DNA from: an uncultured Bacteroidales bacterium
GTDB taxonomy: Bacteria > Bacteroidota > Bacteroidia > Bacteroidales > UBA932
NCBI GenBank assembly: GCA_900319485.1
Contig: ONOQ01000004.1
Location: 51,688 to 115,687, forward strand
DNA: 64,000 bases
Direction: 5' to 3'
Positions 1 to 64,000 of the stretch are shown here, piece by piece (positions within the stretch are counted from its first letter, which is position 1; each line of letters begins with the position of its first letter). A program made the position numbers and the translations under genes. The notes below the pieces were generated by a model. The model had not been told where the DNA came from. It ran no database searches and saw only the letters and a program-made list of their open reading frames with translations.

Positions 1-158
1 TCCACGCCTGCGTCGTCCCTTGCCTGCAAAAACGCCCACATAGCGGCTTCAAACCGGCACTCCCTCATAAGGCTGTCGCCTTTGGAAAGGCTCTGCCCCC
101 ACAGGCTAAAGCCTGCGGTTAAAAGTAGGACAGATATGCCGATTCTCCTTAACGTCAT
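1..158 (-). CDS. Secreted protein, N-terminal part only (cut by window edge)
   Basis: Reading leftward from an ATG at 158-156 gives 52 open codons that run off the left edge. The protein starts MTLRRIGISVLLLTAG and continues through a hydrophobic stretch to FSLWGQSL, a typical short signal peptide with cleavage expected after the WGQ region. The following residues (KGDSLMRE, then FEAAMWAFLQA) have the look of a first TPR-like helix pair, but too little is visible to name a family. A -7-type box, TAATTTTG on this strand, lies at 180-173, just upstream of the start. The gene is divergent from secDF. Function unknown. Confidence 0.6.
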   Translation of the reverse strand, partial: MTLRRIGISVLLLTAGFSLWGQSLSKGDSLMRECRFEAAMWAFLQARDDAGV

Positions 159-172
159 TCAAATGTAGCCTG

Positions 173-180
173 CAAAATTA
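173..180 (-). promoter_or_regulatory. TAnnTTTG -7 box for the left-edge gene
   Basis: The minus strand reads TAATTTTG, a full match to the Bacteroidota -7 consensus TAnnTTTG, 15 bases upstream of the ATG at 158. No clear -33 element is seen. It is back-to-back with the secDF promoter. Confidence 0.5.
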
Positions 181-221
181 AGAAATAGTTGTGAGAAAGC
201 TGTTAATTCAGAAAAAAATCG

Positions 222-229
222 TAAATTTG
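222..229 (+). promoter_or_regulatory. TAnnTTTG -7 box for secDF
   Basis: TAAATTTG matches the Bacteroidota -7 consensus. Transcription would start near 236 and give a leader of about 65 nt before the secDF ATG at 303. The leader is A/T-rich and has no Shine-Dalgarno sequence. Confidence 0.5.
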
Positions 230-302
230 CAGCCTATTTTGCCGTGGTGTCTACTGACGCCAAGAAATATGCCAAAATATTAAACTAAAAATACATAAAA
301 CA

Positions 303-3245
303 ATGCAAAGCAAAGGTTGGATCAGATTTGTAGCGATTATGCTTGCCATTGCCAGCATCTGGCAACTCTCCTTCACCGCGGTAACCCGCATCCAGGAGAA
401 GAAAGCCGCCAAGTACGCTCAGGAGCAGGCACAGCTTTTCGTTGAAGCAAACAACACCGCCGCAGAGGTACGTGAGTACGTTGCAGATTCTGTGGCAAAC
501 ATCAGGAATAGGGCATACATTGACTCTATCTCCAATGAGAAGGTATTCCTCGGTTACACCTACAAGAGCACCAAGGAAAAGGAAATCAACCTGGGTCTGG
601 ACCTCAAGGGCGGTATGAACGTCATGCTGCAGGTCCAGTTGGAAGACCTCGTGAAGGCTCTTTCCGGAAACAGCACGGACCCTGATTTCGTGGCTGCACT
701 CGCCCAGGCCAAGGCCAATAACGTGAACTCCAGCGCAGACTTCATCGGCCTGTTCGAGCAGGCCTGGGAGCAGGTTGCCCCCGGCCGCCGTCTGGCAGAG
801 GTCTTCGCAACCTATGAACTCCGCGACAAGGTTGCAAATGACGCTACCAACGCGCAGGTTATCTCCGTTATCCGCGCAGAGGCAAAGAGCGCAGTTGACA
901 ACTCCTTCAACGTTCTCCGTAACCGTATAGACCGTTTCGGCGTAACCCAGCCCAACATCCAGCAGGTTGGTAACTCCGGCAAGATCCTCATCGAACTCCC
1001 CGGTGTGAAGGACCCCGAGCGTGTACGCAAACTCCTCCAGGGCACCGCATCCCTTGAGTTCTGGCCCACATTCCAGGGCAATGAGGTAGACCTCTATGCC
1101 GTAGACGCCCGCGTGGCAGAGATCCTTGGAAACCTCAGTGACAGCACCGTGGTTGCCAATCCTCTGTTCCAGGTATTCTCCCCTTCAGGTTGGAACAATG
1201 CCTGCCTCGGTTTCGCAGCCGGCATTGACACCACCACCGTCAACAAGTACCTGGCAATGGCCTCCGACGTCCTTCCCCAGGGCTTCCGCGGTATGTGGTC
1301 CGTAAAACCCACGGAGTTTGTGCAGGGTGCAAACCTGTATGAACTGGTAGCCATCAAGGCCACCTCCCGTGACGGCAAGGCTCCCCTTGACGGCGGTGTG
1401 GTCACAGACGCGCGCGTTAACTTCAACGGTGCGCAGAACGGCGGCAACGGCGCCCCTTCAGTCTCTATGACCATGAACGCAGAAGGCGCCTCCATCTGGG
1501 CCCGCCTCACCAAAGACAATATCGGCAAGCAGGTCGCTATCGTCCTCGACGGTCTTGTATATTCCTATCCTACCGTCAACACTGAGATCACCGGCGGCTC
1601 TTCAGAAATCACCGGTAACTTCGACGTCCAGGAAGCAGAAGACCTTGCAAACGTGCTCAAATCCGGTAAACTTCCCGCCCCTGCAACCATCATCCAGGAG
1701 CAGGTGGTAGGTCCTTCACTGGGTAGCGCATCCATCAAGGCCGGTCTCATCTCCTTCCTCATCGCATTCTGCCTTGTGCTCATCTACATGGTATTCTTCT
1801 ACCAGGGCGCAGGTCTCATTGCCGATGTTGCTCTTCTGTGCAACGTCCTCCTCCTCTTCGGTGTTCTCGTAAGTTTCGGCGCAGTCCTTACCCTGCCCGG
1901 TATCGCCGGTCTGGTCCTTACCCTGGGTATGGCCGTTGACGCCAACGTTATCATCTATGAGCGCATCAAGGAAGAACTTGCAGCAGGCAAGGGCTTCTCG
2001 CTTGCGGTACACGACGGTTACAAGAACGCTTACAGCGCAATTATCGACGGTCAGCTTACCACCCTCATCACCGGTATCATCCTCTACATCTTCGGTTCCG
2101 GTCCTGTCCAGGGCTTCGCTACCACCCTCATCATCGGTATTGTGACTTCCGTCCTTACCTCCATCTTCATCACCCGTATCATCTTCGACGACCGTATCAA
2201 GGCCGGCAAGACCGTTACCCTTTCCAACAACCTCACCCGCAACATCCTTAAGAACACCAAGGTAGATTTCATCGGCCTCAAGAAGTGGTCTTATATGATT
2301 TCCGGCGCCCTCATCATCATCTCCATCGCTTCCATCGCCTTCAAGGGCTTCAGTTATGGTGTTGATTTCACCGGCGGCCGCACCTACATCGTGCGCTTCG
2401 ACAAGAGCGTCACCGCAGAGGATGTCCGCGCTTCCGTTGAGGATGTGTTCAAGGCTGCAGCAGAGGCTGAAGGCATTGACCAGTACTCTGTTGAGGTGAA
2501 GCAGTTCGGTGGAGACGCCCAGATGAAGATCACCACCCAGTACAAGAACAACTCCGAGAGCACTGAGGTAGACGCAGAGATCGAAGGTCTCCTCTATCAG
2601 GCTCTCAAGGGCTTCTACTCTGAGGATATCCAGCTGGCCGATTTCAACTCAACCCTGGAGAACCCCAACGGTATCATCTCCTCCGATAAGGTTGGTCCTA
2701 CCATCGCCCGCGATATCACCCGCAGCGCATTCATCGCAGTGTTCCTCGCCCTCCTTGCAATCTTCGCATACATCGCGTTCAGGTTCAAGGGCTGGACCTG
2801 GGGTCTCGGCGGCGTCGTGTCACTTGCGCACACCGCACTCATCGTCATCGGCTTCTTCTCCTTGTTCAACGGTATCCTGCCGTTCAACCTGGATGTGGAC
2901 CAGACGTTCATCGCCGCTATCCTTACCATCATCGGTTACGCCATCAACGATAACGTGGTTATCTTCGACCGTATCCGTGAGCAGCGCGGCCTGCACCCCA
3001 AGGAAGACTTCCGCACCACTGTAAACACCGCTCTCAATGCAACCCTCACACGTACCCTCAACACGTCCGTGTCAACCCTCCTCCCGATGCTTGCTATCGC
3101 AATCTTCGGCGGTGAGAGCATCCGCGGTCTTGCAGTTGCGCTGTGCCTTGGTGTTATCATCGGCACCTATGCTTCAATCATGATCGGTACTCCTATTATG
3201 TTTGACGCAACTGCCGCTGCAGCAAGAAAGAAAGAGAATAAGTAG
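303..3245 (+). CDS. secDF: Fused protein translocase subunit SecDF
   Basis: This is the inner-membrane Sec accessory pump, which uses the proton motive force to help pull preproteins across the membrane. SecD and SecF are fused into one 980-residue chain, the usual arrangement in Bacteroidota. The N-terminal membrane helix (about 7-27) is followed by a long periplasmic part with the SecD signature LGLDLKGGMNVMLQV near 97-111. A SecD six-helix block contains the conserved GMAVDANVIIYERI. The SecF half starts near residue 660, with GVDFTGGRTYIVRF, a second periplasmic domain and a second six-helix block with DNVVIFDRIRE. Both D-N pairs implicated in proton coupling are present. The start at 303 fits the n-region of the first helix. 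A small exported-protein gene follows 19 bp downstream and probably shares the transcript. Confidence 0.97.
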   Translation: MQSKGWIRFVAIMLAIASIWQLSFTAVTRIQEKKAAKYAQEQAQLFVEANNTAAEVREYVADSVANIRNRAYIDSISNEKVFLGYTYKSTKEKEINLGLDLKGGMNVMLQVQLEDLVKALSGNSTDPDFVAALAQAKANNVNSSADFIGLFEQAWEQVAPGRRLAEVFATYELRDKVANDATNAQVISVIRAEAKSAVDNSFNVLRNRIDRFGVTQPNIQQVGNSGKILIELPGVKDPERVRKLLQGTASLEFWPTFQGNEVDLYAVDARVAEILGNLSDSTVVANPLFQVFSPSGWNNACLGFAAGIDTTTVNKYLAMASDVLPQGFRGMWSVKPTEFVQGANLYELVAIKATSRDGKAPLDGGVVTDARVNFNGAQNGGNGAPSVSMTMNAEGASIWARLTKDNIGKQVAIVLDGLVYSYPTVNTEITGGSSEITGNFDVQEAEDLANVLKSGKLPAPATIIQEQVVGPSLGSASIKAGLISFLIAFCLVLIYMVFFYQGAGLIADVALLCNVLLLFGVLVSFGAVLTLPGIAGLVLTLGMAVDANVIIYERIKEELAAGKGFSLAVHDGYKNAYSAIIDGQLTTLITGIILYIFGSGPVQGFATTLIIGIVTSVLTSIFITRIIFDDRIKAGKTVTLSNNLTRNILKNTKVDFIGLKKWSYMISGALIIISIASIAFKGFSYGVDFTGGRTYIVRFDKSVTAEDVRASVEDVFKAAAEAEGIDQYSVEVKQFGGDAQMKITTQYKNNSESTEVDAEIEGLLYQALKGFYSEDIQLADFNSTLENPNGIISSDKVGPTIARDITRSAFIAVFLALLAIFAYIAFRFKGWTWGLGGVVSLAHTALIVIGFFSLFNGILPFNLDVDQTFIAAILTIIGYAINDNVVIFDRIREQRGLHPKEDFRTTVNTALNATLTRTLNTSVSTLLPMLAIAIFGGESIRGLAVALCLGVIIGTYASIMIGTPIMFDATAAAARKKENK

Positions 3246-3264
3246 TTATTTTTACCTTATTTTT

Positions 3265-3669
3265 ATGAAAAAGATCATTGCAATCGCTGCCGTTATCGCA
3301 GCAATCGTTGGCTCCGCATTTGCCACATCTTCCTGCACCAAGCAGACCGGTGACTTCATGTATGAGGTCAAGGTTGATTTCTTCGACAACTTTGACGTTC
3401 TCAAGTCCAAGTTTGATGACGCTTTCAAGGAAGCGGGATGCGACCAAATTTCCAGCCTCTGGCACCTCAACGGCGAAAAGAACGCCTGCGACGCCAAGGT
3501 AAAGAACGCTTTCCTTGCAAAGGCAAAGGACATTGACAGCAACCGCAGCAAATACGGCCTGGCCGGTCTTCTTGCCCTCAAGGGCCAGAAGGTCACCCTG
3601 GAGGCTCAGTATGGTAACGAGAAATACACCCTCGCAACCTACACCTTCCAGCAGGACGACGCAAAATAG
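3265..3669 (+). CDS. Small exported protein of unknown function
   Basis: A 134-residue protein starting MKKIIAIAAVIAAIVGSAFA. The start at 3265 was chosen because it begins directly at this signal peptide; the frame stays open upstream to 3202 but that part overlaps secDF. Cleavage after AFA is likely. A cysteine follows in TSSCTK, which could be a weak lipobox, so lipidation is possible but not convincing. The mature part is charged, with EVKVDFFDNFDVLKSKFDDA and a C-terminal beta-rich half ending YTLATYTFQQDDAK. I do not recognise the family. It sits 19 bp after secDF and is followed at once by a strong terminator, so it is probably the last gene of a two-gene transcript. Confidence 0.75.
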   Translation: MKKIIAIAAVIAAIVGSAFATSSCTKQTGDFMYEVKVDFFDNFDVLKSKFDDAFKEAGCDQISSLWHLNGEKNACDAKVKNAFLAKAKDIDSNRSKYGLAGLLALKGQKVTLEAQYGNEKYTLATYTFQQDDAK

Positions 3670-3690
3670 TCTGCGTCAGCGTCTCTAAAG

Positions 3691-3737
3691 GTTCCGTCCG
3701 GAAAAACACCCCGTTTTCCCGGACGGAACTTCCTTTT
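3691..3737 (+). terminator. Rho-independent terminator after secDF unit
   Basis: GTTCCGTCCGGAAAAAC at 3691-3707 pairs with GTTTTCCCGGACGGAAC at 3713-3729, a 17-bp stem with one mismatch and the loop ACCCC. It is followed by TTCCTTTTT. The strong stem plus T-tract fits an intrinsic terminator for the secDF transcript. Confidence 0.8.
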
Positions 3738-3739
3738 TG

Positions 3740-3782
3740 CCACCTCCGTCCGGGATTTCGGCCTTTTTCCCGGATGGGGTGG
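3740..3782 (+). repeat. Second GC-rich hairpin
   Basis: CCACCTCCGTCCGGG (3740-3754) pairs imperfectly with CCCGGATGGGGTGG (3769-3782) around the loop ATTTCGGCCTTTTT. It shares the CCGTCCGG core with the preceding terminator stem, so it may be a diverged duplicate. There is no T-tract after it on either side. Confidence 0.5.
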
Positions 3783-3994
3783 CGTCCTGCCCGGCCCCAT
3801 TTCTTCCCAAGGTCTTTCAGAGAAGCACCGACAAGATATACGGCGCTGTCCAGAATATGGAAACGGTGTGTAAACAAGCGTCATTGTAAGACTAAGGCAT
3901 TGAAATACATTTCCCCGCAACGCATCCGGGTGATAATGCATCTATATAAAAGAATTGGTAAGGACTTAAATCAACATAAAGAACTAACACTCAA

Positions 3995-4591
3995 ATGAAA
4001 AAAGTTATCTTCATTTTGGCATTACTGCTTACCGTTATTCCTCTCAGTGCCCAAAGAAGAATATCATTCTCTGTAGAGTTGGAGGCGGGTGCCGGTGTTT
4101 GGAAGGGCCCTCTTTTCACCGTGTCTCCGGAGTTTGTGGCACAATACGGATTTTCAAATGGAATAAGCGTTGGCGCAGGTGCTGGAGTTCGCTATTCAAT
4201 GCCGTGTCTTCAGTATATTACAACCAATGGAACCCCGAGAAGGAAGTTTATCAATGAAAATGATATCCCGGTCTTCCTCCGTGTGGGTTATTCCAAGAAT
4301 ATGTTTTTTGCAAATCTGGACGGTGGATATGCAATAGGAGTTTACTCCTTTTATGGTAAAGACTGGACACCCGGAGGTAAGACGGAAAGCAAATATAACG
4401 GGTTTTTCATTCGGCCTCACGCAGGTTTGAACCTTGGCCGGGGCCATTCCCTCTCATTAGGCGTTCTGCTACAGCAAAGCACTGTGAAAAACCAAGTCAG
4501 TTCAACCACAGCCGAGTCAGCGACCTCTGTCGTTACTACAGAGCACCTCCTGACACCTGCGATAACTCTCCGTTACGGATTTACTTTCTGA
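3995..4591 (+). CDS. Outer-membrane beta-barrel protein
   Basis: A 198-residue protein with a clear signal peptide (MKKVIFILALLLTVIPLSAQ) and a mature part of alternating hydrophobic beta strands rich in Gly and aromatics: LEAGAGVWKGPLFTVSPEF, ISVGAGAGVRYSM, FANLDGGYAIGVYSF, LSLGVLLQQS. It ends in a C-terminal strand closing with phenylalanine (TLRYGFTF), the usual outer-membrane targeting signature. This fits the small OMP_b-brl class of eight-strand barrels with no known ligand. Base composition is visibly more A/T-rich than in the flanking genes, which can reflect relaxed constraint or a separate origin. It stands alone between a terminator and the dnaE promoter. Confidence 0.8.
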   Translation: MKKVIFILALLLTVIPLSAQRRISFSVELEAGAGVWKGPLFTVSPEFVAQYGFSNGISVGAGAGVRYSMPCLQYITTNGTPRRKFINENDIPVFLRVGYSKNMFFANLDGGYAIGVYSFYGKDWTPGGKTESKYNGFFIRPHAGLNLGRGHSLSLGVLLQQSTVKNQVSSTTAESATSVVTTEHLLTPAITLRYGFTF

Positions 4592-4651
4592 TATAGCCGT
4601 CCGGGTGAAGGTTGTTGATAACTTTTTTCGGTGAATTCCGCTGAAAAAAGC

Positions 4652-4659
4652 TATCTTTG
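4652..4659 (+). promoter_or_regulatory. -7 box of dnaE, almost on the start codon
   Basis: TATCTTTG is a full match to TAnnTTTG and ends five bases before the dnaE ATG at 4665. With the usual 5-7 nt spacing to the start site, the mRNA would begin at or within a base or two of the ATG. That suggests a leaderless message. No -33 element is obvious. Confidence 0.55.
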
Positions 4660-4664
4660 TTCCT

Positions 4665-7600
4665 ATGAGTTTTGTGCACCTTCACGTCCACACCCAGTAC
4701 TCAATCCTGGACGGACTTTCTTCCATAGAGAACCTCTTCAACCGGGCCGATGAACTTGGCATGCCGGCCATTGCCATAACGGATCACGGCAATATGTTCG
4801 GCGTCAAGGAGTTCTTCAAGTACGCCAAGAAGCACCCCAACGTGAAGCCCATAATCGGCTGTGAGATCTATGTTTCCAAAGGTGACCACAGAATCAAGGA
4901 AAAGGGCTATTACCACCTCATTCTCCTGGCAAAGAATTACCAGGGGTATCTGAACCTTGTGAAGATAGTGTCGGAAGGTCACATCAACGGTATGTACTAC
5001 AGGCCTCGTGTAAGCCATGAGATCATAGAGAAATTCCACGAAGGCCTCATCTGTTCATCGGCCTGTCTTGCGGGAGAGATTCCCCGCCTTATAATGGCGC
5101 ACGATGACGCAGGTGTTGAAAAGGCCATAGAGTGGCACAAGAGGGTGTTTGGGGAGGACTATTACCTTGAGGTGATGAAGCACCCCACGGAGGTTCCGGG
5201 CCTTTCAAATGACCTCTATGAGCAACAGTGCTACTACACGGAAGAAATCTTCAAACTGGCCGCAAAGCACGGCATCAAGGTAATTGCCACCAACGACGCC
5301 CACTTTGTTCGTAAGGAGGACGGTCCGGTCCACGACCGCCTCATCTGCCTTACCACCAACTCCTTCATTGACGATCCCGGCCGTCTCCGTTATACCCAGC
5401 AGGAGTACATCAAGACGGAGGAGGAGATGGCCGCGCTGTTCCCGGATCACCCTGAGGCCCTTTCCAATACCCTGGAAGTGGCCTCAAAGATAGAATCCTA
5501 TTCCATCGACCGTGATCCCGTGCTGCCCGTCTATGAGATTGACCCGGCTTTTATGGCCGATATAGACTCTCACCTGGAGCAGTACAAGGACGTCATAGAC
5601 GCAGGCCGATGCGACAAACACGGCACCTACCGCGGAGACGGCTTCTGCCATTCCGTGGCCTACCTCTGCCACCTTACCTATAAAGGCGCGCATGAGCGTT
5701 ACGGGGAAACCCTCACCCAGGAGCAGTCAGAGCGCATAGACTTTGAACTCAAGACCATCTGCCGAATGGGCTTCCCGGACTATTTCCTCATAGTCCAGGA
5801 CTATATTGCCGCATCCCGCGCAATGGGCTCCATGGTGGGCCCGGGCCGTGGAAGCGCCGCAGGTTCCGTTGTGGCCTACTGCCTCAGGATCACCAACCTT
5901 GACCCTATCAAGTACCAGCTCCTGTTTGAGCGTTTCCTCAATCCGGACCGTATCAGTATGCCGGATATAGACGTGGACTTTGAAGACCTCACAAAGGCTC
6001 ACCAGTACGTTGAGGACAAGTACGGTGCCTCCCACGTCTCCCGCGTCATCACCTTCGGCACAATGGCCGCCAAAAGCGCCATCAAGGACGTTGCGCGTAT
6101 ATCCCACCTGAGCATAGATGAGAGTAACCGCCTCTCCAAGATGGTCCCTGACCGCCTTCAGGATGATAAGGGGGAAGATGTCAAAATCACCCTCAAAAAC
6201 TGCTACAAATACGTTCCGGAATTCAAGAATGAACTTGAGAACGGCCCCCAGATCAACCGTGAGGTGCTGCAGTATGCCCAGGCCCTGGAAGGCTGCGTGA
6301 GGCAGGTTGGAATGCACGCCTGCGCCACTATTATCGGCCGCGGAGACCTTACGGATTATCTTCCCATAACCCTTTCCCAGGATAAGGAAACGGGCCTTTA
6401 CGTGCGCACGTCCCAGTACGACGGCCATTTCATCGAGGATGTGGGTATGCTCAAGATGGACTTCCTGGGCCTCATCACCCTCCAGATCATCCATAACTGC
6501 CTGGACCTTATCAAGGAACACCACGGGGAAGACATTGACATCGAGGCCATCCCCATCGATGACAAACCCACCCTGGAACTCTACGGCCGCGGTGACACCA
6601 CTTCCGTGTTCCAGTTTGAATCGGAGGGTATGAAGTCCTGGCTGCAGAGGCTAAAGCCGGAGCGTTTTGAGGACCTAATCGCCATGAACGCCCTTTATCG
6701 GCCCGGCCCCATGGATTATATCCCGGACTTCGTTGCCCGTAAGCAGGGTGAGCAGAAGATAGAGTATGACCTCCCTGAAATGGAGGAATACCTCCAGGAC
6801 ACCTACGGCGTAACGGTGTACCAGGAGCAGGTGATGCTTCTGTCCCAGAAACTTGCCGGTTTCACCAAGGGTGAGGCCGATAAACTCCGCAAGGCCATGG
6901 GTAAGAAGCAGATTGACATCCTGAACTCCCTCAAGGACAAGTTTATGGCTGGCGGCCAGGCCAACGGCCACCCGGAGAAAGTCCTGGACAAGATCTGGAA
7001 AGACTGGGAGAAGTTTGCCCAGTACGCCTTCAACAAGTCCCACGCCACGTGCTACGCCTGGGTGAGTTACCAGACCGGATGGCTTAAGGCCCATTATCCT
7101 TCGGAATTCTTCGCTTCCTGCCTCAACTGCTCAAAGTCCATGGAGGAAACAGTGAAGATAATGGACGACTGCAAGGGCCATGGCATCAAGATCCTTGGCC
7201 CGGATGTCAACGAAAGTTCCGGCCACTTCACTGTAAATGCCCGTGGAGACGTCCGTTTTGCCCTCAGTTCAATCAAAGGTTTCGGGGGTAACATTGTGGA
7301 CGCCATAGTCAAGGAACGCGACGAAAACGGCCTATTTACGGATGTCTATGACTTTGTGGAGAGGATGAGCGGCTGCGTCAACCGCAAGAGTTTTGAAAAC
7401 CTTGTGAACTCCGGCGCGCTGGATGGTTTCGGCCATCCCCGCGGAATGTATTTCCTTCCCGGAAAAAACGGCGGAGACCTCTTCATAGACCAGATCACCC
7501 GCTACGGAGACCTTTACAAGAACGACTCCGTTCAGGCCGGCGCATCCCTCTTTGGAGATGCGGAGGAAATGAAGCCGGAGCGCCCGGGTCTCCCGGAAGG

Positions 7601-8312
7601 CGTTCCCAACGTGGATATAATGGAGGAACTCCAGAGGGAGAAGGACCTTGTGGGGATGTACCTCAGTTCGCATCCTCTGGACCGCTATGACTTTGAGATA
7701 AAGAACTTCGCCACCTGCAAGATAAATGACCTTCAGGATCTCATTGCCGATTGCGACGCCAAGAAAAAGACCGCAAAGGTATCCATAGCGGGCATTGTGA
7801 CGGATTTCAAGCAGTTAACAACAAAGGCCGGGAAGCCTTATTCCCGCACTATGCTGGAAGACTATTCCGGCTCCTTTGAACTCACTCTCTTCGGGAAGGA
7901 TCACGAGGTTTTCATGCAGTATATGCAGCCAAAGGCCACTCTTTTCCTGGAAGGCGAGATAGCAGAGAAGTATTTCCTGAAGCCGGAAGAAAAGGCGCAG
8001 GGTAAACCCGCGCCTCCATACGTATTCAAACTCCGTAAGGTAACCCTCCTTGGCAATGTGGCCGATGACCTCCTTGGCGGCTTCTCAATGGATATCACCA
8101 CTCCTATGCTCACGGACAAATTCCGTAAGGACCTAGTGAATGTTGTGAAGCATCACAAGGGCAATATCCCCCTCACGCTTTATCTCTATGACCCCCAGAC
8201 CCGCTACCGCATCCAGTTCTACTCCAAGAAGTTCCAGGTGGCTGTCACCTCTGAGTTCATCCGTGAACTCCATTCAATCGGCATAGAGCACTATGAGGTT
8301 GTGAAGAAGTAG
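4665..8312 (+). CDS. dnaE: DNA polymerase III subunit alpha
   Basis: This is the replicative DNA polymerase catalytic subunit, 1215 residues and close to family length. The PHP domain starts at the N-terminus with the metal-site motif HLHVHTQYS and later ITDHGN. The polymerase core carries GPGRGSAAGS and the catalytic acidic motif MPDIDVDFED, followed by the fingers and the (HhH)2 region. A C-terminal OB-fold follows (VSIAGIVTDFKQLTTKAGKP onward). The start at 4665 gives MSFVHLHVHTQYS, exactly the expected N-terminus; a longer form would run into the promoter. The gene converges on clpB with only 6 bp between stop codons. No proofreading exonuclease domain is present, so this is DnaE, not PolC. 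Confidence 0.98.
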   Translation: MSFVHLHVHTQYSILDGLSSIENLFNRADELGMPAIAITDHGNMFGVKEFFKYAKKHPNVKPIIGCEIYVSKGDHRIKEKGYYHLILLAKNYQGYLNLVKIVSEGHINGMYYRPRVSHEIIEKFHEGLICSSACLAGEIPRLIMAHDDAGVEKAIEWHKRVFGEDYYLEVMKHPTEVPGLSNDLYEQQCYYTEEIFKLAAKHGIKVIATNDAHFVRKEDGPVHDRLICLTTNSFIDDPGRLRYTQQEYIKTEEEMAALFPDHPEALSNTLEVASKIESYSIDRDPVLPVYEIDPAFMADIDSHLEQYKDVIDAGRCDKHGTYRGDGFCHSVAYLCHLTYKGAHERYGETLTQEQSERIDFELKTICRMGFPDYFLIVQDYIAASRAMGSMVGPGRGSAAGSVVAYCLRITNLDPIKYQLLFERFLNPDRISMPDIDVDFEDLTKAHQYVEDKYGASHVSRVITFGTMAAKSAIKDVARISHLSIDESNRLSKMVPDRLQDDKGEDVKITLKNCYKYVPEFKNELENGPQINREVLQYAQALEGCVRQVGMHACATIIGRGDLTDYLPITLSQDKETGLYVRTSQYDGHFIEDVGMLKMDFLGLITLQIIHNCLDLIKEHHGEDIDIEAIPIDDKPTLELYGRGDTTSVFQFESEGMKSWLQRLKPERFEDLIAMNALYRPGPMDYIPDFVARKQGEQKIEYDLPEMEEYLQDTYGVTVYQEQVMLLSQKLAGFTKGEADKLRKAMGKKQIDILNSLKDKFMAGGQANGHPEKVLDKIWKDWEKFAQYAFNKSHATCYAWVSYQTGWLKAHYPSEFFASCLNCSKSMEETVKIMDDCKGHGIKILGPDVNESSGHFTVNARGDVRFALSSIKGFGGNIVDAIVKERDENGLFTDVYDFVERMSGCVNRKSFENLVNSGALDGFGHPRGMYFLPGKNGGDLFIDQITRYGDLYKNDSVQAGASLFGDAEEMKPERPGLPEGVPNVDIMEELQREKDLVGMYLSSHPLDRYDFEIKNFATCKINDLQDLIADCDAKKKTAKVSIAGIVTDFKQLTTKAGKPYSRTMLEDYSGSFELTLFGKDHEVFMQYMQPKATLFLEGEIAEKYFLKPEEKAQGKPAPPYVFKLRKVTLLGNVADDLLGGFSMDITTPMLTDKFRKDLVNVVKHHKGNIPLTLYLYDPQTRYRIQFYSKKFQVAVTSEFIRELHSIGIEHYEVVKK

Positions 8313-8318
8313 GGGCGT

Positions 8319-10484
8319 TTATCGCACCACAACCTCGCCGCCAAGGGCGTCAACGTGGACCGTGCTGTCCTTCTTCACCGTGCCGTCCAGGATGGCCTTG
8401 GCAAGGAGGTTCACAAGTTCACGCTGCATGACCCTCTTCACGGGACGGGCGCCGTATGCGGGATCGTAGCCCTTCTCCACCATATGGTCTTCAAAGGCCT
8501 GGGTGAACTCTACGCTTATGCCGCTGTCAGAGAGGCGTTTACGGAGTTCTTCCTCCTGCAGGTGCAGGATGTCACGGATATCGGCCTTGGTCAGGGGATC
8601 GAACATTATTATTTCGTCGATACGGTTCAGGAACTCCGGGCGGACGGTCTGCTTCAGGACGTCCAGGACGCGGGAGGCGCACTCGTCCAGCATCTGACGG
8701 CGCTTTGTGAGCGCTTCCATATCAATGCCGTTCACCTCAGGGAGACGCTCCATGTAGGACTGGATTATATCGGCCCCGGCGTTGGAGGTCATTATGAGGA
8801 TGGTGTTCTTGAAGTCCACGGTGCGGCCCTTGTTGTCCGTGAGACGGCCGTCGTCAAGCACCTGCAGAAGCACGTTGAAAACGTCCGGGTGGGCCTTCTC
8901 AATCTCGTCCAGAAGCACCACGGAGTATGGTTTACGGCGAACGGCCTCGGTTAACTGGCCGCCTTCATCGTAGCCGACGTATCCCGGAGGAGCGCCCACA
9001 AGACGACTCACGGTGTGACGCTCCTGATACTCGCTCATATCGATACGCGTCATCATATTCTCGTCGTTGAAGAGGAACTCCGCCAGGGCCTTTGCAAGTT
9101 CTGTCTTACCCACGCCGGTTGTACCCATGAAGAGGAAACTGCCGATAGGCCGTTTCTCGTTGCTGAGGCCGGCACGGTTACGGCGAACGGCATCGGCCAC
9201 AGCCTTTATGGCGGCGTCCTGGCCAACAACCCTCTTGTGGAGTTCTTCCTCCATCCGAAGGAGTTTTTCCTTCTCACTTTCCAGCATACGCTTTACGGGG
9301 ATGCCGGTCCATTTGGCCACGACTTCGGCAATGTCTTCCGGGGTAACCGCCTCTGTGACAATTGGTTCCTTGATGGCTTCGGCCTTTGCGGTGAGTTCGT
9401 CTATCTTCTTCTGCGTTGCCGCCATCTTGCCGTAGCGGATCTCTGCAACCTTTGCGTAGTCGCCGGTCCTTTCGGCCTGCTTGGCCTGGATGGCAAGGTC
9501 TTCAAGGCTCTGGCGGGAGGTCTGGAGCCCTTCCAGGATCTCCTTCTCCGCGTTCCAGCGCTTCATCAGTTCATCGCGCTTTGCCTGAAGGTCCTTGAGT
9601 TCGGCCTCCAGTTTATCCATTTTGGCCGATGCTCCCTCTCTCTTAATAGCCTCACGCTCAATTTCTTTCTGGCGGATGGCGGAGTTGAGGTCGTCAATGG
9701 GCTCCGGAACGGAGTTCATCTCCAGACGGAGTTTTGATGCGGCCTCGTCCACAAGGTCTATGGCCTTGTCCGGAAGGAATCGGCTGGTGATGTAACGGTG
9801 GGAAAGGTTCACGGCCGCTATGAGGGCGTCGTCCTCAATGCGCACCTTGTGGTGGTTCTCATAGCGCTCCTTAAGGCCCCTTAAAATGGCAATTGACTCC
9901 GCGGGGCTGGGCTCATCCACCATCACCATCTGGAACCTTCTCTCCAGGGCTTTATCGGCTTCAAAGTACTTCTGGTATTCATCAAGGGTGGTGCTGCCGA
10001 TGGTCCTCAGTTCACCGCGGGCCAGGGCCGGTTTCAGGATGTTGGATGCGTCCATTGCGCCGCTGGTACGGCCTGCGCCCACAAGCGTGTGGATTTCATC
10101 GATGAAAAGGATTATCTCACCGGCGCTGTCCACAACTTCCTTCACAACGCCCTTCAGGCGCTCCTCAAACTCACCCTGATACTTTGCGCCCGCAATGAGC
10201 GCGCCCATATCCAGGGAGTATACTTTCTTTGATTTAAGGTTTTCCGGCACCTGCCCGTTCACAATGTTCTGGGCTATGCCTTCAGATATTGCTGTTTTAC
10301 CCACACCCGGTTCACCAACCAGGATAGGGTTGTTCTTGGTGCGGCGGGAAAGAATCTGGAGCACGCGGCGGATTTCGTCGTCACGGCCAATCACCGGGTC
10401 CAGTTTTCCCTGCGCAGCACGTTCGTTGAGGTTTATTGCAAACCTCTGCAGGAATGATTGATTATTATTGTTGTTCTGATCCAT
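8319..10484 (-). CDS. clpB: ClpB-type AAA+ disaggregase lacking the N-terminal domain
   Basis: Two-ring AAA+ disaggregase that extracts polypeptides from aggregates together with DnaK. Visible parts are NBD1 with Walker A GEPGVGKT (57-64) and an FIDEIH Walker B, a coiled-coil M-domain (about 270-400, rich in K/E/A), and NBD2 with [12 protein letters not shown] near 450 and the ClpB signature [13 protein letters not shown]. It ends in a D2 small domain. The chain is 721 residues against about 860 for usual ClpB. The missing part is the roughly 140-residue Clp_N domain, replaced by a short leader [10 protein letters not shown] directly before the linker. The Q/N codons read normally and the start has a good SD, so this looks like a genuine short form. 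It could be a second clpB in this genome. Confidence 0.93.
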
Positions 10485-10492
10485 AGTTTTGT

Positions 10493-10499
10493 CCTCCTT
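10493..10499 (-). promoter_or_regulatory. Strong Shine-Dalgarno of clpB
   Basis: The minus strand reads AAGGAGG eight bases before the clpB ATG at 10484. Near-perfect SD sequences are rare in this window, so it supports both the short clpB start and strong translation initiation. Confidence 0.6.
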
Positions 10500-10565
10500 G
10501 TGCTATGGATAGAATCAATCTCCGTTCCGTTAGGGGTTTTCTGCCAAAATGTCAGTGATTTGGTG

Positions 10566-10671
10566 CTGGCGCGTAAGCTATAATCCCTCAGCTACTTACA
10601 GAAAAAGGGGTGCACCGCGAAGTGCACCCGTAAACTAGTAAAACGCTGTGAATCAGCCGTTTGTGCGCCAG
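10566..10671. repeat. 106-bp palindromic element, copy A
   Basis: The element begins CTGGCGC (10566-10572) and ends GCGCCAG (10665-10671), perfect 7-bp inverted ends. Near its centre GGGTGCAC (10608-10615) and GTGCACCC (10622-10629) form a hairpin. A second copy of exactly the same length lies at 58291-58396. Ungapped alignment gives about two thirds identity, concentrated at the ends, at AGCTA.TTA.A and at the central hairpin. Copy A begins 6 bp beyond the stop codon of the DUF4923 gene and sits upstream of clpB. No ORF is present in it. It could be a REP/MITE-like mobile repeat or a conserved 3'-end RNA structure. Confidence 0.75.
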
Positions 10672-10677
10672 GGAGAA

Positions 10678-11328
10678 CTACTTCACCAGCTTGAAACCTA
10701 CGCGGAACTGGTCGTAGCCGTCGGCAAGGCCTGCGATGGCCTTGATCTCAGAGGATTTCTCACCCAGTTTGGCGGAGATGCTCTTCATCAGGGACAGGAG
10801 TTTGTCGGCGGTGAACAGCATCTTGGCGCCGGTAAGGCTGCTCTCAAGGGTGCCGGTCATGCACAGGAACTTCATAGTCTTTCCGAAGGTGAGGGTGACG
10901 GTCTTTTCACCGTCTCCAACCTTGAAGGTGCCGGGGAGTGCCAGGGGACCGCAGTTGAGGACAAAACTGTTGTCTTCCGCGTTGAAGGTGAAGGTCATTA
11001 CGCCGGGCTTGATGCCAACCTTTGCAAGGTATTCATCGGCCTTGGATTCCATGCCCGCGGTAACTGCAGTGCCTGCAAGATTTGTGAGGACGTTGCCCTC
11101 TGAACTTGAAGCGGAGCAGGCCACGCCGTTGTAGGTGTAGGTGCCGTTGAGGCTGATGGGAGCGCTGTAAACGGTGCCTGCAAGGCCGGAGATGATGTTG
11201 CCGAGGGTGCTGAGTGTAGCATCGGAGTTCTGGGAGTTTCCGCCAAGAAGGCCGCCGAGGAGTCCCTGAGCGGGAGCGGTGGCAACAAATGCCACTGAAA
11301 GTGCGATAACGCTGAGGAGTTTCTTCAT
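10678..11328 (-). CDS. DUF4923 family secreted protein
   Basis: A 216-residue exported protein. The start at 11328 gives MKKLLSVIALSVAFVATAPAQ, a standard signal peptide; an upstream in-frame ATG at 11382 adds only non-hydrophobic residues. The mature part opens with a Gly-rich LLGGLLGGN stretch, then a repeated strand pattern (LNGTYTYNGVACSAS, MTFTFNAEDNSFVLNC, KTVTLTFGKTMKFLC). It ends with a helix and DGYDQFRVGFKLVK. This matches my memory of the Bacteroidales DUF4923 family (lipocalin-like beta proteins of unknown role). It is upstream of clpB on the same strand but separated from it by about 190 bp and a 106-bp repeat. Confidence 0.8.
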   Translation of the reverse strand: MKKLLSVIALSVAFVATAPAQGLLGGLLGGNSQNSDATLSTLGNIISGLAGTVYSAPISLNGTYTYNGVACSASSSEGNVLTNLAGTAVTAGMESKADEYLAKVGIKPGVMTFTFNAEDNSFVLNCGPLALPGTFKVGDGEKTVTLTFGKTMKFLCMTGTLESSLTGAKMLFTADKLLSLMKSISAKLGEKSSEIKAIAGLADGYDQFRVGFKLVK

Positions 11329-11374
11329 AATATTATGTGATTTAATCTGTTTCCGTCCGTAAATATAAGAATTT

Positions 11375-12330
11375 TTATTCACTTTCGTCCGGCCAGCCCT
11401 GTGCTTTTACCGGAAATTCCACGCCTTCGGGGGTGACAAGCACCGTTCCGGCCTCAGGCTGGGCAAGATGGCCGACGATATCGAACGTCTGGAACTCCCG
11501 CCTGAATTTCTCCAGGTGGAGGATGGGAACCACAAACAGCAGGCGGTTGTCGTCGCCGCCGTTCATTGCGGCCGATACAGGGTCCAGGTCCAGTTCCTTT
11601 CCAAGTTGGAAACTGCCGCCCTCGAAGGGAATCTTATCGGCATAAACCTTTGCCCCAAGGCCGCTGTCGCGGGTGAGCCTCTTCAGGGCATCGGCCAGTC
11701 CCCGCGTCACGAAATAGCCGTAGGAAGGGTAGATTTCAACGTCCTCCAGGCGTTCCACAACGGAGGCCTCAAGTTCCGGACGCAGGTAATCTCCCACCAG
11801 CATCTTGTACTGGCTCATATCCGGCTGCGTGCCCTTTTCCGCAAACTCCTTAGCGCCCCGCTCCAGCACCTGCAGCCCAAGGAAAGCGGCTCCCAGGGCC
11901 CCTGAAACGCAGATAAGGTCCTTGCTCTTTGCCGCCATCCTGCGTTTTGCGGTGAGGGCCGATGTCTCACCCGTAGCGCTCATACTCACGTAAAGCCCGT
12001 TCTGGGACGGCTGGAGGTCCAGGTTCACGGCCTCGAAGCCGTGTTCCTTTGCCGCCACGGTAATTCCCATCCAGAGGTCCTTCACCTGCGGCAGGTCCAG
12101 TTTGGCCGATACCCCAAGTATCACGTTCAGGAGTTTTGGCCTTGCCAGGGCGGCATAGAGTTCTCCCACAACGCCCACCACGCATTTGTACCCCAGATGC
12201 TTCAGGGGGAAGTACACCAGATTGAAATCCGGCCCCTCCAGGTACATCCTGGAAGCCGTGATGATGCTTCCGCCTTTTGAAGTGTAACTGAGCCCTCAAT
12301 CTTTCCTATCTCGGAGAATGATTCTGCCAT
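11375..12330 (-). CDS. ThiL/AIR-synthase-like protein with apparent 5' frameshift
   Basis: The main frame (12247 down to 11375, 290 residues from MYLEGPDFNLVYFPLKHLGY) belongs to the PurM/ThiL (AIR synthase-related) superfamily. Homologous sequence continues upstream in that frame as SYTSKGGSIITASR with no start codon, up to a TGA at 12298-12296. The expected N-terminus, MAESFSEIGKIEGS, is in another frame beginning at the ATG at 12330, close behind a good promoter. A single-base indel between about 12281 and 12300 would explain this. It may be a real mutation or an assembly error; a shortened protein from 12247 remains possible. The ThiL GGD substrate/metal motif is replaced by NLD, so thiamine-phosphate kinase activity is doubtful. 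Confidence 0.7.
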
Positions 12331-12350
12331 AATGATTAATGTTCAGTTTG

Positions 12351-12358
12351 CAAAGATA
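12351..12358 (-). promoter_or_regulatory. -7 box for the ThiL-like gene
   Basis: The minus strand reads TATCTTTG, a full TAnnTTTG match, 20 bases upstream of the ATG at 12330. It supports 12330, not 12247, as the original start. Confidence 0.55.
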
Positions 12359-12384
12359 AGAAAAATACCGCAGTGATGTTGGAA

Positions 12385-12392
12385 TATTTTTG
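12385..12392 (+). promoter_or_regulatory. -7 box for the histidine phosphatase gene
   Basis: TATTTTTG matches TAnnTTTG and lies 32 bases before the ATG at 12425. It is divergent from the ThiL-like promoter. A GCGCAAAC sequence follows at 12413-12420 in the leader. Confidence 0.5.
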
Positions 12393-12424
12393 TACCTTTA
12401 TGGGGTAAAAAAGCGCAAACACCT

Positions 12425-13681
12425 ATGAAAAGACTATTAACCTTACTCGCCGTGCTGCTTCCGGTAGCGGCGGCATTCGCTCAGGAAAAAGACCCTGGGC
12501 TTGAGGCGGAATACGCCCAGCGCATCTTCCGCGCAGGCGTGAACATGGACCCGTACGAATACCTTCCCGGGCCGCAGACACCCGCCCCAAAGGGGTACAA
12601 ACCCTTTTATATCAGCCATTACGGCCGCCACGGTTCACGGAGTAACTGGGCGGGGACGGAGTATGCCGCCATACAGCGCAAATACCGTGATGCCCATAAT
12701 GCGGGCATACTCACCCCCGAAGGAGAGGCCGTGAGGGAGCAGATAGACCTTCTCATTAAAAACCACGACAATATGGACGGCCGCCTCACCTACCTTGGCA
12801 CGCAGGAGCACCGCCAGATTGCCGCGCGTATGTACAAAAACTACAGGCGCGTGTTCCATAACGGCAGCAAGAAGATTACCGCCCGCTCCAGCACCGTGCA
12901 GCGTTGCATCATTTCAATGTGCGCCTTCACCGGGGAACTTATGGAAAGGGAAGACGGTCTGGACATCCACTGGGATACAGGCTCGGAACTTATGAAAATC
13001 CTTTCCACGGACGACCCCCGCTGGGTAAGGGACAGCACCAGGGCCATCCTGGCGCGCCAGGCGGCCGCTCACGTGCCGGACACCGCCGCCTTCAAGAATA
13101 AGATATTCTCAGACCCTGAAAAGGGCCGCCGGATTTGTGGAGACCCCATAGAAATGATGCAGGAAACCTATGATATGGCAACCGGCACCGCGGCCTTCCA
13201 GATGCCGGAAACCCTATACCGCGTGTTCTCCCTGGATGAACTTTACTGGTATGCCCAGGCGCTCAATATGGAGTTCTACCTCACCCAGTGCAACAGCAAG
13301 CCTTTCGGAGACGCCCGTATGGAATCCGTGCAGCCTCTGGCGGAGGACGTGATTGAAAAGGCCGATGCCGCAATCGCCACCGGTGAATACGCCGCCGACC
13401 TCCGTTTTGGCCACGACTACCAACTCCTTGCCTTCTCTTCCTGGCTGGGCGTAGAGGGCGTTGGAGAGCGCCTTGACGCCGAGGAATGCGCCAACTGGCC
13501 CGGCTGGAAGTACACCCCCTTCGCCGGCAACCTGCAACTCGTCTTCTACAGGAACAAAGCCGGAGACGTTAAGGTAAAAGTGCTTCTGAACGAGCGCGAA
13601 ACAAGGGTTATCGGCCTTGAAGGATTCCCGTACTATGACTGGAAAGACATTAGGGCCCGTCTTATGGAAAAGGCAAGATGA
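12425..13681 (+). CDS. Secreted histidine acid phosphatase
   Basis: A 418-residue member of the histidine acid phosphatase (branch 2) superfamily, which includes phytases, MINPP1-like enzymes and glucose-1-phosphatases. These hydrolyse phosphomonoesters through a phospho-histidine. The signal peptide is MKRLLTLLAVLLPVAAAFAQ. The catalytic block SHYGRHGSRS has R68, H69 and G70, and a second conserved block RFGHDYQLL provides H330-D331, the proton-donor pair. The arginine in KITARSSTVQR fits the third phosphate-binding site. The stop overlaps the next start by 4 bp (ATGA), so it is translationally coupled to the PUL regulator. Substrate cannot be read from sequence: phytate, sugar phosphates and phosphorylated glycans are all possible. 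Confidence 0.88.
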   Translation: MKRLLTLLAVLLPVAAAFAQEKDPGLEAEYAQRIFRAGVNMDPYEYLPGPQTPAPKGYKPFYISHYGRHGSRSNWAGTEYAAIQRKYRDAHNAGILTPEGEAVREQIDLLIKNHDNMDGRLTYLGTQEHRQIAARMYKNYRRVFHNGSKKITARSSTVQRCIISMCAFTGELMEREDGLDIHWDTGSELMKILSTDDPRWVRDSTRAILARQAAAHVPDTAAFKNKIFSDPEKGRRICGDPIEMMQETYDMATGTAAFQMPETLYRVFSLDELYWYAQALNMEFYLTQCNSKPFGDARMESVQPLAEDVIEKADAAIATGEYAADLRFGHDYQLLAFSSWLGVEGVGERLDAEECANWPGWKYTPFAGNLQLVFYRNKAGDVKVKVLLNERETRVIGLEGFPYYDWKDIRARLMEKAR

Positions 13682-14850
13682 GGCTTATCTTTATGGGCGA
13701 TTTTTCCGAGCAGTTTCCTAACCGGATACTGCGCGGAATCCGTAAGTATTCCCAGGAGGAGGCCGATGAACCCTGGGTGGTGTGCACAATGCCGTCCTCC
13801 TACAGGGAAACCCACAGTTTTGAAGACTTCCTTGCCTGGGCCCATAAGTGGCGCGCAAATATAGTCCTGGCCCCTTTCAACCCCGATGACCGCGTGGAGA
13901 AATTCCGTGAAAACGGCATTGTGGCCATTTCTATGGACCATATCCGCCCCTTCAGTCAAATCCCCAGCCTTACCGCAGACTACCACCGGACGGGGGAAAT
14001 GGTGGCCACCCGCTTCGTTGCCAGCGGATACCGCAATTTCGCCTTCTTCGGGTACCACGGAGTGGTCTGGAGCGACGGCCGCCGTAAGGGATTCGTGGAC
14101 TACCTTGCCTCCCAGGGCCTCAAGGACAATTTTGAGGAGGGCGTGAGGATACGCACGGACGCCCTCTGGAGTTATGACGAAGCAAAACTGGGATACTGGC
14201 TCCTGTCCCTTCCAAAACCGGTGGGGATTATGGCCTGCGACGACACCCAGGCCAATATCCTCCTTGAATGCTGCAACACCTTCGAGATAGCCGTTCCCGG
14301 AGAGATTGCCGTGATAGGAGTGGACAATGACGACGTCCGCTGCACTATGACCCGTCCGCAACTTTCATCCGTTGATGTGGATATGGAAGGAGGCGGCTAT
14401 GCCGTGGCCTCAATGGCCGCCCGTATGGTTGAAGACCCCTCTTACAAGGGTGAGAATATAGTGATGCAGCCCCTTGGAATTGTGACAAGGCAGTCTTCCG
14501 GAATAGTTGTGACGGGAGACAGGTCCGTCCAGGAAGCCATACGTTTCATAGCGGAGAACCCACGCCGTAAAATTCAGGTTTCAGATGTCCTCTCCCACGT
14601 CCCCATGTCCCGCCGTTCCCTTGAACAGCGCTTCCTGAAAGCCACGGGACTGAGCGTCTACGAGTTCATCACAAAGGTCAGGATGGATACCTTCGCGGAA
14701 CTTCTTCTTACCACTTCGGACACTGTTTCCCAGATAGCCGCGCTTATGGACGAGCCCGACACAAAAAGCATCTCCCGGCGCTTCGCGGCCATCAAAGGAT
14801 GCACACCAAAAGAGTATAGACGCAAATATTTGCGCAAAATGGGTGAATAA
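13678..14850 (+). CDS. XylR-like AraC-family transcriptional regulator
   Basis: A 390-residue regulator. Residues 1 to about 275 form a periplasmic-binding-protein-like (LacI-type) sensor, with MACDDTQANILLECC, VPGEIAVIGVDNDD and LSSVDVDMEGGGYAVASMAA. A C-terminal AraC double helix-turn-helix spans about 283-388 (VQEAIRFIAENPRRKIQVSDVL, then SRRSLEQRFLKATGLSVYEFI and ISRRFAAIKGCTPKEYRR). This is the architecture of XylR-type sugar-responsive activators. No signal peptide is present, so it is cytoplasmic and probably binds a mono- or disaccharide released by the locus. It overlaps the phosphatase gene by 4 bp and lies immediately upstream of the GH2 promoter, its likely target. Confidence 0.92.
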   Translation: MRLIFMGDFSEQFPNRILRGIRKYSQEEADEPWVVCTMPSSYRETHSFEDFLAWAHKWRANIVLAPFNPDDRVEKFRENGIVAISMDHIRPFSQIPSLTADYHRTGEMVATRFVASGYRNFAFFGYHGVVWSDGRRKGFVDYLASQGLKDNFEEGVRIRTDALWSYDEAKLGYWLLSLPKPVGIMACDDTQANILLECCNTFEIAVPGEIAVIGVDNDDVRCTMTRPQLSSVDVDMEGGGYAVASMAARMVEDPSYKGENIVMQPLGIVTRQSSGIVVTGDRSVQEAIRFIAENPRRKIQVSDVLSHVPMSRRSLEQRFLKATGLSVYEFITKVRMDTFAELLLTTSDTVSQIAALMDEPDTKSISRRFAAIKGCTPKEYRRKYLRKMGE

Positions 14851-14860
14851 ATACGCAAAT
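14821..14860 (+). promoter_or_regulatory. Candidate operator: palindrome plus direct repeat
   Basis: CGCAAATATTTGCG (14821-14834) is a perfect 14-bp palindrome at the very end of the regulator gene. CGCAAAT recurs at 14854-14860, 33 bp downstream (about three helical turns) and 27 bp before the GH2 -7 box. That spacing fits an AraC-family activator bound next to the promoter. The first half lies in codons, so coincidence is possible. Confidence 0.4.
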
Positions 14861-14887
14861 TTCCCTTTTTCGCGCGTACGTGTGAGT

Positions 14888-14895
14888 TATTTTTG
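14888..14895 (+). promoter_or_regulatory. -7 box for the PUL structural operon
   Basis: TATTTTTG matches TAnnTTTG. The predicted start near 14902 leaves about 20 nt of leader before the GH2 start. TGCATAAC occurs twice here (14894-14901 and 14914-14921). Twelve structural genes follow on the same strand with short gaps. Confidence 0.5.
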
Positions 14896-14922
14896 CATAA
14901 CTAACCATAAAACTGCATAACA

Positions 14923-17418
14923 TTGAAACACGCGCGCTTCATTATGTGTTCACTGTCTTTCTTTGCATTCCTGTTTTCCGGCTCATCGGCCGCCTTCGGC
15001 GCCTCCGATGAACTGAAGGACTGGACGCTCAGGAAAGACGGAGAAAAAACCTCCTACAAAGTTACAGTTCCCTGCACCGTTGCCGGCGCCCTCAATGAGG
15101 CCGGAGTCTTTGGGGAAAACGTCCTGGATGAGGACCGTTACTCAAAACTTGACAAGACACCCTTCGACTCCCCCTGGATCTACACCACCACCTTCAAAAC
15201 ACGCAAGGGCCTCAGGCACGTCCTCCGTTTCGACGGCCTCAACTATTACGCCGACGTAGAACTTAACGGAATACTCATAGCATCGGCCGATACAACCTTC
15301 GGCACGTTCAGCGTGAGGGAATTTGACGTCACGTCCCTGGTGAAGGGCACCAACCGTCTCAAGGTCACCCTCCGCCGCGCCGTTGACGGAGACCTCAACC
15401 ACGGTTACGTGGACTGGAACCCCCGCGCCATAGACGAGAGTATGGGCATCATCCGCCCCGTCACCCTCATCACCACCCCTGACGTTGAGGTCCAGGACGT
15501 CTTTGTGAACCCCTTCGTAAATCCTCAGGACTTCTCCAGGGCCGATATCGAAGTTGTCACAACCCTTGTCAACCGCTCCTCAAAACCGGTGAAGGGCACA
15601 CTCAGGGCAAAGTGGGACGACGGCGGCGCCTTTGAGGAAGAGGTTGAGATTCCGGCATCGGCCTCAAAGGAGATTCGCGTGAGGAAAACCATTGAGAACC
15701 CGCGCATCTGGTGGACAAGGGAGATGGGTTCCCCGGAAATGTACCACATAGACGTGGAGTTCGCAAAGGGAAAGACCGTGAGCCATTCCCGGGGCGCAGA
15801 CTTCGGCATCCGTAAGATAGAGGGCATCATAGACGGCTACGGCCACCGCCTCTTCATCCTCAACGGCCGGAAAGTCCTTGTGAAGGCAGGCGGCTGGACC
15901 GACGACATCTTTATGCAGGATACCCCCGAAACCCTCAGGGCCCAACTGGATATGGTGTGCGATATGGGCCTGAACTGCATCCGTTTTGAGAACATCTGGG
16001 GGAAGGACGACTACGTCTATGACCTCTGTGACCGTATGGGTATCCTCACTATGGTGGGCTGGAGTTGCCAGTGGGAATGGAAGTCCTACTGCGGCATCCC
16101 CGAAACCCGCGGTTACGGCTGCATCAACACCCCGGAAACGGAGAAACTTGCCGTGCGCTATTTCCGTGACCAGATCATCCGCCTCCGTAACCACCCCTCA
16201 ATGATATGCTGGCTCACCGGCAGTGACCGTATCCCCAACGAGCGCCTGGAGCGCCAGTACCTGGCCCTCTATGAGAAACTTGAATACAGGCCCTACGTAT
16301 GTTCTGCAAAGGGTCTTACCAGCCTTGCCGGGCCTTCCGGAATGAAGATGGAAGGACCCTATGAATATGTGGGCCCTGATTACTGGTATATTGATACCCA
16401 GAGGGGCGGCGCATATGGTTTCAATACAGAAACCGGCCCGGGTCTCAACATTCCCCAACTTGAGAGCGTGCGCCGTATGGTTGGCGAGTCTCACCTGTGG
16501 CCGCAGGACAAGAACTGGGGCTACCACTGCACGGCCTCTTCCTCCAATATGAACACCACGGAGTTCCAGGTGAAGTCTATGATAGGCCTTTACGGCAAGG
16601 CCCATAACCTTGAGGACTATATGTACCGTGCCCACGCGATGGACTATAACTCGGAGCGCGCCATGTTCGAAGCCTTCCGCTGCAACCTTCCCCGCACCAC
16701 GGGCATTGTCCAGTGGATGCTCAACAGCGCCTGGCCTTCAATCTACTGGCAACTCTACGACTGGTACGGCATCCCCACCGCAGGCTATTACGGAGTGAAG
16801 AAGGCCTGCAAGCCCGTGCAACTGGTGTACAATTACGGAGACGGCTCCGTCTATGCCGTCAATGACGCCGTCCCCAGCGCCAGGATAAACGCAGTCCTCA
16901 GGGTTTATGACGCATCATGCCGCCTTGTGAGGGAGGAGTCCCGTACGGTCACAAGCCTTGAAAGGGAACCCCTCAAGGTATTTGGAGACATCAGCGGCCC
17001 CTGCTACGTATTCCTTGAATTCACCGTGGACGGAAAGAAGGAATATAACGCCTACAGTGTTGCAGGCTCCAACAATGTCTATGACTGGAAGCACGCAGAC
17101 TGGTGGGGGGTAAATATACAGAAATACGCCAACCTCTCCTTTGTATGCGCCCTTCCAAAGGCTTCTGTCAAAATGGAGGTGTCAAAAGTTGCAGGCGGCT
17201 ATGATGTGACTCTCATCAATGAGGCCGATGTAATATCCTACCAGAATATCCTGAAGGCCCTTGATTCTGGCGGAAACCTTATTCCCGGAACATTTTGGGA
17301 AGACAACTTCCTGGCCCTGCGGCCCCGGGAGTCCCGCACTGTTCACTGCACTCTCCCGGAAGGATGCAGCGAGGCAAAGATTACCCTTTCCGGCTGGAAC
17401 ATAGAAAGAATAATATGA
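14923..17418 (+). CDS. GH2 glycoside hydrolase, exo-beta-glucosaminidase-like
   Basis: An 831-residue secreted GH2 enzyme. It begins at TTG: from there the product has a charged n-region KHAR and a signal peptide ending near SSAAFG. An ATG at 14944 is the alternative start. Domains in order are a jelly-roll sugar-binding domain (about 35-190), an immunoglobulin-like domain (about 190-290), a TIM barrel (about 300-650) and C-terminal beta domains. The usual GH2 acid/base Asn-Glu is replaced by Ser-Asp in LTGSD (D435). The nucleophile is E503 in GFNTETGPG. An Asp acid/base is known for exo-beta-D-glucosaminidases such as CsxA, which release GlcN from chitosan oligomers. GH2 mannosidase-like specificity is the alternative. 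The stop overlaps the alkaline phosphatase start by 4 bp. Confidence 0.85.
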   Translation: MKHARFIMCSLSFFAFLFSGSSAAFGASDELKDWTLRKDGEKTSYKVTVPCTVAGALNEAGVFGENVLDEDRYSKLDKTPFDSPWIYTTTFKTRKGLRHVLRFDGLNYYADVELNGILIASADTTFGTFSVREFDVTSLVKGTNRLKVTLRRAVDGDLNHGYVDWNPRAIDESMGIIRPVTLITTPDVEVQDVFVNPFVNPQDFSRADIEVVTTLVNRSSKPVKGTLRAKWDDGGAFEEEVEIPASASKEIRVRKTIENPRIWWTREMGSPEMYHIDVEFAKGKTVSHSRGADFGIRKIEGIIDGYGHRLFILNGRKVLVKAGGWTDDIFMQDTPETLRAQLDMVCDMGLNCIRFENIWGKDDYVYDLCDRMGILTMVGWSCQWEWKSYCGIPETRGYGCINTPETEKLAVRYFRDQIIRLRNHPSMICWLTGSDRIPNERLERQYLALYEKLEYRPYVCSAKGLTSLAGPSGMKMEGPYEYVGPDYWYIDTQRGGAYGFNTETGPGLNIPQLESVRRMVGESHLWPQDKNWGYHCTASSSNMNTTEFQVKSMIGLYGKAHNLEDYMYRAHAMDYNSERAMFEAFRCNLPRTTGIVQWMLNSAWPSIYWQLYDWYGIPTAGYYGVKKACKPVQLVYNYGDGSVYAVNDAVPSARINAVLRVYDASCRLVREESRTVTSLEREPLKVFGDISGPCYVFLEFTVDGKKEYNAYSVAGSNNVYDWKHADWWGVNIQKYANLSFVCALPKASVKMEVSKVAGGYDVTLINEADVISYQNILKALDSGGNLIPGTFWEDNFLALRPRESRTVHCTLPEGCSEAKITLSGWNIERII

Positions 17419-18575
17419 AAAAGTTACTTTTAGCGGCCCTCGGGCTTGCCGCAGTATCGGCCTATGCGCAGGAGGTGGATCCCCTTGACAGGGACCAGTC
17501 CAAGTATGCCACATACAGTTTTTCCAAGGACGACCAATACACCGTAGAGACTCCCTATGAGACCGTTACGGTAAAGCAGCCAAAGGGAAAGAAGATAAAG
17601 AACGTCATCTTTATGATCGGAGACGGCACCGGTCTCACACAGTGGAATGTGGGCTGGGTGGCCAACGGCGGCGCCCTCAATGTGGACCAGATGCCCGTGG
17701 CCGGTTATTCCCGCACCTACTGCACGGACAAACTCATCACGGATTCCTGCGCCGGCGGCACCGCCCTGGCAATAAGGGAGAAGACAAAGTACGGATATAT
17801 CGGCATAAATGAAGATGCGCAGCCCGTGGAGTCAAATCTCCAGTACGCAAAGTCCAAGGGGATGAAGACCGGCGTTGCCGTAACCTGCCGCATCAATGAC
17901 GCCACTCCGGCCGATTTCTGCATCCACGGCCCTTCACGCAAGGACGAGGAAGGCCTGGCCGCCCAGTATGTGGACGCAAACGTTGACTTCATCTCCGGCG
18001 GCGGCACCCATTTTTGGAATCAGCGCTCCGACGGCCGCAACCTCATTGAGGAAATGAAGGCCAAAGGCTATACCTATGTTGATAAACTGGAAGACATAGC
18101 CGGCGCGGAAGGGGACAAATTCCTTGGTCTCTACGACGAATATGACCTTAAACCCGCCCTTGACCGCGGTCCCATCCTTATGGAAAGCACTATGAAAGCC
18201 ATTCAGATGCTGGATAACAAGAAGGGTTTCTTCCTTATGGTGGAAGGCTCCCAGATAGACGACTGGGCCCACCGCAACAAGGTTGGCTATATGTGCGAGG
18301 AACTCTTTGACTTTGACAAGGTAATTGGCGCGGTTCTCAAGTGGGCCGAAAAAGACGGCCATACCCTTGTTGTGGTAACGGCCGATCACAATACCGGCGG
18401 TCTCACCCTCCTCAAGGGCAGCATCGAGGAACGCAACGTCAAGGTGCACTACTCCACAAGGGGCCACGACGGAATTGTTGTTCCCGTATTTGCATACGGT
18501 CCGGGTGCCGAGGCTTTCTCCGGCGTACACGAGAATGCAGAAATAGGCCAGATAGTGAGGAAGTTGCTGAAATGA
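17415..18575 (+). CDS. Alkaline phosphatase (PhoA-like)
   Basis: A 386-residue periplasmic phosphomonoesterase of the alkaline phosphatase superfamily. The start at 17415 (ATGA overlap with GH2) gives MKKLLLAALGLAAVSAYAQ, a clean signal peptide. The first metal aspartate is in FMIGDGTG. The nucleophile is S111 in LITDSCAGGTALA, with a Cys after the serine where Ala is more common. Later metal ligands are in GSQIDDWAHRN and VVVTADHNTGG, with the final His in YSTRGHDGIVVP. All expected zinc and magnesium ligands appear present. Coupling to GH2 upstream and GH20 downstream (4-bp overlaps on both sides) ties it tightly to amino-sugar breakdown instead of general phosphate starvation. Confidence 0.93.
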   Translation: MKKLLLAALGLAAVSAYAQEVDPLDRDQSKYATYSFSKDDQYTVETPYETVTVKQPKGKKIKNVIFMIGDGTGLTQWNVGWVANGGALNVDQMPVAGYSRTYCTDKLITDSCAGGTALAIREKTKYGYIGINEDAQPVESNLQYAKSKGMKTGVAVTCRINDATPADFCIHGPSRKDEEGLAAQYVDANVDFISGGGTHFWNQRSDGRNLIEEMKAKGYTYVDKLEDIAGAEGDKFLGLYDEYDLKPALDRGPILMESTMKAIQMLDNKKGFFLMVEGSQIDDWAHRNKVGYMCEELFDFDKVIGAVLKWAEKDGHTLVVVTADHNTGGLTLLKGSIEERNVKVHYSTRGHDGIVVPVFAYGPGAEAFSGVHENAEIGQIVRKLLK

Positions 18576-20647
18576 AATGGCTAGTTGTAATATTGGTTAT
18601 GGTGGCGCGGATCATCCCTGCTCCTGTCTCCGTGCAGGAGCGGGGTGGTTCGTTCCGTTTAACCGAAAACACCCGCAGTAAGATTGAGTACAGGCTTGAT
18701 CCAAAGTGCGGGCTGCCCCCTGAAGGCTATACTCTTAACGTTACACGTACGCGCGTGAAGGCCGTAGCCTCAACGCCCGCAGGCCTTTTCTACGCGAAGC
18801 AGACTCTCCGCCAGCTTACGGACGGAGACCGGATACCCTGCGTCAGTATCAAGGATTATCCCCGCTACTCCTGGCGAGGTTTCCACGTAGACCCCTGCCG
18901 CCATTTCCAGAGCGTTGAGGACCTCAAGGCCATGATAGACGTGATGGCGCAGTACAAGATAAACACAATGCACTGGCACCTTACCGATGACCAGGGCTGG
19001 CGCATTGAAATCAGGAAATATCCCCGTCTCACATCGGTAGGCGCCTGGCGCACGGAATGGGATGGCGGCGTACACGGCGGCTTCTACACCCAGGATGAGG
19101 TCCGCGAAGTAGTGGCCTATGCCGCAGAGCGCTTTATAACCATTGTCCCTGAGATTGAGATGCCCGGCCACGCCGTGGCTGCCATAAGGGCATATCCGGA
19201 ACTCTCCTGCACGGAAGAGCCGGTGGGAAGTTTCTCCACCTGGGGCTCCCCGGACATTGTCCTCTGCCCCGGAAAGGAAAAGATGTTCGAGTTCCTGGAC
19301 GATGTAATTGCCGAAGTATCGGCCCTTTTCCCCGGAGAATATATCCATATAGGAGGGGACGAGTGCAAGAAGACCCGCTGGCAGAAGTGCCCCGCCTGTC
19401 AGGCCCGCATAAAGGCCGAAGGACTCTCCGCCACGGCCGATGCAACGCCGGAGGAGCGCCTCCAGAGTTATGCCGTAAAGCGTATGGAGGGCATACTCGC
19501 AAAGTACGGCAAGAAACTTATCGGCTGGGACGAAATCCTTGAAGGAGGCCTCAGCCCCAACGCCACGGTTATGTCCTGGCGCGGGGAAAAGGGCGGGATT
19601 GCCGCCGCAGAGCGGGGTCACCAGGTCATTATGACACCTTCCCACGACGGAATGTACCTTGACCACTACCAGGGAGATCCCAAGATTGAGCCGGAGACAA
19701 TTTCCGGAGACAATACCCTTGAGAAAGTGTATTCCTACAATCCCTCCATCCCCGTGAAGGGCGTACAGGGCAATCTCTGGAGTGAATACATCTATTCGGA
19801 AGCCCAGCGCCAGTATATGTTCTTCCCCCGCGCATTCGCCATAGCGGAAATAGGCTGGACCCTACCTGAAAACAAGGACTTCACGGCCTTCTGCACCGCC
19901 GTGGACCGCGCCTGCGAGGACCTTGACGCCCGCGGCATAAACTATCACATCCCCATGCCGGAGCAGCCCGGAGGCAGTTACAACCACGTCGCATTCCTTG
20001 ACAAGGCCGTCCTTGAATTCACCACCACAAGGCCAATGCGCATGGTCTATACCCTGGACGGCTCTGAGCCCACTCCGGAATCGGCCACCTATGAAGGGCC
20101 GCTGGAGTTCACTTCCGACGCCACCCTCAGGATTGCCTGCGTCACATCCTACGGAAAGATGGGAAAGGCGCGCACCATAGACATCCGGAAAGATACCCTC
20201 CGCCCGGCCAAGATACTGGACGGAAAGCCTTCCATTATGCTCCGCACCACCTACGGCTTCTTCCTTGACTGGAGCGAGATCCCTTCCGGCGCATTCTGGA
20301 CGGAGCCCCGCCCCATAGACAGTTTCAGGGATATCCCCAGGCAGGAACCCACCCATTACAATATGATGGGACTCAATTTCTATGCGGCCGAGGCAACCGG
20401 TTACATCAAGGTCCCTGAAGACGGAGTGTATGTCCTTAGCACCCTCTTTGACCAACTCTGGGTGGACGGAGAGAAACTCATAGACAACGGCCGGGAGGTC
20501 AAGAAGCATTCCCGCCAGGATGCCGGCATAGCCCTCAGGAAGGGTTATCATCAGGTGACAGTGCGCTTCCTCAGCAACGTCCGCGGCGGCTGGACCACCG
20601 CGCGTAACCGCGGGGAAATACTTATAAGAAAAGCAGATAACACTTAA
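18572..20647 (+). CDS. GH20 beta-N-acetylhexosaminidase
   Basis: A 691-residue exo-enzyme that removes terminal GlcNAc or GalNAc by substrate-assisted catalysis. The start at 18572 overlaps the previous stop by 4 bp and gives a short signal sequence (MKWLVVILVMVARIIPAPVS). A shortened GH20b domain (about 15-95; the middle usually seen in the family is missing) precedes the catalytic barrel. The barrel starts with YSWRGFHVDPCRHF, has MHWHLTDDQGWRIEI, and carries the catalytic Asp-Glu pair D263-E264 in HIGGDECKK. A chitobiase C-terminal domain follows (VYTLDGSEPTPESATYEGPL, about 505-525). Then comes a PA14-like beta domain (about 575-690, GYIKVPEDGVYVLSTLFDQLW). The GH18 gene starts 6 bp downstream. 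Confidence 0.95.
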   Translation: MKWLVVILVMVARIIPAPVSVQERGGSFRLTENTRSKIEYRLDPKCGLPPEGYTLNVTRTRVKAVASTPAGLFYAKQTLRQLTDGDRIPCVSIKDYPRYSWRGFHVDPCRHFQSVEDLKAMIDVMAQYKINTMHWHLTDDQGWRIEIRKYPRLTSVGAWRTEWDGGVHGGFYTQDEVREVVAYAAERFITIVPEIEMPGHAVAAIRAYPELSCTEEPVGSFSTWGSPDIVLCPGKEKMFEFLDDVIAEVSALFPGEYIHIGGDECKKTRWQKCPACQARIKAEGLSATADATPEERLQSYAVKRMEGILAKYGKKLIGWDEILEGGLSPNATVMSWRGEKGGIAAAERGHQVIMTPSHDGMYLDHYQGDPKIEPETISGDNTLEKVYSYNPSIPVKGVQGNLWSEYIYSEAQRQYMFFPRAFAIAEIGWTLPENKDFTAFCTAVDRACEDLDARGINYHIPMPEQPGGSYNHVAFLDKAVLEFTTTRPMRMVYTLDGSEPTPESATYEGPLEFTSDATLRIACVTSYGKMGKARTIDIRKDTLRPAKILDGKPSIMLRTTYGFFLDWSEIPSGAFWTEPRPIDSFRDIPRQEPTHYNMMGLNFYAAEATGYIKVPEDGVYVLSTLFDQLWVDGEKLIDNGREVKKHSRQDAGIALRKGYHQVTVRFLSNVRGGWTTARNRGEILIRKADNT

Positions 20648-20653
20648 CCTTAT

Positions 20654-21901
20654 ATGATTAAAAAACTGTTTGTAATATTGCTGTCCTGCCTAGCAGTGGG
20701 AACAATGCTCCATCTTTGTTCCTGCTCCAAGCCCGGCGGCAATGCCAATACCCTCCCTCCTCCTCCGCCGGCTTCGGGTGAAGATGACACCACTCCCGGT
20801 GGAAACGGGGGAAGCGGAGACGGGACCCCGGACACCTCAGACGGTACCCATTGCACGGATATCGGCCAGACTCCCATTGTCCTTGCGTATTTCACGGAGT
20901 ACACGGAGGTCCTTCCGGAGGTGTCCCTCCTTACCCACATCAACTATGCCCACGGCAGGTTCGCAAACCCCTCCACCGGAGACGGCGGTATTGTGATCAC
21001 GGAATCCAAGAAGGCCCCCATCAAGGATGTGGTGGCCCTGAAGAGCGTCAACCCCAGGCTCAAGGTGATGCTTATGATTGGCGGCTGGGGAGCCCACGCC
21101 GACGGCTTTTCAATGATGGCGCGTGACGCCGCAAAACGCACGGCGTTCTGCCAGAGCGTTAAATCCCTCCTGGACAAGCACTCCCTTGACGGAGTGGACA
21201 TAGACTGGGAGTATCCCACCCAGAGCGCCGACAACGAAACCGGGGCCGATCCTTCCGATACCCGTAACTTCAACCTTGTCCTGAAGGAACTCCGTGAAAC
21301 TATCGGCACGGACAAGATAATCTCATTCGCCTCTTCTTCCAGCGCCAAGTATGTGGACTGGCCCAACGCGATGAAGTACCTTGATTATGTGAACGTGATG
21401 ACCTACGATATGGGCGCGGCACCAAACGGGCACAATTCACCGCTCCATAAATCTGCCGTCTTCAACCACCGCAGTTGGGACGAGAGCGTGGACGCCCACG
21501 AGAAAGGCGGCGTGCCCCGTGACCGCATGGTTATGGGCGTTCCTTTCTACGGAAAGGCCGAAAAGAATCCGGCAGAAGGGACAAAGATTTTTGATTATTC
21601 AGTAAGGTATTATGAGATCCCTGACATCCTGAACAAGGGAAAATACAAAGGCAAGGATCTGGTACGCCCCGTCACGCGCGCCTGGGAACCCTCGTCAATG
21701 GTCCCTTACCTTATAGATGCCGCCGGCAAGAACGTACTTTCATATGATGACCCTGAATCCGTATCGGCCAAGGGAAGTTACGTGAGGGCAAACGGAATGC
21801 TGGGCGCAATGTTCTGGGAATACCGCTGCGACACTGACGACCACGCCCTGCTCAAGGCACTTGTGAAGAGTATTTACAATAAAGAATCCGTTTTGGAATA
21901 A
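20654..21901 (+). CDS. GH18 chitinase-like lipoprotein
   Basis: A 415-residue lipoprotein with hydrophobic signal MIKKLFVILLSCLAVG and a lipobox ending at C24 (LCSC). A low-complexity Pro/Gly/Asp linker (about 28-65) suggests exposure on the cell surface. The GH18 barrel follows, with SxGG-type MIGGWG and the catalytic signature DGVDIDWE (179-186), general acid E186. Other visible barrel motifs are MTYDMG and a final MFWEYRCD strand. It should cut beta-1,4 GlcNAc linkages (chitinase) or related GlcNAc-containing glycans (endo-GlcNAcase); the close similarity to the GH18 half of the gene at 36858 suggests related specificity. It lies between the GH20 and the first SusC gene. Confidence 0.93.
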   Translation: MIKKLFVILLSCLAVGTMLHLCSCSKPGGNANTLPPPPPASGEDDTTPGGNGGSGDGTPDTSDGTHCTDIGQTPIVLAYFTEYTEVLPEVSLLTHINYAHGRFANPSTGDGGIVITESKKAPIKDVVALKSVNPRLKVMLMIGGWGAHADGFSMMARDAAKRTAFCQSVKSLLDKHSLDGVDIDWEYPTQSADNETGADPSDTRNFNLVLKELRETIGTDKIISFASSSSAKYVDWPNAMKYLDYVNVMTYDMGAAPNGHNSPLHKSAVFNHRSWDESVDAHEKGGVPRDRMVMGVPFYGKAEKNPAEGTKIFDYSVRYYEIPDILNKGKYKGKDLVRPVTRAWEPSSMVPYLIDAAGKNVLSYDDPESVSAKGSYVRANGMLGAMFWEYRCDTDDHALLKALVKSIYNKESVLE

Positions 21902-21932
21902 TTTATTAACCTAATAATTAACTATTTAACCA

Positions 21933-24900
21933 ATGAAACACAAAGTAGTCCAATTTCTCCGACTGGCTGCTGTCACGTGTCTTCTGGCCATTCTGGGCGG
22001 CGTTCCGGCCTTCTCCCAGAGAGGCGTCACCGTCAAGGGTACGGTAATAGACAATGACGGTCTTCCGGTTATCGGCGCCGCGGTTACCATAAAGGGGACC
22101 ACAAACGGTGTTGCCGCCGGGGCGGACGGATCATTTGTGATCACTGTCCCCGGAGAGACTGCTGTTATTGAGGTTTCTGCCCTTGGCTATTCAACCCAGG
22201 AGGTGAAAATCGGCAAACAGCGGACACTGACGGTGGTTCTTCAGGACGATACCCAGTCCATTGAAGCTACCGTGGTGGTGGCGTATGGTACCCAGACCAA
22301 AGCAACGGTTACCGGTGCCCTTACCACCATTGATTCAAAAACCCTGGTGAAGGCGCCTGTGGCCGACGTTACCAACGTGCTGGCCGGTCAGATGCCCGGT
22401 GTGTCCACCATCCAGGAAACCGGTCAGCCCGGTGAGGACTACGCCAAGATCTACATCCGTGGCGTGGGTTCCCTCAGTGAAAGCGCTTCAACCCCGCTCA
22501 TCCTGGTAGATGGCGTGGAGCGTCCCCTCAACACCGTAGACCCCAATGAAATCGAGAGCCTGTCCATCCTCAAGGATGCTGCTTCAACCGCAGTGTTCGG
22601 TGTGAGGGGCGCTAACGGCGTCATCATCGTCACCACAAAACGCGGTGATACCGGCAAGCCCAAGATTTCCGTAAGCTCCATTACCGGTGTCCAGATGCCC
22701 ATGTCCTACATCAAGCAGAGTAACGCCTACGACTTCGCGCGTTATTACAATGTTTACCAGTGGAATGACGGCAAGGAACAGCAGGACCTCTACTTCACGC
22801 CGGAAGCCATCGAGGCATACCGTACGGGATCTGATCCTATCATGTTCCCCAGCACTAACTGGAACGAGGTGATGTTCCGCAAGGCATTCCTCCAGACCAA
22901 GAACAACATCAACATTTCTGGTGGATCGGACAAGGTGCGTTACTTTGTCTCCATGGGTTATATGTTCCAGAACGGCCTCCTGAAGGCCATTCCGGGAGTT
23001 GACTATGACAACAACTACACCTACAACCGATACAACTACCGCGCAAACCTGGACTTCAAGCTTACGGAGACCACGGATATGCACTTCAACATAAGCGGTG
23101 TTATCGGAGACACCCACGAGCCCTACAATGACCGTGACAACATCTGGACGCTCACCATGCTGTGGGCCCATCCTGTAGGCAGCCCCGGTGTTGTGGGAGA
23201 TCAGGTATTCACCAGTGTATCCACCAGCGCCCTTCCTTCCGGTCTTACCAAGTGGAACGGCTGGGAGTACTACTATATGAGTGGTTACACGGACAAGTAC
23301 AAGACCACCCTTGGGATGGACCTTACCATCAACCAGAAACTGGACTTCATAACGGAAGGCCTGAGTGCCAGCATCCGCGGTTCCTATGACGCCTCCATGT
23401 CTATGACAAAGAAGCGTATCGGCGGAAGCGGCCTTCACTACACCTATGAGTACGATTCCTGGACAAAGGACTCACCAACTTACGGTCTTCCCATTAACGA
23501 TCCCGACTTTGACAAGACCTACAAGGTCATCGTGAGTGATTCAGAGGCTCCCCTGAGCTGGAAGGATCCCGACACCGACGACGACAAGAGCTGGTATCTT
23601 GAAGGCCGAATCGACTACAGCCGCAAGTTCGCCCACGCACATAATGTGAGCGCCCTGCTCCTTTACAACCAGTCCCGCGACTACTATCCTTCAAAGTATT
23701 CTTACCTTCCTCGTGGTTATGTGGGCTTTGTGGGCCGCGTAACTTACGGATACAAAGACAAATATCTGGTAGACTTCAGCGCCGGTTACAACGGCTCGGA
23801 AAACTTCGCCCCCGGAAAAACCCGTTACGGTTTCTTCCCGTCCGCTTCAGTTGGCTGGGTAATCTCAGAAGAAAAGTTTATGAAGAGGGTAGGGTTCGTG
23901 GACTTCCTCAAGATCCGCGGATCAATCGGCCTTGTAGGTAATGACCAGGGCCAATCCACCCGATTTATGTATATGGAAGGGACGTGGAACGAGGAAGGCT
24001 CCTACTACTTTGGAACCAATAATTCAGGCGGCGTTCCCCGCTATGAACTTGGTACTCCCGGCAACCTCGGTATTACCTGGGAAAAGGCCCTCAAGTCTAA
24101 TATCGGCCTTGATATGGACCTCTTTGGAAAAAGGCTCCATTTCTCCGGAGATATCTTCAACGAGCGCCGTACTAACATCCTTGTGAAGCCAAATTCACTT
24201 CCCGGCGTCATAGCGTTCACTCCCCAGAATATGAACAGGGGTGAGGTCAATAACTCCGGTTACGAGGTTGAACTGGGCTGGAGGGACCACATCGGCGACT
24301 TTACGTATGACATCAACGCCAATGTGACCTTTGCCCGCAACAAGATTATCTTTATGGACGAGGTAGATCCCGCAGAGCCTTACCAGGCCCAGACAGGCGG
24401 CTCTACCAACCGTCACCTCCTCTATATCTTCGATCGCCTTTACCAGAAGTCAGATTTCATTACCGACGAAAACGGTAACCGCGTCCTGAATCCTGAACTT
24501 CCCCAGCCGGCCGGCACAGTTTACCCCGGAGACTGTAAGTACAAGGACCTCAACGGTGATATGAAGGTTGACGGTCTTGACAAGATGTACACCGGCTTCC
24601 CGGATCGTCCGGAATATGTGTTCGGTTCCAACTGGAAGTTTGGATACAAGGGCTTCAACCTTGCCCTCAACTGGGTTGCTGCAACCAATGTGAACCGTGT
24701 ATGGAACGCAGACTATCGTATTCCTTTCACCAACTCCGGTCACCGCGGCCTGCTCCAGATGTTCGCAGAGCGCAGCTGGATTGACAATGACAACCCGTGG
24801 GCTCCGGGACGTGAAGACGGAGACCTCCCGCGTTTCACCAAGACCAACTATCCCTGGAACTCTGAAGATTCCACCCTATGGACCGTCGATGCCAGTTACC

Positions 24901-25115
24901 TGCGTCTGAAGAGCGCCAGCTTTGGCTACACCTTCTCCCGCAACAGATTCTTCGATAAACTTGGAATTGGCTCATTTGGTATTATGTTTACCGGTTACAA
25001 CATCTTCACCATATCCAAGATGACCCTCCAGGACCCTGAGGCCAAGTCCTCAAGCTCGGCAGGTACCTATCCTCTGGTGAAGACCTACAACCTGTCCATC
25101 AACATCAACTTCTAA
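21933..25115 (+). CDS. SusC/RagA TonB-linked outer-membrane transporter 1
   Basis: A 1060-residue TonB-dependent transporter of the SusC family, which pulls oligosaccharides across the outer membrane using TonB energy. The signal peptide ends PAFSQ. A CarboxypepD_reg-like domain follows (about 30-110, VTVKGTVIDNDGLPVIGAAVTIKG). The TonB box/plug region includes VVVAYGTQTKATVTGA, then IYIRGVGSL, PLILVDGVERPLNTVDPNEI and the SusC hallmark ILKDAASTAVFGVRGANGVI. The remaining residues form the 22-strand barrel, ending in NLSININF. The partner SusD gene starts 11 bp downstream. This pair is full length and is probably the main importer of chitin-type oligosaccharides. Confidence 0.96.
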   Translation: MKHKVVQFLRLAAVTCLLAILGGVPAFSQRGVTVKGTVIDNDGLPVIGAAVTIKGTTNGVAAGADGSFVITVPGETAVIEVSALGYSTQEVKIGKQRTLTVVLQDDTQSIEATVVVAYGTQTKATVTGALTTIDSKTLVKAPVADVTNVLAGQMPGVSTIQETGQPGEDYAKIYIRGVGSLSESASTPLILVDGVERPLNTVDPNEIESLSILKDAASTAVFGVRGANGVIIVTTKRGDTGKPKISVSSITGVQMPMSYIKQSNAYDFARYYNVYQWNDGKEQQDLYFTPEAIEAYRTGSDPIMFPSTNWNEVMFRKAFLQTKNNINISGGSDKVRYFVSMGYMFQNGLLKAIPGVDYDNNYTYNRYNYRANLDFKLTETTDMHFNISGVIGDTHEPYNDRDNIWTLTMLWAHPVGSPGVVGDQVFTSVSTSALPSGLTKWNGWEYYYMSGYTDKYKTTLGMDLTINQKLDFITEGLSASIRGSYDASMSMTKKRIGGSGLHYTYEYDSWTKDSPTYGLPINDPDFDKTYKVIVSDSEAPLSWKDPDTDDDKSWYLEGRIDYSRKFAHAHNVSALLLYNQSRDYYPSKYSYLPRGYVGFVGRVTYGYKDKYLVDFSAGYNGSENFAPGKTRYGFFPSASVGWVISEEKFMKRVGFVDFLKIRGSIGLVGNDQGQSTRFMYMEGTWNEEGSYYFGTNNSGGVPRYELGTPGNLGITWEKALKSNIGLDMDLFGKRLHFSGDIFNERRTNILVKPNSLPGVIAFTPQNMNRGEVNNSGYEVELGWRDHIGDFTYDINANVTFARNKIIFMDEVDPAEPYQAQTGGSTNRHLLYIFDRLYQKSDFITDENGNRVLNPELPQPAGTVYPGDCKYKDLNGDMKVDGLDKMYTGFPDRPEYVFGSNWKFGYKGFNLALNWVAATNVNRVWNADYRIPFTNSGHRGLLQMFAERSWIDNDNPWAPGREDGDLPRFTKTNYPWNSEDSTLWTVDASYLRLKSASFGYTFSRNRFFDKLGIGSFGIMFTGYNIFTISKMTLQDPEAKSSSSAGTYPLVKTYNLSININF

Positions 25116-25126
25116 AAGGCTGCACA

Positions 25127-27013
25127 ATGAAAAAGACAATTCAAATACTTATCATAGCCCTGCTGGCAGTGGGTGCGGCCTCCTGCGAAAGCCTCAAGCT
25201 CGGCGATGCCGGCCTCAGCAGAGCCCCGGAGACATCCGGAGCCACTCTGGATACTCTCTTCGCATCCATCAAGGATGCCGACAAAGTCCTTACATCGGCC
25301 TACTACTATCTTCCTTACGGCCTGATTTCCGACTTTGACAGCAAGATGGGTAAGGATATCCTTGAATCTATTACAGACCACTTCGTTTCCAACAAACATA
25401 CGGAAGGCGACGGTCCCAACGACCTCTACTACACCGGCGCCCTTGGAGCAAATATCTCCGGAGACTCAGCTGGCGGTGAAGCCTATCGTTTTGGAGGAGA
25501 GAAGGATTATAACACCATCCGTTACGCCTGGTTCTTCCTTGAGAATGCCGACAGGATTCCGGAAAATTCCAAGGACTTCAACGCGGCGGAACTCGCAAGG
25601 AAGAAGGCCGAGGCCAAAATGTGCCTCGCAATTGCCTATGCCAATATGGTCCGTTATCTGGGCGGCGTTCCCATCATAGACCACCATATTGAAACCAGTG
25701 AGGAAATGCATTTCCCCCGCAACACTTTTGCAGAGACAATAGATTTCATCGTTAGGATGTGCGACGAAGCCGCCCCGGATCTTCCCTGGAGCGTGCCTGC
25801 CACCGAAGACGGCCGTCTCACAAGAGCTGCCGCTTACGGCCTTAAACTCCGCATCCTTTGCTTTGCGGCATCTCCCACCTTCAACTCAGACACGCCATGG
25901 CATCCTGCCGCGGCCGATTGGGAGAATATGGGCAAGTATGTCCGCTATGGCCAGAACTATGACAAAGGTCTCTGGGACAAGGCTAAGGCTGCTGCCGATG
26001 AATTCATGAGCGGACTTGCTTCCGGCGGATTCTACGGCCTTGTACAGGCAGTTCCTACCGGCGTGGATCCTGTTAACGGTCCCTACTGCACTCCAAGGGA
26101 CTACCGCCTTGCATATCGTGACGCCTATAATAAGCGCGGCACCATAGAGAGCATCATCTCCGTGCGCAAGAGCAACAGTACCAGCTATCACGACAAAAAT
26201 ATGGACCTCCAGGACGACTTCGGATGCGGCGCCACCCTTAATTGGGTGAACAAGTTCCCCTATGCCGACGGAACTCCCTTCCCGGAGGACTTCGACTGGA
26301 GCAACCCCACTTCCGGCGGCCCCGACAGGAATCCCTTCTTCAAAGCCGATGTCCAGGGGCAGCTCAATGTGGACAACAGCCTCTTCACGGAAACCCGTGA
26401 CCCCCGCCTCTATGAGAACGTCTGCGTTCCCGGTGACAAGTGGAAGAACGGCAACGTAGGTCCCACTTACACCAACGCCAAGAGTCCCAGTTTCCAGGAC
26501 GGCAACACCGGCTTCCTGCAGATGAAGTTTATCATGCAGCAGGACAATGACCGCAACACTCCTCCTCACTGGTGCCTTATGCGTTATGCGGAGGTTCTCC
26601 TTAACGCCGCCGAGGCCTACAACGAGTCCAACGGTGGTCCCGACGCAAAGGCCGAGTCCTGGCTCAACGCCGTGCGTGCCCGCGTGGGCCTTCCTCCCGT
26701 GGCAACCGGAATGACCAAGGAGCAGTTCCGCGACGCCCTCATACTCGAGCGTGAACTTGAGTTCGGCTTTGAGGAAGTGCGCTGGTTTGACATGGTCCGC
26801 TGGGGCCTCAAGGACGCATTTACCACAAAGCTCAAGGGCCTGGATGTGGTTGGTAACAAGAGCGCCAACTCCACCAGCTTCACCTTTAAGGTCAAGGATG
26901 CATATCCTCCCAGGGCCTGGTACAACGGCTTTGATACCAAGTGGTATCTTACTCCTATCCCCGCCGTAGAGATTAACAAGGGCTACGGTATGACTCAGAA
27001 TCCGGGTTGGTAA
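25127..27013 (+). CDS. SusD/RagB surface glycan-binding lipoprotein 1
   Basis: A 628-residue SusD-like lipoprotein, the lid of the upstream SusC transporter. The signal peptide MKKTIQILIIALLAVGAASCES has its lipidation cysteine in AASC. Helical TPR-type scaffold segments are visible, including ARKKAEAKMCLAIAYANMVRYLGG and the typical LNAAEAYNESNGG and LNAVRARVGLPPV. The C-terminal family signature FRDALILERELEFGFEEVRWFDMVRWG is present, and the protein ends PGW, as SusD proteins commonly do. It is 11 bp after SusC 1 and 7 bp before SusC 2. Confidence 0.95.
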   Translation: MKKTIQILIIALLAVGAASCESLKLGDAGLSRAPETSGATLDTLFASIKDADKVLTSAYYYLPYGLISDFDSKMGKDILESITDHFVSNKHTEGDGPNDLYYTGALGANISGDSAGGEAYRFGGEKDYNTIRYAWFFLENADRIPENSKDFNAAELARKKAEAKMCLAIAYANMVRYLGGVPIIDHHIETSEEMHFPRNTFAETIDFIVRMCDEAAPDLPWSVPATEDGRLTRAAAYGLKLRILCFAASPTFNSDTPWHPAAADWENMGKYVRYGQNYDKGLWDKAKAAADEFMSGLASGGFYGLVQAVPTGVDPVNGPYCTPRDYRLAYRDAYNKRGTIESIISVRKSNSTSYHDKNMDLQDDFGCGATLNWVNKFPYADGTPFPEDFDWSNPTSGGPDRNPFFKADVQGQLNVDNSLFTETRDPRLYENVCVPGDKWKNGNVGPTYTNAKSPSFQDGNTGFLQMKFIMQQDNDRNTPPHWCLMRYAEVLLNAAEAYNESNGGPDAKAESWLNAVRARVGLPPVATGMTKEQFRDALILERELEFGFEEVRWFDMVRWGLKDAFTTKLKGLDVVGNKSANSTSFTFKVKDAYPPRAWYNGFDTKWYLTPIPAVEINKGYGMTQNPGW

Positions 27014-27020
27014 TCTTAAA

Positions 27021-29765
27021 ATGTACCCGAAGATGAAAAGACTATATACATACATCATACTTCCTTTGCTGTTGGTTTCGATGGCCGCTTCCGCACAGGA
27101 CATCATGGCTCCGACGTGTCAGATCGATTCGATTGACCTTGGAAACATGTTCCACCTGCAGGCTGCCTCAAACGTATCAGCCGGCTCCGAGATTTTTGAC
27201 AGGAGCCCCGAAGTGGACATTGCCAAGGCTCTGTACGGACAGCTGTCCGGCCTCCTTGTAAAGCAGGGAACAGGCCGCAGTGAGGACAACCAGTCCAAGC
27301 TTCGTCTCCACGGTCACAGTCCGCTTATCCTGGTGGATGGTTTTGTACGTGAACTGAACGATATCACCGGTTTGGAGATTGAGTCGGTAACGGTACTTAA
27401 AGACGCCGCCGCTATGGCTCTGTATGGAGTGAAGGGCGCCAACGGAGTGGTAATGATAACCACAAAGCGCGGCCAGGATACTCCGCTCAAGGTGTCGGTC
27501 AAATATCAGTACGGCCTGGCTCTGGCCACCCGCACGCCCAAGTTTGCCGATGCCTATACTTATGCATATTATGTGAACCAGGCCAGTCAGCTTGATGGTC
27601 TTGCCCCACGTTACTCCAATACGGACTTGAACGGTTTTTACAGCACCGTGGGCGGCGCGGCCGATGCCAACCCCTACGCATATCCTAACGTAGACTGGTG
27701 GAACCAGATTTACCGTAACCACGGAGACAACCACCGCGCCCAGTTTACATTCACCGGCGGTAACCGTAACTTCCGTTACTATGCCGCAGTGGATTATGTA
27801 AAAAACAACGCTATGTATGTGACCCCGTCATCGGACAACCGCTACAACGGCCATGTCTATGACAACCGTCTCAGCATCCGCACCAATGTCGATGTCAATA
27901 TCACCAGGTCTACCGCGATGAAGATTGGCGTTATGGCACGTCTGTGGGAGGACAACAAGCCCTATTATATGAGGAGCGGCTCCATCGAGGAAGACATTTA
28001 CAACCTCCCGGCGGCGGCCTATCCCATTAAGCAGGAAGACGGGACCTACGGCGGAAGCGCCTTCTTCAAGACCAAGAACCCCGTGGCAAGCTTCCAGGAG
28101 TCCGGCCAAAACCAGTATTTCCGTCCCAAGGTTCTTGCCGATGTAACGCTGCGTCAGGACTTCGGCGCCCTGGTGAAAGGATTATCGGCCGATATTGCCG
28201 TAGCCTTCGACTACATTGGCAAGATGACGGAGACCGCCACCAAAGACTACCGTTACGCAGAGCTGGTAGGAGGTGCGCTCACTTACTACGGAACAGACTC
28301 CAAGACCATTGATTACAGCCACTGGTTCAGCAGCCTTTCAATGAAATTCGATATGATGGCCCGCGTCAATTACGTCCGCGGCTTTGGAGACCACCACATT
28401 GAAGGTCACCTGGCTTATCGCCAGCGTTCCTGGATCGAGGCAGAGCGCAACGCCTCTTCCAAGACTCAGGAAATTTTCGGAACCGCCAGTTACAATTGGA
28501 AGCAGCGCGTATTCGCGGACCTCGTCCTGAACTATTCAGGATCGGCCTATCTTGCCCCCGGCAAGCGCTTCAACTTCTATCCTGCACTCAGCGTGTCCGG
28601 CATCATTTCCAAGGATCCGTATGTGAAGGCATTCGGTTCAATCGGCCTTTCCGGCAGCGACGGAGACCTGGAGCATGAACTTTGGCGCCAGAATTACGGC
28701 TCATCTAACGGCCATAGCTATAACTTCACCCTCCCTGTAGAGAGTTATTCCGGCCGCGCAGAAGGAAATATGGCAGCCCTTACGCTTGCCCCCGAACAAG
28801 CCGCAACGGCAACCTTGGGCGCCGAGACCCGCCTCTTTGGCAACCGCCTTTATGCCCGTCTGGAAGGCTTCCTTGAAGACCGCACCAAGATTCTGATAGA
28901 ACCCTCCAACGTGTCCGGAGTCCTTGGTGTGGAGATGAACGCCCAGAGCCTCGGTGAGTACAAGTATGCCGGCGCAGACCTTTCCCTTGCGTGGGATGAC
29001 AAAATAGGAGATTTCTCCTATGGCGTCTATGGCAATGCCGGCCTCCTTGGCTCAAAGGTTATAGATGACGGCCAGGCTTTCCAGGCTTACGATTACCTCT
29101 ACCACAAGGGCAACCCCGTGGGTCAGTGCTATGGCCTTGAGGTGGTGGGCTTCTTCAAGGATGAGGCCGATATAGCAGCCAGCCCCGAGCAGCGCTTCGG
29201 AGATGTGCGCCCCGGAGACATCAAGTACAAGGACCAGAATGGCGACGGCGTCATCGACAGCCAGGACAAGGTAAAGCTGATGACCTCCACAACGCCTATG
29301 CTCCAGTACGGATTCGGCCTTCACGCCGCCTGGAAGGGCCTCCAGTTCTATGCCGATTTCCAGGGCGTGGCGGGTGTCACCTTGAGCCTTCTTGACTCTC
29401 CGCTGTACCAGCCGCTCACATCCAGCAACAGCACAATCTCCACAACTTACCTGAGCCGTGAGATTCCGTGGACGCCGGAAACCGCAGACCGCGCTACCAT
29501 GCCCCGCCTTACCACTCAGTCAGGAGAGAACAACTTCCGCTCCAATTCCCTGTATTACCGCGACGGTTCATTCCTCAAGCTCCGTAATATAGGAATCTCC
29601 TATACAATCCCCAGAAGCATCCTCAGGATTTGTGATGCTAACGTGTCCCTGAACGCCACCAACCTGTTCAGCGCCGACACAATCCAGTTTGCAGATCCGG
29701 AGCAGCTTGGAGCCAACTATCCAACCACCCGTGTCTTCTGGGCCGGTGTAAAGTTCAACTTCTAA
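27021..29765 (+). CDS. SusC-like transporter 2, without N-terminal extension
   Basis: A 914-residue SusC/RagA homologue. Two in-frame starts are possible, 27021 and 27033; the second gives the neater signal peptide MKRLYTYIILPLLLVSMAASAQ. The roughly 80-residue CarboxypepD_reg domain of ordinary SusC proteins is absent, so the mature chain enters the plug almost at once. Plug motifs are ALYGQLSGLLVKQG, PLILVDGFVRELNDITGLEI and VLKDAAAMALYGVKGANGVV, followed by the barrel ending GVKFNF. The plug is complete, so this is probably a functional variant, not a remnant. It is paired with the SusD-like gene 13 bp downstream and may take a different oligomer length or a modified form. Confidence 0.92.
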   Translation: MYPKMKRLYTYIILPLLLVSMAASAQDIMAPTCQIDSIDLGNMFHLQAASNVSAGSEIFDRSPEVDIAKALYGQLSGLLVKQGTGRSEDNQSKLRLHGHSPLILVDGFVRELNDITGLEIESVTVLKDAAAMALYGVKGANGVVMITTKRGQDTPLKVSVKYQYGLALATRTPKFADAYTYAYYVNQASQLDGLAPRYSNTDLNGFYSTVGGAADANPYAYPNVDWWNQIYRNHGDNHRAQFTFTGGNRNFRYYAAVDYVKNNAMYVTPSSDNRYNGHVYDNRLSIRTNVDVNITRSTAMKIGVMARLWEDNKPYYMRSGSIEEDIYNLPAAAYPIKQEDGTYGGSAFFKTKNPVASFQESGQNQYFRPKVLADVTLRQDFGALVKGLSADIAVAFDYIGKMTETATKDYRYAELVGGALTYYGTDSKTIDYSHWFSSLSMKFDMMARVNYVRGFGDHHIEGHLAYRQRSWIEAERNASSKTQEIFGTASYNWKQRVFADLVLNYSGSAYLAPGKRFNFYPALSVSGIISKDPYVKAFGSIGLSGSDGDLEHELWRQNYGSSNGHSYNFTLPVESYSGRAEGNMAALTLAPEQAATATLGAETRLFGNRLYARLEGFLEDRTKILIEPSNVSGVLGVEMNAQSLGEYKYAGADLSLAWDDKIGDFSYGVYGNAGLLGSKVIDDGQAFQAYDYLYHKGNPVGQCYGLEVVGFFKDEADIAASPEQRFGDVRPGDIKYKDQNGDGVIDSQDKVKLMTSTTPMLQYGFGLHAAWKGLQFYADFQGVAGVTLSLLDSPLYQPLTSSNSTISTTYLSREIPWTPETADRATMPRLTTQSGENNFRSNSLYYRDGSFLKLRNIGISYTIPRSILRICDANVSLNATNLFSADTIQFADPEQLGANYPTTRVFWAGVKFNF

Positions 29766-29778
29766 ACCGGGAAACGAA

Positions 29779-31479
29779 ATGAAAAAGATTATTTACATAC
29801 TTTCCACAGTTCTGCTTGCAGCAGGCTGCCATTTCCTGGATTTCGATGAGACATCATCGCTCTACGACAGGGACGACATGTACTCCACGTACAGTAATAT
29901 CCAGAAGATGCTCACAAACGTCTATGGATATATGCCTTGCAAGGATATCGCCGATGTAAGCAGCGCGCTCAGGGACTGCGGCTCGGATGATGCAGAGTAT
30001 GCAGACCCCGATGCCTCCGTCCAGCTGTTTACCAACGGCAACTGGAGCGCAGTCCAGACCGTAGACACTAAGTGGACGTTCTATAACGCAATCCGCTCGG
30101 CCAATGAGTTCCTGGAGTCCATGAAAACCGCAGATATCTCAAGGTATCAATACGACACCAAGTATCCCGGATATATGGAACATATGGCCCTGTTCCCCTA
30201 TGAGGCCAGGACTCTCCGCGCTTTCTACCTGTTTGAGCTTGCCCGCCGTTACGGGGACATAGCGATGCCGGTAGACGTGATGCTTACCACGGAGCAGGCA
30301 AATTCAATAGGAAAAACATCCTTTGACGATGTTGTAAAATACATTGCCGAAGAATGTGACACCTGCGCCAAATATCTCCCGGATACCTATATCGGTATAC
30401 TTGACGACGAATACGGCCGCGTTACCAGAGGTTTTGCCAAGGCTCTCAAGACCAAGGCCCTTCTTTATGCCGCCAGCCCGCTTCACAATTCGGCGTCTGA
30501 TGTGGAGAAGTGGAAGAAAGCCGGTTTCGCCGCAAAGGAGGTGATTGAGCTTAAGAGCGGTAACGGTACCCCCGTCTATGTCCTTGACCCCGCAGAGAAA
30601 GCCAACAACATCATTCCTTCTCCGGAGGTTATTCTCCAAATCATGCGCTCTGAGAGCAACAGCTTTGAGAAGTACAACTTCCCCGTAAGATTTACTATGG
30701 GGCAGCGCACTTCAATGGCAGGAACCTATCCTACGCAGAACCTGGTGGATGCCTTCCAGACAATTGGAGGATACGACGTAACCCTTGGGGCCGATGGCTG
30801 GCACAGCGCCGATCCCGCCTTCAACCCCGCCGATCCTTACGGCGGCCGTGATCCCCGCCTTGCCCGTGCCGTCCTTGCCGACGGAATGGCGTTCAAGGGC
30901 TCCGTCATTGACGTGAGCGTAGGTGGTGCAGACTATTCCGCCACCAGACAGGACCTTGGCTCTCCAACCGGCTATTACCTCCGCAAGTACATCATCGAAT
31001 CCTGTGACTTCACTCCTGAAGCCGAGGTCTCCGGCAAGCACAGCTGGATCGTATCCCGCTATGCCGAAATCCTCCTCAGCTATGCCGAGGCTGTGAACGA
31101 GGTCCTGGGCCCGGACGGTACAGACGCCGACTTTACCCTCAGCGCCCGCGAGGCCCTTAACCAGGTTCGCGCCAATGCCGGAATGCCCAACGTGACAGTT
31201 GGCGGCAAGGATGAGTTCCGCAAGGCTGTACAGCGTGAATGGCGCGTGGAATTTGCCTTTGAAGACCATCGTTTCTGGGATGTCCGCCGTTGGAAAATTG
31301 CGGCCGATACCCAGAAGTCTGTTTCCGGTGTGGAAATCACAAATGCTGGCGGAACAAAAACCTATGCCCGCAAGCTTGTGGAGAACCGCACCTGGGACGA
31401 CAAGATGTACCTCTATCCCATCCCTCAGTCCGAGCTGTTCTGCAACCCTAACCTTGGGCCTCAAAACCCCGGATGGTAG
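29779..31479 (+). CDS. SusD/RagB surface glycan-binding lipoprotein 2
   Basis: A 566-residue SusD homologue with a clear lipobox (LLAAGC, Cys17). The N-terminal SusD-like segment includes YDRDDMYSTYSNIQKMLTNVYGYM. Further scaffold motifs are LRAFYLFELARRYGDIAMP, AKALKTKALLYAASPLHN and EILLSYAEAVNEV. The C-terminal signature is VQREWRVEFAFEDHRFWDVRRWK, ending NPGW. It partners the preceding SusC-like gene. Sequence is clearly diverged from the first SusD, so the two pairs probably bind different ligands instead of being a recent duplication. Confidence 0.93.
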   Translation: MKKIIYILSTVLLAAGCHFLDFDETSSLYDRDDMYSTYSNIQKMLTNVYGYMPCKDIADVSSALRDCGSDDAEYADPDASVQLFTNGNWSAVQTVDTKWTFYNAIRSANEFLESMKTADISRYQYDTKYPGYMEHMALFPYEARTLRAFYLFELARRYGDIAMPVDVMLTTEQANSIGKTSFDDVVKYIAEECDTCAKYLPDTYIGILDDEYGRVTRGFAKALKTKALLYAASPLHNSASDVEKWKKAGFAAKEVIELKSGNGTPVYVLDPAEKANNIIPSPEVILQIMRSESNSFEKYNFPVRFTMGQRTSMAGTYPTQNLVDAFQTIGGYDVTLGADGWHSADPAFNPADPYGGRDPRLARAVLADGMAFKGSVIDVSVGGADYSATRQDLGSPTGYYLRKYIIESCDFTPEAEVSGKHSWIVSRYAEILLSYAEAVNEVLGPDGTDADFTLSAREALNQVRANAGMPNVTVGGKDEFRKAVQREWRVEFAFEDHRFWDVRRWKIAADTQKSVSGVEITNAGGTKTYARKLVENRTWDDKMYLYPIPQSELFCNPNLGPQNPGW

Positions 31480-31506
31480 TTCTCTAATGACTTAATTTGA
31501 AAAGAC

Positions 31507-33075
31507 ATGAAACAGATATTTCATTTCATTTTGATTGGTTTCACTCTTTCGGCAATGTTTGCCGGCTGCTCATCCAAAAATGAGATTCCTCAGGCGAACA
31601 AGGATGTTGTAGAGCTCCGTTACCGTGTAGAGAGCGAATACCAGCTTCCAGCCAGGGACGCGGCCCCCTTCACCATCGTGGTGAAATCCAGCCGTCCCTG
31701 GAGCATAGCCAGCCAGCACCCGGACTGGTGCATCATCGGCCAGGAGGAAGGTGAGGCGGTAGATGGCGCCCTGGTACATGAGGGAAAGGGCGAAAGCACT
31801 TCCGTGAAGGTCCAGTACTACGACAACACAGACCTGGACGACCGAATAGACAAAATTGAGATAGCCAGCGATTATCTGGTGGCAAAGACCGTTACGGTTT
31901 ACCAGAGGGGTATCGCTTACCTCAATGTTCCTGAGGCCGATATAGAAGGCGGTTTGTTTGTAGAAAAGCCCCAGGGCTCCGTGACCATCAACATAAAGGC
32001 CAACCAGAAGTGGAGCACCAAGATCCTTCCTTATGAGGGTGGAACAACGGACTGGCTTTCAATTTCCGAGGGTGAAACCGGAGAACTTGACGGCACCGTC
32101 ACGGTGGCAGTCAAGGAGAATACCGGCGAAAAGCGCTATGCTTTCGTAGGTGTCTATGACCGTCACGACGAAGAACGTGCAATGATCAAGATAACCCAGG
32201 ACGGTGTCCAGCTGGATCCGGAAGCCTTTGAAATCCGCCTTGGCTATGATCAGGTTGCCGCAACCCTCCACGTGGTTTCCAACAGCGCATGGGTGGTGGA
32301 AAAACAGGGAGAGTCAGACTGGTTCAGTATTGACAATCCTACCGGCCACAATAATGACGGAGACTTCTCCATCACGGTGCAGCCAAACCCGGACGGAAAA
32401 GCACTCCGTAAGGGCGTGGTTACAATCAAGACCGTCCCCACAAATTCGGGGGATCCCGTGATTGAGAAGGAAATAGCCATCAAGCAGGCGTATCCTATCA
32501 ACCCCGTACGCGTGGTTATGAACAATGATGTTATGGGCTCCTGGAGTTCCGACTGGGCTAATGCTCCCATATTCACAGAGGGCGTTGGAACGCTCTTCAC
32601 GTCCAAGGCACGTCTACACAACGGAGAGATGAAGTTTGGAACCTACTCGTTCCGCTGGAAAGACTGGACGGACGATGTCCGTATCCGTCACTGGTTCTGC
32701 TTCTCCAAGAGCGCGGAACTCAAGATTGACGTACGTCCCACCAAGCCGTATATCAGCTTTGACTTCAACGCCCCTGACGGCCTTGACACCCAGAAACCCT
32801 CAATCATCTACTCCTATGATGCCATAGACTGGTCCAAGCCCGTTGAGGTAACTGTCAAGTTTGACCCCAGCGGAACTGAATACTGTCATGTTACCTACCT
32901 GTGCAACGGTGTTGAGATGGCGTCCTTCGACACTTCCGAAAACACCATGTGCACAACAACGTGGGGCAGCGACATCAATATGTACATTGGCGCAGACCTT
33001 GAATCAGGAAAGACTGCCGGCAGCGCTGTCCTTGAATGGTATGAGTACACTGAGCCTATCAATTGGGATAATTAA
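31507..33075 (+). CDS. BACON-domain surface lipoprotein (SusE/F position)
   Basis: A 522-residue lipoprotein; the lipobox is in SAMFAGCSS. Three consecutive BACON-type beta-sandwich repeats are visible at about 36-145, 150-240 and 243-350. Each ends with the usual KTVTVYQRG, AMIKITQDG or KEIAIKQAY strand and carries a Trp near its start (RPWSIAS, QKWSTKI, SAWVVEK). The C-terminal 170 residues form a further beta-rich module (FGTYSFRWKDWTDDVRIRHWFCFS, then VLEWYEYTEPI). It may be a concanavalin-like binding domain, but I cannot assign it. Position after two SusCD pairs and the architecture fit a surface glycan-binding protein that holds the polymer. Confidence 0.85.
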   Translation: MKQIFHFILIGFTLSAMFAGCSSKNEIPQANKDVVELRYRVESEYQLPARDAAPFTIVVKSSRPWSIASQHPDWCIIGQEEGEAVDGALVHEGKGESTSVKVQYYDNTDLDDRIDKIEIASDYLVAKTVTVYQRGIAYLNVPEADIEGGLFVEKPQGSVTINIKANQKWSTKILPYEGGTTDWLSISEGETGELDGTVTVAVKENTGEKRYAFVGVYDRHDEERAMIKITQDGVQLDPEAFEIRLGYDQVAATLHVVSNSAWVVEKQGESDWFSIDNPTGHNNDGDFSITVQPNPDGKALRKGVVTIKTVPTNSGDPVIEKEIAIKQAYPINPVRVVMNNDVMGSWSSDWANAPIFTEGVGTLFTSKARLHNGEMKFGTYSFRWKDWTDDVRIRHWFCFSKSAELKIDVRPTKPYISFDFNAPDGLDTQKPSIIYSYDAIDWSKPVEVTVKFDPSGTEYCHVTYLCNGVEMASFDTSENTMCTTTWGSDINMYIGADLESGKTAGSAVLEWYEYTEPINWDN

Positions 33076-33088
33076 GAAAGGAAGAGAT

Positions 33089-34933
33089 ATGAAAAAGATA
33101 TTTGCAAGTTTAGCAATCCTTTCAACCGTGGCCGTCCTCTTCTCATGTGCCCAAAAGGAAAACACCCCCTCAGGTGGTGAAACTCCCGGGAAAAAGCAGG
33201 AAGTGGAGCCCGTCTCCCTGCCTCTTACCTTTGTCCTTCCAGCCAATGCTGAAAAAACAGCCTGGGTGGCGGGAGACAAGATAGTTGTGCATGGAGAATA
33301 TGCAAAAGACCAGGTGACCGTAACCCTTGCCGCCGGAGATATCAGCTCCGACGGCAAGACGGCCAGCCTTACCGTAGATGGCCTCAAGCCCTATGTCCGT
33401 GAGGATGTGGGGAGCACCCTGTATGCCGGCTATCCGGCCGATGCCGTGGACCTTCTGCCCCACTGCTTCTTCTACACCAAGTTCAATACGTCCAACCGTT
33501 ATCTTCTTGCGGCCTGCAATGATGCCCAGAACAAGTTCCAGTTTATGGAGGTCTGTTCCCGTCTCAGTTTCTCCGTAAACGGCGATTTTGACTCTTATGC
33601 CATTACCGGCAGGAAAGACGCCGTAACGGGATACGAAGCCTTGCAGGTGAAGATTACTGATAAGGAGCAGAACCTGAACCAGTACCGTCAGGGAGCCCTG
33701 GTAACCGTAACAGGAAAACTGGCTTCCGGCGCCCAGGCAATCTATGTCCCCGCCGGCACTGTTCTTCCCAGCGGTTTTGACCTGAAGTTCTTCAAGGACG
33801 GCGAGGCCAAGAAGGTTTACACTGAAAAGGAAGAGGTCTCCTTTAAGGAGAGTGGCCTGGACCTTGGTGACATTACTGCAGACCTGACAGGGTTCCAGCA
33901 GGCCATCGATGTGACCAAGGCGGTGAACCTTGCTCCTGACGGCAACGCCAACTGCTATATTGTTACAGAGCCGGGAATCTATAAGTTCCCTACGGTGAAG
34001 GGTAACAGTTCAAAATCAGTTGGCTCCGTAGAAAGCACAAATGTGTTATGGGAGACCTGGAACAATGGAGAAACCGTGACAGAGGGCAGCCTCATAAGCA
34101 TCACCATGTTCGAGGGAGGCCAGTTCTACTTTGAGGTTCCTTCACCGTTCCATGCCGGTAACGCCCTTGTCGCCGTTCTGGACGAGAATGAGACAATCCT
34201 CTGGAGCTGGCACATCTGGATGCCGGAGACAGCGCCCACTGCAGACGAATACGGTTATGCCGCGGGGTGCAAGATTATGAGCCGCAACCTGGGCGCCCTG
34301 GTGGACACCCAGCCCGGAGTTATGGCCGATCCCCGTTCCTTCGGCCTGTTCTACCAGTGGGGTCGCAAGGATCCGTTCCTGGGCCCGAAGGAAGCCGGCT
34401 CCGACGAATCGGCAACATTCGTGGGAACAGCCATGACAACCTATTCAGAACGCGTTACTCAAGATCAGTCATCTGACGACCTGGAAGATACGGCCGCCAT
34501 GCCCACCACTTTCCTCACGGTCACCGGAGCAGACTGGAATTTGATTGACGACCGCGAAGCCTGGGGAGACCAGGAGCGTTCCAACAAGAAGACCATCTAC
34601 GACCCCTGTCCGTATGGTTACCGTGTAGGAGGACGTAAGCGTGGTCAGTTCTATGAGCCGGACAAGAATCCCGCAGTCGCGGCAACCTTCAGCGCCGACG
34701 TTGAAAAAGCGTATTACCTGATTGGTAATCCGTCTGCGGCATTCCCTCTCTGCGGATATCTCAACGAAGACGGGACTTATTACGCAGACGGCGCGTTGGT
34801 CTGGAACACTCATATGGACCACGATACCGCTAACTCCACATACTGTATGTTGGTGTCAGACGGAGTCCTTAAGAAAGGCCAGAAGTCCCGTTCCATCGGC
34901 GCTTCAATCCGCTGCGAAACCTACGACGAATAG
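33089..34933 (+). CDS. Fimbrillin-like plus FISUMP-like surface lipoprotein
   Basis: A 614-residue lipoprotein starting MKKIFASLAILSTVAVLFSC. The first half (about 45-270) resembles fimbrillin-like modules of Bacteroidales, with the typical opening LTFVLPANAEKTAWVAGDKIVV and a repeated beta pattern. The second half contains a module shared with the next gene: NANCYIVTEPGIYKFPTVKG, LWSWHIWMP, FGLFYQWGRKDPF, IYDPCPYGYRVG and a terminal IRC. I associate this cysteine-containing module with the Fibrobacter succinogenes major paralogous (FISUMP) type, from memory only. Its role in the locus is unknown; presentation on the cell surface and binding of glycan are plausible. The next gene follows after a 58-bp gap with a strong hairpin. 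Confidence 0.75.
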   Translation: MKKIFASLAILSTVAVLFSCAQKENTPSGGETPGKKQEVEPVSLPLTFVLPANAEKTAWVAGDKIVVHGEYAKDQVTVTLAAGDISSDGKTASLTVDGLKPYVREDVGSTLYAGYPADAVDLLPHCFFYTKFNTSNRYLLAACNDAQNKFQFMEVCSRLSFSVNGDFDSYAITGRKDAVTGYEALQVKITDKEQNLNQYRQGALVTVTGKLASGAQAIYVPAGTVLPSGFDLKFFKDGEAKKVYTEKEEVSFKESGLDLGDITADLTGFQQAIDVTKAVNLAPDGNANCYIVTEPGIYKFPTVKGNSSKSVGSVESTNVLWETWNNGETVTEGSLISITMFEGGQFYFEVPSPFHAGNALVAVLDENETILWSWHIWMPETAPTADEYGYAAGCKIMSRNLGALVDTQPGVMADPRSFGLFYQWGRKDPFLGPKEAGSDESATFVGTAMTTYSERVTQDQSSDDLEDTAAMPTTFLTVTGADWNLIDDREAWGDQERSNKKTIYDPCPYGYRVGGRKRGQFYEPDKNPAVAATFSADVEKAYYLIGNPSAAFPLCGYLNEDGTYYADGALVWNTHMDHDTANSTYCMLVSDGVLKKGQKSRSIGASIRCETYDE

Positions 34934-34939
34934 TACTGC

Positions 34940-34985
34940 TTTTATCCGCCAGGCTCCGACCGGCCTGGCGGGTGCCTGGATAAAA
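34940..34985 (+). repeat. Nested hairpin between two PUL lipoprotein genes
   Basis: CCGCCAGGC (34946-34954) pairs perfectly with GCCTGGCGG (34963-34971). TTTTATCC (34940-34947) can pair with GGATAAAA (34978-34985) as an alternative outer stem sharing two bases. No T-tract follows. It may be an mRNA processing or stability element, or a partial terminator, within the operon. Confidence 0.5.
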
Positions 34986-34991
34986 CTTGAT

Positions 34992-36845
34992 ATGAAAAAA
35001 CTGACAGTCTTTTTGGTTGCTTTCCTGGTACCGCTGCTGCTTGCCTGCGGCGGTACCAGGGAGAGTAATCTCCCCGCTCCGCCTCCTCCTTCCTCAGAAG
35101 ACTCCGGGGAGAAGAACGACAACCCCGATAATCCCGGTACTCCCGATAACCCCGGCACGCCGGACAATCCGGGTACCCCGGACACCCCTGACAATCCCAA
35201 TCCTCCGGATCCGTCACTGGCCACTGACCTTGGGCTGAACGGAACTGCCAACAGCTACATCGTAACGTCTGCAGGCAGTTACAAGTTCAAGGCCGTGAAG
35301 GGAAACGGCACCGCGTCGGTGGGAACGGCGGCCTCCGCAGAGATTCTCTGGGGAGGGGAGTGCCTTGAAGACGCCTCGTATTACAACGGGTATGTGATCT
35401 TCTCCACAAAGGAGCCCCTGGTGCCCGGAAATGCCCTTGTGGCAGCCAAAGACGCCTCCGGAACCATTCTCTGGAGCTGGCACATCTGGATACCGAAAAC
35501 GGAAATAGGAGGAGACAAGTACGGATTCTCCTTCTACACCACCATGGACCGTAACCTTGGTGCGATGGAGGTTGCATCGGCCCAGGCCGGAGCAGATTCC
35601 TACGGTCTTCTGTACCAGTGGGGAAGAAAGGATCCGTTCCCGTGTGAAACCCCTTCAAAACGCGCCTCAGGTCCGGTTTCCAGGCAGGAGACAATCTCTC
35701 ATCCGGACACGTTCTATTATGCCGACGGCACCTGGATGAGTTCCGTTGACAAGACTGTCTGGGGAGACGGCGCCACCAAAACCATCTACGACCCCTGTCC
35801 TCCGGGATACAAGGTCCCTATGCGTGAAGACCTTTCCGGTTTCTTCCCCATAGACCCACTTTCGTCGGCCAAGGGCTGGCAATATGCGGCCGGATATGCC
35901 TTTGCCGTGGGTGAACCGCAGGTCTGGTTCCCATACACGGGTTACATAGACGTTACCGGAACCTACGTGGGCGCCGGAACTCAGACCAAGATCTGGAATT
36001 CCCATATGGATTCCGCCAACAACCAGGGCTACGGGGTGTTCCTTAACGGAAGCACTTCTTCAAAGAGTTCCCAGAAGGCGGCCCAGGGCGGCAGCGTAAG
36101 GTGCATTTCCGAGCAGCAGGAGCAGTTCCAGAACAAGCCGGGAATGCCCGTTCAGGGCAGTTATACCCGCAAGGTGTTCGATTCCGGAGTCGAGGAACTC
36201 TCCGGCCTTTGCCTAAGTTGGGATAAAACCTATCTCTGGGGCGTTGGAGACCAGGGGGAACTGTACAAGTTCACTAACCTTGACGGCGGAGTGGACGCCA
36301 TAGCTTATACCAGCGTCTGGACTTATAGTGCCGATATGGAAGGCGTAACCATAGACCCCGGATCCACAACGCTTTATCTTGGAATTGAGTCTGACCGCGT
36401 CTACAGGGTGCAGTCACCGTATAATTCAAAAACCACTATCTTTGTCATTGACGATGCCGCAAATATGGGTAATTCAGGCGTTGAGGGAATAACCTGGTAT
36501 AAGGGAGACCTTTACGTCGGCGCCCAGAGCGGGGCAACGCTGTGGCGCTATACCCTTGGGGGAACCAAGGTGTGGAAAAAGCAGCTTGGCGCGCTTGCTC
36601 CGGGAATCAAGGAAGTGGGAGACCTCTTCTATGACTCGGAGACAGACCTTCTCTGGGTGTCGGACTCCGAGGCCTGCAAACTGTTTGTATTTGACGGGGA
36701 GGTAACGGAACTTCAGGCCATCTACGACGTTTCCTTCATCGGGAATGCGGAATCCGTCTGCGTAGACCACCAGCGCGGCTGCGTATGGGTTGGAGACGAC
36801 GGCTCCACCTCCAAGATTTACAAGATTTCTTTCACTGGATTGTAG
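34992..36845 (+). CDS. FISUMP-like lipoprotein with SdiA-regulated-type propeller
   Basis: A 617-residue lipoprotein (VPLLLACGG, Cys19). After the lipid anchor there is a repeat-rich linker of PGTPDN units (about 45-75). Next comes a module parallel to that of the preceding gene: NSYIVTSAGSYKFKAVKG, LWSWHIWIP, YGLLYQWGRKDPFP, IYDPCPPGYKVP and VRCIS (about 80-380). The C-terminal 230 residues have the strand and tryptophan pattern of an SdiA-regulated (YjiK-like) beta-propeller: LSGLCLSWDKTYLWGVGDQG, then MEGVTIDPGSTTLYLGIESD, VEGITWYKGDLYVG and CVDHQRGCVWVGDDG. Such propellers often bind ligands or metals on the surface; no enzymatic motif is evident. The module shared with the upstream gene indicates duplication followed by domain gain. 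Confidence 0.78.
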   Translation: MKKLTVFLVAFLVPLLLACGGTRESNLPAPPPPSSEDSGEKNDNPDNPGTPDNPGTPDNPGTPDTPDNPNPPDPSLATDLGLNGTANSYIVTSAGSYKFKAVKGNGTASVGTAASAEILWGGECLEDASYYNGYVIFSTKEPLVPGNALVAAKDASGTILWSWHIWIPKTEIGGDKYGFSFYTTMDRNLGAMEVASAQAGADSYGLLYQWGRKDPFPCETPSKRASGPVSRQETISHPDTFYYADGTWMSSVDKTVWGDGATKTIYDPCPPGYKVPMREDLSGFFPIDPLSSAKGWQYAAGYAFAVGEPQVWFPYTGYIDVTGTYVGAGTQTKIWNSHMDSANNQGYGVFLNGSTSSKSSQKAAQGGSVRCISEQQEQFQNKPGMPVQGSYTRKVFDSGVEELSGLCLSWDKTYLWGVGDQGELYKFTNLDGGVDAIAYTSVWTYSADMEGVTIDPGSTTLYLGIESDRVYRVQSPYNSKTTIFVIDDAANMGNSGVEGITWYKGDLYVGAQSGATLWRYTLGGTKVWKKQLGALAPGIKEVGDLFYDSETDLLWVSDSEACKLFVFDGEVTELQAIYDVSFIGNAESVCVDHQRGCVWVGDDGSTSKIYKISFTGL

Positions 36846-36857
36846 TAGTTAAGCAAA

Positions 36858-39035
36858 ATGAGAATCAAACACATTCTGGCTCTTATCCTTTTCCCGTTCC
36901 TGCTGGCCTGCGCCGCTCCGGAAAACGGCCCCCTGGTTCCACCGCCGGCTCCGGGTCCCGGAGAGGACACCAACCCCGGCGGGGATGATCCCGATCCAAA
37001 CCCGGGCGGTGATACCCCCGGCACAAATCCCGGAACCCCCGGCGAGTATGTCGTTATCGGCTATGCCACCTACTGGGAAAGCACTATGCCGGACCCCACC
37101 CTGCTTACGCACATCAACTATGCGTTCGGAAAGATCGGCAGTGATTTCGAGACCCTCAAAATCAACACGGATTCCCGTCTGAAAAAGCTTGTCGGCCTCA
37201 AAAAGACCAATCCTTCCCTGAAGGTCCTGCTGTCCATAGGCGGCTGGGGCGCAGGCAATTTCTCCGAGATGGCGGCCGATGAGGGCCACCGCAAAAAGTT
37301 CTGCGAGAACTGCCTCAAGGCGGTGAACCAGTACGGCCTGGACGGCATAGACCTTGACTGGGAGTATCCCACCAGCAGCAGCGCTGGAATATCGTCCTCC
37401 CCTGACGACACAAAGAATTTCACCCTCCTGGTGAAGGACCTCCGTGCAACTCTGGGGGATGGCCTCCTTATCACCATGGCTTCATCGGCCAATGCAAAGT
37501 ATGTGAACTTCAAGGACTTCATAGACTATATGGACTGGGTGAACCTTATGACCTACGATATGGGTAACCCGCCGTATCACAATGCAGGCCTTTACAAGTC
37601 CGCTATGACAAAGCGCAGTTGCGACGAGTCCGTGGCGCTTCACTACACCGCCGGAGTTCCCTATGAGAAGATAGTCCTGGGAATGCCGTTTTATGGCCGC
37701 GACGACCACAACGCCTTCACGGCGGGAGACGACGACAACTATGTCTATTATCATGACATAACCGTGGGTTCCTACGTGGAGCGCTGGGACAGCCAGGCCC
37801 TGGTGCCTTATCTTACCAACGCCGCGGGCACTATGGTCCTCAGTTATGACAACGAGCAGTCCATAAGCCTCAAGGCCAATTACATCAAGGATAAGGGCCT
37901 GAAGGGCGCAATGTACTGGGCAATCGAGGGCGACGACACCAACTGGACGCTGTCCAAGGCCATCGCCGGTCCGCTCCTTGGCTGGACTCCGGACGCATCG
38001 GCCTCTTTCCTCGCCACCAATGCGTATATTGAAAAATATATGTCGGAAGTGGATTACGGCACCAACCTGTCTTATGGCAAGGAAGGCGGTTCCAAGGTAA
38101 AAGGATATCCCGGCGGCGGCCCCAGCGTAAACGACGAAGAACTTCCTCCCACATATACAATCACCTGGACGCCTTCAGGGTCAGGACAGCAGAAACTCAC
38201 CGTTTCAGAGGGAGAATGGAGCAGGGAATACACCCTTTCCTCCAGCGCCTCAAGCCAGGACATCACCAACCTTGTCCCCAATACCACCTATCAGTGGAGG
38301 GTAACTTCCGGAGACGCTGTTGTAGCCAGCGGCAGTTTCCCCACCAGGGGACACCTGCGTCAGGTATATTATGAGCCCAATGTGCGCAATGGCCGTGACC
38401 TTGGCGGTTACAAGGGCTATGGCGGCAAAACCGTGGCATATCACAAACTCTTCCGCGGCGGCGCCATCCACGGCTCCCGCGCCAGTTCAAACGGCCGGAA
38501 GGAAATGCTGGCCGAGGGTATCAAGGCCGAGGTAGACCTCCGTGAGGCCGAAGACGTCCCGTCGTCGTCACCTCTTGGAAGCGATGTGGATTTCTACGCC
38601 CCGGGCTTTGACAGCGGCTACAACGAGATGGTCCGCGACAACCAGCCTAAGGTGAAAGATACATTTATGTGGGTTGTACAGAAACTCCGCGAAGGGAAGC
38701 CGGTCTACTTCCACTGCGCCGCCGGACGTGATCGCACCGCAACGCTTGCCGTTCTCCTGGAAGGGGCCCTGGGCGTAAGCGAGAGCGATATGGCAAAGGA
38801 CTATGAACTTACGTACTTCACTCCCACCGACTGGGGTATGTCAAAGGACGATAACGGCAATTATACGCTGTATAAGCACACCTATGACAACTACAGTTAC
38901 GGTTCCATCCACACCACAATCTTCACGGAGACAGACAGCGGAACCTACCAGGAAAGGATAGTGAAGTATCTCCTAAAGATAGGAGTCCCGCAAAAAGACA
39001 TAGACGACCTACGGTCCATAATGCTCAAGGACTAG
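36858..39035 (+). CDS. GH18 chitinase fused to a cysteine (PTP-type) phosphatase, lipoprotein
   Basis: A 725-residue surface lipoprotein (LLACAAP, Cys18) with three modules. After a Pro/Gly/Asp linker (20-63) comes a GH18 barrel (about 64-375) with SIGGWG, the complete catalytic signature DGIDLDWE (162-169, acid E169) and MTYDMG. A fibronectin type III-like domain spans about 430-497 (LVPNTTYQWRVTSGDAVVASG). Residues 500-725 form a Y_phosphatase3-type protein tyrosine/lipid phosphatase fold. It has the N-terminal NGRDLGGY motif, VDLREAED, and an intact P-loop HCAAGRDRT with nucleophile C620 and R626. Both active sites look competent. The GH18 half resembles the gene at 20654. This is the last gene of the PUL. 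I infer coupled chain cleavage and phosphate removal from an amino-sugar polymer. Confidence 0.9.
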   Translation: MRIKHILALILFPFLLACAAPENGPLVPPPAPGPGEDTNPGGDDPDPNPGGDTPGTNPGTPGEYVVIGYATYWESTMPDPTLLTHINYAFGKIGSDFETLKINTDSRLKKLVGLKKTNPSLKVLLSIGGWGAGNFSEMAADEGHRKKFCENCLKAVNQYGLDGIDLDWEYPTSSSAGISSSPDDTKNFTLLVKDLRATLGDGLLITMASSANAKYVNFKDFIDYMDWVNLMTYDMGNPPYHNAGLYKSAMTKRSCDESVALHYTAGVPYEKIVLGMPFYGRDDHNAFTAGDDDNYVYYHDITVGSYVERWDSQALVPYLTNAAGTMVLSYDNEQSISLKANYIKDKGLKGAMYWAIEGDDTNWTLSKAIAGPLLGWTPDASASFLATNAYIEKYMSEVDYGTNLSYGKEGGSKVKGYPGGGPSVNDEELPPTYTITWTPSGSGQQKLTVSEGEWSREYTLSSSASSQDITNLVPNTTYQWRVTSGDAVVASGSFPTRGHLRQVYYEPNVRNGRDLGGYKGYGGKTVAYHKLFRGGAIHGSRASSNGRKEMLAEGIKAEVDLREAEDVPSSSPLGSDVDFYAPGFDSGYNEMVRDNQPKVKDTFMWVVQKLREGKPVYFHCAAGRDRTATLAVLLEGALGVSESDMAKDYELTYFTPTDWGMSKDDNGNYTLYKHTYDNYSYGSIHTTIFTETDSGTYQERIVKYLLKIGVPQKDIDDLRSIMLKD

Positions 39036-39084
39036 ACTATTATTTCAGTGACGGCGCTGCCGCTTACAAATGCTATCTTGCATA

Positions 39085-39453
39085 TCAGCTTTCCAGTTTT
39101 TCCTTCAGGTGTTTGTGTGAGGGGTATTTTTCAATGTCGCCAAGGGCCTTCCTCCGGCGGGCATAATATTCGGCCCGTTTGGGATTTTCCGGGAACCAGC
39201 CGCGGAGAACCCTCATTTCCTGTGAGAGGATTTCGTGTATGCCCCAGAAGCAGGAGAAAGCCGCGGCGCCAAGGATGCTTGCGCCCAGAATGTTAGTCAC
39301 AAACAGTGACGCGGCCCCAAAGAGGACGCCGGCAACCGCCAGCACCCACCAGCTCTGTTTGCCCCAGTGGTACTCCATCTTTATCACTATGGGATGGCAA
39401 ATGCCGATTATCAGAAAAACGGCCGCTCCCAGTATTATTCCGTTGTAATTCAT
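39085..39453 (-). CDS. DUF4491 family small membrane protein
   Basis: A 122-residue protein with three or four hydrophobic segments: NGIILGAAVFLIIGICHPIVI, WWVLAVAGVLFGAASLFV and ILGASILGAAAFSCFWGIHEI. A charged tail contains RGWFPENPKRAEYYARRR. The segment order and the GWFP.NPKR motif match the DUF4491 family of Bacteroidota, of unknown function. It lies 12 bp downstream of CcsBA on the same strand and may be cotranscribed. Confidence 0.85.
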   Translation of the reverse strand: MNYNGIILGAAVFLIIGICHPIVIKMEYHWGKQSWWVLAVAGVLFGAASLFVTNILGASILGAAAFSCFWGIHEILSQEMRVLRGWFPENPKRAEYYARRRKALGDIEKYPSHKHLKEKLES

Positions 39454-39465
39454 GTTTCCGTTTGT

Positions 39466-41520
39466 TTACGCGTAGGCGTGCATTCCGCCCATCAGCAAAT
39501 TTACGCCAAAATAAGTGATTAACACACATATAAATGCAAGAATTGCAAAAGCATGGAAAAATACCGGGTTTCTGAAGCATTTGAGTGATGTGGAATGAAT
39601 CGCAAAAGAGTACACCAGAAGGGTAATGAGAGCCCAAGTTTCCTTAGGGTCCCAACTCCAGTAGCTTCCCCATGAAATATTGGCCCAGACGGCACCCAGG
39701 AACGTTCCAATGGTAATGAGGAAAACGGCGGGATAAAGTACCAGCAGGCTTACGTCCCTCAGTTTCTCCTTGGCCTCTTTGCCCGGAACAATCAGTCCCA
39801 TGATGCCGTTGAGGGCGACCAGTCCCAACAGCGTATAGGATATCATCATGCTCAGGACGTGGATAGACAGCAGAGGGCTCTGCAGGACCGGCATCAGCCT
39901 GGTAATCTGCGGGTTGGCGCTTGCCATGGCGGCCTGCAACATTGTAAATCCTGCAAGGATGAACCCCAGCGGGAGTATGAGGGGGAATTTCTTTCTCAAA
40001 AGCAGCATGGCCGATGTCGACAGCCACGCCATGAGCATCATTACGTTGTAGCTTCCGGCAAAAGGTCCGTGTCCGGCAACATACCATCTGAGGCCGATAG
40101 TCAGCGTGAGGTATATCCACAGGGCCAGGGCCACCCAGGCCGACAGATTGCCCAGGAGCCGAGGCAAGGGTTTTTTCCGGGAGAGATAAACCCCGGAAAG
40201 GACAAAGAGCAGAAGCCCCAGCGTTATGCTTCCCATAAATGGAACCATCGGCCTTGCCAGGCGGCACCAAAGCTGTTCCGCCTTTATTTTTCCTTGCGAA
40301 GGGAGCTGCGCCGTCTTTTCCTGATATTCCTTGATCTTGCCAACCAGGCGGATAACTTCCGGCCAGTCTTCAGACTCCACGGCTTCTGCCACCACGTCCA
40401 TCATCTTGCGCACAAAAGTCCATTTGTTCTCGTCTTCGAGGACGTTGAGTGGTAGCATTTCGTTTGAATTGTACCAGCGCACAGTACCGTCATCCCCTGC
40501 CAGCGGATAGAGCTTCAAGGCGTCTCCTGCCGCTACGGAACGCTGCAGGAAGTCTTTTTCGGCCTCTTTAGGCGTGCCTTTTTCCTTAGCCTTCACCTTG
40601 AAAGGAACCACGCGCCACCAGTCGTAATAGAACATCCAGCCGGTAAGTACCTGATTTGCGTTGAAATCGTTCCACGATGCCTTTCCATAGGCTTTCAGGC
40701 AATAGTCCCGGCTCAGAGTGGAGAGAGGGCATATGCGGTCATTGTAGTATACGCACAGGTCTCCAAAGGCATCGGCAACCTCCCTTGGAAGGACTTTCGG
40801 GGTGTCTCCCGGCATTTCAGAGGCCGATGCCTGCGAGCCTCCGCCAACCAGCAAGGCAAGAACGGCGAGTCCGGTTGCCGACAGTCTCTTCACAATCCGG
40901 CGGAACTCGGTATCCTTCACAAAGAAAAACAGTATTATGGAAAGAAGCAGAAGGCCATATCCCGTATACGTCATTCCTATTCCCCAAGGGTCATGGTTCA
41001 CGGAGAGGATGCTTCCCTGCAGGTCCTCGTCAAAATCGGCCTGGCAAAAGCGATACCCCCTGTGTCTGAGAATGTGGTTCATTGAAATGGTGTACTTTTG
41101 GCCCTCCACGGTGACTACTGAACTGTAGTCGGCGGGAGCGGCAGAGCCTGGATAGCGCACAATCTCAAAACGCTCCAGTGAAACTGAAAACGGAAGCTGT
41201 TTTCCAGTTCCGTCTTCGTCCTCAAAGACGGTTTCGGATTCTCCCTGTCTCAGGTGCAACATTCCGCTTTCTCCCCAGATATGGGTGATGAGCGCTCCGG
41301 CGAGAATCAGGACAAATGCCAGGTGCAGGCCGAATACAGGCAATTTGCGAGGCACGCCGCGGATGACCACATAAGCCAGGCCGCTCACGGCCACAACGCC
41401 CCACAGCGCAATAAATACGGGATTGTAATAAACATCGTAATGTAGAACCGTGGCCGCCATCATCGTCAGGATGAGGACGGCCAGGGTTCCGAAACTAAGA
41501 TACTTGAGTGCTTTCTGCAT
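39466..41520 (-). CDS. ccsA: CcsBA (ResB-ResC fusion) cytochrome c haem transporter/lyase
   Basis: System II cytochrome c maturation protein, which exports haem and attaches it to CXXCH apocytochromes in the periplasm. The 684-residue chain has N-terminal membrane helices, a ResB-like periplasmic domain (about 85-190, HLRQGESETVFEDEDG, SMNHILRHRGYRFCQADF) and a further periplasmic loop. The C-terminal CcsA/ResC helices carry the haem-handling WWD signature WGSYWSWDPKETW near residue 620, with flanking histidines in HVLSMM and FAIHS. Its start codon overlaps the stop of the upstream dihaem oxidoreductase by one base (TAATG), so translation is coupled. That pairing suggests it serves that protein in particular. 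Confidence 0.93.
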   Translation of the reverse strand: MQKALKYLSFGTLAVLILTMMAATVLHYDVYYNPVFIALWGVVAVSGLAYVVIRGVPRKLPVFGLHLAFVLILAGALITHIWGESGMLHLRQGESETVFEDEDGTGKQLPFSVSLERFEIVRYPGSAAPADYSSVVTVEGQKYTISMNHILRHRGYRFCQADFDEDLQGSILSVNHDPWGIGMTYTGYGLLLLSIILFFFVKDTEFRRIVKRLSATGLAVLALLVGGGSQASASEMPGDTPKVLPREVADAFGDLCVYYNDRICPLSTLSRDYCLKAYGKASWNDFNANQVLTGWMFYYDWWRVVPFKVKAKEKGTPKEAEKDFLQRSVAAGDALKLYPLAGDDGTVRWYNSNEMLPLNVLEDENKWTFVRKMMDVVAEAVESEDWPEVIRLVGKIKEYQEKTAQLPSQGKIKAEQLWCRLARPMVPFMGSITLGLLLFVLSGVYLSRKKPLPRLLGNLSAWVALALWIYLTLTIGLRWYVAGHGPFAGSYNVMMLMAWLSTSAMLLLRKKFPLILPLGFILAGFTMLQAAMASANPQITRLMPVLQSPLLSIHVLSMMISYTLLGLVALNGIMGLIVPGKEAKEKLRDVSLLVLYPAVFLITIGTFLGAVWANISWGSYWSWDPKETWALITLLVYSFAIHSTSLKCFRNPVFFHAFAILAFICVLITYFGVNLLMGGMHAYA

Positions 41521-43295
41521 TAAATGGATTCGATAAATTTAACAACGGCGTCACGGTCTTCCTTTGACAGGCGGTAGAATTTCTCTGCGCTGTCGTAAGC
41601 GTCGCTTTCCTTTGAATAGGCATGCCACATGATTGCTTCAACCACATTGCGTGCGCGGCAGTCGTGAAGGCGGTCCGACGCCCCGGTGTTCATGGCGCTG
41701 AGGCCGCGGCCCCACAGGGGGGTGGTGCGGCACCATGTCCCGTGGATGTCGTTCTTCATATACAGGCGGTGCTGGATGAAGTCGGAATACGGCCAGATGG
41801 TCTGTTTTGCATAGCGCGGCAGCGGCTTTCCCTGGTTCATGGCAGGAGACCAGTAATTGTCTTCCTTTGTAGTCCAAGACGGCCTGTGGCAGGATGCGCA
41901 GCCCATTTCCATGAACAGCTTCTTGCCCTGCTGGACATCGGCCTCATGCAGGTTGCGGGCACGGGGGATGGAAAGGCCGCGGTGCCATACCATGAAGTCA
42001 TAGAACTGGTCGGCCGTCATCTCAGGCTCAAAGTTGTGATAAGGGTTGTCAAACTGGTTGGTGGAGGGGAGAAGGAGGTTGTAAACGGCCTCGGCTATTT
42101 CTTCGTCCGTTACCGTTCCGTCCTTGTCCACGTCCACATAATAAGGAGAGGCCTCTCCTTCGGCCTTGATGGCGGCAATTACTGAAGGAGTCTCGCTCAT
42201 CTTTTTTGCCCAGGCGGCCGTGGTGTACAGGAACGGGCGGTCGGGGCGGGACACGTTGGTGATGTTCCAGATGGCGTTGGCGCCGGCGCCGTCCTGCAGG
42301 GAACCGCGGGTCATGGCGTATGTGAAGCGCTTGACTGGCTTGAACTCTCCGTGGGCCACCTTGGTGCCATCGGCCAGGATGCCGTCACCGTAGCTTCCGG
42401 GCTGCCAGTTGCCATAGAAGGCCGATTCCGCAAAATCGTTGGCCTCTTTGTTCCAGAATGCGGGGTTCAGCTCTACGTAGGGAGCCTCGGCCATGTACTG
42501 CTCGCGAATGTCGTCGGCGTCGATGGCGTCAATCAGGCCGGAGCCGATGACTCCTATTGTGGATTCCAGGCGGAAGCCCACCGTAAGGCCTTTTTCGGCC
42601 GCGGTGTCATAGGGGTTGGGGTCTGTGTTGAAAGCCTCGCGTGTGATGTTGAGGTCCGGGTATTGGAGCTTGTAGGCCTCGCCGTCGGGGAATGTCATTG
42701 GCAGGCCGCTTTCCATGGCCCCAATCTCGTTCCAGGTGATGGTGATTCCGCTTTCGTCAATCGGCGGGAGGAAGGGCTCCGCGGCCATTGTCTGGGGCAT
42801 GCCTGTCACTTCTGCCACATAGCCGCCGTCATTGCTTCCGGGCTCGTTGGCATAGTACACCACAAGCAGGTAACCGTTGCCGTATGCACGGGCGGTGTTG
42901 GCTTCATAGACGGTCTGGCGTTTTCCATGACCGTAACCGGGGTGGCAGTCCAGGCAGGATTTCCTCACGCTGGCCGGACCAAGGCCCTTGAAGGGCTCTG
43001 TGGCCAGGGTTACGTTGCGTTCAAAGAACATCTCTCCATGATTGAAGGCGCGGGTAAGGCCCTGCTCCGTGACTGCGGGGGTCTCGTCTTCGTAACAACC
43101 TTCGGTAATGTTGTCGGTGGTTCCCAGTTCTCCGCCCGGATACCACTCGGCGGCAGAGAAATTTCCCACCGCCTGTCCCACGTATTTGGCATCGGACTCC
43201 TTTGCCGGTGCAGGCGTGGCGTTTTCTTTAGGCTCACAAGCAGCCACGGCAAGAGCCGTGACTGCCAGAAAAGCGCATAATTGCCTGTTATTCAT
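41520..43295 (-). CDS. DHOR-family dihaem c-type oxidoreductase lipoprotein
   Basis: A 591-residue putative dihaem oxidoreductase (DHOR, sometimes called thiol oxidoreductase, related to dihaem peroxidases). The lipobox AVAAC gives Cys20. Two c-type haem sites are present: CLDCH at 114-118 and CASCH near 463. Other family motifs are FNHGEMFFER, RLESTIGVIGSGLIDAI and a C-terminal TPLWGRGLS ... LHDCRARNVVEAIMWH. An EF-hand-like loop DVDKDGTVTDEE lies near residue 395 and may bind calcium, as dihaem peroxidases do. It sits between an imelysin gene (8 bp) and CcsBA (1-base overlap), an arrangement typical of imelysin-DHOR iron/redox gene sets. The physiological electron partner is not known. Confidence 0.9.
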   Translation of the reverse strand: MNNRQLCAFLAVTALAVAACEPKENATPAPAKESDAKYVGQAVGNFSAAEWYPGGELGTTDNITEGCYEDETPAVTEQGLTRAFNHGEMFFERNVTLATEPFKGLGPASVRKSCLDCHPGYGHGKRQTVYEANTARAYGNGYLLVVYYANEPGSNDGGYVAEVTGMPQTMAAEPFLPPIDESGITITWNEIGAMESGLPMTFPDGEAYKLQYPDLNITREAFNTDPNPYDTAAEKGLTVGFRLESTIGVIGSGLIDAIDADDIREQYMAEAPYVELNPAFWNKEANDFAESAFYGNWQPGSYGDGILADGTKVAHGEFKPVKRFTYAMTRGSLQDGAGANAIWNITNVSRPDRPFLYTTAAWAKKMSETPSVIAAIKAEGEASPYYVDVDKDGTVTDEEIAEAVYNLLLPSTNQFDNPYHNFEPEMTADQFYDFMVWHRGLSIPRARNLHEADVQQGKKLFMEMGCASCHRPSWTTKEDNYWSPAMNQGKPLPRYAKQTIWPYSDFIQHRLYMKNDIHGTWCRTTPLWGRGLSAMNTGASDRLHDCRARNVVEAIMWHAYSKESDAYDSAEKFYRLSKEDRDAVVKFIESI

Positions 43296-43303
43296 AATTC
43301 AGT

Positions 43304-44518
43304 TTAAAGTTTGGAAATCCAGTCTGCGGCGCTGTTCAGGAGTTCGTCCAGCACATTTATCTTGACTATGCAGTTTTCGGCCTCCTCGGAAGTGGGGTTG
43401 TCTACAAAAGCTCCTTTGGCCATGGCTTCGTCAAGGGACTTGACAGCTTCGGCAAGTGCATTCTCCAGTTCCTTTGCGCTTCCCCAGTTGTTGTTGGCAA
43501 GGAATGCAGCAATGGATTTGGGATTTGCCGATGTTGCCCCCTGGGCCCCGTAGAGGCTGTACTGGATAGAGAGGATGTTGTCCTTGAAGTCCTGATAGGA
43601 TTTTTTGGAATAGGGGCTTTCAATGTAGTCGGCGTCATATTCGTCGCTGTTTACATAGTGTGCGGTTCCAATCTTTGTGTTCGCAACCTCGTTGCAGATA
43701 TTTGAGCATCCGGCCACCAGAATCTGAGCTGCGGCTTCAGGCCAGTTGCGGTAGGTGCTGCCGGCGCTTCCGGTATTCAGGAGATTTTCCCCGTAAGTGA
43801 AGCCGGAGTCCATCACGGTGTTCATTTCAAGTTCGTCCTCCACAAGGGTTTTCCTGGCTTCCGGGGCATTGGGATCCCATGCAACCTGAAGCTGGAAACA
43901 GTAGTTGCGAAGGTCTTCGGCCACTGCGGTTGCAAAGATAATCTCGTCCTTGCCGCTGACATTGCGGCCGGTAAAGGCTTCGTCGTCTTCGGTGCCATTG
44001 AGTGCCGCTGCCGCGCGGTTCTTTCCGTCGCGGAAAATAATGAATTCAATGCCGTGGAAGCCAAGGGATGCTGCGCCAACCTCGTCCACCGCACCTGCGC
44101 CTTCCTCGTCAAGGTCTGCGATAGTTTCGGCATTTGAGAGGCTTTTTGCCAGCTTGTCCTTGTCAAGGGGCCAGGAATCAATGTGGGGGTCTATGCCATA
44201 GGCGGTTGCTGCGCCATAGAGGAAGGCCTCGCTCTGTTCCCACCATTGACGGGCCGACAGGAAGGTTTCGCAAACCTTGTCAACGTCGGCCTGCTCGATG
44301 CTGCTTTTGCCCTTGAGGGCCTCCAGCTGTGTGTAGAGCTGCTCTGTAGCATCGGCCAAATTACCATAGATTTTATATATAACGCCGGGAACGTACTGCT
44401 CTACGGCTTCTTTCAGCTGGGTTTCCTGTGTTGTAAGCCCTGTTGTGTCCGTTTTGTTGCAGGCCATGGAAAGCACTCCGATGGCTGCGACGGCAAAAAA
44501 TGTTTCAATAGTTTTCAT
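43304..44518 (-). CDS. Imelysin-family (M75-like) lipoprotein
   Basis: A 404-residue imelysin-like protein with a lipobox in LSMAC (Cys20). Both diagnostic imelysin motifs are present: GFHGIE (153-158, the GxHxxE motif) and IDSWP (113-117), within an all-helical repeat that includes the ARQWWEQSEAFLYGAA segment. Despite the old peptidase M75 name, these proteins are thought to act in iron uptake (compare EfeO), probably binding metal or a metal-protein partner and not cutting peptides. The gene follows a porin by 22 bp and precedes the dihaem oxidoreductase by 8 bp, consistent with an envelope iron or electron-transfer unit. Confidence 0.92.
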   Translation of the reverse strand: MKTIETFFAVAAIGVLSMACNKTDTTGLTTQETQLKEAVEQYVPGVIYKIYGNLADATEQLYTQLEALKGKSSIEQADVDKVCETFLSARQWWEQSEAFLYGAATAYGIDPHIDSWPLDKDKLAKSLSNAETIADLDEEGAGAVDEVGAASLGFHGIEFIIFRDGKNRAAAALNGTEDDEAFTGRNVSGKDEIIFATAVAEDLRNYCFQLQVAWDPNAPEARKTLVEDELEMNTVMDSGFTYGENLLNTGSAGSTYRNWPEAAAQILVAGCSNICNEVANTKIGTAHYVNSDEYDADYIESPYSKKSYQDFKDNILSIQYSLYGAQGATSANPKSIAAFLANNNWGSAKELENALAEAVKSLDEAMAKGAFVDNPTSEEAENCIVKINVLDELLNSAADWISKL

Positions 44519-44540
44519 AATCAGTATTTTTTTTGAGTCA

Positions 44541-45821
44541 TTATCTGTTGAAATAGGCCATGTAGCATACGCCGATGCTTATGGAAGGTTCGGGGTTGTA
44601 CCCTGCTTTCAGGAAGCGGTGGGAATACTCTGCCTTAACCGCTATCTGCGGGAGCGGGAAATAGTTGAGGCCAAGTGCAATACGGTTTACAGCCGTCCAT
44701 TGTGCGGGCTCTTCTCCCTGGTCGGGGATATAGGAGTTGTAATACTCGTATCGGCCAAAGACAAACAGTTTCTGCTCCTTGTCATTGAGGTTGAACCAGG
44801 GCAGTATGTCATATCCTGCTTCCGCTCCTGCCGCAACGGCGCCGCGCCCTACGGCGGATTTCTTGTAAGGGGCGTTGTTGGCGCTGCGGTTGCGCTTCAT
44901 GTAACTGATGGCATAGGCATCTCCCACATAGCCGTAATCTGCATTTCCGCGGGCCACAAAACGGCGTCCGGCATATGCAAAATCAAATGCTCCTATGGCT
45001 GTGCGCCCTTTCACTCCGTAAAAACGGGAGGTCTCCGGCAGTTCTTCATAAGGGTATGTGTTGTTGAAAGCCCTGCCGTAAAATCCGCTCAGGGACATGC
45101 GCAGGTTCCTTACGGAGTAATTGTCTATGCGGGCTACCAGGCCAAGCTGGTTTGCAGTCTTGAATTCAAACGGAGACCCCGCTCCGTTCTTTATGAAGTT
45201 TTCCGTGTTGAACATGTAGGCGTCCAGGCCGGCAATTACCTGGAACTCATAGCGCCAGTGTGTTGTATGGCCCCAGATGCTTATTCCGGTGTCGTGCCAA
45301 GTGGAGGGGAGTATGGTATATTCTCCTTCGGGCCGATATACCGTGAAATAGTTCAGGGGTTCGTGGGCATTGTTGAGGCCTCCTACGGGCACCACAATAT
45401 GCCCCATCCTGATGTTGAATGCGGGATGAAAGCTTTTCTGGATCCAGAACTGTTCCAGTTCAACTTCACCTCCTTTTTCGGTTTCGGTTTCCCATTCGCC
45501 GGCTTCCTCGAACTCCTTTTCCACGGCGCCGCCTGTGCCGGTATGCTCGAATTCAATCTCGGACTGCATAGTCCAGCCCTTCCCGAAGTCGAATCCAAGA
45601 TAGACTACGGCATGGGGTATGTCAAACCGGCCGTGCTGTTCTCCCTTGTGCGATGCCGAGGAAGAATAACGGTACACATTGTCACTGTAAAAATTGCGGG
45701 AAAGGGCAACCTCACCATACCCGCCAACGGAAAAACGCTTCTCAATCTCAGTCTTCAGCTGTGCCTGTGCCTGTAAAGAAATGCCGGCTATCAGGCCGGC
45801 AAGAATAATCATTTTTCTCAT
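44541..45821 (-). CDS. Outer-membrane porin-like protein
   Basis: A 426-residue outer-membrane barrel with signal peptide MRKMIILAGLIAGISLQAQAQ. The strand pattern and motifs such as FSVGGYGEVALSRNFY, DIPHAVVYLGFDFGKGWTMQSEIEFEH and FNIRMGHIVVPVGGLNN are typical of OprO/P-like porin folds of Bacteroidota. It is the first gene of the minus-strand operon, behind a TATCTTTG promoter. Given imelysin and DHOR downstream, iron or another small ion is a reasonable cargo, but that is inference only. A long open frame on the opposite strand (44445-45776) is a shadow. Confidence 0.85.
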   Translation of the reverse strand: MRKMIILAGLIAGISLQAQAQLKTEIEKRFSVGGYGEVALSRNFYSDNVYRYSSSASHKGEQHGRFDIPHAVVYLGFDFGKGWTMQSEIEFEHTGTGGAVEKEFEEAGEWETETEKGGEVELEQFWIQKSFHPAFNIRMGHIVVPVGGLNNAHEPLNYFTVYRPEGEYTILPSTWHDTGISIWGHTTHWRYEFQVIAGLDAYMFNTENFIKNGAGSPFEFKTANQLGLVARIDNYSVRNLRMSLSGFYGRAFNNTYPYEELPETSRFYGVKGRTAIGAFDFAYAGRRFVARGNADYGYVGDAYAISYMKRNRSANNAPYKKSAVGRGAVAAGAEAGYDILPWFNLNDKEQKLFVFGRYEYYNSYIPDQGEEPAQWTAVNRIALGLNYFPLPQIAVKAEYSHRFLKAGYNPEPSISIGVCYMAYFNR

Positions 45822-45839
45822 GCCTTATTATTTGCAGCG

Positions 45840-45847
45840 CAAAGATA
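45840..45847 (-). promoter_or_regulatory. -7 box of the porin-imelysin-DHOR-ccsA operon
   Basis: The minus strand reads TATCTTTG, a full TAnnTTTG match, 18 bases before the porin ATG at 45821. The predicted leader is only about 12 nt. Confidence 0.55.
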
Positions 45848-45940
45848 AGGCGGTTTCCAGAGTCGTTCAATACCAATTTGTGGCTACCGGATGGCTGTGT
45901 GACGGGGAAAAACCAGATTGTCCATCCCTATTTATGGGGA

Positions 45941-46351
45941 TTATCGCTTGCTGGCGCGCTTTTCCCTTTCCTTACTGGCGCGTTTGCCGCCGCTCTTCCA
46001 GTACTTGGCCCACTGCTCCTCGGTGAAGAAACGCCTGAAGGAAGAGTCAACCTTCTCCATCCATTTGTCGGAGATGGCCATATAGAGGTCCGAGTTCTCC
46101 ACGCGGGCCTTCTGCATGTCAAGGAGTTCCGCCTGGCGGGCGCGTAAGTCGTGATTAAGCGTGGAATCCACGTAGAATTCCTGCCAGTATTCAAGTTCCA
46201 GCATATCCGTGAGGCGCTTGACCTCCTTGTCTATGAACTCCGTCATCTGCTTTTCCCTCTGCTCCGGTGTCTGGGGCGGGTTTTGTGCCCGTACGCTCAC
46301 GCCCAGAAGCAAACAGGGGAGGGCGGCAAGGAAAATCTTACAAATTTTCAT
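45941..46351 (-). CDS. Small secreted helical protein of unknown function
   Basis: A 136-residue protein. The start at 46351 gives MKICKIFLAALPCLLLGVSVRAQ, a good signal peptide; the frame stays open upstream but that extension overlaps the divergent gene. The mature part is mostly charged helix (TPEQREKQMTEFIDKEVKRLTD, LEYWQEFYVDSTLNHDLRARQAE, MAISDKWMEKVDSSFRRFFTEEQW). It ends in a very basic tail KRASKEREKRASKR. Helices of this type occur in small periplasmic chaperone-like proteins of Bacteroidota (Spy-like), but I cannot assign the family. It is divergent from the C69 gene, and its start codon overlaps that gene's -7 box. Confidence 0.75.
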   Translation of the reverse strand: MKICKIFLAALPCLLLGVSVRAQNPPQTPEQREKQMTEFIDKEVKRLTDMLELEYWQEFYVDSTLNHDLRARQAELLDMQKARVENSDLYMAISDKWMEKVDSSFRRFFTEEQWAKYWKSGGKRASKEREKRASKR

Positions 46352-46358
46352 ATCTTTG
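46351..46358 (+). promoter_or_regulatory. -7 box of the C69 peptidase gene
   Basis: TATCTTTG matches TAnnTTTG. It shares base 46351 with the start codon of the divergent small secreted gene, so the two transcription units overlap head to head. Confidence 0.5.
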
Positions 46359-46378
46359 TAGTCTTGTAACAATGTTTG

Positions 46379-46386
46379 CAAAATTA
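46379..46386 (-). promoter_or_regulatory. -7 box of the small secreted protein gene
   Basis: The minus strand reads TAATTTTG, a TAnnTTTG match, 27 bases upstream of the ATG at 46351. It lies inside the leader of the divergent C69 gene. Confidence 0.5.
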
Positions 46387-46394
46387 CGCAATTA

Positions 46395-46940
46395 ATGGAA
46401 AAAGGCAAAAATATACTTAAGGCCGCAGCCGTTTCGGCCATTTTGATGACCATCGGCATAGAAGGCAATACTTGTACCAATGTGATCGTAAGCCGCGGCG
46501 CAAGCAAGGACGGCTCCGTCCTGGTGTCCTACGCCGCAGACTCCCATTACCTCTTCGGGGAACTCTATTACCGCCCCGCGGTGGACTGGGACCCCGGCAG
46601 TACCCTCAACATCTATGACTGGGACTCAAACCGCTATCTTGGAGACATAGAGCAGGTTCCCCATACCTTCCAGACGGTTGGCAATATGAACGAGTACCAG
46701 GTTATCATCGGTGAAACCACCTGGGGCGGCCGCCCGGAACTTGAGGACAAAAAGGGTGGGATAGACTACGGCTCCCTTATCTACATCACCCTCCAGAGGG
46801 CAAAATCGGCCCGAGAAGCCATTGACATCATAGTAGACCTTGCCAACACCTACGGCTACGCGTCGGAGGGAGAGACCCCCCGACGGAGCAATCTGCGCCC
46901 ACGCCAACCAGGCCCGCATCGGCACATTCCCGCTCAATGA
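46395..46940 (+). pseudogene. C69 dipeptidase, N-terminal fragment
   Basis: The first 160 codons encode the N-terminal part of a C69 (PepD-like) Ntn-hydrolase dipeptidase: a signal segment ending IEGNT, the mature N-terminal catalytic Cys of CTNVIVSRGASKDGSV, and VGNMNEYQVIIGETTWGGRPEL. Homology stops after GYASEGE (46874). A run of six C (46876-46881) follows. From there the family sequence resumes in the next frame as PDGAICAHANQARI. From memory of the family, about 32-35 residues (a segment usually with IADPNE and a WIMEM-type motif) are missing at this point. So an internal deletion, not a simple frameshift, seems to have broken the gene. This frame then runs into unrelated residues to 46940. 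Confidence 0.75.
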
Positions 46941-48075
46941 CCCCGACAACTGCCTCTACGCCCCGGACGTAATCCGTTTCGCCCGCCGCAAGGGCTATTT
47001 TGACGGGGCGGATTCCGAGTTCTCCTTCAAGAAGGCTTATTGTCCGGCCGATTTCGGCACCGTCCGCGGCTGCGACGCCCGCGCCTGGAGCGCCTTCAAT
47101 ATCCTTACGGACGGCTGGTTCTCCTTCTACGATGAGGAAGGCAACGCCGTCACAAAGGACGCCTACAGTTATCTGGATTACGTGATGGGCAATAATCTGG
47201 AAGGGGACTTTCCGCTCTTCGTGTTCCCCCGCAAGAAAGTTGGCGTAAAGGAACTGGCCGATGTTATGAGGGACCACTTCGAGGGCACCCCCATGGACAT
47301 GACCCAGGATATCGGCGCAGGCGGAAACGCCCTCCCGTACCGCTGGAGGCCCATGGAGTGGGAGTTTGACGGAAAGACCTACGTCAACGAGCGCGCAATC
47401 GCCACCCAGCAGACAGGTTTCTGGTTCGTGGGCCAGGCCCGTAACTACGTCCCTGACGTTGTTGGCGGCATCCTGTGGTTCGGCACGGACGACGCAGCAA
47501 CCTCCTACCTTTCACCCATCTACACCTCCGTCACAAAGATTCCGGAATGCTTCCGTGAAGGTAACGGAGATCTCCTTCACTACTCTCCCACGGCATCCTT
47601 CTGGATCAACAACCGCGTCTCCAACGCCTGCTACAAGATGTACAACATCATGGCACCGTACGTACGCGCAAAGGTGGATTCCTTTGAACGTGACCAGATG
47701 GAGCGCCGCACCCATTCCGTAGACTCCATGGCCGTTGTGATGTACAACCAGGTGGTGATTAAACTCCAGAAGAAACTCTCCTCCAAGGGAGACGTAATGG
47801 TGTCCTCTAAGCCCTTTGCAAAAGTTGTGAAGTACGTTACGGATTACTCCGTGAACACCGCCCAGGAGCAGTTTGCAGCCTGGCAGAAACTGGAAGAGGA
47901 ACTCCTTGTGAAGTTTATGGACGGAAACGTCAAACCCCAGAACCCGGACGGCTCATTCAAGCATTCGGAATTCTCCAAAGGCATCCCTGAAAAGGTAGAG
48001 TGGCCCGGCTACACCGAACTCTGGAAGGAGACCGTCGCCCAGGAGCACGGGGAAACCATAGAAGTAAAAGAGTGA
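46840..48075 (+). pseudogene. C69 dipeptidase, C-terminal fragment
   Basis: This frame carries the rest of the C69 dipeptidase from about 46879: PDGAICAHANQARIGTFPLND, CLYAPDVIRFARRKGYF, then the long C-terminal half with GTPMDMTQDIGAGGN, QQTGFWFVGQARNYVPDVVGG and ASFWINNRVSNACYKMYN, ending HGETIEVKE. The residues from the ATG at 46840 up to 46878 (MPTPTATRRRERPP) are not family sequence and only reflect an open shadow frame. Reading is clean to the stop, so the downstream part shows no further damage. That favours a recent lesion or an assembly artefact. A functional enzyme would need the missing segment and the N-terminal Cys from the other frame. Confidence 0.72.
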
Positions 48076-48094
48076 CTATAAATCAAATAATTAC

Positions 48095-48102
48095 TATATT
48101 TG
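48095..48102 (+). promoter_or_regulatory. -7 box for the 48126 gene cluster
   Basis: TATATTTG matches TAnnTTTG and lies 23 bases before the ATG at 48126. It follows the broken peptidase gene and would drive the next three or four genes independently. Confidence 0.5.
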
Positions 48103-48125
48103 TGCAACCTCAACCATTACTCAAA

Positions 48126-48713
48126 ATGAAAACCAAGTTCCTCCTTTCCGTAACAATTGCCGTGGCGGCAGTCCTTTCCTGCGTTTCGGCATTTGCACAA
48201 ACTACAGTAACAGGTGTAAACGTCACCAAGTTTGAGGCAACCTCCGTTGAGGCCCAGCCCAAGATGCTGGTAACCCCCATCGCGGCCGACATTTCTATTA
48301 TCCAGGCCACCTCTTCCAGTTTCAAGACCCAGGGCACCATCGTCATCCCCGAGGTCCCGGACACCAAGGATGTTGCAAAACTGGAGCGCTATGCCGCAGA
48401 CGCCAAGCACGTTATCCTGGACGGCATAGAGGAACTCAAGGCCAAGGCCCTGTTTGAGTTCGCGGAAAGTGCCGGAGCAGACCTCATAGTGGCGCCGCTT
48501 TTCTCCGTTGTCACAGACAAGAGCGACGGCCGCATCATCTCTCTTACCGTTAGGGTGAAAGGCTATCCTGCCCGTTACACCAATTTCCGTAACGTCAAGC
48601 CTTCTGACACCACCATCGTGTACATCAACAGCGCCCTTTCAAGCGGTAAGAGCGTAAGGTCCATTTCCTCCACGGAAGCCGTGCAGACAGAAACCAAAAT
48701 GGAGGTCAAGTAG
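48126..48713 (+). CDS. Exported protein of unknown function
   Basis: A 195-residue protein. The start at 48126 gives MKTKFLLSVTIAVAAVLSCVSAFAQ, a signal peptidase I signal; the frame is open further upstream, but that part overlaps the preceding gene and precedes the promoter. The mature part has ADLIVAPLFSVVTDKSDGRIISLTVRVKGYPARYTNFR, a pattern I have seen in Bacteroidales proteins encoded beside small outer-membrane barrels. It has a Ser/Thr-rich tail SSTEAVQTETKMEVK. No enzymatic motif is visible. The next gene, a predicted barrel, starts 2 bp after the stop, so the two products probably act together in the outer envelope. Confidence 0.75.
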   Translation: MKTKFLLSVTIAVAAVLSCVSAFAQTTVTGVNVTKFEATSVEAQPKMLVTPIAADISIIQATSSSFKTQGTIVIPEVPDTKDVAKLERYAADAKHVILDGIEELKAKALFEFAESAGADLIVAPLFSVVTDKSDGRIISLTVRVKGYPARYTNFRNVKPSDTTIVYINSALSSGKSVRSISSTEAVQTETKMEVK

Positions 48714-48715
48714 TT

Positions 48716-49309
48716 ATGAAAAGGCTGATACTTCTTGCGGCGCTGCTTCTTGCGGCATTGTCGGCCGGGGCCCAGACCACCATTGACTTCACCGGCGTCT
48801 CAATCAATACGGAGCGCGTGAAAAAGGTCTATGAGCGTAAAGCCTTCATAATGGCCACCGGAGGTCCTGAGTTATTTTCGTTCCGGAAAAACCATTTTGA
48901 CGCAACCGGCGTTTTCGGACTCAGGTTCGGTATGGTATGGCATTTTGGTTTTTACGTTGGGGCAGAAACCGGAATTGGCGGTTTCCCGGCCAAGACAGAG
49001 AAGGGCTATACGCAGGATTTCGTTCTCAACGGTATGCGCCGGGATCCCCGCATCTCTGCTGTCGCCGGCGGAATCTGGAGAATAACCCCTGCCGTAAATC
49101 TATATCTTGGCGGCGGTTATGCGACAGGCCAGAAACTGTATCAGAAGCAGGATAAAGGATGGGTGGAGTATGACGATTTCGATTCATTCCAGGCAGAGCT
49201 TGGAGGTATTTTCCACGCGGGGCATCTGAGTTTTATGGCCGGAGCCGCGGTTATCCCCCTGGATGTCTTCTGTCTTCGCTTCAACCTTGGCGTGGGTTAT
49301 AATTTTTAA
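48716..49309 (+). CDS. Small outer-membrane beta-barrel protein
   Basis: A 197-residue protein with signal peptide MKRLILLAALLLAALSAGAQ. Amphipathic strands follow, rich in Gly and aromatics: ATGVFGLRFGMVWHFGFYVGAETGIGG, VNLYLGGGYATG and LSFMAGAAVIPLDVFCLRFNLGVGYNF. It ends in an aromatic C-terminal strand typical of OMPs. It fits an eight-strand barrel. It is 2 bp after the preceding exported-protein gene and 11 bp before a lipoprotein gene, forming a small envelope operon of unknown role. Confidence 0.8.
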   Translation: MKRLILLAALLLAALSAGAQTTIDFTGVSINTERVKKVYERKAFIMATGGPELFSFRKNHFDATGVFGLRFGMVWHFGFYVGAETGIGGFPAKTEKGYTQDFVLNGMRRDPRISAVAGGIWRITPAVNLYLGGGYATGQKLYQKQDKGWVEYDDFDSFQAELGGIFHAGHLSFMAGAAVIPLDVFCLRFNLGVGYNF

Positions 49310-49320
49310 GGCTTTTCAAT

Positions 49321-50316
49321 ATGAAAAAGTTTGCCCTGATTCTTCTTCTTGCCATCTCTGCCGCATCCTGCGCCGTGAAGGATAAAAACGCCCCGGTCGC
49401 GGATCCGGATTATAACCGTTTCTTCCATATCGTCCAAAGCCAGATCTATTCAACGGCAACAACCATCTGGGCGGAGTCTGTGGATTTCTCCGCTTCTGGC
49501 GCAGTTGTCTCTCGATATGGTCTTTGCTGCAATCCGGTCCGCACGCCGGACATAGGGGACTATGTGGCCGACTTAAAATATGGGGCGTCCGGCCCTGTTG
49601 TCATTACGGGATTAAGCCCAAATACCAATTATTTATGTAGGGCATTTTTTGTCACATCGGACGGATCGGCATATTATAGCGAGCTTTTCGAAATATCTAC
49701 TCAATCCCTTCTTTCTCTTGAACTGGATGGTTATCCCACGTCCAACACCAAGGACGGCGGTTACGTTAAGGCAGTCCTCAAGGAAGGCAGTTTTGACGGC
49801 TGTACAGAAAGGGGATTCTGTTACGGCACATCGGAAGTACCTACGGTGAACGACTACAAAGTTGCCATAGCAGGAACGTCAAGCACTATGCAGGGCTACA
49901 TCCCCATGAGCCCCGGCCAAATGTTCTATTACAGGGCCTACGCCCGTCTGTCGGACGGTTCTGTGGTCTATTCGGATGAGAGCAATTATATCCAGACATA
50001 CGCCGTTACGGAAGGATTCAGCGTATCTAATTTGGCCTACGGCGTCACATATAACAGCACTTATTATCCTTTCTCAGCGCAACTTGACGCCACCTTCAGT
50101 TACTATTCTACATCCGAGACCACGGAGATCGGCTTTAAGGAAGGTGGCAGTTCCTGGAAATGGAACAACATTACTGACGGAAAGTTTACAGACTACAGGA
50201 CCTGGTACTTTGAAGACGTGGTACAAACCATCACGTATCAGGCCTATGCCGTCCTGAAAAGCACTGGCAAGAGGGTGTGGGGAGAGGAAAAGACCGCCTA
50301 TTTCTACTACAACTAA
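49321..50316 (+). CDS. Lipoprotein with repeated fibronectin-III-like modules
   Basis: A 331-residue lipoprotein (ISAASCAV, Cys17). The mature part has two or three related beta modules, each with a strand pattern ending in the Fn3-like phrase: VVITGLSPNTNYLCRAFFVTSDGSAYYS, then GYIPMSPGQMFYYRAYARLSDGSVVYS. A similar YQAYAVLKSTGKRVWGE occurs near the end. Modules of this kind (xTGLxPxTxYYxRAYA) are common in Bacteroidales surface lipoproteins. No catalytic motif is visible. Codon use looks more A/T-rich than in hppA downstream. Confidence 0.8.
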   Translation: MKKFALILLLAISAASCAVKDKNAPVADPDYNRFFHIVQSQIYSTATTIWAESVDFSASGAVVSRYGLCCNPVRTPDIGDYVADLKYGASGPVVITGLSPNTNYLCRAFFVTSDGSAYYSELFEISTQSLLSLELDGYPTSNTKDGGYVKAVLKEGSFDGCTERGFCYGTSEVPTVNDYKVAIAGTSSTMQGYIPMSPGQMFYYRAYARLSDGSVVYSDESNYIQTYAVTEGFSVSNLAYGVTYNSTYYPFSAQLDATFSYYSTSETTEIGFKEGGSSWKWNNITDGKFTDYRTWYFEDVVQTITYQAYAVLKSTGKRVWGEEKTAYFYYN

Positions 50317-50330
50317 CTAAACCTTTATAA

Positions 50331-52517
50331 ATGACCTATCTTTTTTATCTGGTTCCGGCGGCGGCAGTACTGGCCCTGCTCTTTGCGTGGATTTTCTTCC
50401 GTCAGATGATGAAGGAGAGTGAAGGAACCGTAACTATGAAAGAAATCGCACAGTATGTGCGTGAGGGCGCAATGGCGTACCTTAAACAGCAGTACAAAGT
50501 TGTTGTAATCGTATTCATAGTCCTGGCCGCCCTGTTTGCCGTTCTGGCATACGGTTTCGGCGTGCAGAACCCCTGGGTGCCGTTCGCATTCCTTACCGGC
50601 GGCTTCTTCAGCGGCCTTGCCGGCTTCGTGGGTATGAAAACCGCAACTTATGCATCGGCCCGTACGGCAAATGCAACAATGCGAAGCCTCAATTCCGGCC
50701 TTAAGATTGCCTTCCGCAGCGGCGCCGTCATGGGCCTTACCGTGGTTGGACTGGGCCTTCTGGACATCGCCATCTGGTGGAGCATCCTCAAGATCTTCTA
50801 TGAGCCCACGCAGGCCCAGAACCTTGTGGTGATCACCACCACCATGCTTACCTTCGGAATGGGCGCCTCAACCCAGGCCCTCTTCGCCCGCGTTGGCGGC
50901 GGCATCTACACCAAGGCCGCTGATGTGGGGGCCGATATCGTTGGTAAGGTAGAGCAGGACATCCCCGAGGACGATCCCCGCAACCCTGCCACCATTGCCG
51001 ATAACGTGGGTGACAACGTAGGTGACGTTGCCGGTATGGGCGCAGACCTCTATGAGAGTTACTGCGGCTCAATCCTTGCCACCATGGCCCTTGGTGCATC
51101 GGCCTTCTTCGGAGACGGAACCGCCGTCCAGATGAGGGCTATCCTTGCCCCTATGATGATTGCGGCAATTGGCGTAGTCCTCTCAATATTAGGTATTTAC
51201 GTGGTTCGTACAAAGGAAGGCGCTTCGCTGCAGGACCTCCTTGGTTCCCTCAGCCGCGGCACTAACCTTGCGGCCGTCCTCATCGCCCTGGTTTCCTTCG
51301 GCGTGTTCTACATCCTTGGCTTCCCCAACTGGTGGCAGATGGCCCTTTCCGTGGTCAGCGGCCTTGTGGCGGGAGTAGTTATCGGCAAAATTACCGAATA
51401 CTATACCTCCCACTCCTACAAGCCCACCCAGAAACTGGCCGAGAGCGCCCAGACAGGTCCCGCAACCGTCATCATCAACGGCGTTGGCCTTGGCATGATC
51501 TCCACCGCCGTTCCCGTTGTTACAATTGCAGTTGCCATCCTTCTGGCCTACGGCTTCGCAACCGGCTTCCACTTTGGCGTTGACACTTTGAGTATGGGCC
51601 TCTACGGCATCTCAATCGCCGCCGTGGGCATGCTCTCAACCCTTGGAATCACCCTGGCAACGGACGCTTACGGTCCCATCGCCGATAACGCCGGCGGTAA
51701 CGCCCAGATGAGTGAACTGGATCCTTCCGTACGTGAGAAGACCGATATCCTTGACTCCCTCGGTAACACTACCGCCGCAACCGGCAAGGGCTTTGCAATC
51801 GGCTCCGCTGCCCTCACTGCCCTGGCCCTCCTGGCGTCCTACATTGAGGAGATCAAGATAGGCTTCGGTCACCTTGCCGCAAAGGGCGGAGAAATGGCCG
51901 CGGAATTCTCCCGCCTTGCACACGGCAGCATCACGGATATTGTGGAGCACTATGACATTACCCTCATGAACCCTATGGTGCTGGTGGGCATTTTCATCGG
52001 CTCAATGATGGCATTCCTCTTCTGCGGTCTCACAATGAACGCCGTGGGACGTGCCGCAGAGAAGATGGTCATCGAGGTGCGCAGGCAGTTCCGTGAGATT
52101 GCCGGCATCCTTGAAGGAAAACAGCGCCCCGACTACACCAGTTGCGTGCGCATCTCCACCAAGGCTGCCCAGCACGAGATGATCTTCCCGTCCCTCCTTG
52201 CCATCATTGTCCCCATGCTTGTTGGTGTCATCCTTGGCCCTGCAGGTGTTATCGGCCTCCTTGCCGGCGGCCTTGGCGCAGGCTTCGTACTGGCCATCTT
52301 CCTGGCCAACTCCGGCGGCGCCTGGGACAACGCCAAGAAGTTCGTTGAGGAAGGCCACTTCGGCGGCAAGAACTCCTCCAGCCACCACGCCACCGTTGTA
52401 GGCGACACCGTCGGCGACCCCTTCAAGGACACCTCCGGCCCTTCCCTCAACATCCTCATCAAACTGATGAGCATGGTCTCCATCGTCATGGCCGGCCTCA
52501 CCGTGATGCTGCACTAG
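50331..52517 (+). CDS. hppA: Membrane-bound ion-pumping pyrophosphatase
   Basis: A 728-residue integral membrane pyrophosphatase that couples PPi hydrolysis to H+ and/or Na+ export. About 16 membrane helices are seen. PPi/Mg-binding motifs are [32 protein letters not shown]-type (about 200-235, with the characteristic EDDPRN and DNVGDNVGD) and a C-terminal [14 protein letters not shown] and [15 protein letters not shown]. The K+-dependence determinant reads [19 protein letters not shown]: an Ala (not Lys) in the NTTAA segment and GKG. That points to the K+-dependent class, which includes Na+ and dual Na+/H+ pumps of Bacteroides type. It is 14 bp after the preceding lipoprotein gene. Confidence 0.96.
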
Positions 52518-52595
52518 CCTTTTCCTCAGCGTAGGGCTTCCGCCCCATGTTGTAATGCCGATGCGGTGGGGCTCAAGTGCCTGAGCGTCAATTGC

Positions 52596-52641
52596 TTACC
52601 GGATCTTTTAGGAAAACCAGTAATCCTAAACGATCCGGTAA
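52596..52641. repeat. Long hairpin downstream of hppA
   Basis: TTACCGGATC (52596-52605) pairs with GATCCGGTAA (52632-52641), and TTTAGGA (52607-52613) pairs with TCCTAAA (52624-52630). Together they give an 18-bp stem with one mismatch and the loop AAACCAGTAA. No T-tract follows, so it is not a standard terminator. It may be an RNA element, a binding site or a small repeat. Confidence 0.6.
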
Positions 52642-52780
52642 ATTCTTGTATATCAACCACTTAACCTCCACTAATTTCCGCTTTCGTTGCCCAGGCCGCT
52701 GCGGAAGGTATTGATGGGGCAGTGTTGCAGGTCAAGACAGTGCTACTGAACTTCCATGGCGGAAATCGGCAAAAAATAGT

Positions 52781-52788
52781 TATCTTTG
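52781..52788 (+). promoter_or_regulatory. -7 box of the pheS operon
   Basis: TATCTTTG is a full TAnnTTTG match, 22 bases before the pheS ATG at 52811. Confidence 0.55.
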
Positions 52789-52810
52789 TAAGTTATAAGA
52801 AAGATAAGCA

Positions 52811-53845
52811 ATGAAAGAAGCCATTGAAAGAATATTCAAAGAGCTGGAGGAGCTGAAGGCCACCAGCCAGAAAGAGGCAGAAGAAGCCCGTATACGTTTC
52901 CTTGGAAAGAAAGGTGAAATCACCGCCCTTATGGACGAGTTCCGTAACATTGCCCCGGAACTCAAGAGGGAGTACGGCAAGCGGCTCAATGAACTCAAGC
53001 AGTACACAATTGCAAAGATAGATGAACTGAAGGCTGCCGCAGAGACTGCAGCCGTGGCCGATGCCCCCAAGGAGGACCTTTCAATGCCAGGAGATGCTTT
53101 CCCGCTGGGATCGCGTCATCCCGTTTCTATTGTCCGTCAGCAGATTGTGGATATCTTCCGCAAGTTTGGATATGATGTGGCCGAGGGCCCTGAGATTGAG
53201 GACGACTACCACGTGTTCGAGGCCCTGAACTTCCCGCCCAACCACCCTGCCCGTGAGATGCAGGACACCTTCTTCGTGAGCACCGGCCACCTGAATCCGC
53301 TCCTTCTCCGCACCCACACGTCTTCCGTGCAGGTGCGCACCATGGAAACCCAGCCGCTGCCCATCCGCGTGGTGTGCCCCGGCCGCGTTTTCCGCAATGA
53401 GGCAATATCGGCCCGTGCCCACTGCATCTTCCATCAGGTGGAGGGTCTGTACATTGACAAGGACGTCACGTTCGCAGACCTGAAGCAGGCCATCCTGCTG
53501 TTTGCCCGTGAGATGTTCGGGGCCGATACCCAGATCCGTATGAGGCCTTCATATTTCCCGTTCACGGAGCCTTCCGCAGAGGTTGACGTTTCCTGCAACA
53601 TCTGCAAGGGAAAGGGCTGCAACATCTGCAAAGGCACCGGCTGGCTGGAGATCATGGGCTGCGGCATGGTGGATCCCAACGTTCTCAAGGCCAGCGGAAT
53701 TGATCCTTCCCAGTACTCCGGATTCGCATTTGGCATGGGTGTGGAGCGTATCGCAATGCTCAAGTGGCAGGTCAATGACCTCCGCCACTACTTCGAGAAC
53801 GATATGCGCTTCCTCTCGGAATTCGCCACCGCCACGGAAGTGTAG
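52811..53845 (+). CDS. pheS: Phenylalanine-tRNA ligase alpha subunit
   Basis: The catalytic subunit of PheRS, 344 residues and of normal length. An N-terminal coiled-coil arm spans about 1-85. Class II synthetase motifs follow: FPLGSRHPVSIVRQQIVDIF, the motif 2 region VQVRTMETQPLPIRVVCPGRVFRNE, and motif 3 near GFAFGMGVERIAMLKW. The insert CNICKGKGCNICKGTGW has four cysteines in a zinc-ribbon-like arrangement, as in several non-proteobacterial PheS. The beta subunit gene is not adjacent. Three O-acetylation-type genes follow with gaps or overlaps of only a few bases, an unusual partner set for a synthetase. Confidence 0.97.
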   Translation: MKEAIERIFKELEELKATSQKEAEEARIRFLGKKGEITALMDEFRNIAPELKREYGKRLNELKQYTIAKIDELKAAAETAAVADAPKEDLSMPGDAFPLGSRHPVSIVRQQIVDIFRKFGYDVAEGPEIEDDYHVFEALNFPPNHPAREMQDTFFVSTGHLNPLLLRTHTSSVQVRTMETQPLPIRVVCPGRVFRNEAISARAHCIFHQVEGLYIDKDVTFADLKQAILLFAREMFGADTQIRMRPSYFPFTEPSAEVDVSCNICKGKGCNICKGTGWLEIMGCGMVDPNVLKASGIDPSQYSGFAFGMGVERIAMLKWQVNDLRHYFENDMRFLSEFATATEV

Positions 53846-53848
53846 TCC

Positions 53849-55231
53849 GTGAAAGCCCGTCAGGTACTCATATTCCTTCTCAGCGTTTTCGCCGCCCTGG
53901 GCGTGCTGTGGCTGGTTATGCCGGCCGACGGCATCGCCGCCGGGCCTCTTACCCTGCGTTTTTCCAATATGCAGGCAACGCTGAGGGATGCAAATGAGAC
54001 CAAGGTGGACGTAGACTCCGTCCTGAATGCCGTTGAGGCCCGTTTCAAGATGAAGCAGGACACCCTGGAGTACTACAGGCAGTTTTTCACGGAAAACCCG
54101 GACCGAATCTATCTTCCCGGTGATGACATTACGTTCTTCGATCCCGTTTTCAAGGATTTTGAGAAAGAAGGCCTCAGCCGTGTAGTCCACTACGGAGACT
54201 CCCAGATAGAACTTGACCGCATTTCCCAGGACCTCCGCCAGGACCTCCAGGCAAGGTTCGGAGGGAGCGGCACCGGCCTTTTCCCGGCCCTCAGCAACGT
54301 TCCGTCGGCCAGCATCTCCAAGACGGCCAGCGGCGGCTTTGTCCAGTACACAATGTACGGAGACTCAACCACAATGCGCGCCGGTCACAGCCGCTACGGC
54401 ATCCTGGCCCAGGTGGTAACCCTCACAGGCGGCGGCACCGTCACCCTTCGCTCCACCAGCAACAAAAACGCCCGTGAGAGGGTGCACAGTTTTGAATCCG
54501 TCACCGTCCTCTACGGCCGTCCCAGCGGCGGTTTCTCCGTAAGAGCGGTCTCGGACACCCTCAGACCCACCCCCGTAGAAGAAGTAGGGGAGAGCGGCCT
54601 CCGCAAGGTCACCTGGCACTTTGGCCGGCCCGTCCAGAAAGCAGTTCTCCGCTTCAGCGGCAACGCGGAGATTTATGGAATATCGGCCGATCCAGACTCC
54701 GGCGTCCAGGTGGACAACATCCCCCTCAGGGGCTGCTCGGGCACCATTTTCACCCGTATCAGCAAGCCTCTTATGGCCGATTGTATGGCAATGATGGACG
54801 CCCGCCTCATCATCCTCCAGTTTGGCGGAAACTATATGCCAGTAGTCCGTAATACCAAGGTCATCGAGCAGTATCAGGAGCAGATAGAGGCCCAGATCCG
54901 GTATTTCAAGGAGGTGGCCCCGGAGGCCCGCATCCTCTTTATCGGCCCGTCCGATATGGGAAAGAGCGTTGGGGGCCGCATTGTCACCTGGCCCCGCCTC
55001 CCTGAACTTGTTGATTCCCTCAAGTCGACGTCCCTTAGAAACGGCGCCGCCTACTGGGACCTCTTCCGCATGATGGGAGGTGAAAACTCCATGGGTCAGT
55101 GGGTTAAGCACAATCCCCCCTACGCCGGGCCTGATTACATCCACTTCACCCCCGCCGGCGCGCAGAAGGTTGGAGACGCCCTCTCCAACTCCCTCCTTAC
55201 CTATTACGATTATTACCGCCTGGTCAAGTGA
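53849..55231 (+). CDS. SGNH/GDSL hydrolase-like exported protein 1
   Basis: A 460-residue protein beginning at GTG, 3 bp after pheS. The N-terminal hydrophobic segment (QVLIFLLSVFAALGVLWLVM) is probably an uncleaved anchor. The SGNH nucleophile block is VVHYGDSQIE, and the late catalytic block is DYIHFTPAGAQKVGD, giving Asp and His. A beta-rich insert sits between them (about 165-290), as in periplasmic O-acetyl transferases and esterases. The order SGNH, SGNH, MBOAT matches O-acetylation modules in which an MBOAT protein exports acetyl groups and SGNH proteins place or remove them on a polysaccharide. Direct substrate is unknown. Confidence 0.82.
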   Translation: MKARQVLIFLLSVFAALGVLWLVMPADGIAAGPLTLRFSNMQATLRDANETKVDVDSVLNAVEARFKMKQDTLEYYRQFFTENPDRIYLPGDDITFFDPVFKDFEKEGLSRVVHYGDSQIELDRISQDLRQDLQARFGGSGTGLFPALSNVPSASISKTASGGFVQYTMYGDSTTMRAGHSRYGILAQVVTLTGGGTVTLRSTSNKNARERVHSFESVTVLYGRPSGGFSVRAVSDTLRPTPVEEVGESGLRKVTWHFGRPVQKAVLRFSGNAEIYGISADPDSGVQVDNIPLRGCSGTIFTRISKPLMADCMAMMDARLIILQFGGNYMPVVRNTKVIEQYQEQIEAQIRYFKEVAPEARILFIGPSDMGKSVGGRIVTWPRLPELVDSLKSTSLRNGAAYWDLFRMMGGENSMGQWVKHNPPYAGPDYIHFTPAGAQKVGDALSNSLLTYYDYYRLVK

Positions 55232-56385
55232 AGCGCCTCCTCCTTATAGTACTTCTTGCCCTGGCAGTGCCGTGTGCAGCCCAGCGCCCTCCCGTGCTTA
55301 TCCAGCGCGGACTTGAGGGAGAATCGGCCTCATTTACCGCCTTCAGGCAAAAACTTGACTCCCTGGTGCATTGGGGCACCGGAGACGTAAGGGTCCTCCA
55401 CGTTGGCGGCTCCCACGTCCAGGGCGGCACCTGGAGTGACCGTCTCCGCACCCGCTTCCTCTCCCTCAGATACGGCCTGGATGGCGGCAGGGGCCTGGTT
55501 TTCCCATTTGCGGCGGCCCTCACCAACACCCCCGTCAGTTACACAACCTCCTACTCCGGCCTCTGGGAATCCCATAATTGCATAAAGGCCGATGGCTCCG
55601 ACCTCGGCCTCACCGGCATTGCCGCGGAGGTTAAGGACACCGCCTCCCGCGTAGCCGTGGACCTTGCCCGTAACGGCGGCCCCGTGCTCCGCCAGAGTTA
55701 CGCCTTCAACCGCGTGGACGTCCTTGGGGAAGGGGAGATGGAGCCAGTCCTGTTGCTTCAGGGCCGGGATACGGTGTACGGCGTTACCTCCCACCAGTAC
55801 ACGCACTTCGACCTCCCTTATTACACGGACTGGCTGCAACTCTTCTTTAAAGGAGAGGGCCGATACACCCTCCGCGGCCTCTACCTTGACCGCACCGGCG
55901 GCGGCTTCACCTACAACGAGGCCGGAATCAACGGCGCCTCCACCTCCTCCTGGGCAAAGTGCTCCCACTGGGCCGAGGACCTTTCCCGCGTGATGCCGGA
56001 CCTTGTGATATTCTCAATCGGCATCAACGATATCCAGGGCCACGATTTCGATCCTCGCCGATTCAAGGAAAACTACCGCTTCCTCCTCCGCCAGGTGCGG
56101 GACGTGAATCCCCGCTGCGCCGTGCTCTTTTCCGGCATCAACGACAGTTATTACAAGGGGAAGCACGTGAACCCGCATACCCCGGACGTTGAAAAGGCCT
56201 TCCGTGAATTGGCATCCGAATTTGACGGTGTGTTCTGGGATATGTATGAGGTTATGGGCGGCTACGGCTCCTCCGACGCCTGGAAAGAGGCCGGCCTTAT
56301 GCAGGGGGACAGAGTCCATTTCACCCCCGCCGGCTACCGCCTAATCGGGGACCTTCTTTTTGACGCAATAATGGAGTACAGATGA
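55228..56385 (+). CDS. SGNH hydrolase-like secreted protein 2
   Basis: A 385-residue secreted protein starting at GTG, which overlaps the previous stop by 4 bp. The signal peptide is MKRLLLIVLLALAVPCAAQ. The nucleophile block reads VLHVGGSHVQGGTW: the Ser is kept but the Asp of GDS is Gly. Further blocks are FSIGINDIQGHDF and the catalytic DRVHFTPAGYRLIGD. The catalytic triad could therefore still be intact. It is homologous in layout to SGNH 1 and probably works beside it on the same glycan. The ATG of the MBOAT gene overlaps its stop (ATGA). Confidence 0.83.
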   Translation: MKRLLLIVLLALAVPCAAQRPPVLIQRGLEGESASFTAFRQKLDSLVHWGTGDVRVLHVGGSHVQGGTWSDRLRTRFLSLRYGLDGGRGLVFPFAAALTNTPVSYTTSYSGLWESHNCIKADGSDLGLTGIAAEVKDTASRVAVDLARNGGPVLRQSYAFNRVDVLGEGEMEPVLLLQGRDTVYGVTSHQYTHFDLPYYTDWLQLFFKGEGRYTLRGLYLDRTGGGFTYNEAGINGASTSSWAKCSHWAEDLSRVMPDLVIFSIGINDIQGHDFDPRRFKENYRFLLRQVRDVNPRCAVLFSGINDSYYKGKHVNPHTPDVEKAFRELASEFDGVFWDMYEVMGGYGSSDAWKEAGLMQGDRVHFTPAGYRLIGDLLFDAIMEYR

Positions 56386-58289
56386 CCCTCCTGGACATCA
56401 TACGGGACTTTGCCGTGAGCCTGTTCTCTTTTGACCAGGCCCATCCGCTGCTGTTCACCCAGTTCTACTTCTGGGCATTCTTCGCGCTGGTGTTTGCGGT
56501 GTTTTCCCTGTTCCACAGCAAGGTCCTCCTCCGTAACGGTTTCCTCTTTGCTGTGTCCCTGTTCTTCTATTACAAGACAAGCGGCGTGTTCCTGGCGCTC
56601 CTTGTATTTGTGATAGTTTACAACTACTTTGCGGCAAAGGGACTGTATCGGCTTAAGAAAGAAGGCTGGAGACGGGCTCTGACGGCGGTAAGCGTTGTGA
56701 TAGACCTTGGAGTTCTGGCCTATTTCAAGTACGCGTACTTCATAACGGACTTCGTGAACAACCTCCTCGGGCTTTCCATTGAGGTCCACGACGTCCTTGG
56801 GGAGTTCCTGAACGCCCTCACGGGCACGTCCCTTTTCCGCGTAGACGCTATCATCCTCCCGGTTGGAATCTCCTTCTTCACCTTCCAGGCGGTGAGTTAC
56901 ATAGTGGACGTAAAACGCCGGAAGATTGCCCCGGTCCAGAACTTCCTGGACTTTGGCTTCTACCTCAGTTTCTTCCCGCAACTGGTTGCCGGCCCCATCG
57001 TCCGCGCCGTGGAGTTCGTAGAGCAACTCCACAAGCCCTATAACCTCTCCCGCAGGTGGTTCGGAATAGCCATCTTCTGGATAATGAACGGCCTCCTTAA
57101 GAAGTTAATTCTGGCCGATTACATGGCGGTAAATTTTGCGGACCGCGTCTTCGAGAACCCGCTCCTTTACAGCGGCTTTGAGAATTTATCGGCCCTCTTC
57201 TGCTATTCCCTGCAGGTTTATGCCGATTTCTCCGGCTACACTGACATTGCAACGGGCGTAGCGATGCTCATGGGCTTTTACCTTCCCAAGAACTTCAATT
57301 CACCATATAAAGCACCTAATACGCAGGACTTCTGGCGCCGCTGGCATATGACCCTGAGCCGCTGGCTGCGTGACTACCTCTATATTCCCCTCGGCGGCAA
57401 CAGAAACGCTTCTGCTGGCACTTTCATCATCATTGCGGCAATTGCGGTGATAGGCAGTTTCCTCAGCGGTTCCTGGTGGGTTGCGGCGGCCGTGGCGGCC
57501 CTTGCGGCTGGTATCGGCCTCTGGGCCTGGCGTAAACCAGGTGACCGAAAACTCATCACCACCAACATCAACTCCATGAACACCATGCTCCTTGGCGGCC
57601 TCTGGCACGGAGCAAGTTGGAATTTCATGATCTGGGGCGGCCTCAACGGCATAGGGATGGTGATTTATAAGATATGGACCAAGCGCACGATGGGCGTAAA
57701 ACTCCTTATCATCACGCTTGTAACGGCCCTTTGCGGCACGCTTTCCTTCACCCTCCACTATCCCGTGTGGAATATGTTCTTTGTGTGGACTCTCATCATC
57801 CTGGCCGGTACGGCCGTCCGTTTTGTCATTTCGACCGCAGCCCGTAAGGGCGGAGCGGAGAAATCTCCTTCCGTCACGCCCGGCCCCGACCGGGCGTCTC
57901 TCCGGTGGCTCTCCAACGCCTGGGACATCTTCCAGACCTTTGTATTTATCACATTTACCCGCCTGTTCTTCCGCAGTGGCTCCAACCTTGACCCGGCACT
58001 TGCCAACGAGCAGGCCTGGAACACCGCCAAGAACATGGTGAACCAGATTGGCTCCCACTGGGACATCGGCCTTGTTCCGGCTATGATCCACCAGCACCGC
58101 GCGGTGCTCATCCTTTTTGTGCTGGGAATGCTTATCCACTGGCTCCCGGAGCGCTTCAAGAGGCGTTATCGCATTACCTTCAGCGCCCTCCCGCTGCCTG
58201 TCATGGCCCTTGTTGTGGTCCTTATCGTGATTTTCTTCTACCAGTTCATCACCGCGGACCTCCAGTCCTTCATCTACTTCCAGTTCTAA
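56382..58289 (+). CDS. MBOAT-family O-acyltransferase with in-frame repeat insert
   Basis: A 635-residue membrane-bound O-acyltransferase (AlgI/DltB/PatA-like), which passes acyl, usually acetyl, groups across the membrane for O-acetylation of exported glycans. About 11-12 helices are visible. Conserved motifs include FFPQLVAGPIVRAVEF, a QDFWRRWHMTLSRWLRDYLYIPLGGN block, and the catalytic His in LLGGLWHGASWNFMIWGGLNG. The stretch at about residues 483-506 (ISTAARKGGAEKSPSVTPGPDRA) is unlike the surrounding membrane protein and is encoded by palindromic repeat DNA. It sits in a loop before the segment WDIFQTFVFITFTRLFFRS. It is the fourth and last gene of the pheS operon. Confidence 0.92.
   Translation: MTLLDIIRDFAVSLFSFDQAHPLLFTQFYFWAFFALVFAVFSLFHSKVLLRNGFLFAVSLFFYYKTSGVFLALLVFVIVYNYFAAKGLYRLKKEGWRRALTAVSVVIDLGVLAYFKYAYFITDFVNNLLGLSIEVHDVLGEFLNALTGTSLFRVDAIILPVGISFFTFQAVSYIVDVKRRKIAPVQNFLDFGFYLSFFPQLVAGPIVRAVEFVEQLHKPYNLSRRWFGIAIFWIMNGLLKKLILADYMAVNFADRVFENPLLYSGFENLSALFCYSLQVYADFSGYTDIATGVAMLMGFYLPKNFNSPYKAPNTQDFWRRWHMTLSRWLRDYLYIPLGGNRNASAGTFIIIAAIAVIGSFLSGSWWVAAAVAALAAGIGLWAWRKPGDRKLITTNINSMNTMLLGGLWHGASWNFMIWGGLNGIGMVIYKIWTKRTMGVKLLIITLVTALCGTLSFTLHYPVWNMFFVWTLIILAGTAVRFVISTAARKGGAEKSPSVTPGPDRASLRWLSNAWDIFQTFVFITFTRLFFRSGSNLDPALANEQAWNTAKNMVNQIGSHWDIGLVPAMIHQHRAVLILFVLGMLIHWLPERFKRRYRITFSALPLPVMALVVVLIVIFFYQFITADLQSFIYFQF
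57828..57896. repeat. Palindromic repeat inserted in the MBOAT coding sequence
   Basis: A 37-bp imperfect palindrome (57828-57864) has nested arms ATTTC/GAAAT, CCGC/GCGG and GCCC/GGGC around the loop GTAA. It is followed by CGCCCGG (57877-57883) pairing with CCGGGCG (57890-57896). The sequence GTCATTTCGACCG...GGAGAAATCTCC resembles, from memory, a dispersed repeat common between genes of Bacteroidota. Here it is in frame inside a gene. Confidence 0.65.
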
Positions 58290-58290
58290 G

Positions 58291-58396
58291 CTGGCGCTTA
58301 AGGTATTAATAATGAGCTATTTATAAATAGTCGGGTGCACTTTGCGGTGCACCCGGGAAGTTGTAACTTGTTGTGTAGCAGCGAACTACGCGCCAG
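58291..58396. repeat. 106-bp palindromic element, copy B
   Basis: It begins CTGGCGC (58291-58297) and ends GCGCCAG (58390-58396), with the central hairpin GGGTGCAC (58333-58340) / GTGCACCC (58347-58354). Length, ends and central stem match the copy at 10566. It fills the space between two convergent genes exactly: 1 bp after the MBOAT stop and 4 bp from the ksgA stop. It may therefore act as a bidirectional 3'-end structure, or it may be a mobile repeat that landed there. Confidence 0.75.
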
Positions 58397-58400
58397 GGGG

Positions 58401-59216
58401 TTATGCTAACAGATTTGTCAGCGCCACAAAATCCTCTACGGAAAGTTGTTCCGGGCGCTGTGTAAAGACGTCCTGCGACAGGAAGGCCGATAATTCTTCG
58501 GCTGTCCAGCCTTCGCGGGTGGCTTTTGCCGCTGCAAGGGGTTTGAGAGGGTTACGCATCATTTTACGGCGCTGGCCGAAGGCCGTTTTAACAACGGTCT
58601 TGAACAGTTTTTCGTCGCAGCCAAGGTCTGTGCGGCCATTGCGGCGCAACCGTATGACGGCACTTTCAACTTTAGGCGGCGGGGCAAAACAGCCGGAGCC
58701 AACGGTAAACAGATACTCTATATCATACCAAGCCTGCAGCAGCACGCTCAGGATGCCGTAGGTTTTGGAACCGGGTTTTTCAGCAATGCGCTCCGCAACT
58801 TCCTTCTGAACCATGCCCACAACCTGAGGAATGTGGTCTTTGTGGTCCAGTACCTTGAAGAAAATCTGGGAAGAGATATTGTAAGGGAAATTGCCAATGA
58901 CGCAGAAGTCTCCGGGGAAGATACGCTCCAGCGGAAGCGTGAGGAAATCGGCCTCCATGAGACGGCCCTGCATTCCCTGAAAGTGCGTGAGAAGATACTC
59001 CACGCTTTCAGTGTCAATCTCTACAAGTTTGAGGTCAAGTTCCGGCCTCTGAAGGAGGTACTGAGTGAGGACCCCCATTCCTGGGCCAACCTCCAGCACG
59101 GGAAAAGGAAATTTCTCGGTTGCGCTTGAAATGGCAAGCGCATCCACGATGCCGCGGGCCACTTTTTGGTCCGTGAGAAAATGCTGCCCAAGGGCTTTTT
59201 TTGCGCGTACTTCCAT
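58401..59216 (-). CDS. rsmA (ksgA): 16S rRNA dimethyladenosine transferase
   Basis: KsgA/RsmA dimethylates two adjacent adenosines in the 3' hairpin of 16S rRNA (A1518/A1519 in E. coli numbering) during small-subunit maturation. It has 271 residues. The start at 59216 gives MEVRAKKALGQHFLTD, the family N-terminus. The SAM-binding motif is VLEVGPGMGVLTQYLL, with the acidic LVEIDTESVEYL. The catalytic motif is GNFPYNISS. The C-terminal domain contains SAVIRLRR and TAFGQRRKMMRNPL. Its ATG overlaps the upstream small membrane protein stop by one base (TAATG), so the two genes are coupled. Confidence 0.97.
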   Translation of the reverse strand: MEVRAKKALGQHFLTDQKVARGIVDALAISSATEKFPFPVLEVGPGMGVLTQYLLQRPELDLKLVEIDTESVEYLLTHFQGMQGRLMEADFLTLPLERIFPGDFCVIGNFPYNISSQIFFKVLDHKDHIPQVVGMVQKEVAERIAEKPGSKTYGILSVLLQAWYDIEYLFTVGSGCFAPPPKVESAVIRLRRNGRTDLGCDEKLFKTVVKTAFGQRRKMMRNPLKPLAAAKATREGWTAEELSAFLSQDVFTQRPEQLSVEDFVALTNLLA

Positions 59217-59539
59217 TAGGCTGCCGAAGCTGCCTTGCGCCTGCGGGAAAGAAGCGCCCACACCGCCCAAACGGCCGTGATGACAAGGCACATGGGCACA
59301 CCCACGGTGAGGATTTCACGCCACATCTGTGCAGCGCCGCCGGTCTCCGAAAGCGCCGTGAAGAAGGGGAACTGCCAGGTGAGTTCTCCGTTTATTATGT
59401 GGTCCACTATAAGCATAACTGAGCCGCCCCAGAGCATGGTTTCCAGGGTTTTCACGGAAGCCGGAACGGGCTTCCTGCTGATTTTGCGGTATGCGGTGGT
59501 GGCGATAGCCTGAACAAGGGGTGCTACAAAACAAGCCAT
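59216..59539 (-). CDS. Small conserved membrane protein upstream of ksgA
   Basis: A 107-residue protein with a short N-terminal hydrophobic segment (ACFVAPLVQAIATTAY), a basic stretch (RKISRKPVP) and two further likely membrane helices (MLWGGSVMLIVDHIIN and VGVPMCLVITAVWAVWALL). It ends RRRKAASAA. No known motif is visible. It is the first gene of the ksgA transcript, 17 bp downstream of a TATCTTTG box, and its stop overlaps the ksgA start by one base. I recall similar small membrane genes in other Bacteroidales but cannot name a family. Confidence 0.75.
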   Translation of the reverse strand: MACFVAPLVQAIATTAYRKISRKPVPASVKTLETMLWGGSVMLIVDHIINGELTWQFPFFTALSETGGAAQMWREILTVGVPMCLVITAVWAVWALLSRRRKAASAA

Positions 59540-59555
59540 AGGTTAAAAGTTTTCC

Positions 59556-59563
59556 CAAAGATA
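59556..59563 (-). promoter_or_regulatory. -7 box of the small membrane gene/ksgA unit
   Basis: The minus strand reads TATCTTTG, a full TAnnTTTG match, 16 bases upstream of the ATG at 59539. It is only 13 bp from the divergent aspS -7 box. Confidence 0.55.
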
Positions 59564-59576
59564 TGCATTTTTTTGC

Positions 59577-59584
59577 TAACTTTG
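59577..59584 (+). promoter_or_regulatory. -7 box of aspS
   Basis: TAACTTTG matches TAnnTTTG, 28 bases before the aspS ATG at 59613. The -33 region of each divergent promoter must overlap the -7 box of the other, so the two may compete. Confidence 0.55.
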
Positions 59585-59612
59585 TAAACTCTGAAAAAAC
59601 TAAACTCAAAAT

Positions 59613-61388
59613 ATGTACAGAACACACACGTGCGGGGAACTCCGCATAGAGAACAAAGGGCAGCAGGTTACCCTGGCCGGTTGGGTCCAGAAAGCCCGCA
59701 AACTTGGCGGAATGACATTCATTGACCTCCGAGACCGCTACGGAATCACCCAACTTGTGGTTGAGGCCGATGCCCCCGCAGAGCTTGTGGAAACCGCCAC
59801 CTCCCTCGGCCGTGAATTCGTGATTCAGGCCATCGGAGAGGTTGTCGAGCGCCAGGCCAAAAACGCCAAGATGCCCACAGGTGACATCGAGATTAAATTA
59901 TCGGCCATAAATATCCTCAACAGGAGCGTCACTCCGCCCTTCACCATTGAAGAAGAATCCGACGGCGGCGAAGACCTCCGTATGAAATACCGTTACCTTG
60001 ACCTCCGCCGCGGTCCGCTCCAGAGGGCCTTGGCCTTAAGGCACAAGGTTGCTCACGAGTGCCGTAACTACCTGGATTCCAAGGGCTTTATGGAGATCGA
60101 GACTCCTTATCTCATCAAGTCCACCCCGGAAGGCGCACGTGACTTTGTGGTTCCTTCACGTATGAACCCCGGTCAGTTCTACGCCCTTCCCCAGAGCCCC
60201 CAGACCTTCAAGCAACTCCTTATGGTGGCCGGCTATGACCGCTACTTCCAGATTGTGCGCTGCTTCCGTGACGAGGACCTCCGCGCAGACCGCCAGCCGG
60301 AATTCACCCAGATAGACTGCGAGATGTCATTTGTGGAGCAGGAAGATGTTCTGAATATGTTCGAGGGTATGATGCGTACGCTGTTCAAGAACGTCCTCGG
60401 CGTAGACATCCCCAACCCTCTCCCGCGTATGAGTTGGTATGATGCCATGGATAACTACGGCTCGGATAAGCCCGATGTTCGCTTCGGCATGAAGATCCAC
60501 GAGATTACCGCCGCCGCAAAGGGCAAGGGCTTCAGCGTTCTTGACGACGCCCAGTATATCGGCGCAATTGCCGTTCCCGGCGCCGCGGAATACACCCGCA
60601 AGCAGATTGACGAACTTACGGAGTGGGTAAAACGCCCTCAGGTAGGCGCCAAGGGCCTCATTTACATAAGGGTTAATGCCGATGGCTCCTTCAAGAGTTC
60701 AATCGACAAATTCTATGGGGCCGATGACCTTGCCGCCATCGCCGCCGCCGCAGAGGCAAAGCCCGGAGACCTCATCCTTGTGATGAGCGGTGCCAAGCGC
60801 AAAACCCAGACAATGCTGGGCGTCCTGCGCCTGGAGATGGGCGGCCGCCTTGGTCTCCGTAACCCCAAGGAGTTCGCACCCCTTTGGATCGTGGACTTCC
60901 CGCTGCTTGAATGGGACGACGAAACCCAGCGTTTCTACGCCATGCACCATCCCTTCACCGCCCCCAAGCCGGAGCACGAAAAATGGTTCTACAGCAACGC
61001 CAAGGAGGACCTTGAACGCGTATGCGCCAACGCCTACGACTTCGTCCTCAACGGCAATGAACTTGGCGGCGGCTCCATCCGTATCCATAATGCCGATATG
61101 CAGAAGCGTATGTTCGAGGTCCTTGGAATCGGCCCTGAAGAGGCCGAGTACAAGTTCGGCTTCATCATCAACGCCTTCAAGTTCGGCGCCCCGCCTCACG
61201 GTGGTCTGGCCTTCGGCTTTGACCGCGTGTGCGCTCTTATGGGCGGTCAGGACACAATCAGGGACTACATTGCCTTCCCCAAGAACAATCAGGGCCGTGA
61301 TGTGATGATAGATTCCCCGTCACAGATAGACCAGGAGCAACTGGACGAACTTCAGATTTCCCTGCGTTCTCCTCAAAACGCTCAGTAA
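59613..61388 (+). CDS. aspS: Aspartate-tRNA ligase
   Basis: Class IIb aspartyl-tRNA synthetase, 591 residues, the usual bacterial length. The N-terminal OB-fold anticodon-binding domain starts [26 protein letters not shown]. The catalytic domain has [67 protein letters not shown] (motif 2 region) and motif 3 [15 protein letters not shown]-type insertion domain spans about 290-420. Whether it is discriminating (Asp only) or also charges tRNA-Asn cannot be decided from sequence alone. It is divergent from the ksgA unit; murB lies 75 bp downstream. Confidence 0.97.
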
Positions 61389-61402
61389 CAATTACTTACT
61401 AC

Positions 61403-61434
61403 TTTTCCTCCCGGCTGTTTTGCTGGGAGGAAAA
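61403..61434. repeat. Hairpin between aspS and murB
   Basis: TTTTCCTCCC (61403-61412) pairs perfectly with GGGAGGAAAA (61425-61434), loop GGCTGTTTTGCT. No T-tract follows. The right arm holds a GGGAGG sequence and the first base of an ATG at 61434, so folding would hide that potential start. This favours initiation of murB at 61464. Confidence 0.55.
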
Positions 61435-61463
61435 TGTATAAACGCCTTATTATCAGCGGATTA

Positions 61464-62606
61464 ATGAAAACGGTCTCCAATTACCCCATCCCCAACACCT
61501 TCCGAATGAAGGTGAAATGTGCCCTGTATGTTGAGATAGAGTCGGAAGAAGAGTTGGCGGCCCTGGACTTTGCCTCCCTGCCCCAGCCCGTAATGGTTAT
61601 GGGCGGCGGCTCCAACCTCCTTTTCACCAAGGACTTCCCCGGAACCGTGCTGCACATATCATCCCCCTCCCCCTACCCGTGTCCGGGGGTGGACACGTCC
61701 GCCGGAGGGTGCTTTGTCACCTTGCCTGCCGGAACGGTCTTTGACGATTTCTGCGCCTGGGCTGCTGCAGAAGGCCTCTGGGGTCCGGAGAATCTGTCGC
61801 TTATACCGGGAGAGGTGGGAGCCAGCGCCGTTCAGAACATCGGCGCCTATGGCGTTGAGGCAAAGGATATTATTGCCGATATCCGTGCCTGGGACCGCGT
61901 AGAAGGCCGGTTTGTGGACATTGACCCCGCCACCTGCGCCTACGGATATCGCACATCTAAATTCAAGACAGAGTGGAAAGGCCGTTTCATTATCACGGCC
62001 GTCACATACCGCCTAAGCCGTGATCCCCAGCCCCGCCTGGACTACGGCGGCCTCCGGAAGGCCCTTGCTGATAGGGGTGTAGAGACACTGTCTCCAACCT
62101 CTGGCCACCCTCGGCCGGATAAGAGGGAGGGGCCCGCTGGCGAAGCCAGTGGGAGGGGTCGCGAAGCGACGGTTGGAGACAGTGTCTCTGCAACCCTTAC
62201 CCCTCAGATTATCCGCCAGACCATCATCGACATCCGCAACGCAAAGTTGCCGGACCCGGCGGTGACGGGATCGGCCGGAAGCTTCTTCTGCAATCCGGTC
62301 ATAAGCCGGGAGCACTTTGAACGAATCAAAGACATCGCCCGTCAGGACAACGGCCCAGACTACCAGGTGCCGCACTATGAGGTGGGGGACCAGATCAAGG
62401 TCCCTGCGGCCTGGATGATAGAGCAGTGCGGCTTCAAGGGCAAACGCCTTGGCGGCGCCCAGGTTTACCAGAACCAGCCGCTGGTCATTGTTAACGCCAG
62501 CGGGGAGGCTTCCCCGGAAGAAATCATAGGCCTGGAAACCGAAGTTATCCAGGCCATAGAAACCAAATACGGCATCACCCTCCATCCGGAGGTTGAGCAC
62601 GTCTAA
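61464..62606 (+). CDS. murB: UDP-N-acetylenolpyruvoylglucosamine reductase with in-frame palindromic insert
   Basis: MurB reduces UDP-GlcNAc-enolpyruvate to UDP-MurNAc with NADPH and FAD, an essential peptidoglycan step in the cytoplasm. The start at 61464 gives MKTVSNYPIPNTFRMKVKC, the family N-terminus; the frame is open back to 61434, but that ATG lies at a hairpin. FAD-binding motifs are VMGGGSNLLF and LIPGEVGASAVQNIGAYGVE. Later motifs are LPDPAVTGSAGSFFCNPV, with the catalytic Ser in GSFF, and WMIEQCGFKGKRLGGAQVYQNQP, with a conserved Glu near the end (HPEVEH). Residues about 206-243 are not family sequence and come from a 109-bp palindromic element. The normal protein appears to continue on both sides (GGLRKALAD, then LTPQIIRQTIIDIRNAKLPDP). 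Confidence 0.95.
   Translation: MKTVSNYPIPNTFRMKVKCALYVEIESEEELAALDFASLPQPVMVMGGGSNLLFTKDFPGTVLHISSPSPYPCPGVDTSAGGCFVTLPAGTVFDDFCAWAAAEGLWGPENLSLIPGEVGASAVQNIGAYGVEAKDIIADIRAWDRVEGRFVDIDPATCAYGYRTSKFKTEWKGRFIITAVTYRLSRDPQPRLDYGGLRKALADRGVETLSPTSGHPRPDKREGPAGEASGRGREATVGDSVSATLTPQIIRQTIIDIRNAKLPDPAVTGSAGSFFCNPVISREHFERIKDIARQDNGPDYQVPHYEVGDQIKVPAAWMIEQCGFKGKRLGGAQVYQNQPLVIVNASGEASPEEIIGLETEVIQAIETKYGITLHPEVEHV
62081..62189. repeat. 109-bp palindromic element inside murB
   Basis: AGAGACACTGTCTCCAACC (62081-62099) and its exact reverse complement (62171-62189) bound the element, a perfect 19-bp inverted repeat. Inside are two hairpins: CCCGCTGGC/GCCAGTGGG (62133-62153, loop GAA) and GTCGC/GCGAC (62158-62170, loop GAA). 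The whole is open in the murB frame and adds about 36 residues rich in Gly, Pro, Arg and Ser. No transposase is present. Confidence 0.85.
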
Positions 62607-63455
62607 TTACTTTGTAAGATTAATGAACGGCAGAGCGTTTGAGCCGTTGTAGGTGGGAAGTTTGCCGTCCCACTTCTCAATGGCGTACTGCTGGACCAGC
62701 AGTGCGTTGAGAGAGGCGGCAACAACGCGGTTGTAGTAGGCTTCACCGTCACCCTGGATGCGCTGGGCTTCCGCTTCACCCTTTGCCTTGGCAATTGCAA
62801 TCTTGGCCTCTGCCTCTGCTTCCTTCACCTTGTTCTCTGCCTTGAGGGCGTTCTGGACAGCCTCGTTCTTGGCGTTGATGGCGGCGGTGAGGGATGCCGG
62901 AGGGTCTATCTTTGTGGTGAACTCTCTCACAATGAAGCCTTCACGGTTCATGGACTCATCCAGGCGTGCGCGGACCTCGTTCTCAAACTTGGCGCGGTTG
63001 GCCATAAGTTCGTCTGAGGTGTAGTTGTTGGCGCAGGTGCGGTAAGCCTCAAAGATACAGGTATTTATGTAGCCCATCTCAAGTTCGCGCACCGGTTTGC
63101 GGTACTTCACGAAGATATCCACCGCCTTGGCCTCGTCTATCTGGTATGCAAGGGTAGGAGTCATGGAGAAGATGGCTGCATCCTTGGGGTTCACGGTAAA
63201 GGGCTCATAGGTTACACGCTGGATGTAAGTGGGGTATTCGAAGATACTCTCCGTGATGGGGTTATACCACACCCAGCCGCGGCAGGTGCCTTCAACGCCG
63301 CCCTTCAGGGCCGCATTGGAACTCCACTTTTTAAACTTGATACCAACTGAAGCAGAGTCGATTGTGGTGCAGCAGGACGCCATAATGCCTATCACCACCA
63401 CAGTCACCGCCAGTGCAATCCAGGAGGATTTTGCAAGAACTCCGGTCTTTTTCAT
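62607..63455 (-). CDS. SPFH/prohibitin-family membrane protein
   Basis: A 282-residue Band 7/SPFH protein. An N-terminal helix (WIALAVTVVVIGIMASCC) anchors it; the cysteines after it could also act as a weak lipobox. The SPFH domain follows (ASVGIKFKKWSS, WYNPITESIFEYPTYIQ, FTVNPKDAAIFSMTPTLAYQID). A long Ala/Glu/Lys coiled coil is next (NKVKEAEAEAKIAIAKAKGEAEAQRIQGDGEA), typical of prohibitin-like scaffolds that form rings and organise membrane proteases. The stop codon abuts the murB stop with no gap. The EF-hand-type gene starts upstream and is separated by 6 bp, so they form one transcript. Confidence 0.93.
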   Translation of the reverse strand: MKKTGVLAKSSWIALAVTVVVIGIMASCCTTIDSASVGIKFKKWSSNAALKGGVEGTCRGWVWYNPITESIFEYPTYIQRVTYEPFTVNPKDAAIFSMTPTLAYQIDEAKAVDIFVKYRKPVRELEMGYINTCIFEAYRTCANNYTSDELMANRAKFENEVRARLDESMNREGFIVREFTTKIDPPASLTAAINAKNEAVQNALKAENKVKEAEAEAKIAIAKAKGEAEAQRIQGDGEAYYNRVVAASLNALLVQQYAIEKWDGKLPTYNGSNALPFINLTK

Positions 63456-63461
63456 ATCTCC

Positions 63462-63917
63462 TTATTTTTTCTTGCCGAACAAACCGCCCAGGATGCTGGT
63501 TGCAGCGCCAAGAAGGCCGCTGCCGGCGCCGCCCTTCAGGGAAAGGAGGATGTCGTTGATGTCAACGTCACCGTCTCCGTCCTGATCCTTGATGAAGCCG
63601 GACAGTTTGCCGATAATACCGGGGATAAGCGCCGTAAGGGCCGGGGCCAGTGAACCGAGGTTCAGTTTACTTACGATGTTCTTGGTGAAGAGGTCTCCCG
63701 CCAGGGCGGTGATACCGCTCTTTGCAGCATCTGTCTTTCCTGTGAGAAGGTTCTTGATCTCATCCAGGCCACCTGCTTTTGCGGCAGTCTGTGTGAGTGA
63801 ACCCATAATGGAATCTCCCAGTCCGCCAAGAACCTGGTCCTTGATGTTTGCAGGGATGTCTACTTTGCCTGCCGCCGCGCTGACGGCCTTCTGAATGAAG
63901 TCATTAATGTTTGCCAT
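63462..63917 (-). CDS. Small protein with a single EF-hand/dockerin-like calcium loop
   Basis: A 151-residue protein without a signal peptide (MANINDFIQKAVSAAAGK). Ala/Gly/Leu-rich segments (QVLGGLGDSIMGSLTQTAAKAGG, LAPALTALIPGIIGKLSGFI) are followed by one textbook calcium loop, DQDGDGDVDINDILLSL (about 112-128), and a Gly-rich tail GLLGAATSILGGLFGKKK. The loop fits dockerin type I or EF-hand motifs; a single copy is unusual for a dockerin. The protein could be membrane-associated through its hydrophobic segments. It is cotranscribed with the SPFH gene. TAACTTTA, one mismatch from the -7 consensus, lies upstream on the minus strand (63946-63939). Confidence 0.78.
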   Translation of the reverse strand: MANINDFIQKAVSAAAGKVDIPANIKDQVLGGLGDSIMGSLTQTAAKAGGLDEIKNLLTGKTDAAKSGITALAGDLFTKNIVSKLNLGSLAPALTALIPGIIGKLSGFIKDQDGDGDVDINDILLSLKGGAGSGLLGAATSILGGLFGKKK

Positions 63918-64000
63918 ATGTCAAATGTTTTATGCCAATAAAGTTAATCCAATTCTCACAAAAATCCAATACATCCCCGGACCATCCGCAATACGTATGA

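Follow-up and report, generated by a model that had tools for sequence, protein, structure and literature searches.

In the window, by which we mean the whole 64,000-nucleotide stretch of DNA analysed here, one gene encodes a 725-residue protein in which a GH18 glycoside hydrolase domain and a Y_phosphatase3-class cysteine phosphatase domain are joined through a Fn3-like module behind a lipoprotein-like signal peptide. Considering the intact signatures of both halves and the fact that the halves are kept together across many species, a bifunctional enzyme is, by domain anatomy, a well supported proposal. Our preferred reading, to which we assign a probability of roughly 55%, is that the protein acts as a bifunctional cell-envelope lipoprotein in a gut Bacteroidales genus, cutting a chitin- or chitosan-type chain and dephosphorylating the same material. 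Judged by gene content, the fusion gene appears to close an amino-sugar utilisation locus at positions 12425–39035 (Table 1).

Table 1. Features of the window locus and the fusion protein, and sister fusions in relatives (positions prefixed with L refer to loci of other genomes)
Feature	Position	Strand	Evidence
Histidine phosphatase, MINPP-like (His_Phos_2)	12425..13681	+	PF00328 E 2.7e-8; signal peptide by eye
Transcription regulator (Peripla_BP_3 + HTH_18)	13678..14850	+	
GH2, exo-beta-D-glucosaminidase type	14923..17418	+	Ig_GlcNase E 9.8e-16
Alkaline phosphatase	17415..18575	+	PF00245 E 8.3e-70; signal peptide by eye
GH20 beta-hexosaminidase	18572..20647	+	PF00728 E 8.4e-113
Second GH18, lipoprotein-like, DGVDIDWE	20654..21901	+	PF00704 E 7.1e-64
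Two SusC/SusD-type pairs	21933..31479 (21933-25115, 25127-27013, 27021-29765, 29779-31479)	+	second SusC-like protein by Plug domain only
BACON-domain lipoprotein	31507..33075	+	PF13004 E 1e-16
Lipoprotein, family unassigned	33089..34933	+	no Pfam match up to E 1
Lipoprotein, C-terminal third a weak Phytase-like / SdiA-regulated propeller	34992..36845	+	
GH18 - Fn3-like - Y_phosphatase3 fusion protein, 725 aa	36858..39035	+	single ORF, Pfam, 37-row alignment, model
Lipoprotein-like signal peptide, Cys at residue 18	36858..36911	+	by eye, C18 conservation
GH18 domain, residues 66-359	37053..37934	+	PF00704 E 3.5e-67
Fn3-like module, ~residues 433-497	38154..38348	+	model strands, Foldseek; fn3 below cut-off
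Y_phosphatase3 domain, residues 508-723	38379..39026	+	PF13350 E 5.7e-26
GH2 (exo-glucosaminidase type)-AlkP	L116:5434-9024	-	also L117-L122; seven genomes, ~1,195 aa
HisPhos-GH20, 1,086 aa	L123:13465-16722; L124:9931-13188	-; -	two genomes; both halves over Pfam cut-off
GH92-HisPhos, 1,276 aa	L125:2808-6635	+	both halves over Pfam cut-off

The open reading frame runs uninterrupted from its ATG through 725 codons, and the frame opposite it on the reverse strand is interrupted by stops. The first-pass annotation had placed a GH18 signature and a phosphatase P-loop on this one chain, and both are where it put them. DGIDLDWE occupies residues 162–169 (nucleotides 37341–37364) within a Glyco_hydro_18 match of 227.7 bits, against a cut-off of 29.6, that covers the PF00704 profile over essentially its whole length (positions 2–317 of 317). 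HCAAGRDRT, of the form HCxxGxxR[ST], occupies residues 619–627 (C620, R626; nucleotides 38712–38738) within a Y_phosphatase3 match of 92.4 bits against a curated cut-off of 22.2, and the phosphatase half also carries NGRDLGGY and a DLRE stretch at 38535–38546. In an alignment of 37 fused rows, D162, D165, D167, W168, E169, Y233, D234 and W354 of the GH18 half and H619, C620, R624, D625, R626 and T627 of the phosphatase half are invariant. As the annotation also held, the N-terminus, MRIKHILALILFPFLLACAAP, has to the eye the look of a lipoprotein signal, with a lipobox cysteine in LLAC at residues 15–18, and C18 is conserved in at least 90% of the same rows. The claimed Fn3 linker fared less well: the Pfam fn3 match (residues 433–484, E 0.002) reaches 18.7 bits against a cut-off of 25, yet both predicted models place a beta sandwich there that resembles fibronectin type III domains (2h41, E 2.3e-4, Foldseek), and we call the module Fn3-like on predicted structure alone.

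The AlphaFold2 model of the full chain, computed from the alignment of fused rows, has a mean pLDDT of 83.2 and a pTM of 0.73, with residues 18–61 below 50; we read it domain by domain, and not for the relative placement of the two catalytic domains. Among the matches listed by Foldseek against the PDB, the closest solved folds to the GH18 half are chitinases, headed by 6bt9 (E 2.1e-31) and 6t9m, the CotE chitinase domain (E 3.3e-30, TM 0.81 on target). The CotE domain, Paenibacillus ChiW (5gzt/5gzu) and chitinase D (4lgx) share fold and DxxDxDxE with our protein, but unlike it have no phosphatase in their database descriptions. The C-terminal 345 residues, modelled separately (pLDDT 88.5, pTM 0.90), adopt a predicted PTP fold; absence of a phosphatase fold was one of the outcomes that the annotation had named as refuting it, another being separately encoded halves joined by an assembly error. 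This model matches a Clostridioides difficile protein tyrosine phosphatase (8dhj, E 7.7e-9; 8dhi, E 8.2e-9) and Mycobacterium tuberculosis PtpB (1ywf, E 3.7e-8) with modest TM-scores of 0.5–0.6 on target. Fold and HCxAGxDRT loop are common to 8dhi, 1ywf and the fusion, whereas identity is only ~20%, the loop Arg here is Lys in those two, and here the domain is tied to a Fn3-like module and a GH18 domain.

The same architecture, sought in other Bacteroidales as the annotation had suggested, recurs full-length, as 45 copies in all, in 43 of the 400 genomes compared from its genus. Incomplete fusions occur in four further genomes, those in G281, G314 and G318 ending at contig ends; in the copy G375:C1 (L051/L091) a frame change interrupts the C-terminal half. 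Contigs of named genomes yielded 17 loci with both halves, 16 of them unbroken and from several projects, a set partly identical to records among the 400 genomes and therefore no independent count; these genomes are labelled Bacteroidales or Bacteroidia, and some come from goat reticulum and from the rumen of water buffalo and yak. The 36 aligned relatives are 51 to 90% identical to the window protein. Across 42 distinct fused ORFs, a number that excludes the broken L051 (a smaller locus set had 39 including it), DxxDxDxE is intact in all, the P-loop in 41, L092 stopping at a contig end, and DLRE in 41, L130 deviating. No GH18-PTP fusion was found outside the genus in 101 genomes of 41 genera, nor among 393 genomes of the order with at most two candidates scored per genome; both searches are samples from which a strongly diverged second half may escape, and the order set includes three same-genus genomes (G000, G270, G350), the fusion occurring in G000 alone. 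The best matches outside the genus were GH18 genes with up to 54% identity in the order set; of two long frames inspected there, that of G706 is a 342-aa GH18 with no PTP match and that of G670 a GH18-ThuA protein.

Some fused copies have diverged unequally from the window protein in their two halves: L047 is 77% identical in GH18 and 47% in PTP, L037 65% and 90%, and L036–L038 generally are uneven, as if halves had perhaps been exchanged.

Close stand-alone relatives of both halves also occur. In L094, for example, GH18, propeller, Fn3-PTP and alkaline phosphatase (AlkP) are four adjoining genes, the last three by Pfam. The alignment of stand-alone PTP proteins with the fusion begins near residue 383, and thus the fused phosphatase half takes in the stretch preceding the Fn3-like module. 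Fused rows group together in the domain trees, with 7 label changes in the GH18 tree (85 rows) and 6 in the PTP tree (60 rows), and none of 500 shuffles was equally low; the trees were built by a quick method with SH-aLRT support only, the broken L051 entering as two pieces. This clustering in both trees would fit one old fusion followed by splits or losses.

Turning to the surroundings, the SusC/SusD pairs lie beside glycosidases on one strand, the arrangement of a polysaccharide utilisation locus. The GH2 protein aligns over residues 35–827 with 2vzs, which we take to be CsxA, at E 7.2e-98, including the catalytic GSD and FN[ST]ET stretches, against E 1.6e-25 for the best beta-mannosidase, and we reject a beta-mannosidase assignment on this ground. 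Enzymes of the exo-beta-D-glucosaminidase class take glucosamine off chitosan. The combination of a CsxA-like GH2 with GH18 and GH20 speaks for a GlcNAc polymer, deacetylated in part, as the substrate of the locus. In contrast to CsxA, the window GH2 sits in a Sus-type locus and has AlkP-fused counterparts in seven relatives; in two relatives, L116 and L115, a ROK-family gene adjoins the GH2 gene. The alkaline phosphatase matches 2w5v (E 3.2e-63) and carries DSCAGGTA. The histidine phosphatase, with RHGSR and GHD motifs, matches 7r5y (E 1.8e-42) and MINPP chains (E 6.1e-37 to 2e-35) in the PDB; compared with the multiple inositol polyphosphate phosphatases 4fdt and 5cu7 (E ~1e-36), it differs in lying in an amino-sugar locus and in being fused to GH20 in two relatives. 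By eye, both GH18 proteins look like lipoproteins and the GH2, alkaline phosphatase and histidine phosphatase like secreted forms, which would be in line with cutting at the surface and finishing in the periplasm. The two lipoproteins preceding the fusion gene are matched jointly by relatives. The propeller of the second gives E 0.0023 and 0.0088 in the window, under the cut-off, compared with 3.4e-8 in L106 and 3.6e-10 in L094, over it; in L094, L104, L106 and L115 this Phytase-like/SdiA-regulated propeller stands alone or is fused to GH18, GH2 or an unknown N-terminal part. The chitin utilisation locus of Flavobacterium johnsoniae likewise has SusC/D pairs with GH18 and GH20, whereas phosphatases and a glucosaminidase are added here. 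Beyond the fusion gene, cytochrome c assembly protein, di-haem oxidoreductase and imelysin genes stand in a row on the minus strand (39466–44518).

Phosphatases accompany the fusion elsewhere in the genus. AlkP matches occur in all 43 fusion-bearing genomes and His_Phos_2 matches in 35 of them (32 over the cut-off). With the AlkP rows beyond E 4.9e-40 and duplicate fragments of histidine phosphatase (HisPhos) genes set aside, one or the other lies within 5 kb of at least 14 of the 45 fusion copies, where ~1.3 would be expected, and within 30 kb of at least 24, where ~5.8 would be; the expectation is a rough yardstick and too low, as it takes positions as random, omits the weaker rows and ignores common descent. 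For the other 21 copies no AlkP or HisPhos lies within 30 kb among the matches listed, some of the contigs being short. By blastp, the genes flanking the fusions of L045, L046, L048 and L052 resemble nothing in the window locus.

Other glycosidases of such loci are themselves fused to phosphatases; the loci surveyed were chosen for fusion relatives or phosphatases, and the counts that follow are not frequencies. GH2-AlkP fusions number seven distinct ORFs of 1,190–1,201 aa by blastp, with the motifs of both halves in all seven and both halves over the Pfam cut-off in L116 and L119; none was found outside the genus among 296 genomes of the phylum with at most two candidates scored in each. HisPhos is fused to GH20 and, in one case, to GH92 (Table 1), and stands unfused in G113:C1. 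We see a pattern in this: in one kind of locus, members of three glycosidase families have been joined to phosphatases of three classes. Phosphatases are not the only partners: a strict blastp filter returned six GH18-propeller ORFs, including the partial L058_02, and further ones are in L042, L050, L104 and L135, the propeller match being under the cut-off in all three scanned (L104, L049, L130); one ORF, in L115, joins GH2 to the propeller with both halves over the Pfam cut-off. All three ~600-aa ORFs scanned in L144, L145 and L146, GH18 relatives with ~47–50% identity, are GH18-ThuA proteins, and GH18 genes of this group therefore join non-phosphatase partners too.

From these domains, predicted folds, conserved motifs, locus contents and recurrent fusions we infer both activities, their location, the substrate and the order of steps as follows. 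The GH18 half would cut beta-1,4 chains rich in N-acetylglucosamine, by the chitinase-type mechanism expected from its family, and the phosphatase half would strip phosphomonoesters from the same material. The two SusC/SusD pairs might then take up the freed oligosaccharides. Dephosphorylation would be completed in the periplasm by the alkaline and MINPP-like phosphatases, with GH20 removing GlcNAc and the CsxA-like GH2 removing glucosamine. The food is most likely a partly deacetylated, phosphate-bearing chitin or chitosan such as that of a fungal wall. Chitosan, chitin and polyphosphates are named as main ingredients of zygomycete walls in a paper that gives a phosphate content of 8.3 to 23.3% for Mucor indicus, in passages that do not settle whether this phosphate is sugar-bound (PMC5037708). 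The earlier proposal of a bifunctional enzyme trimming a phosphorylated amino-sugar glycan stands as far as the anatomy goes, and its glycan part, still interpretive, gains support from an amino-sugar locus with two further phosphatases and from GH2 and GH20 partners fused to phosphatases in relatives.

Several points weigh against our preferred reading: polyphosphate is a phosphoanhydride and no sugar phosphomonoester, 21 fusion copies have no listed phosphatase match nearby, some copies have unrelated surroundings, each half has close stand-alone relatives, and GH18 genes of this group also take other partners. In one alternative, the phosphate is not on the sugar chain at all: the phosphatases might act on inositol phosphates or short polyphosphates bound by cationic chitosan, the GH18 half cutting the chain and the phosphatase half releasing phosphate and thereby opening it. 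We consider this unlikely, though it is the alternative that we take most seriously. The closeness of the locus histidine phosphatase to MINPP-type inositol phosphatases speaks for it, as do the recurrence of Phytase-like propellers in these loci and, according to the paper cited above, the holding of polyphosphate in chitosan walls (PMC5037708). The propeller match in the window, however, is under the cut-off. In addition, PTP-type domains are, to our knowledge, not known as polyphosphatases, which counts against this scenario. Given the MINPP-like and phytase-like neighbours, inositol phosphates are a possible substrate.

Fusion of neighbouring genes need not mean that their products share a substrate, and an ordinary chitinase may simply carry a lipoprotein phosphatase whose task is to dephosphorylate proteins or lipids or to scavenge phosphate. 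Stand-alone Y_phosphatase3 lipoproteins are common in the genus, some of them away from GH18 genes, and the GH18-ThuA fusions suggest that the joining may be loose. On the other hand, the fusion has been retained with intact motifs over the whole identity range of its relatives, and glycosidases from this kind of locus are also found fused to phosphatases of other classes; we regard a merely tethered phosphatase as improbable, a little more so than phosphate held as a counter-ion. Far less credible is a locus for N-glycans, in which the GH18 half would be an endoglycosidase on mannose-phosphate N-glycan cores and the GH2 a beta-mannosidase. An EndoS TIM-barrel profile does match the GH18 half at 28.2 bits, barely over its cut-off of 27, and the genus has the GH92-HisPhos fusion, but the GH2 is far closer to exo-glucosaminidase, the structural neighbours of the GH18 half among the matches listed are chitinases, and the Pfam scan of the locus genes returned no alpha-mannosidase family. 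An assembly or annotation artefact, suggested by the frame-broken G375:C1 copy and by relatives that encode the halves separately, as the annotation had foreseen, is rejected with near certainty on the recurrence of full-length copies in the 43 genomes and the unbroken named loci from several projects.

Returning to a joint action on one phosphorylated chain, we may ask what it would mean. Both GH18 and Y_phosphatase3 are known families; a search of the open-access literature, with most subscription journals outside its scope, found neither their combination nor the sister fusions. Loci pairing sulfatases with glycosidases for sulfated glycans are well known, and we know of hardly any description of a parallel logic for phosphate. 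Perhaps these are members of a locus class with which gut Bacteroidales use a GlcNAc polymer, phosphorylated and deacetylated in part, that is as yet undescribed as food; each glycosidase step would have a phosphatase partner, the partners differing in fold, and such pairs would have fused repeatedly (GH18-PTP, GH2-AlkP, HisPhos-GH20); this wider generalisation we put forward tentatively, with somewhat less than even confidence. If true, the fusion, within a single genus, of three unrelated phosphatase classes to glycosidases that serve the same pathway would suggest that herbivore guts contain an amino-sugar material bearing phosphate, and that there are enzymes which free its sugar and phosphate jointly. 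With the fusions at hand, the phosphate-glycan reading is directly testable.

Lastly, a few further proteins of the survey deserve mention. A beta-helix protein at L126:5170-8088 (minus strand) is fused to a histidine phosphatase-like domain barely under the cut-off. L147:1546-3435 and L148:1350-3269 (both minus strand) encode Y_phosphatase3 proteins of 630–640 aa in which Pfam assigns no family to the first ~300 residues at E 0.01. In L097 (G000:C46, ~661–9752), two stand-alone PTP genes lie near GatZ/KbaZ-like, SIS-domain, PfkB and melibiase-like genes, and by its gene content it looks like another sugar-phosphate locus.
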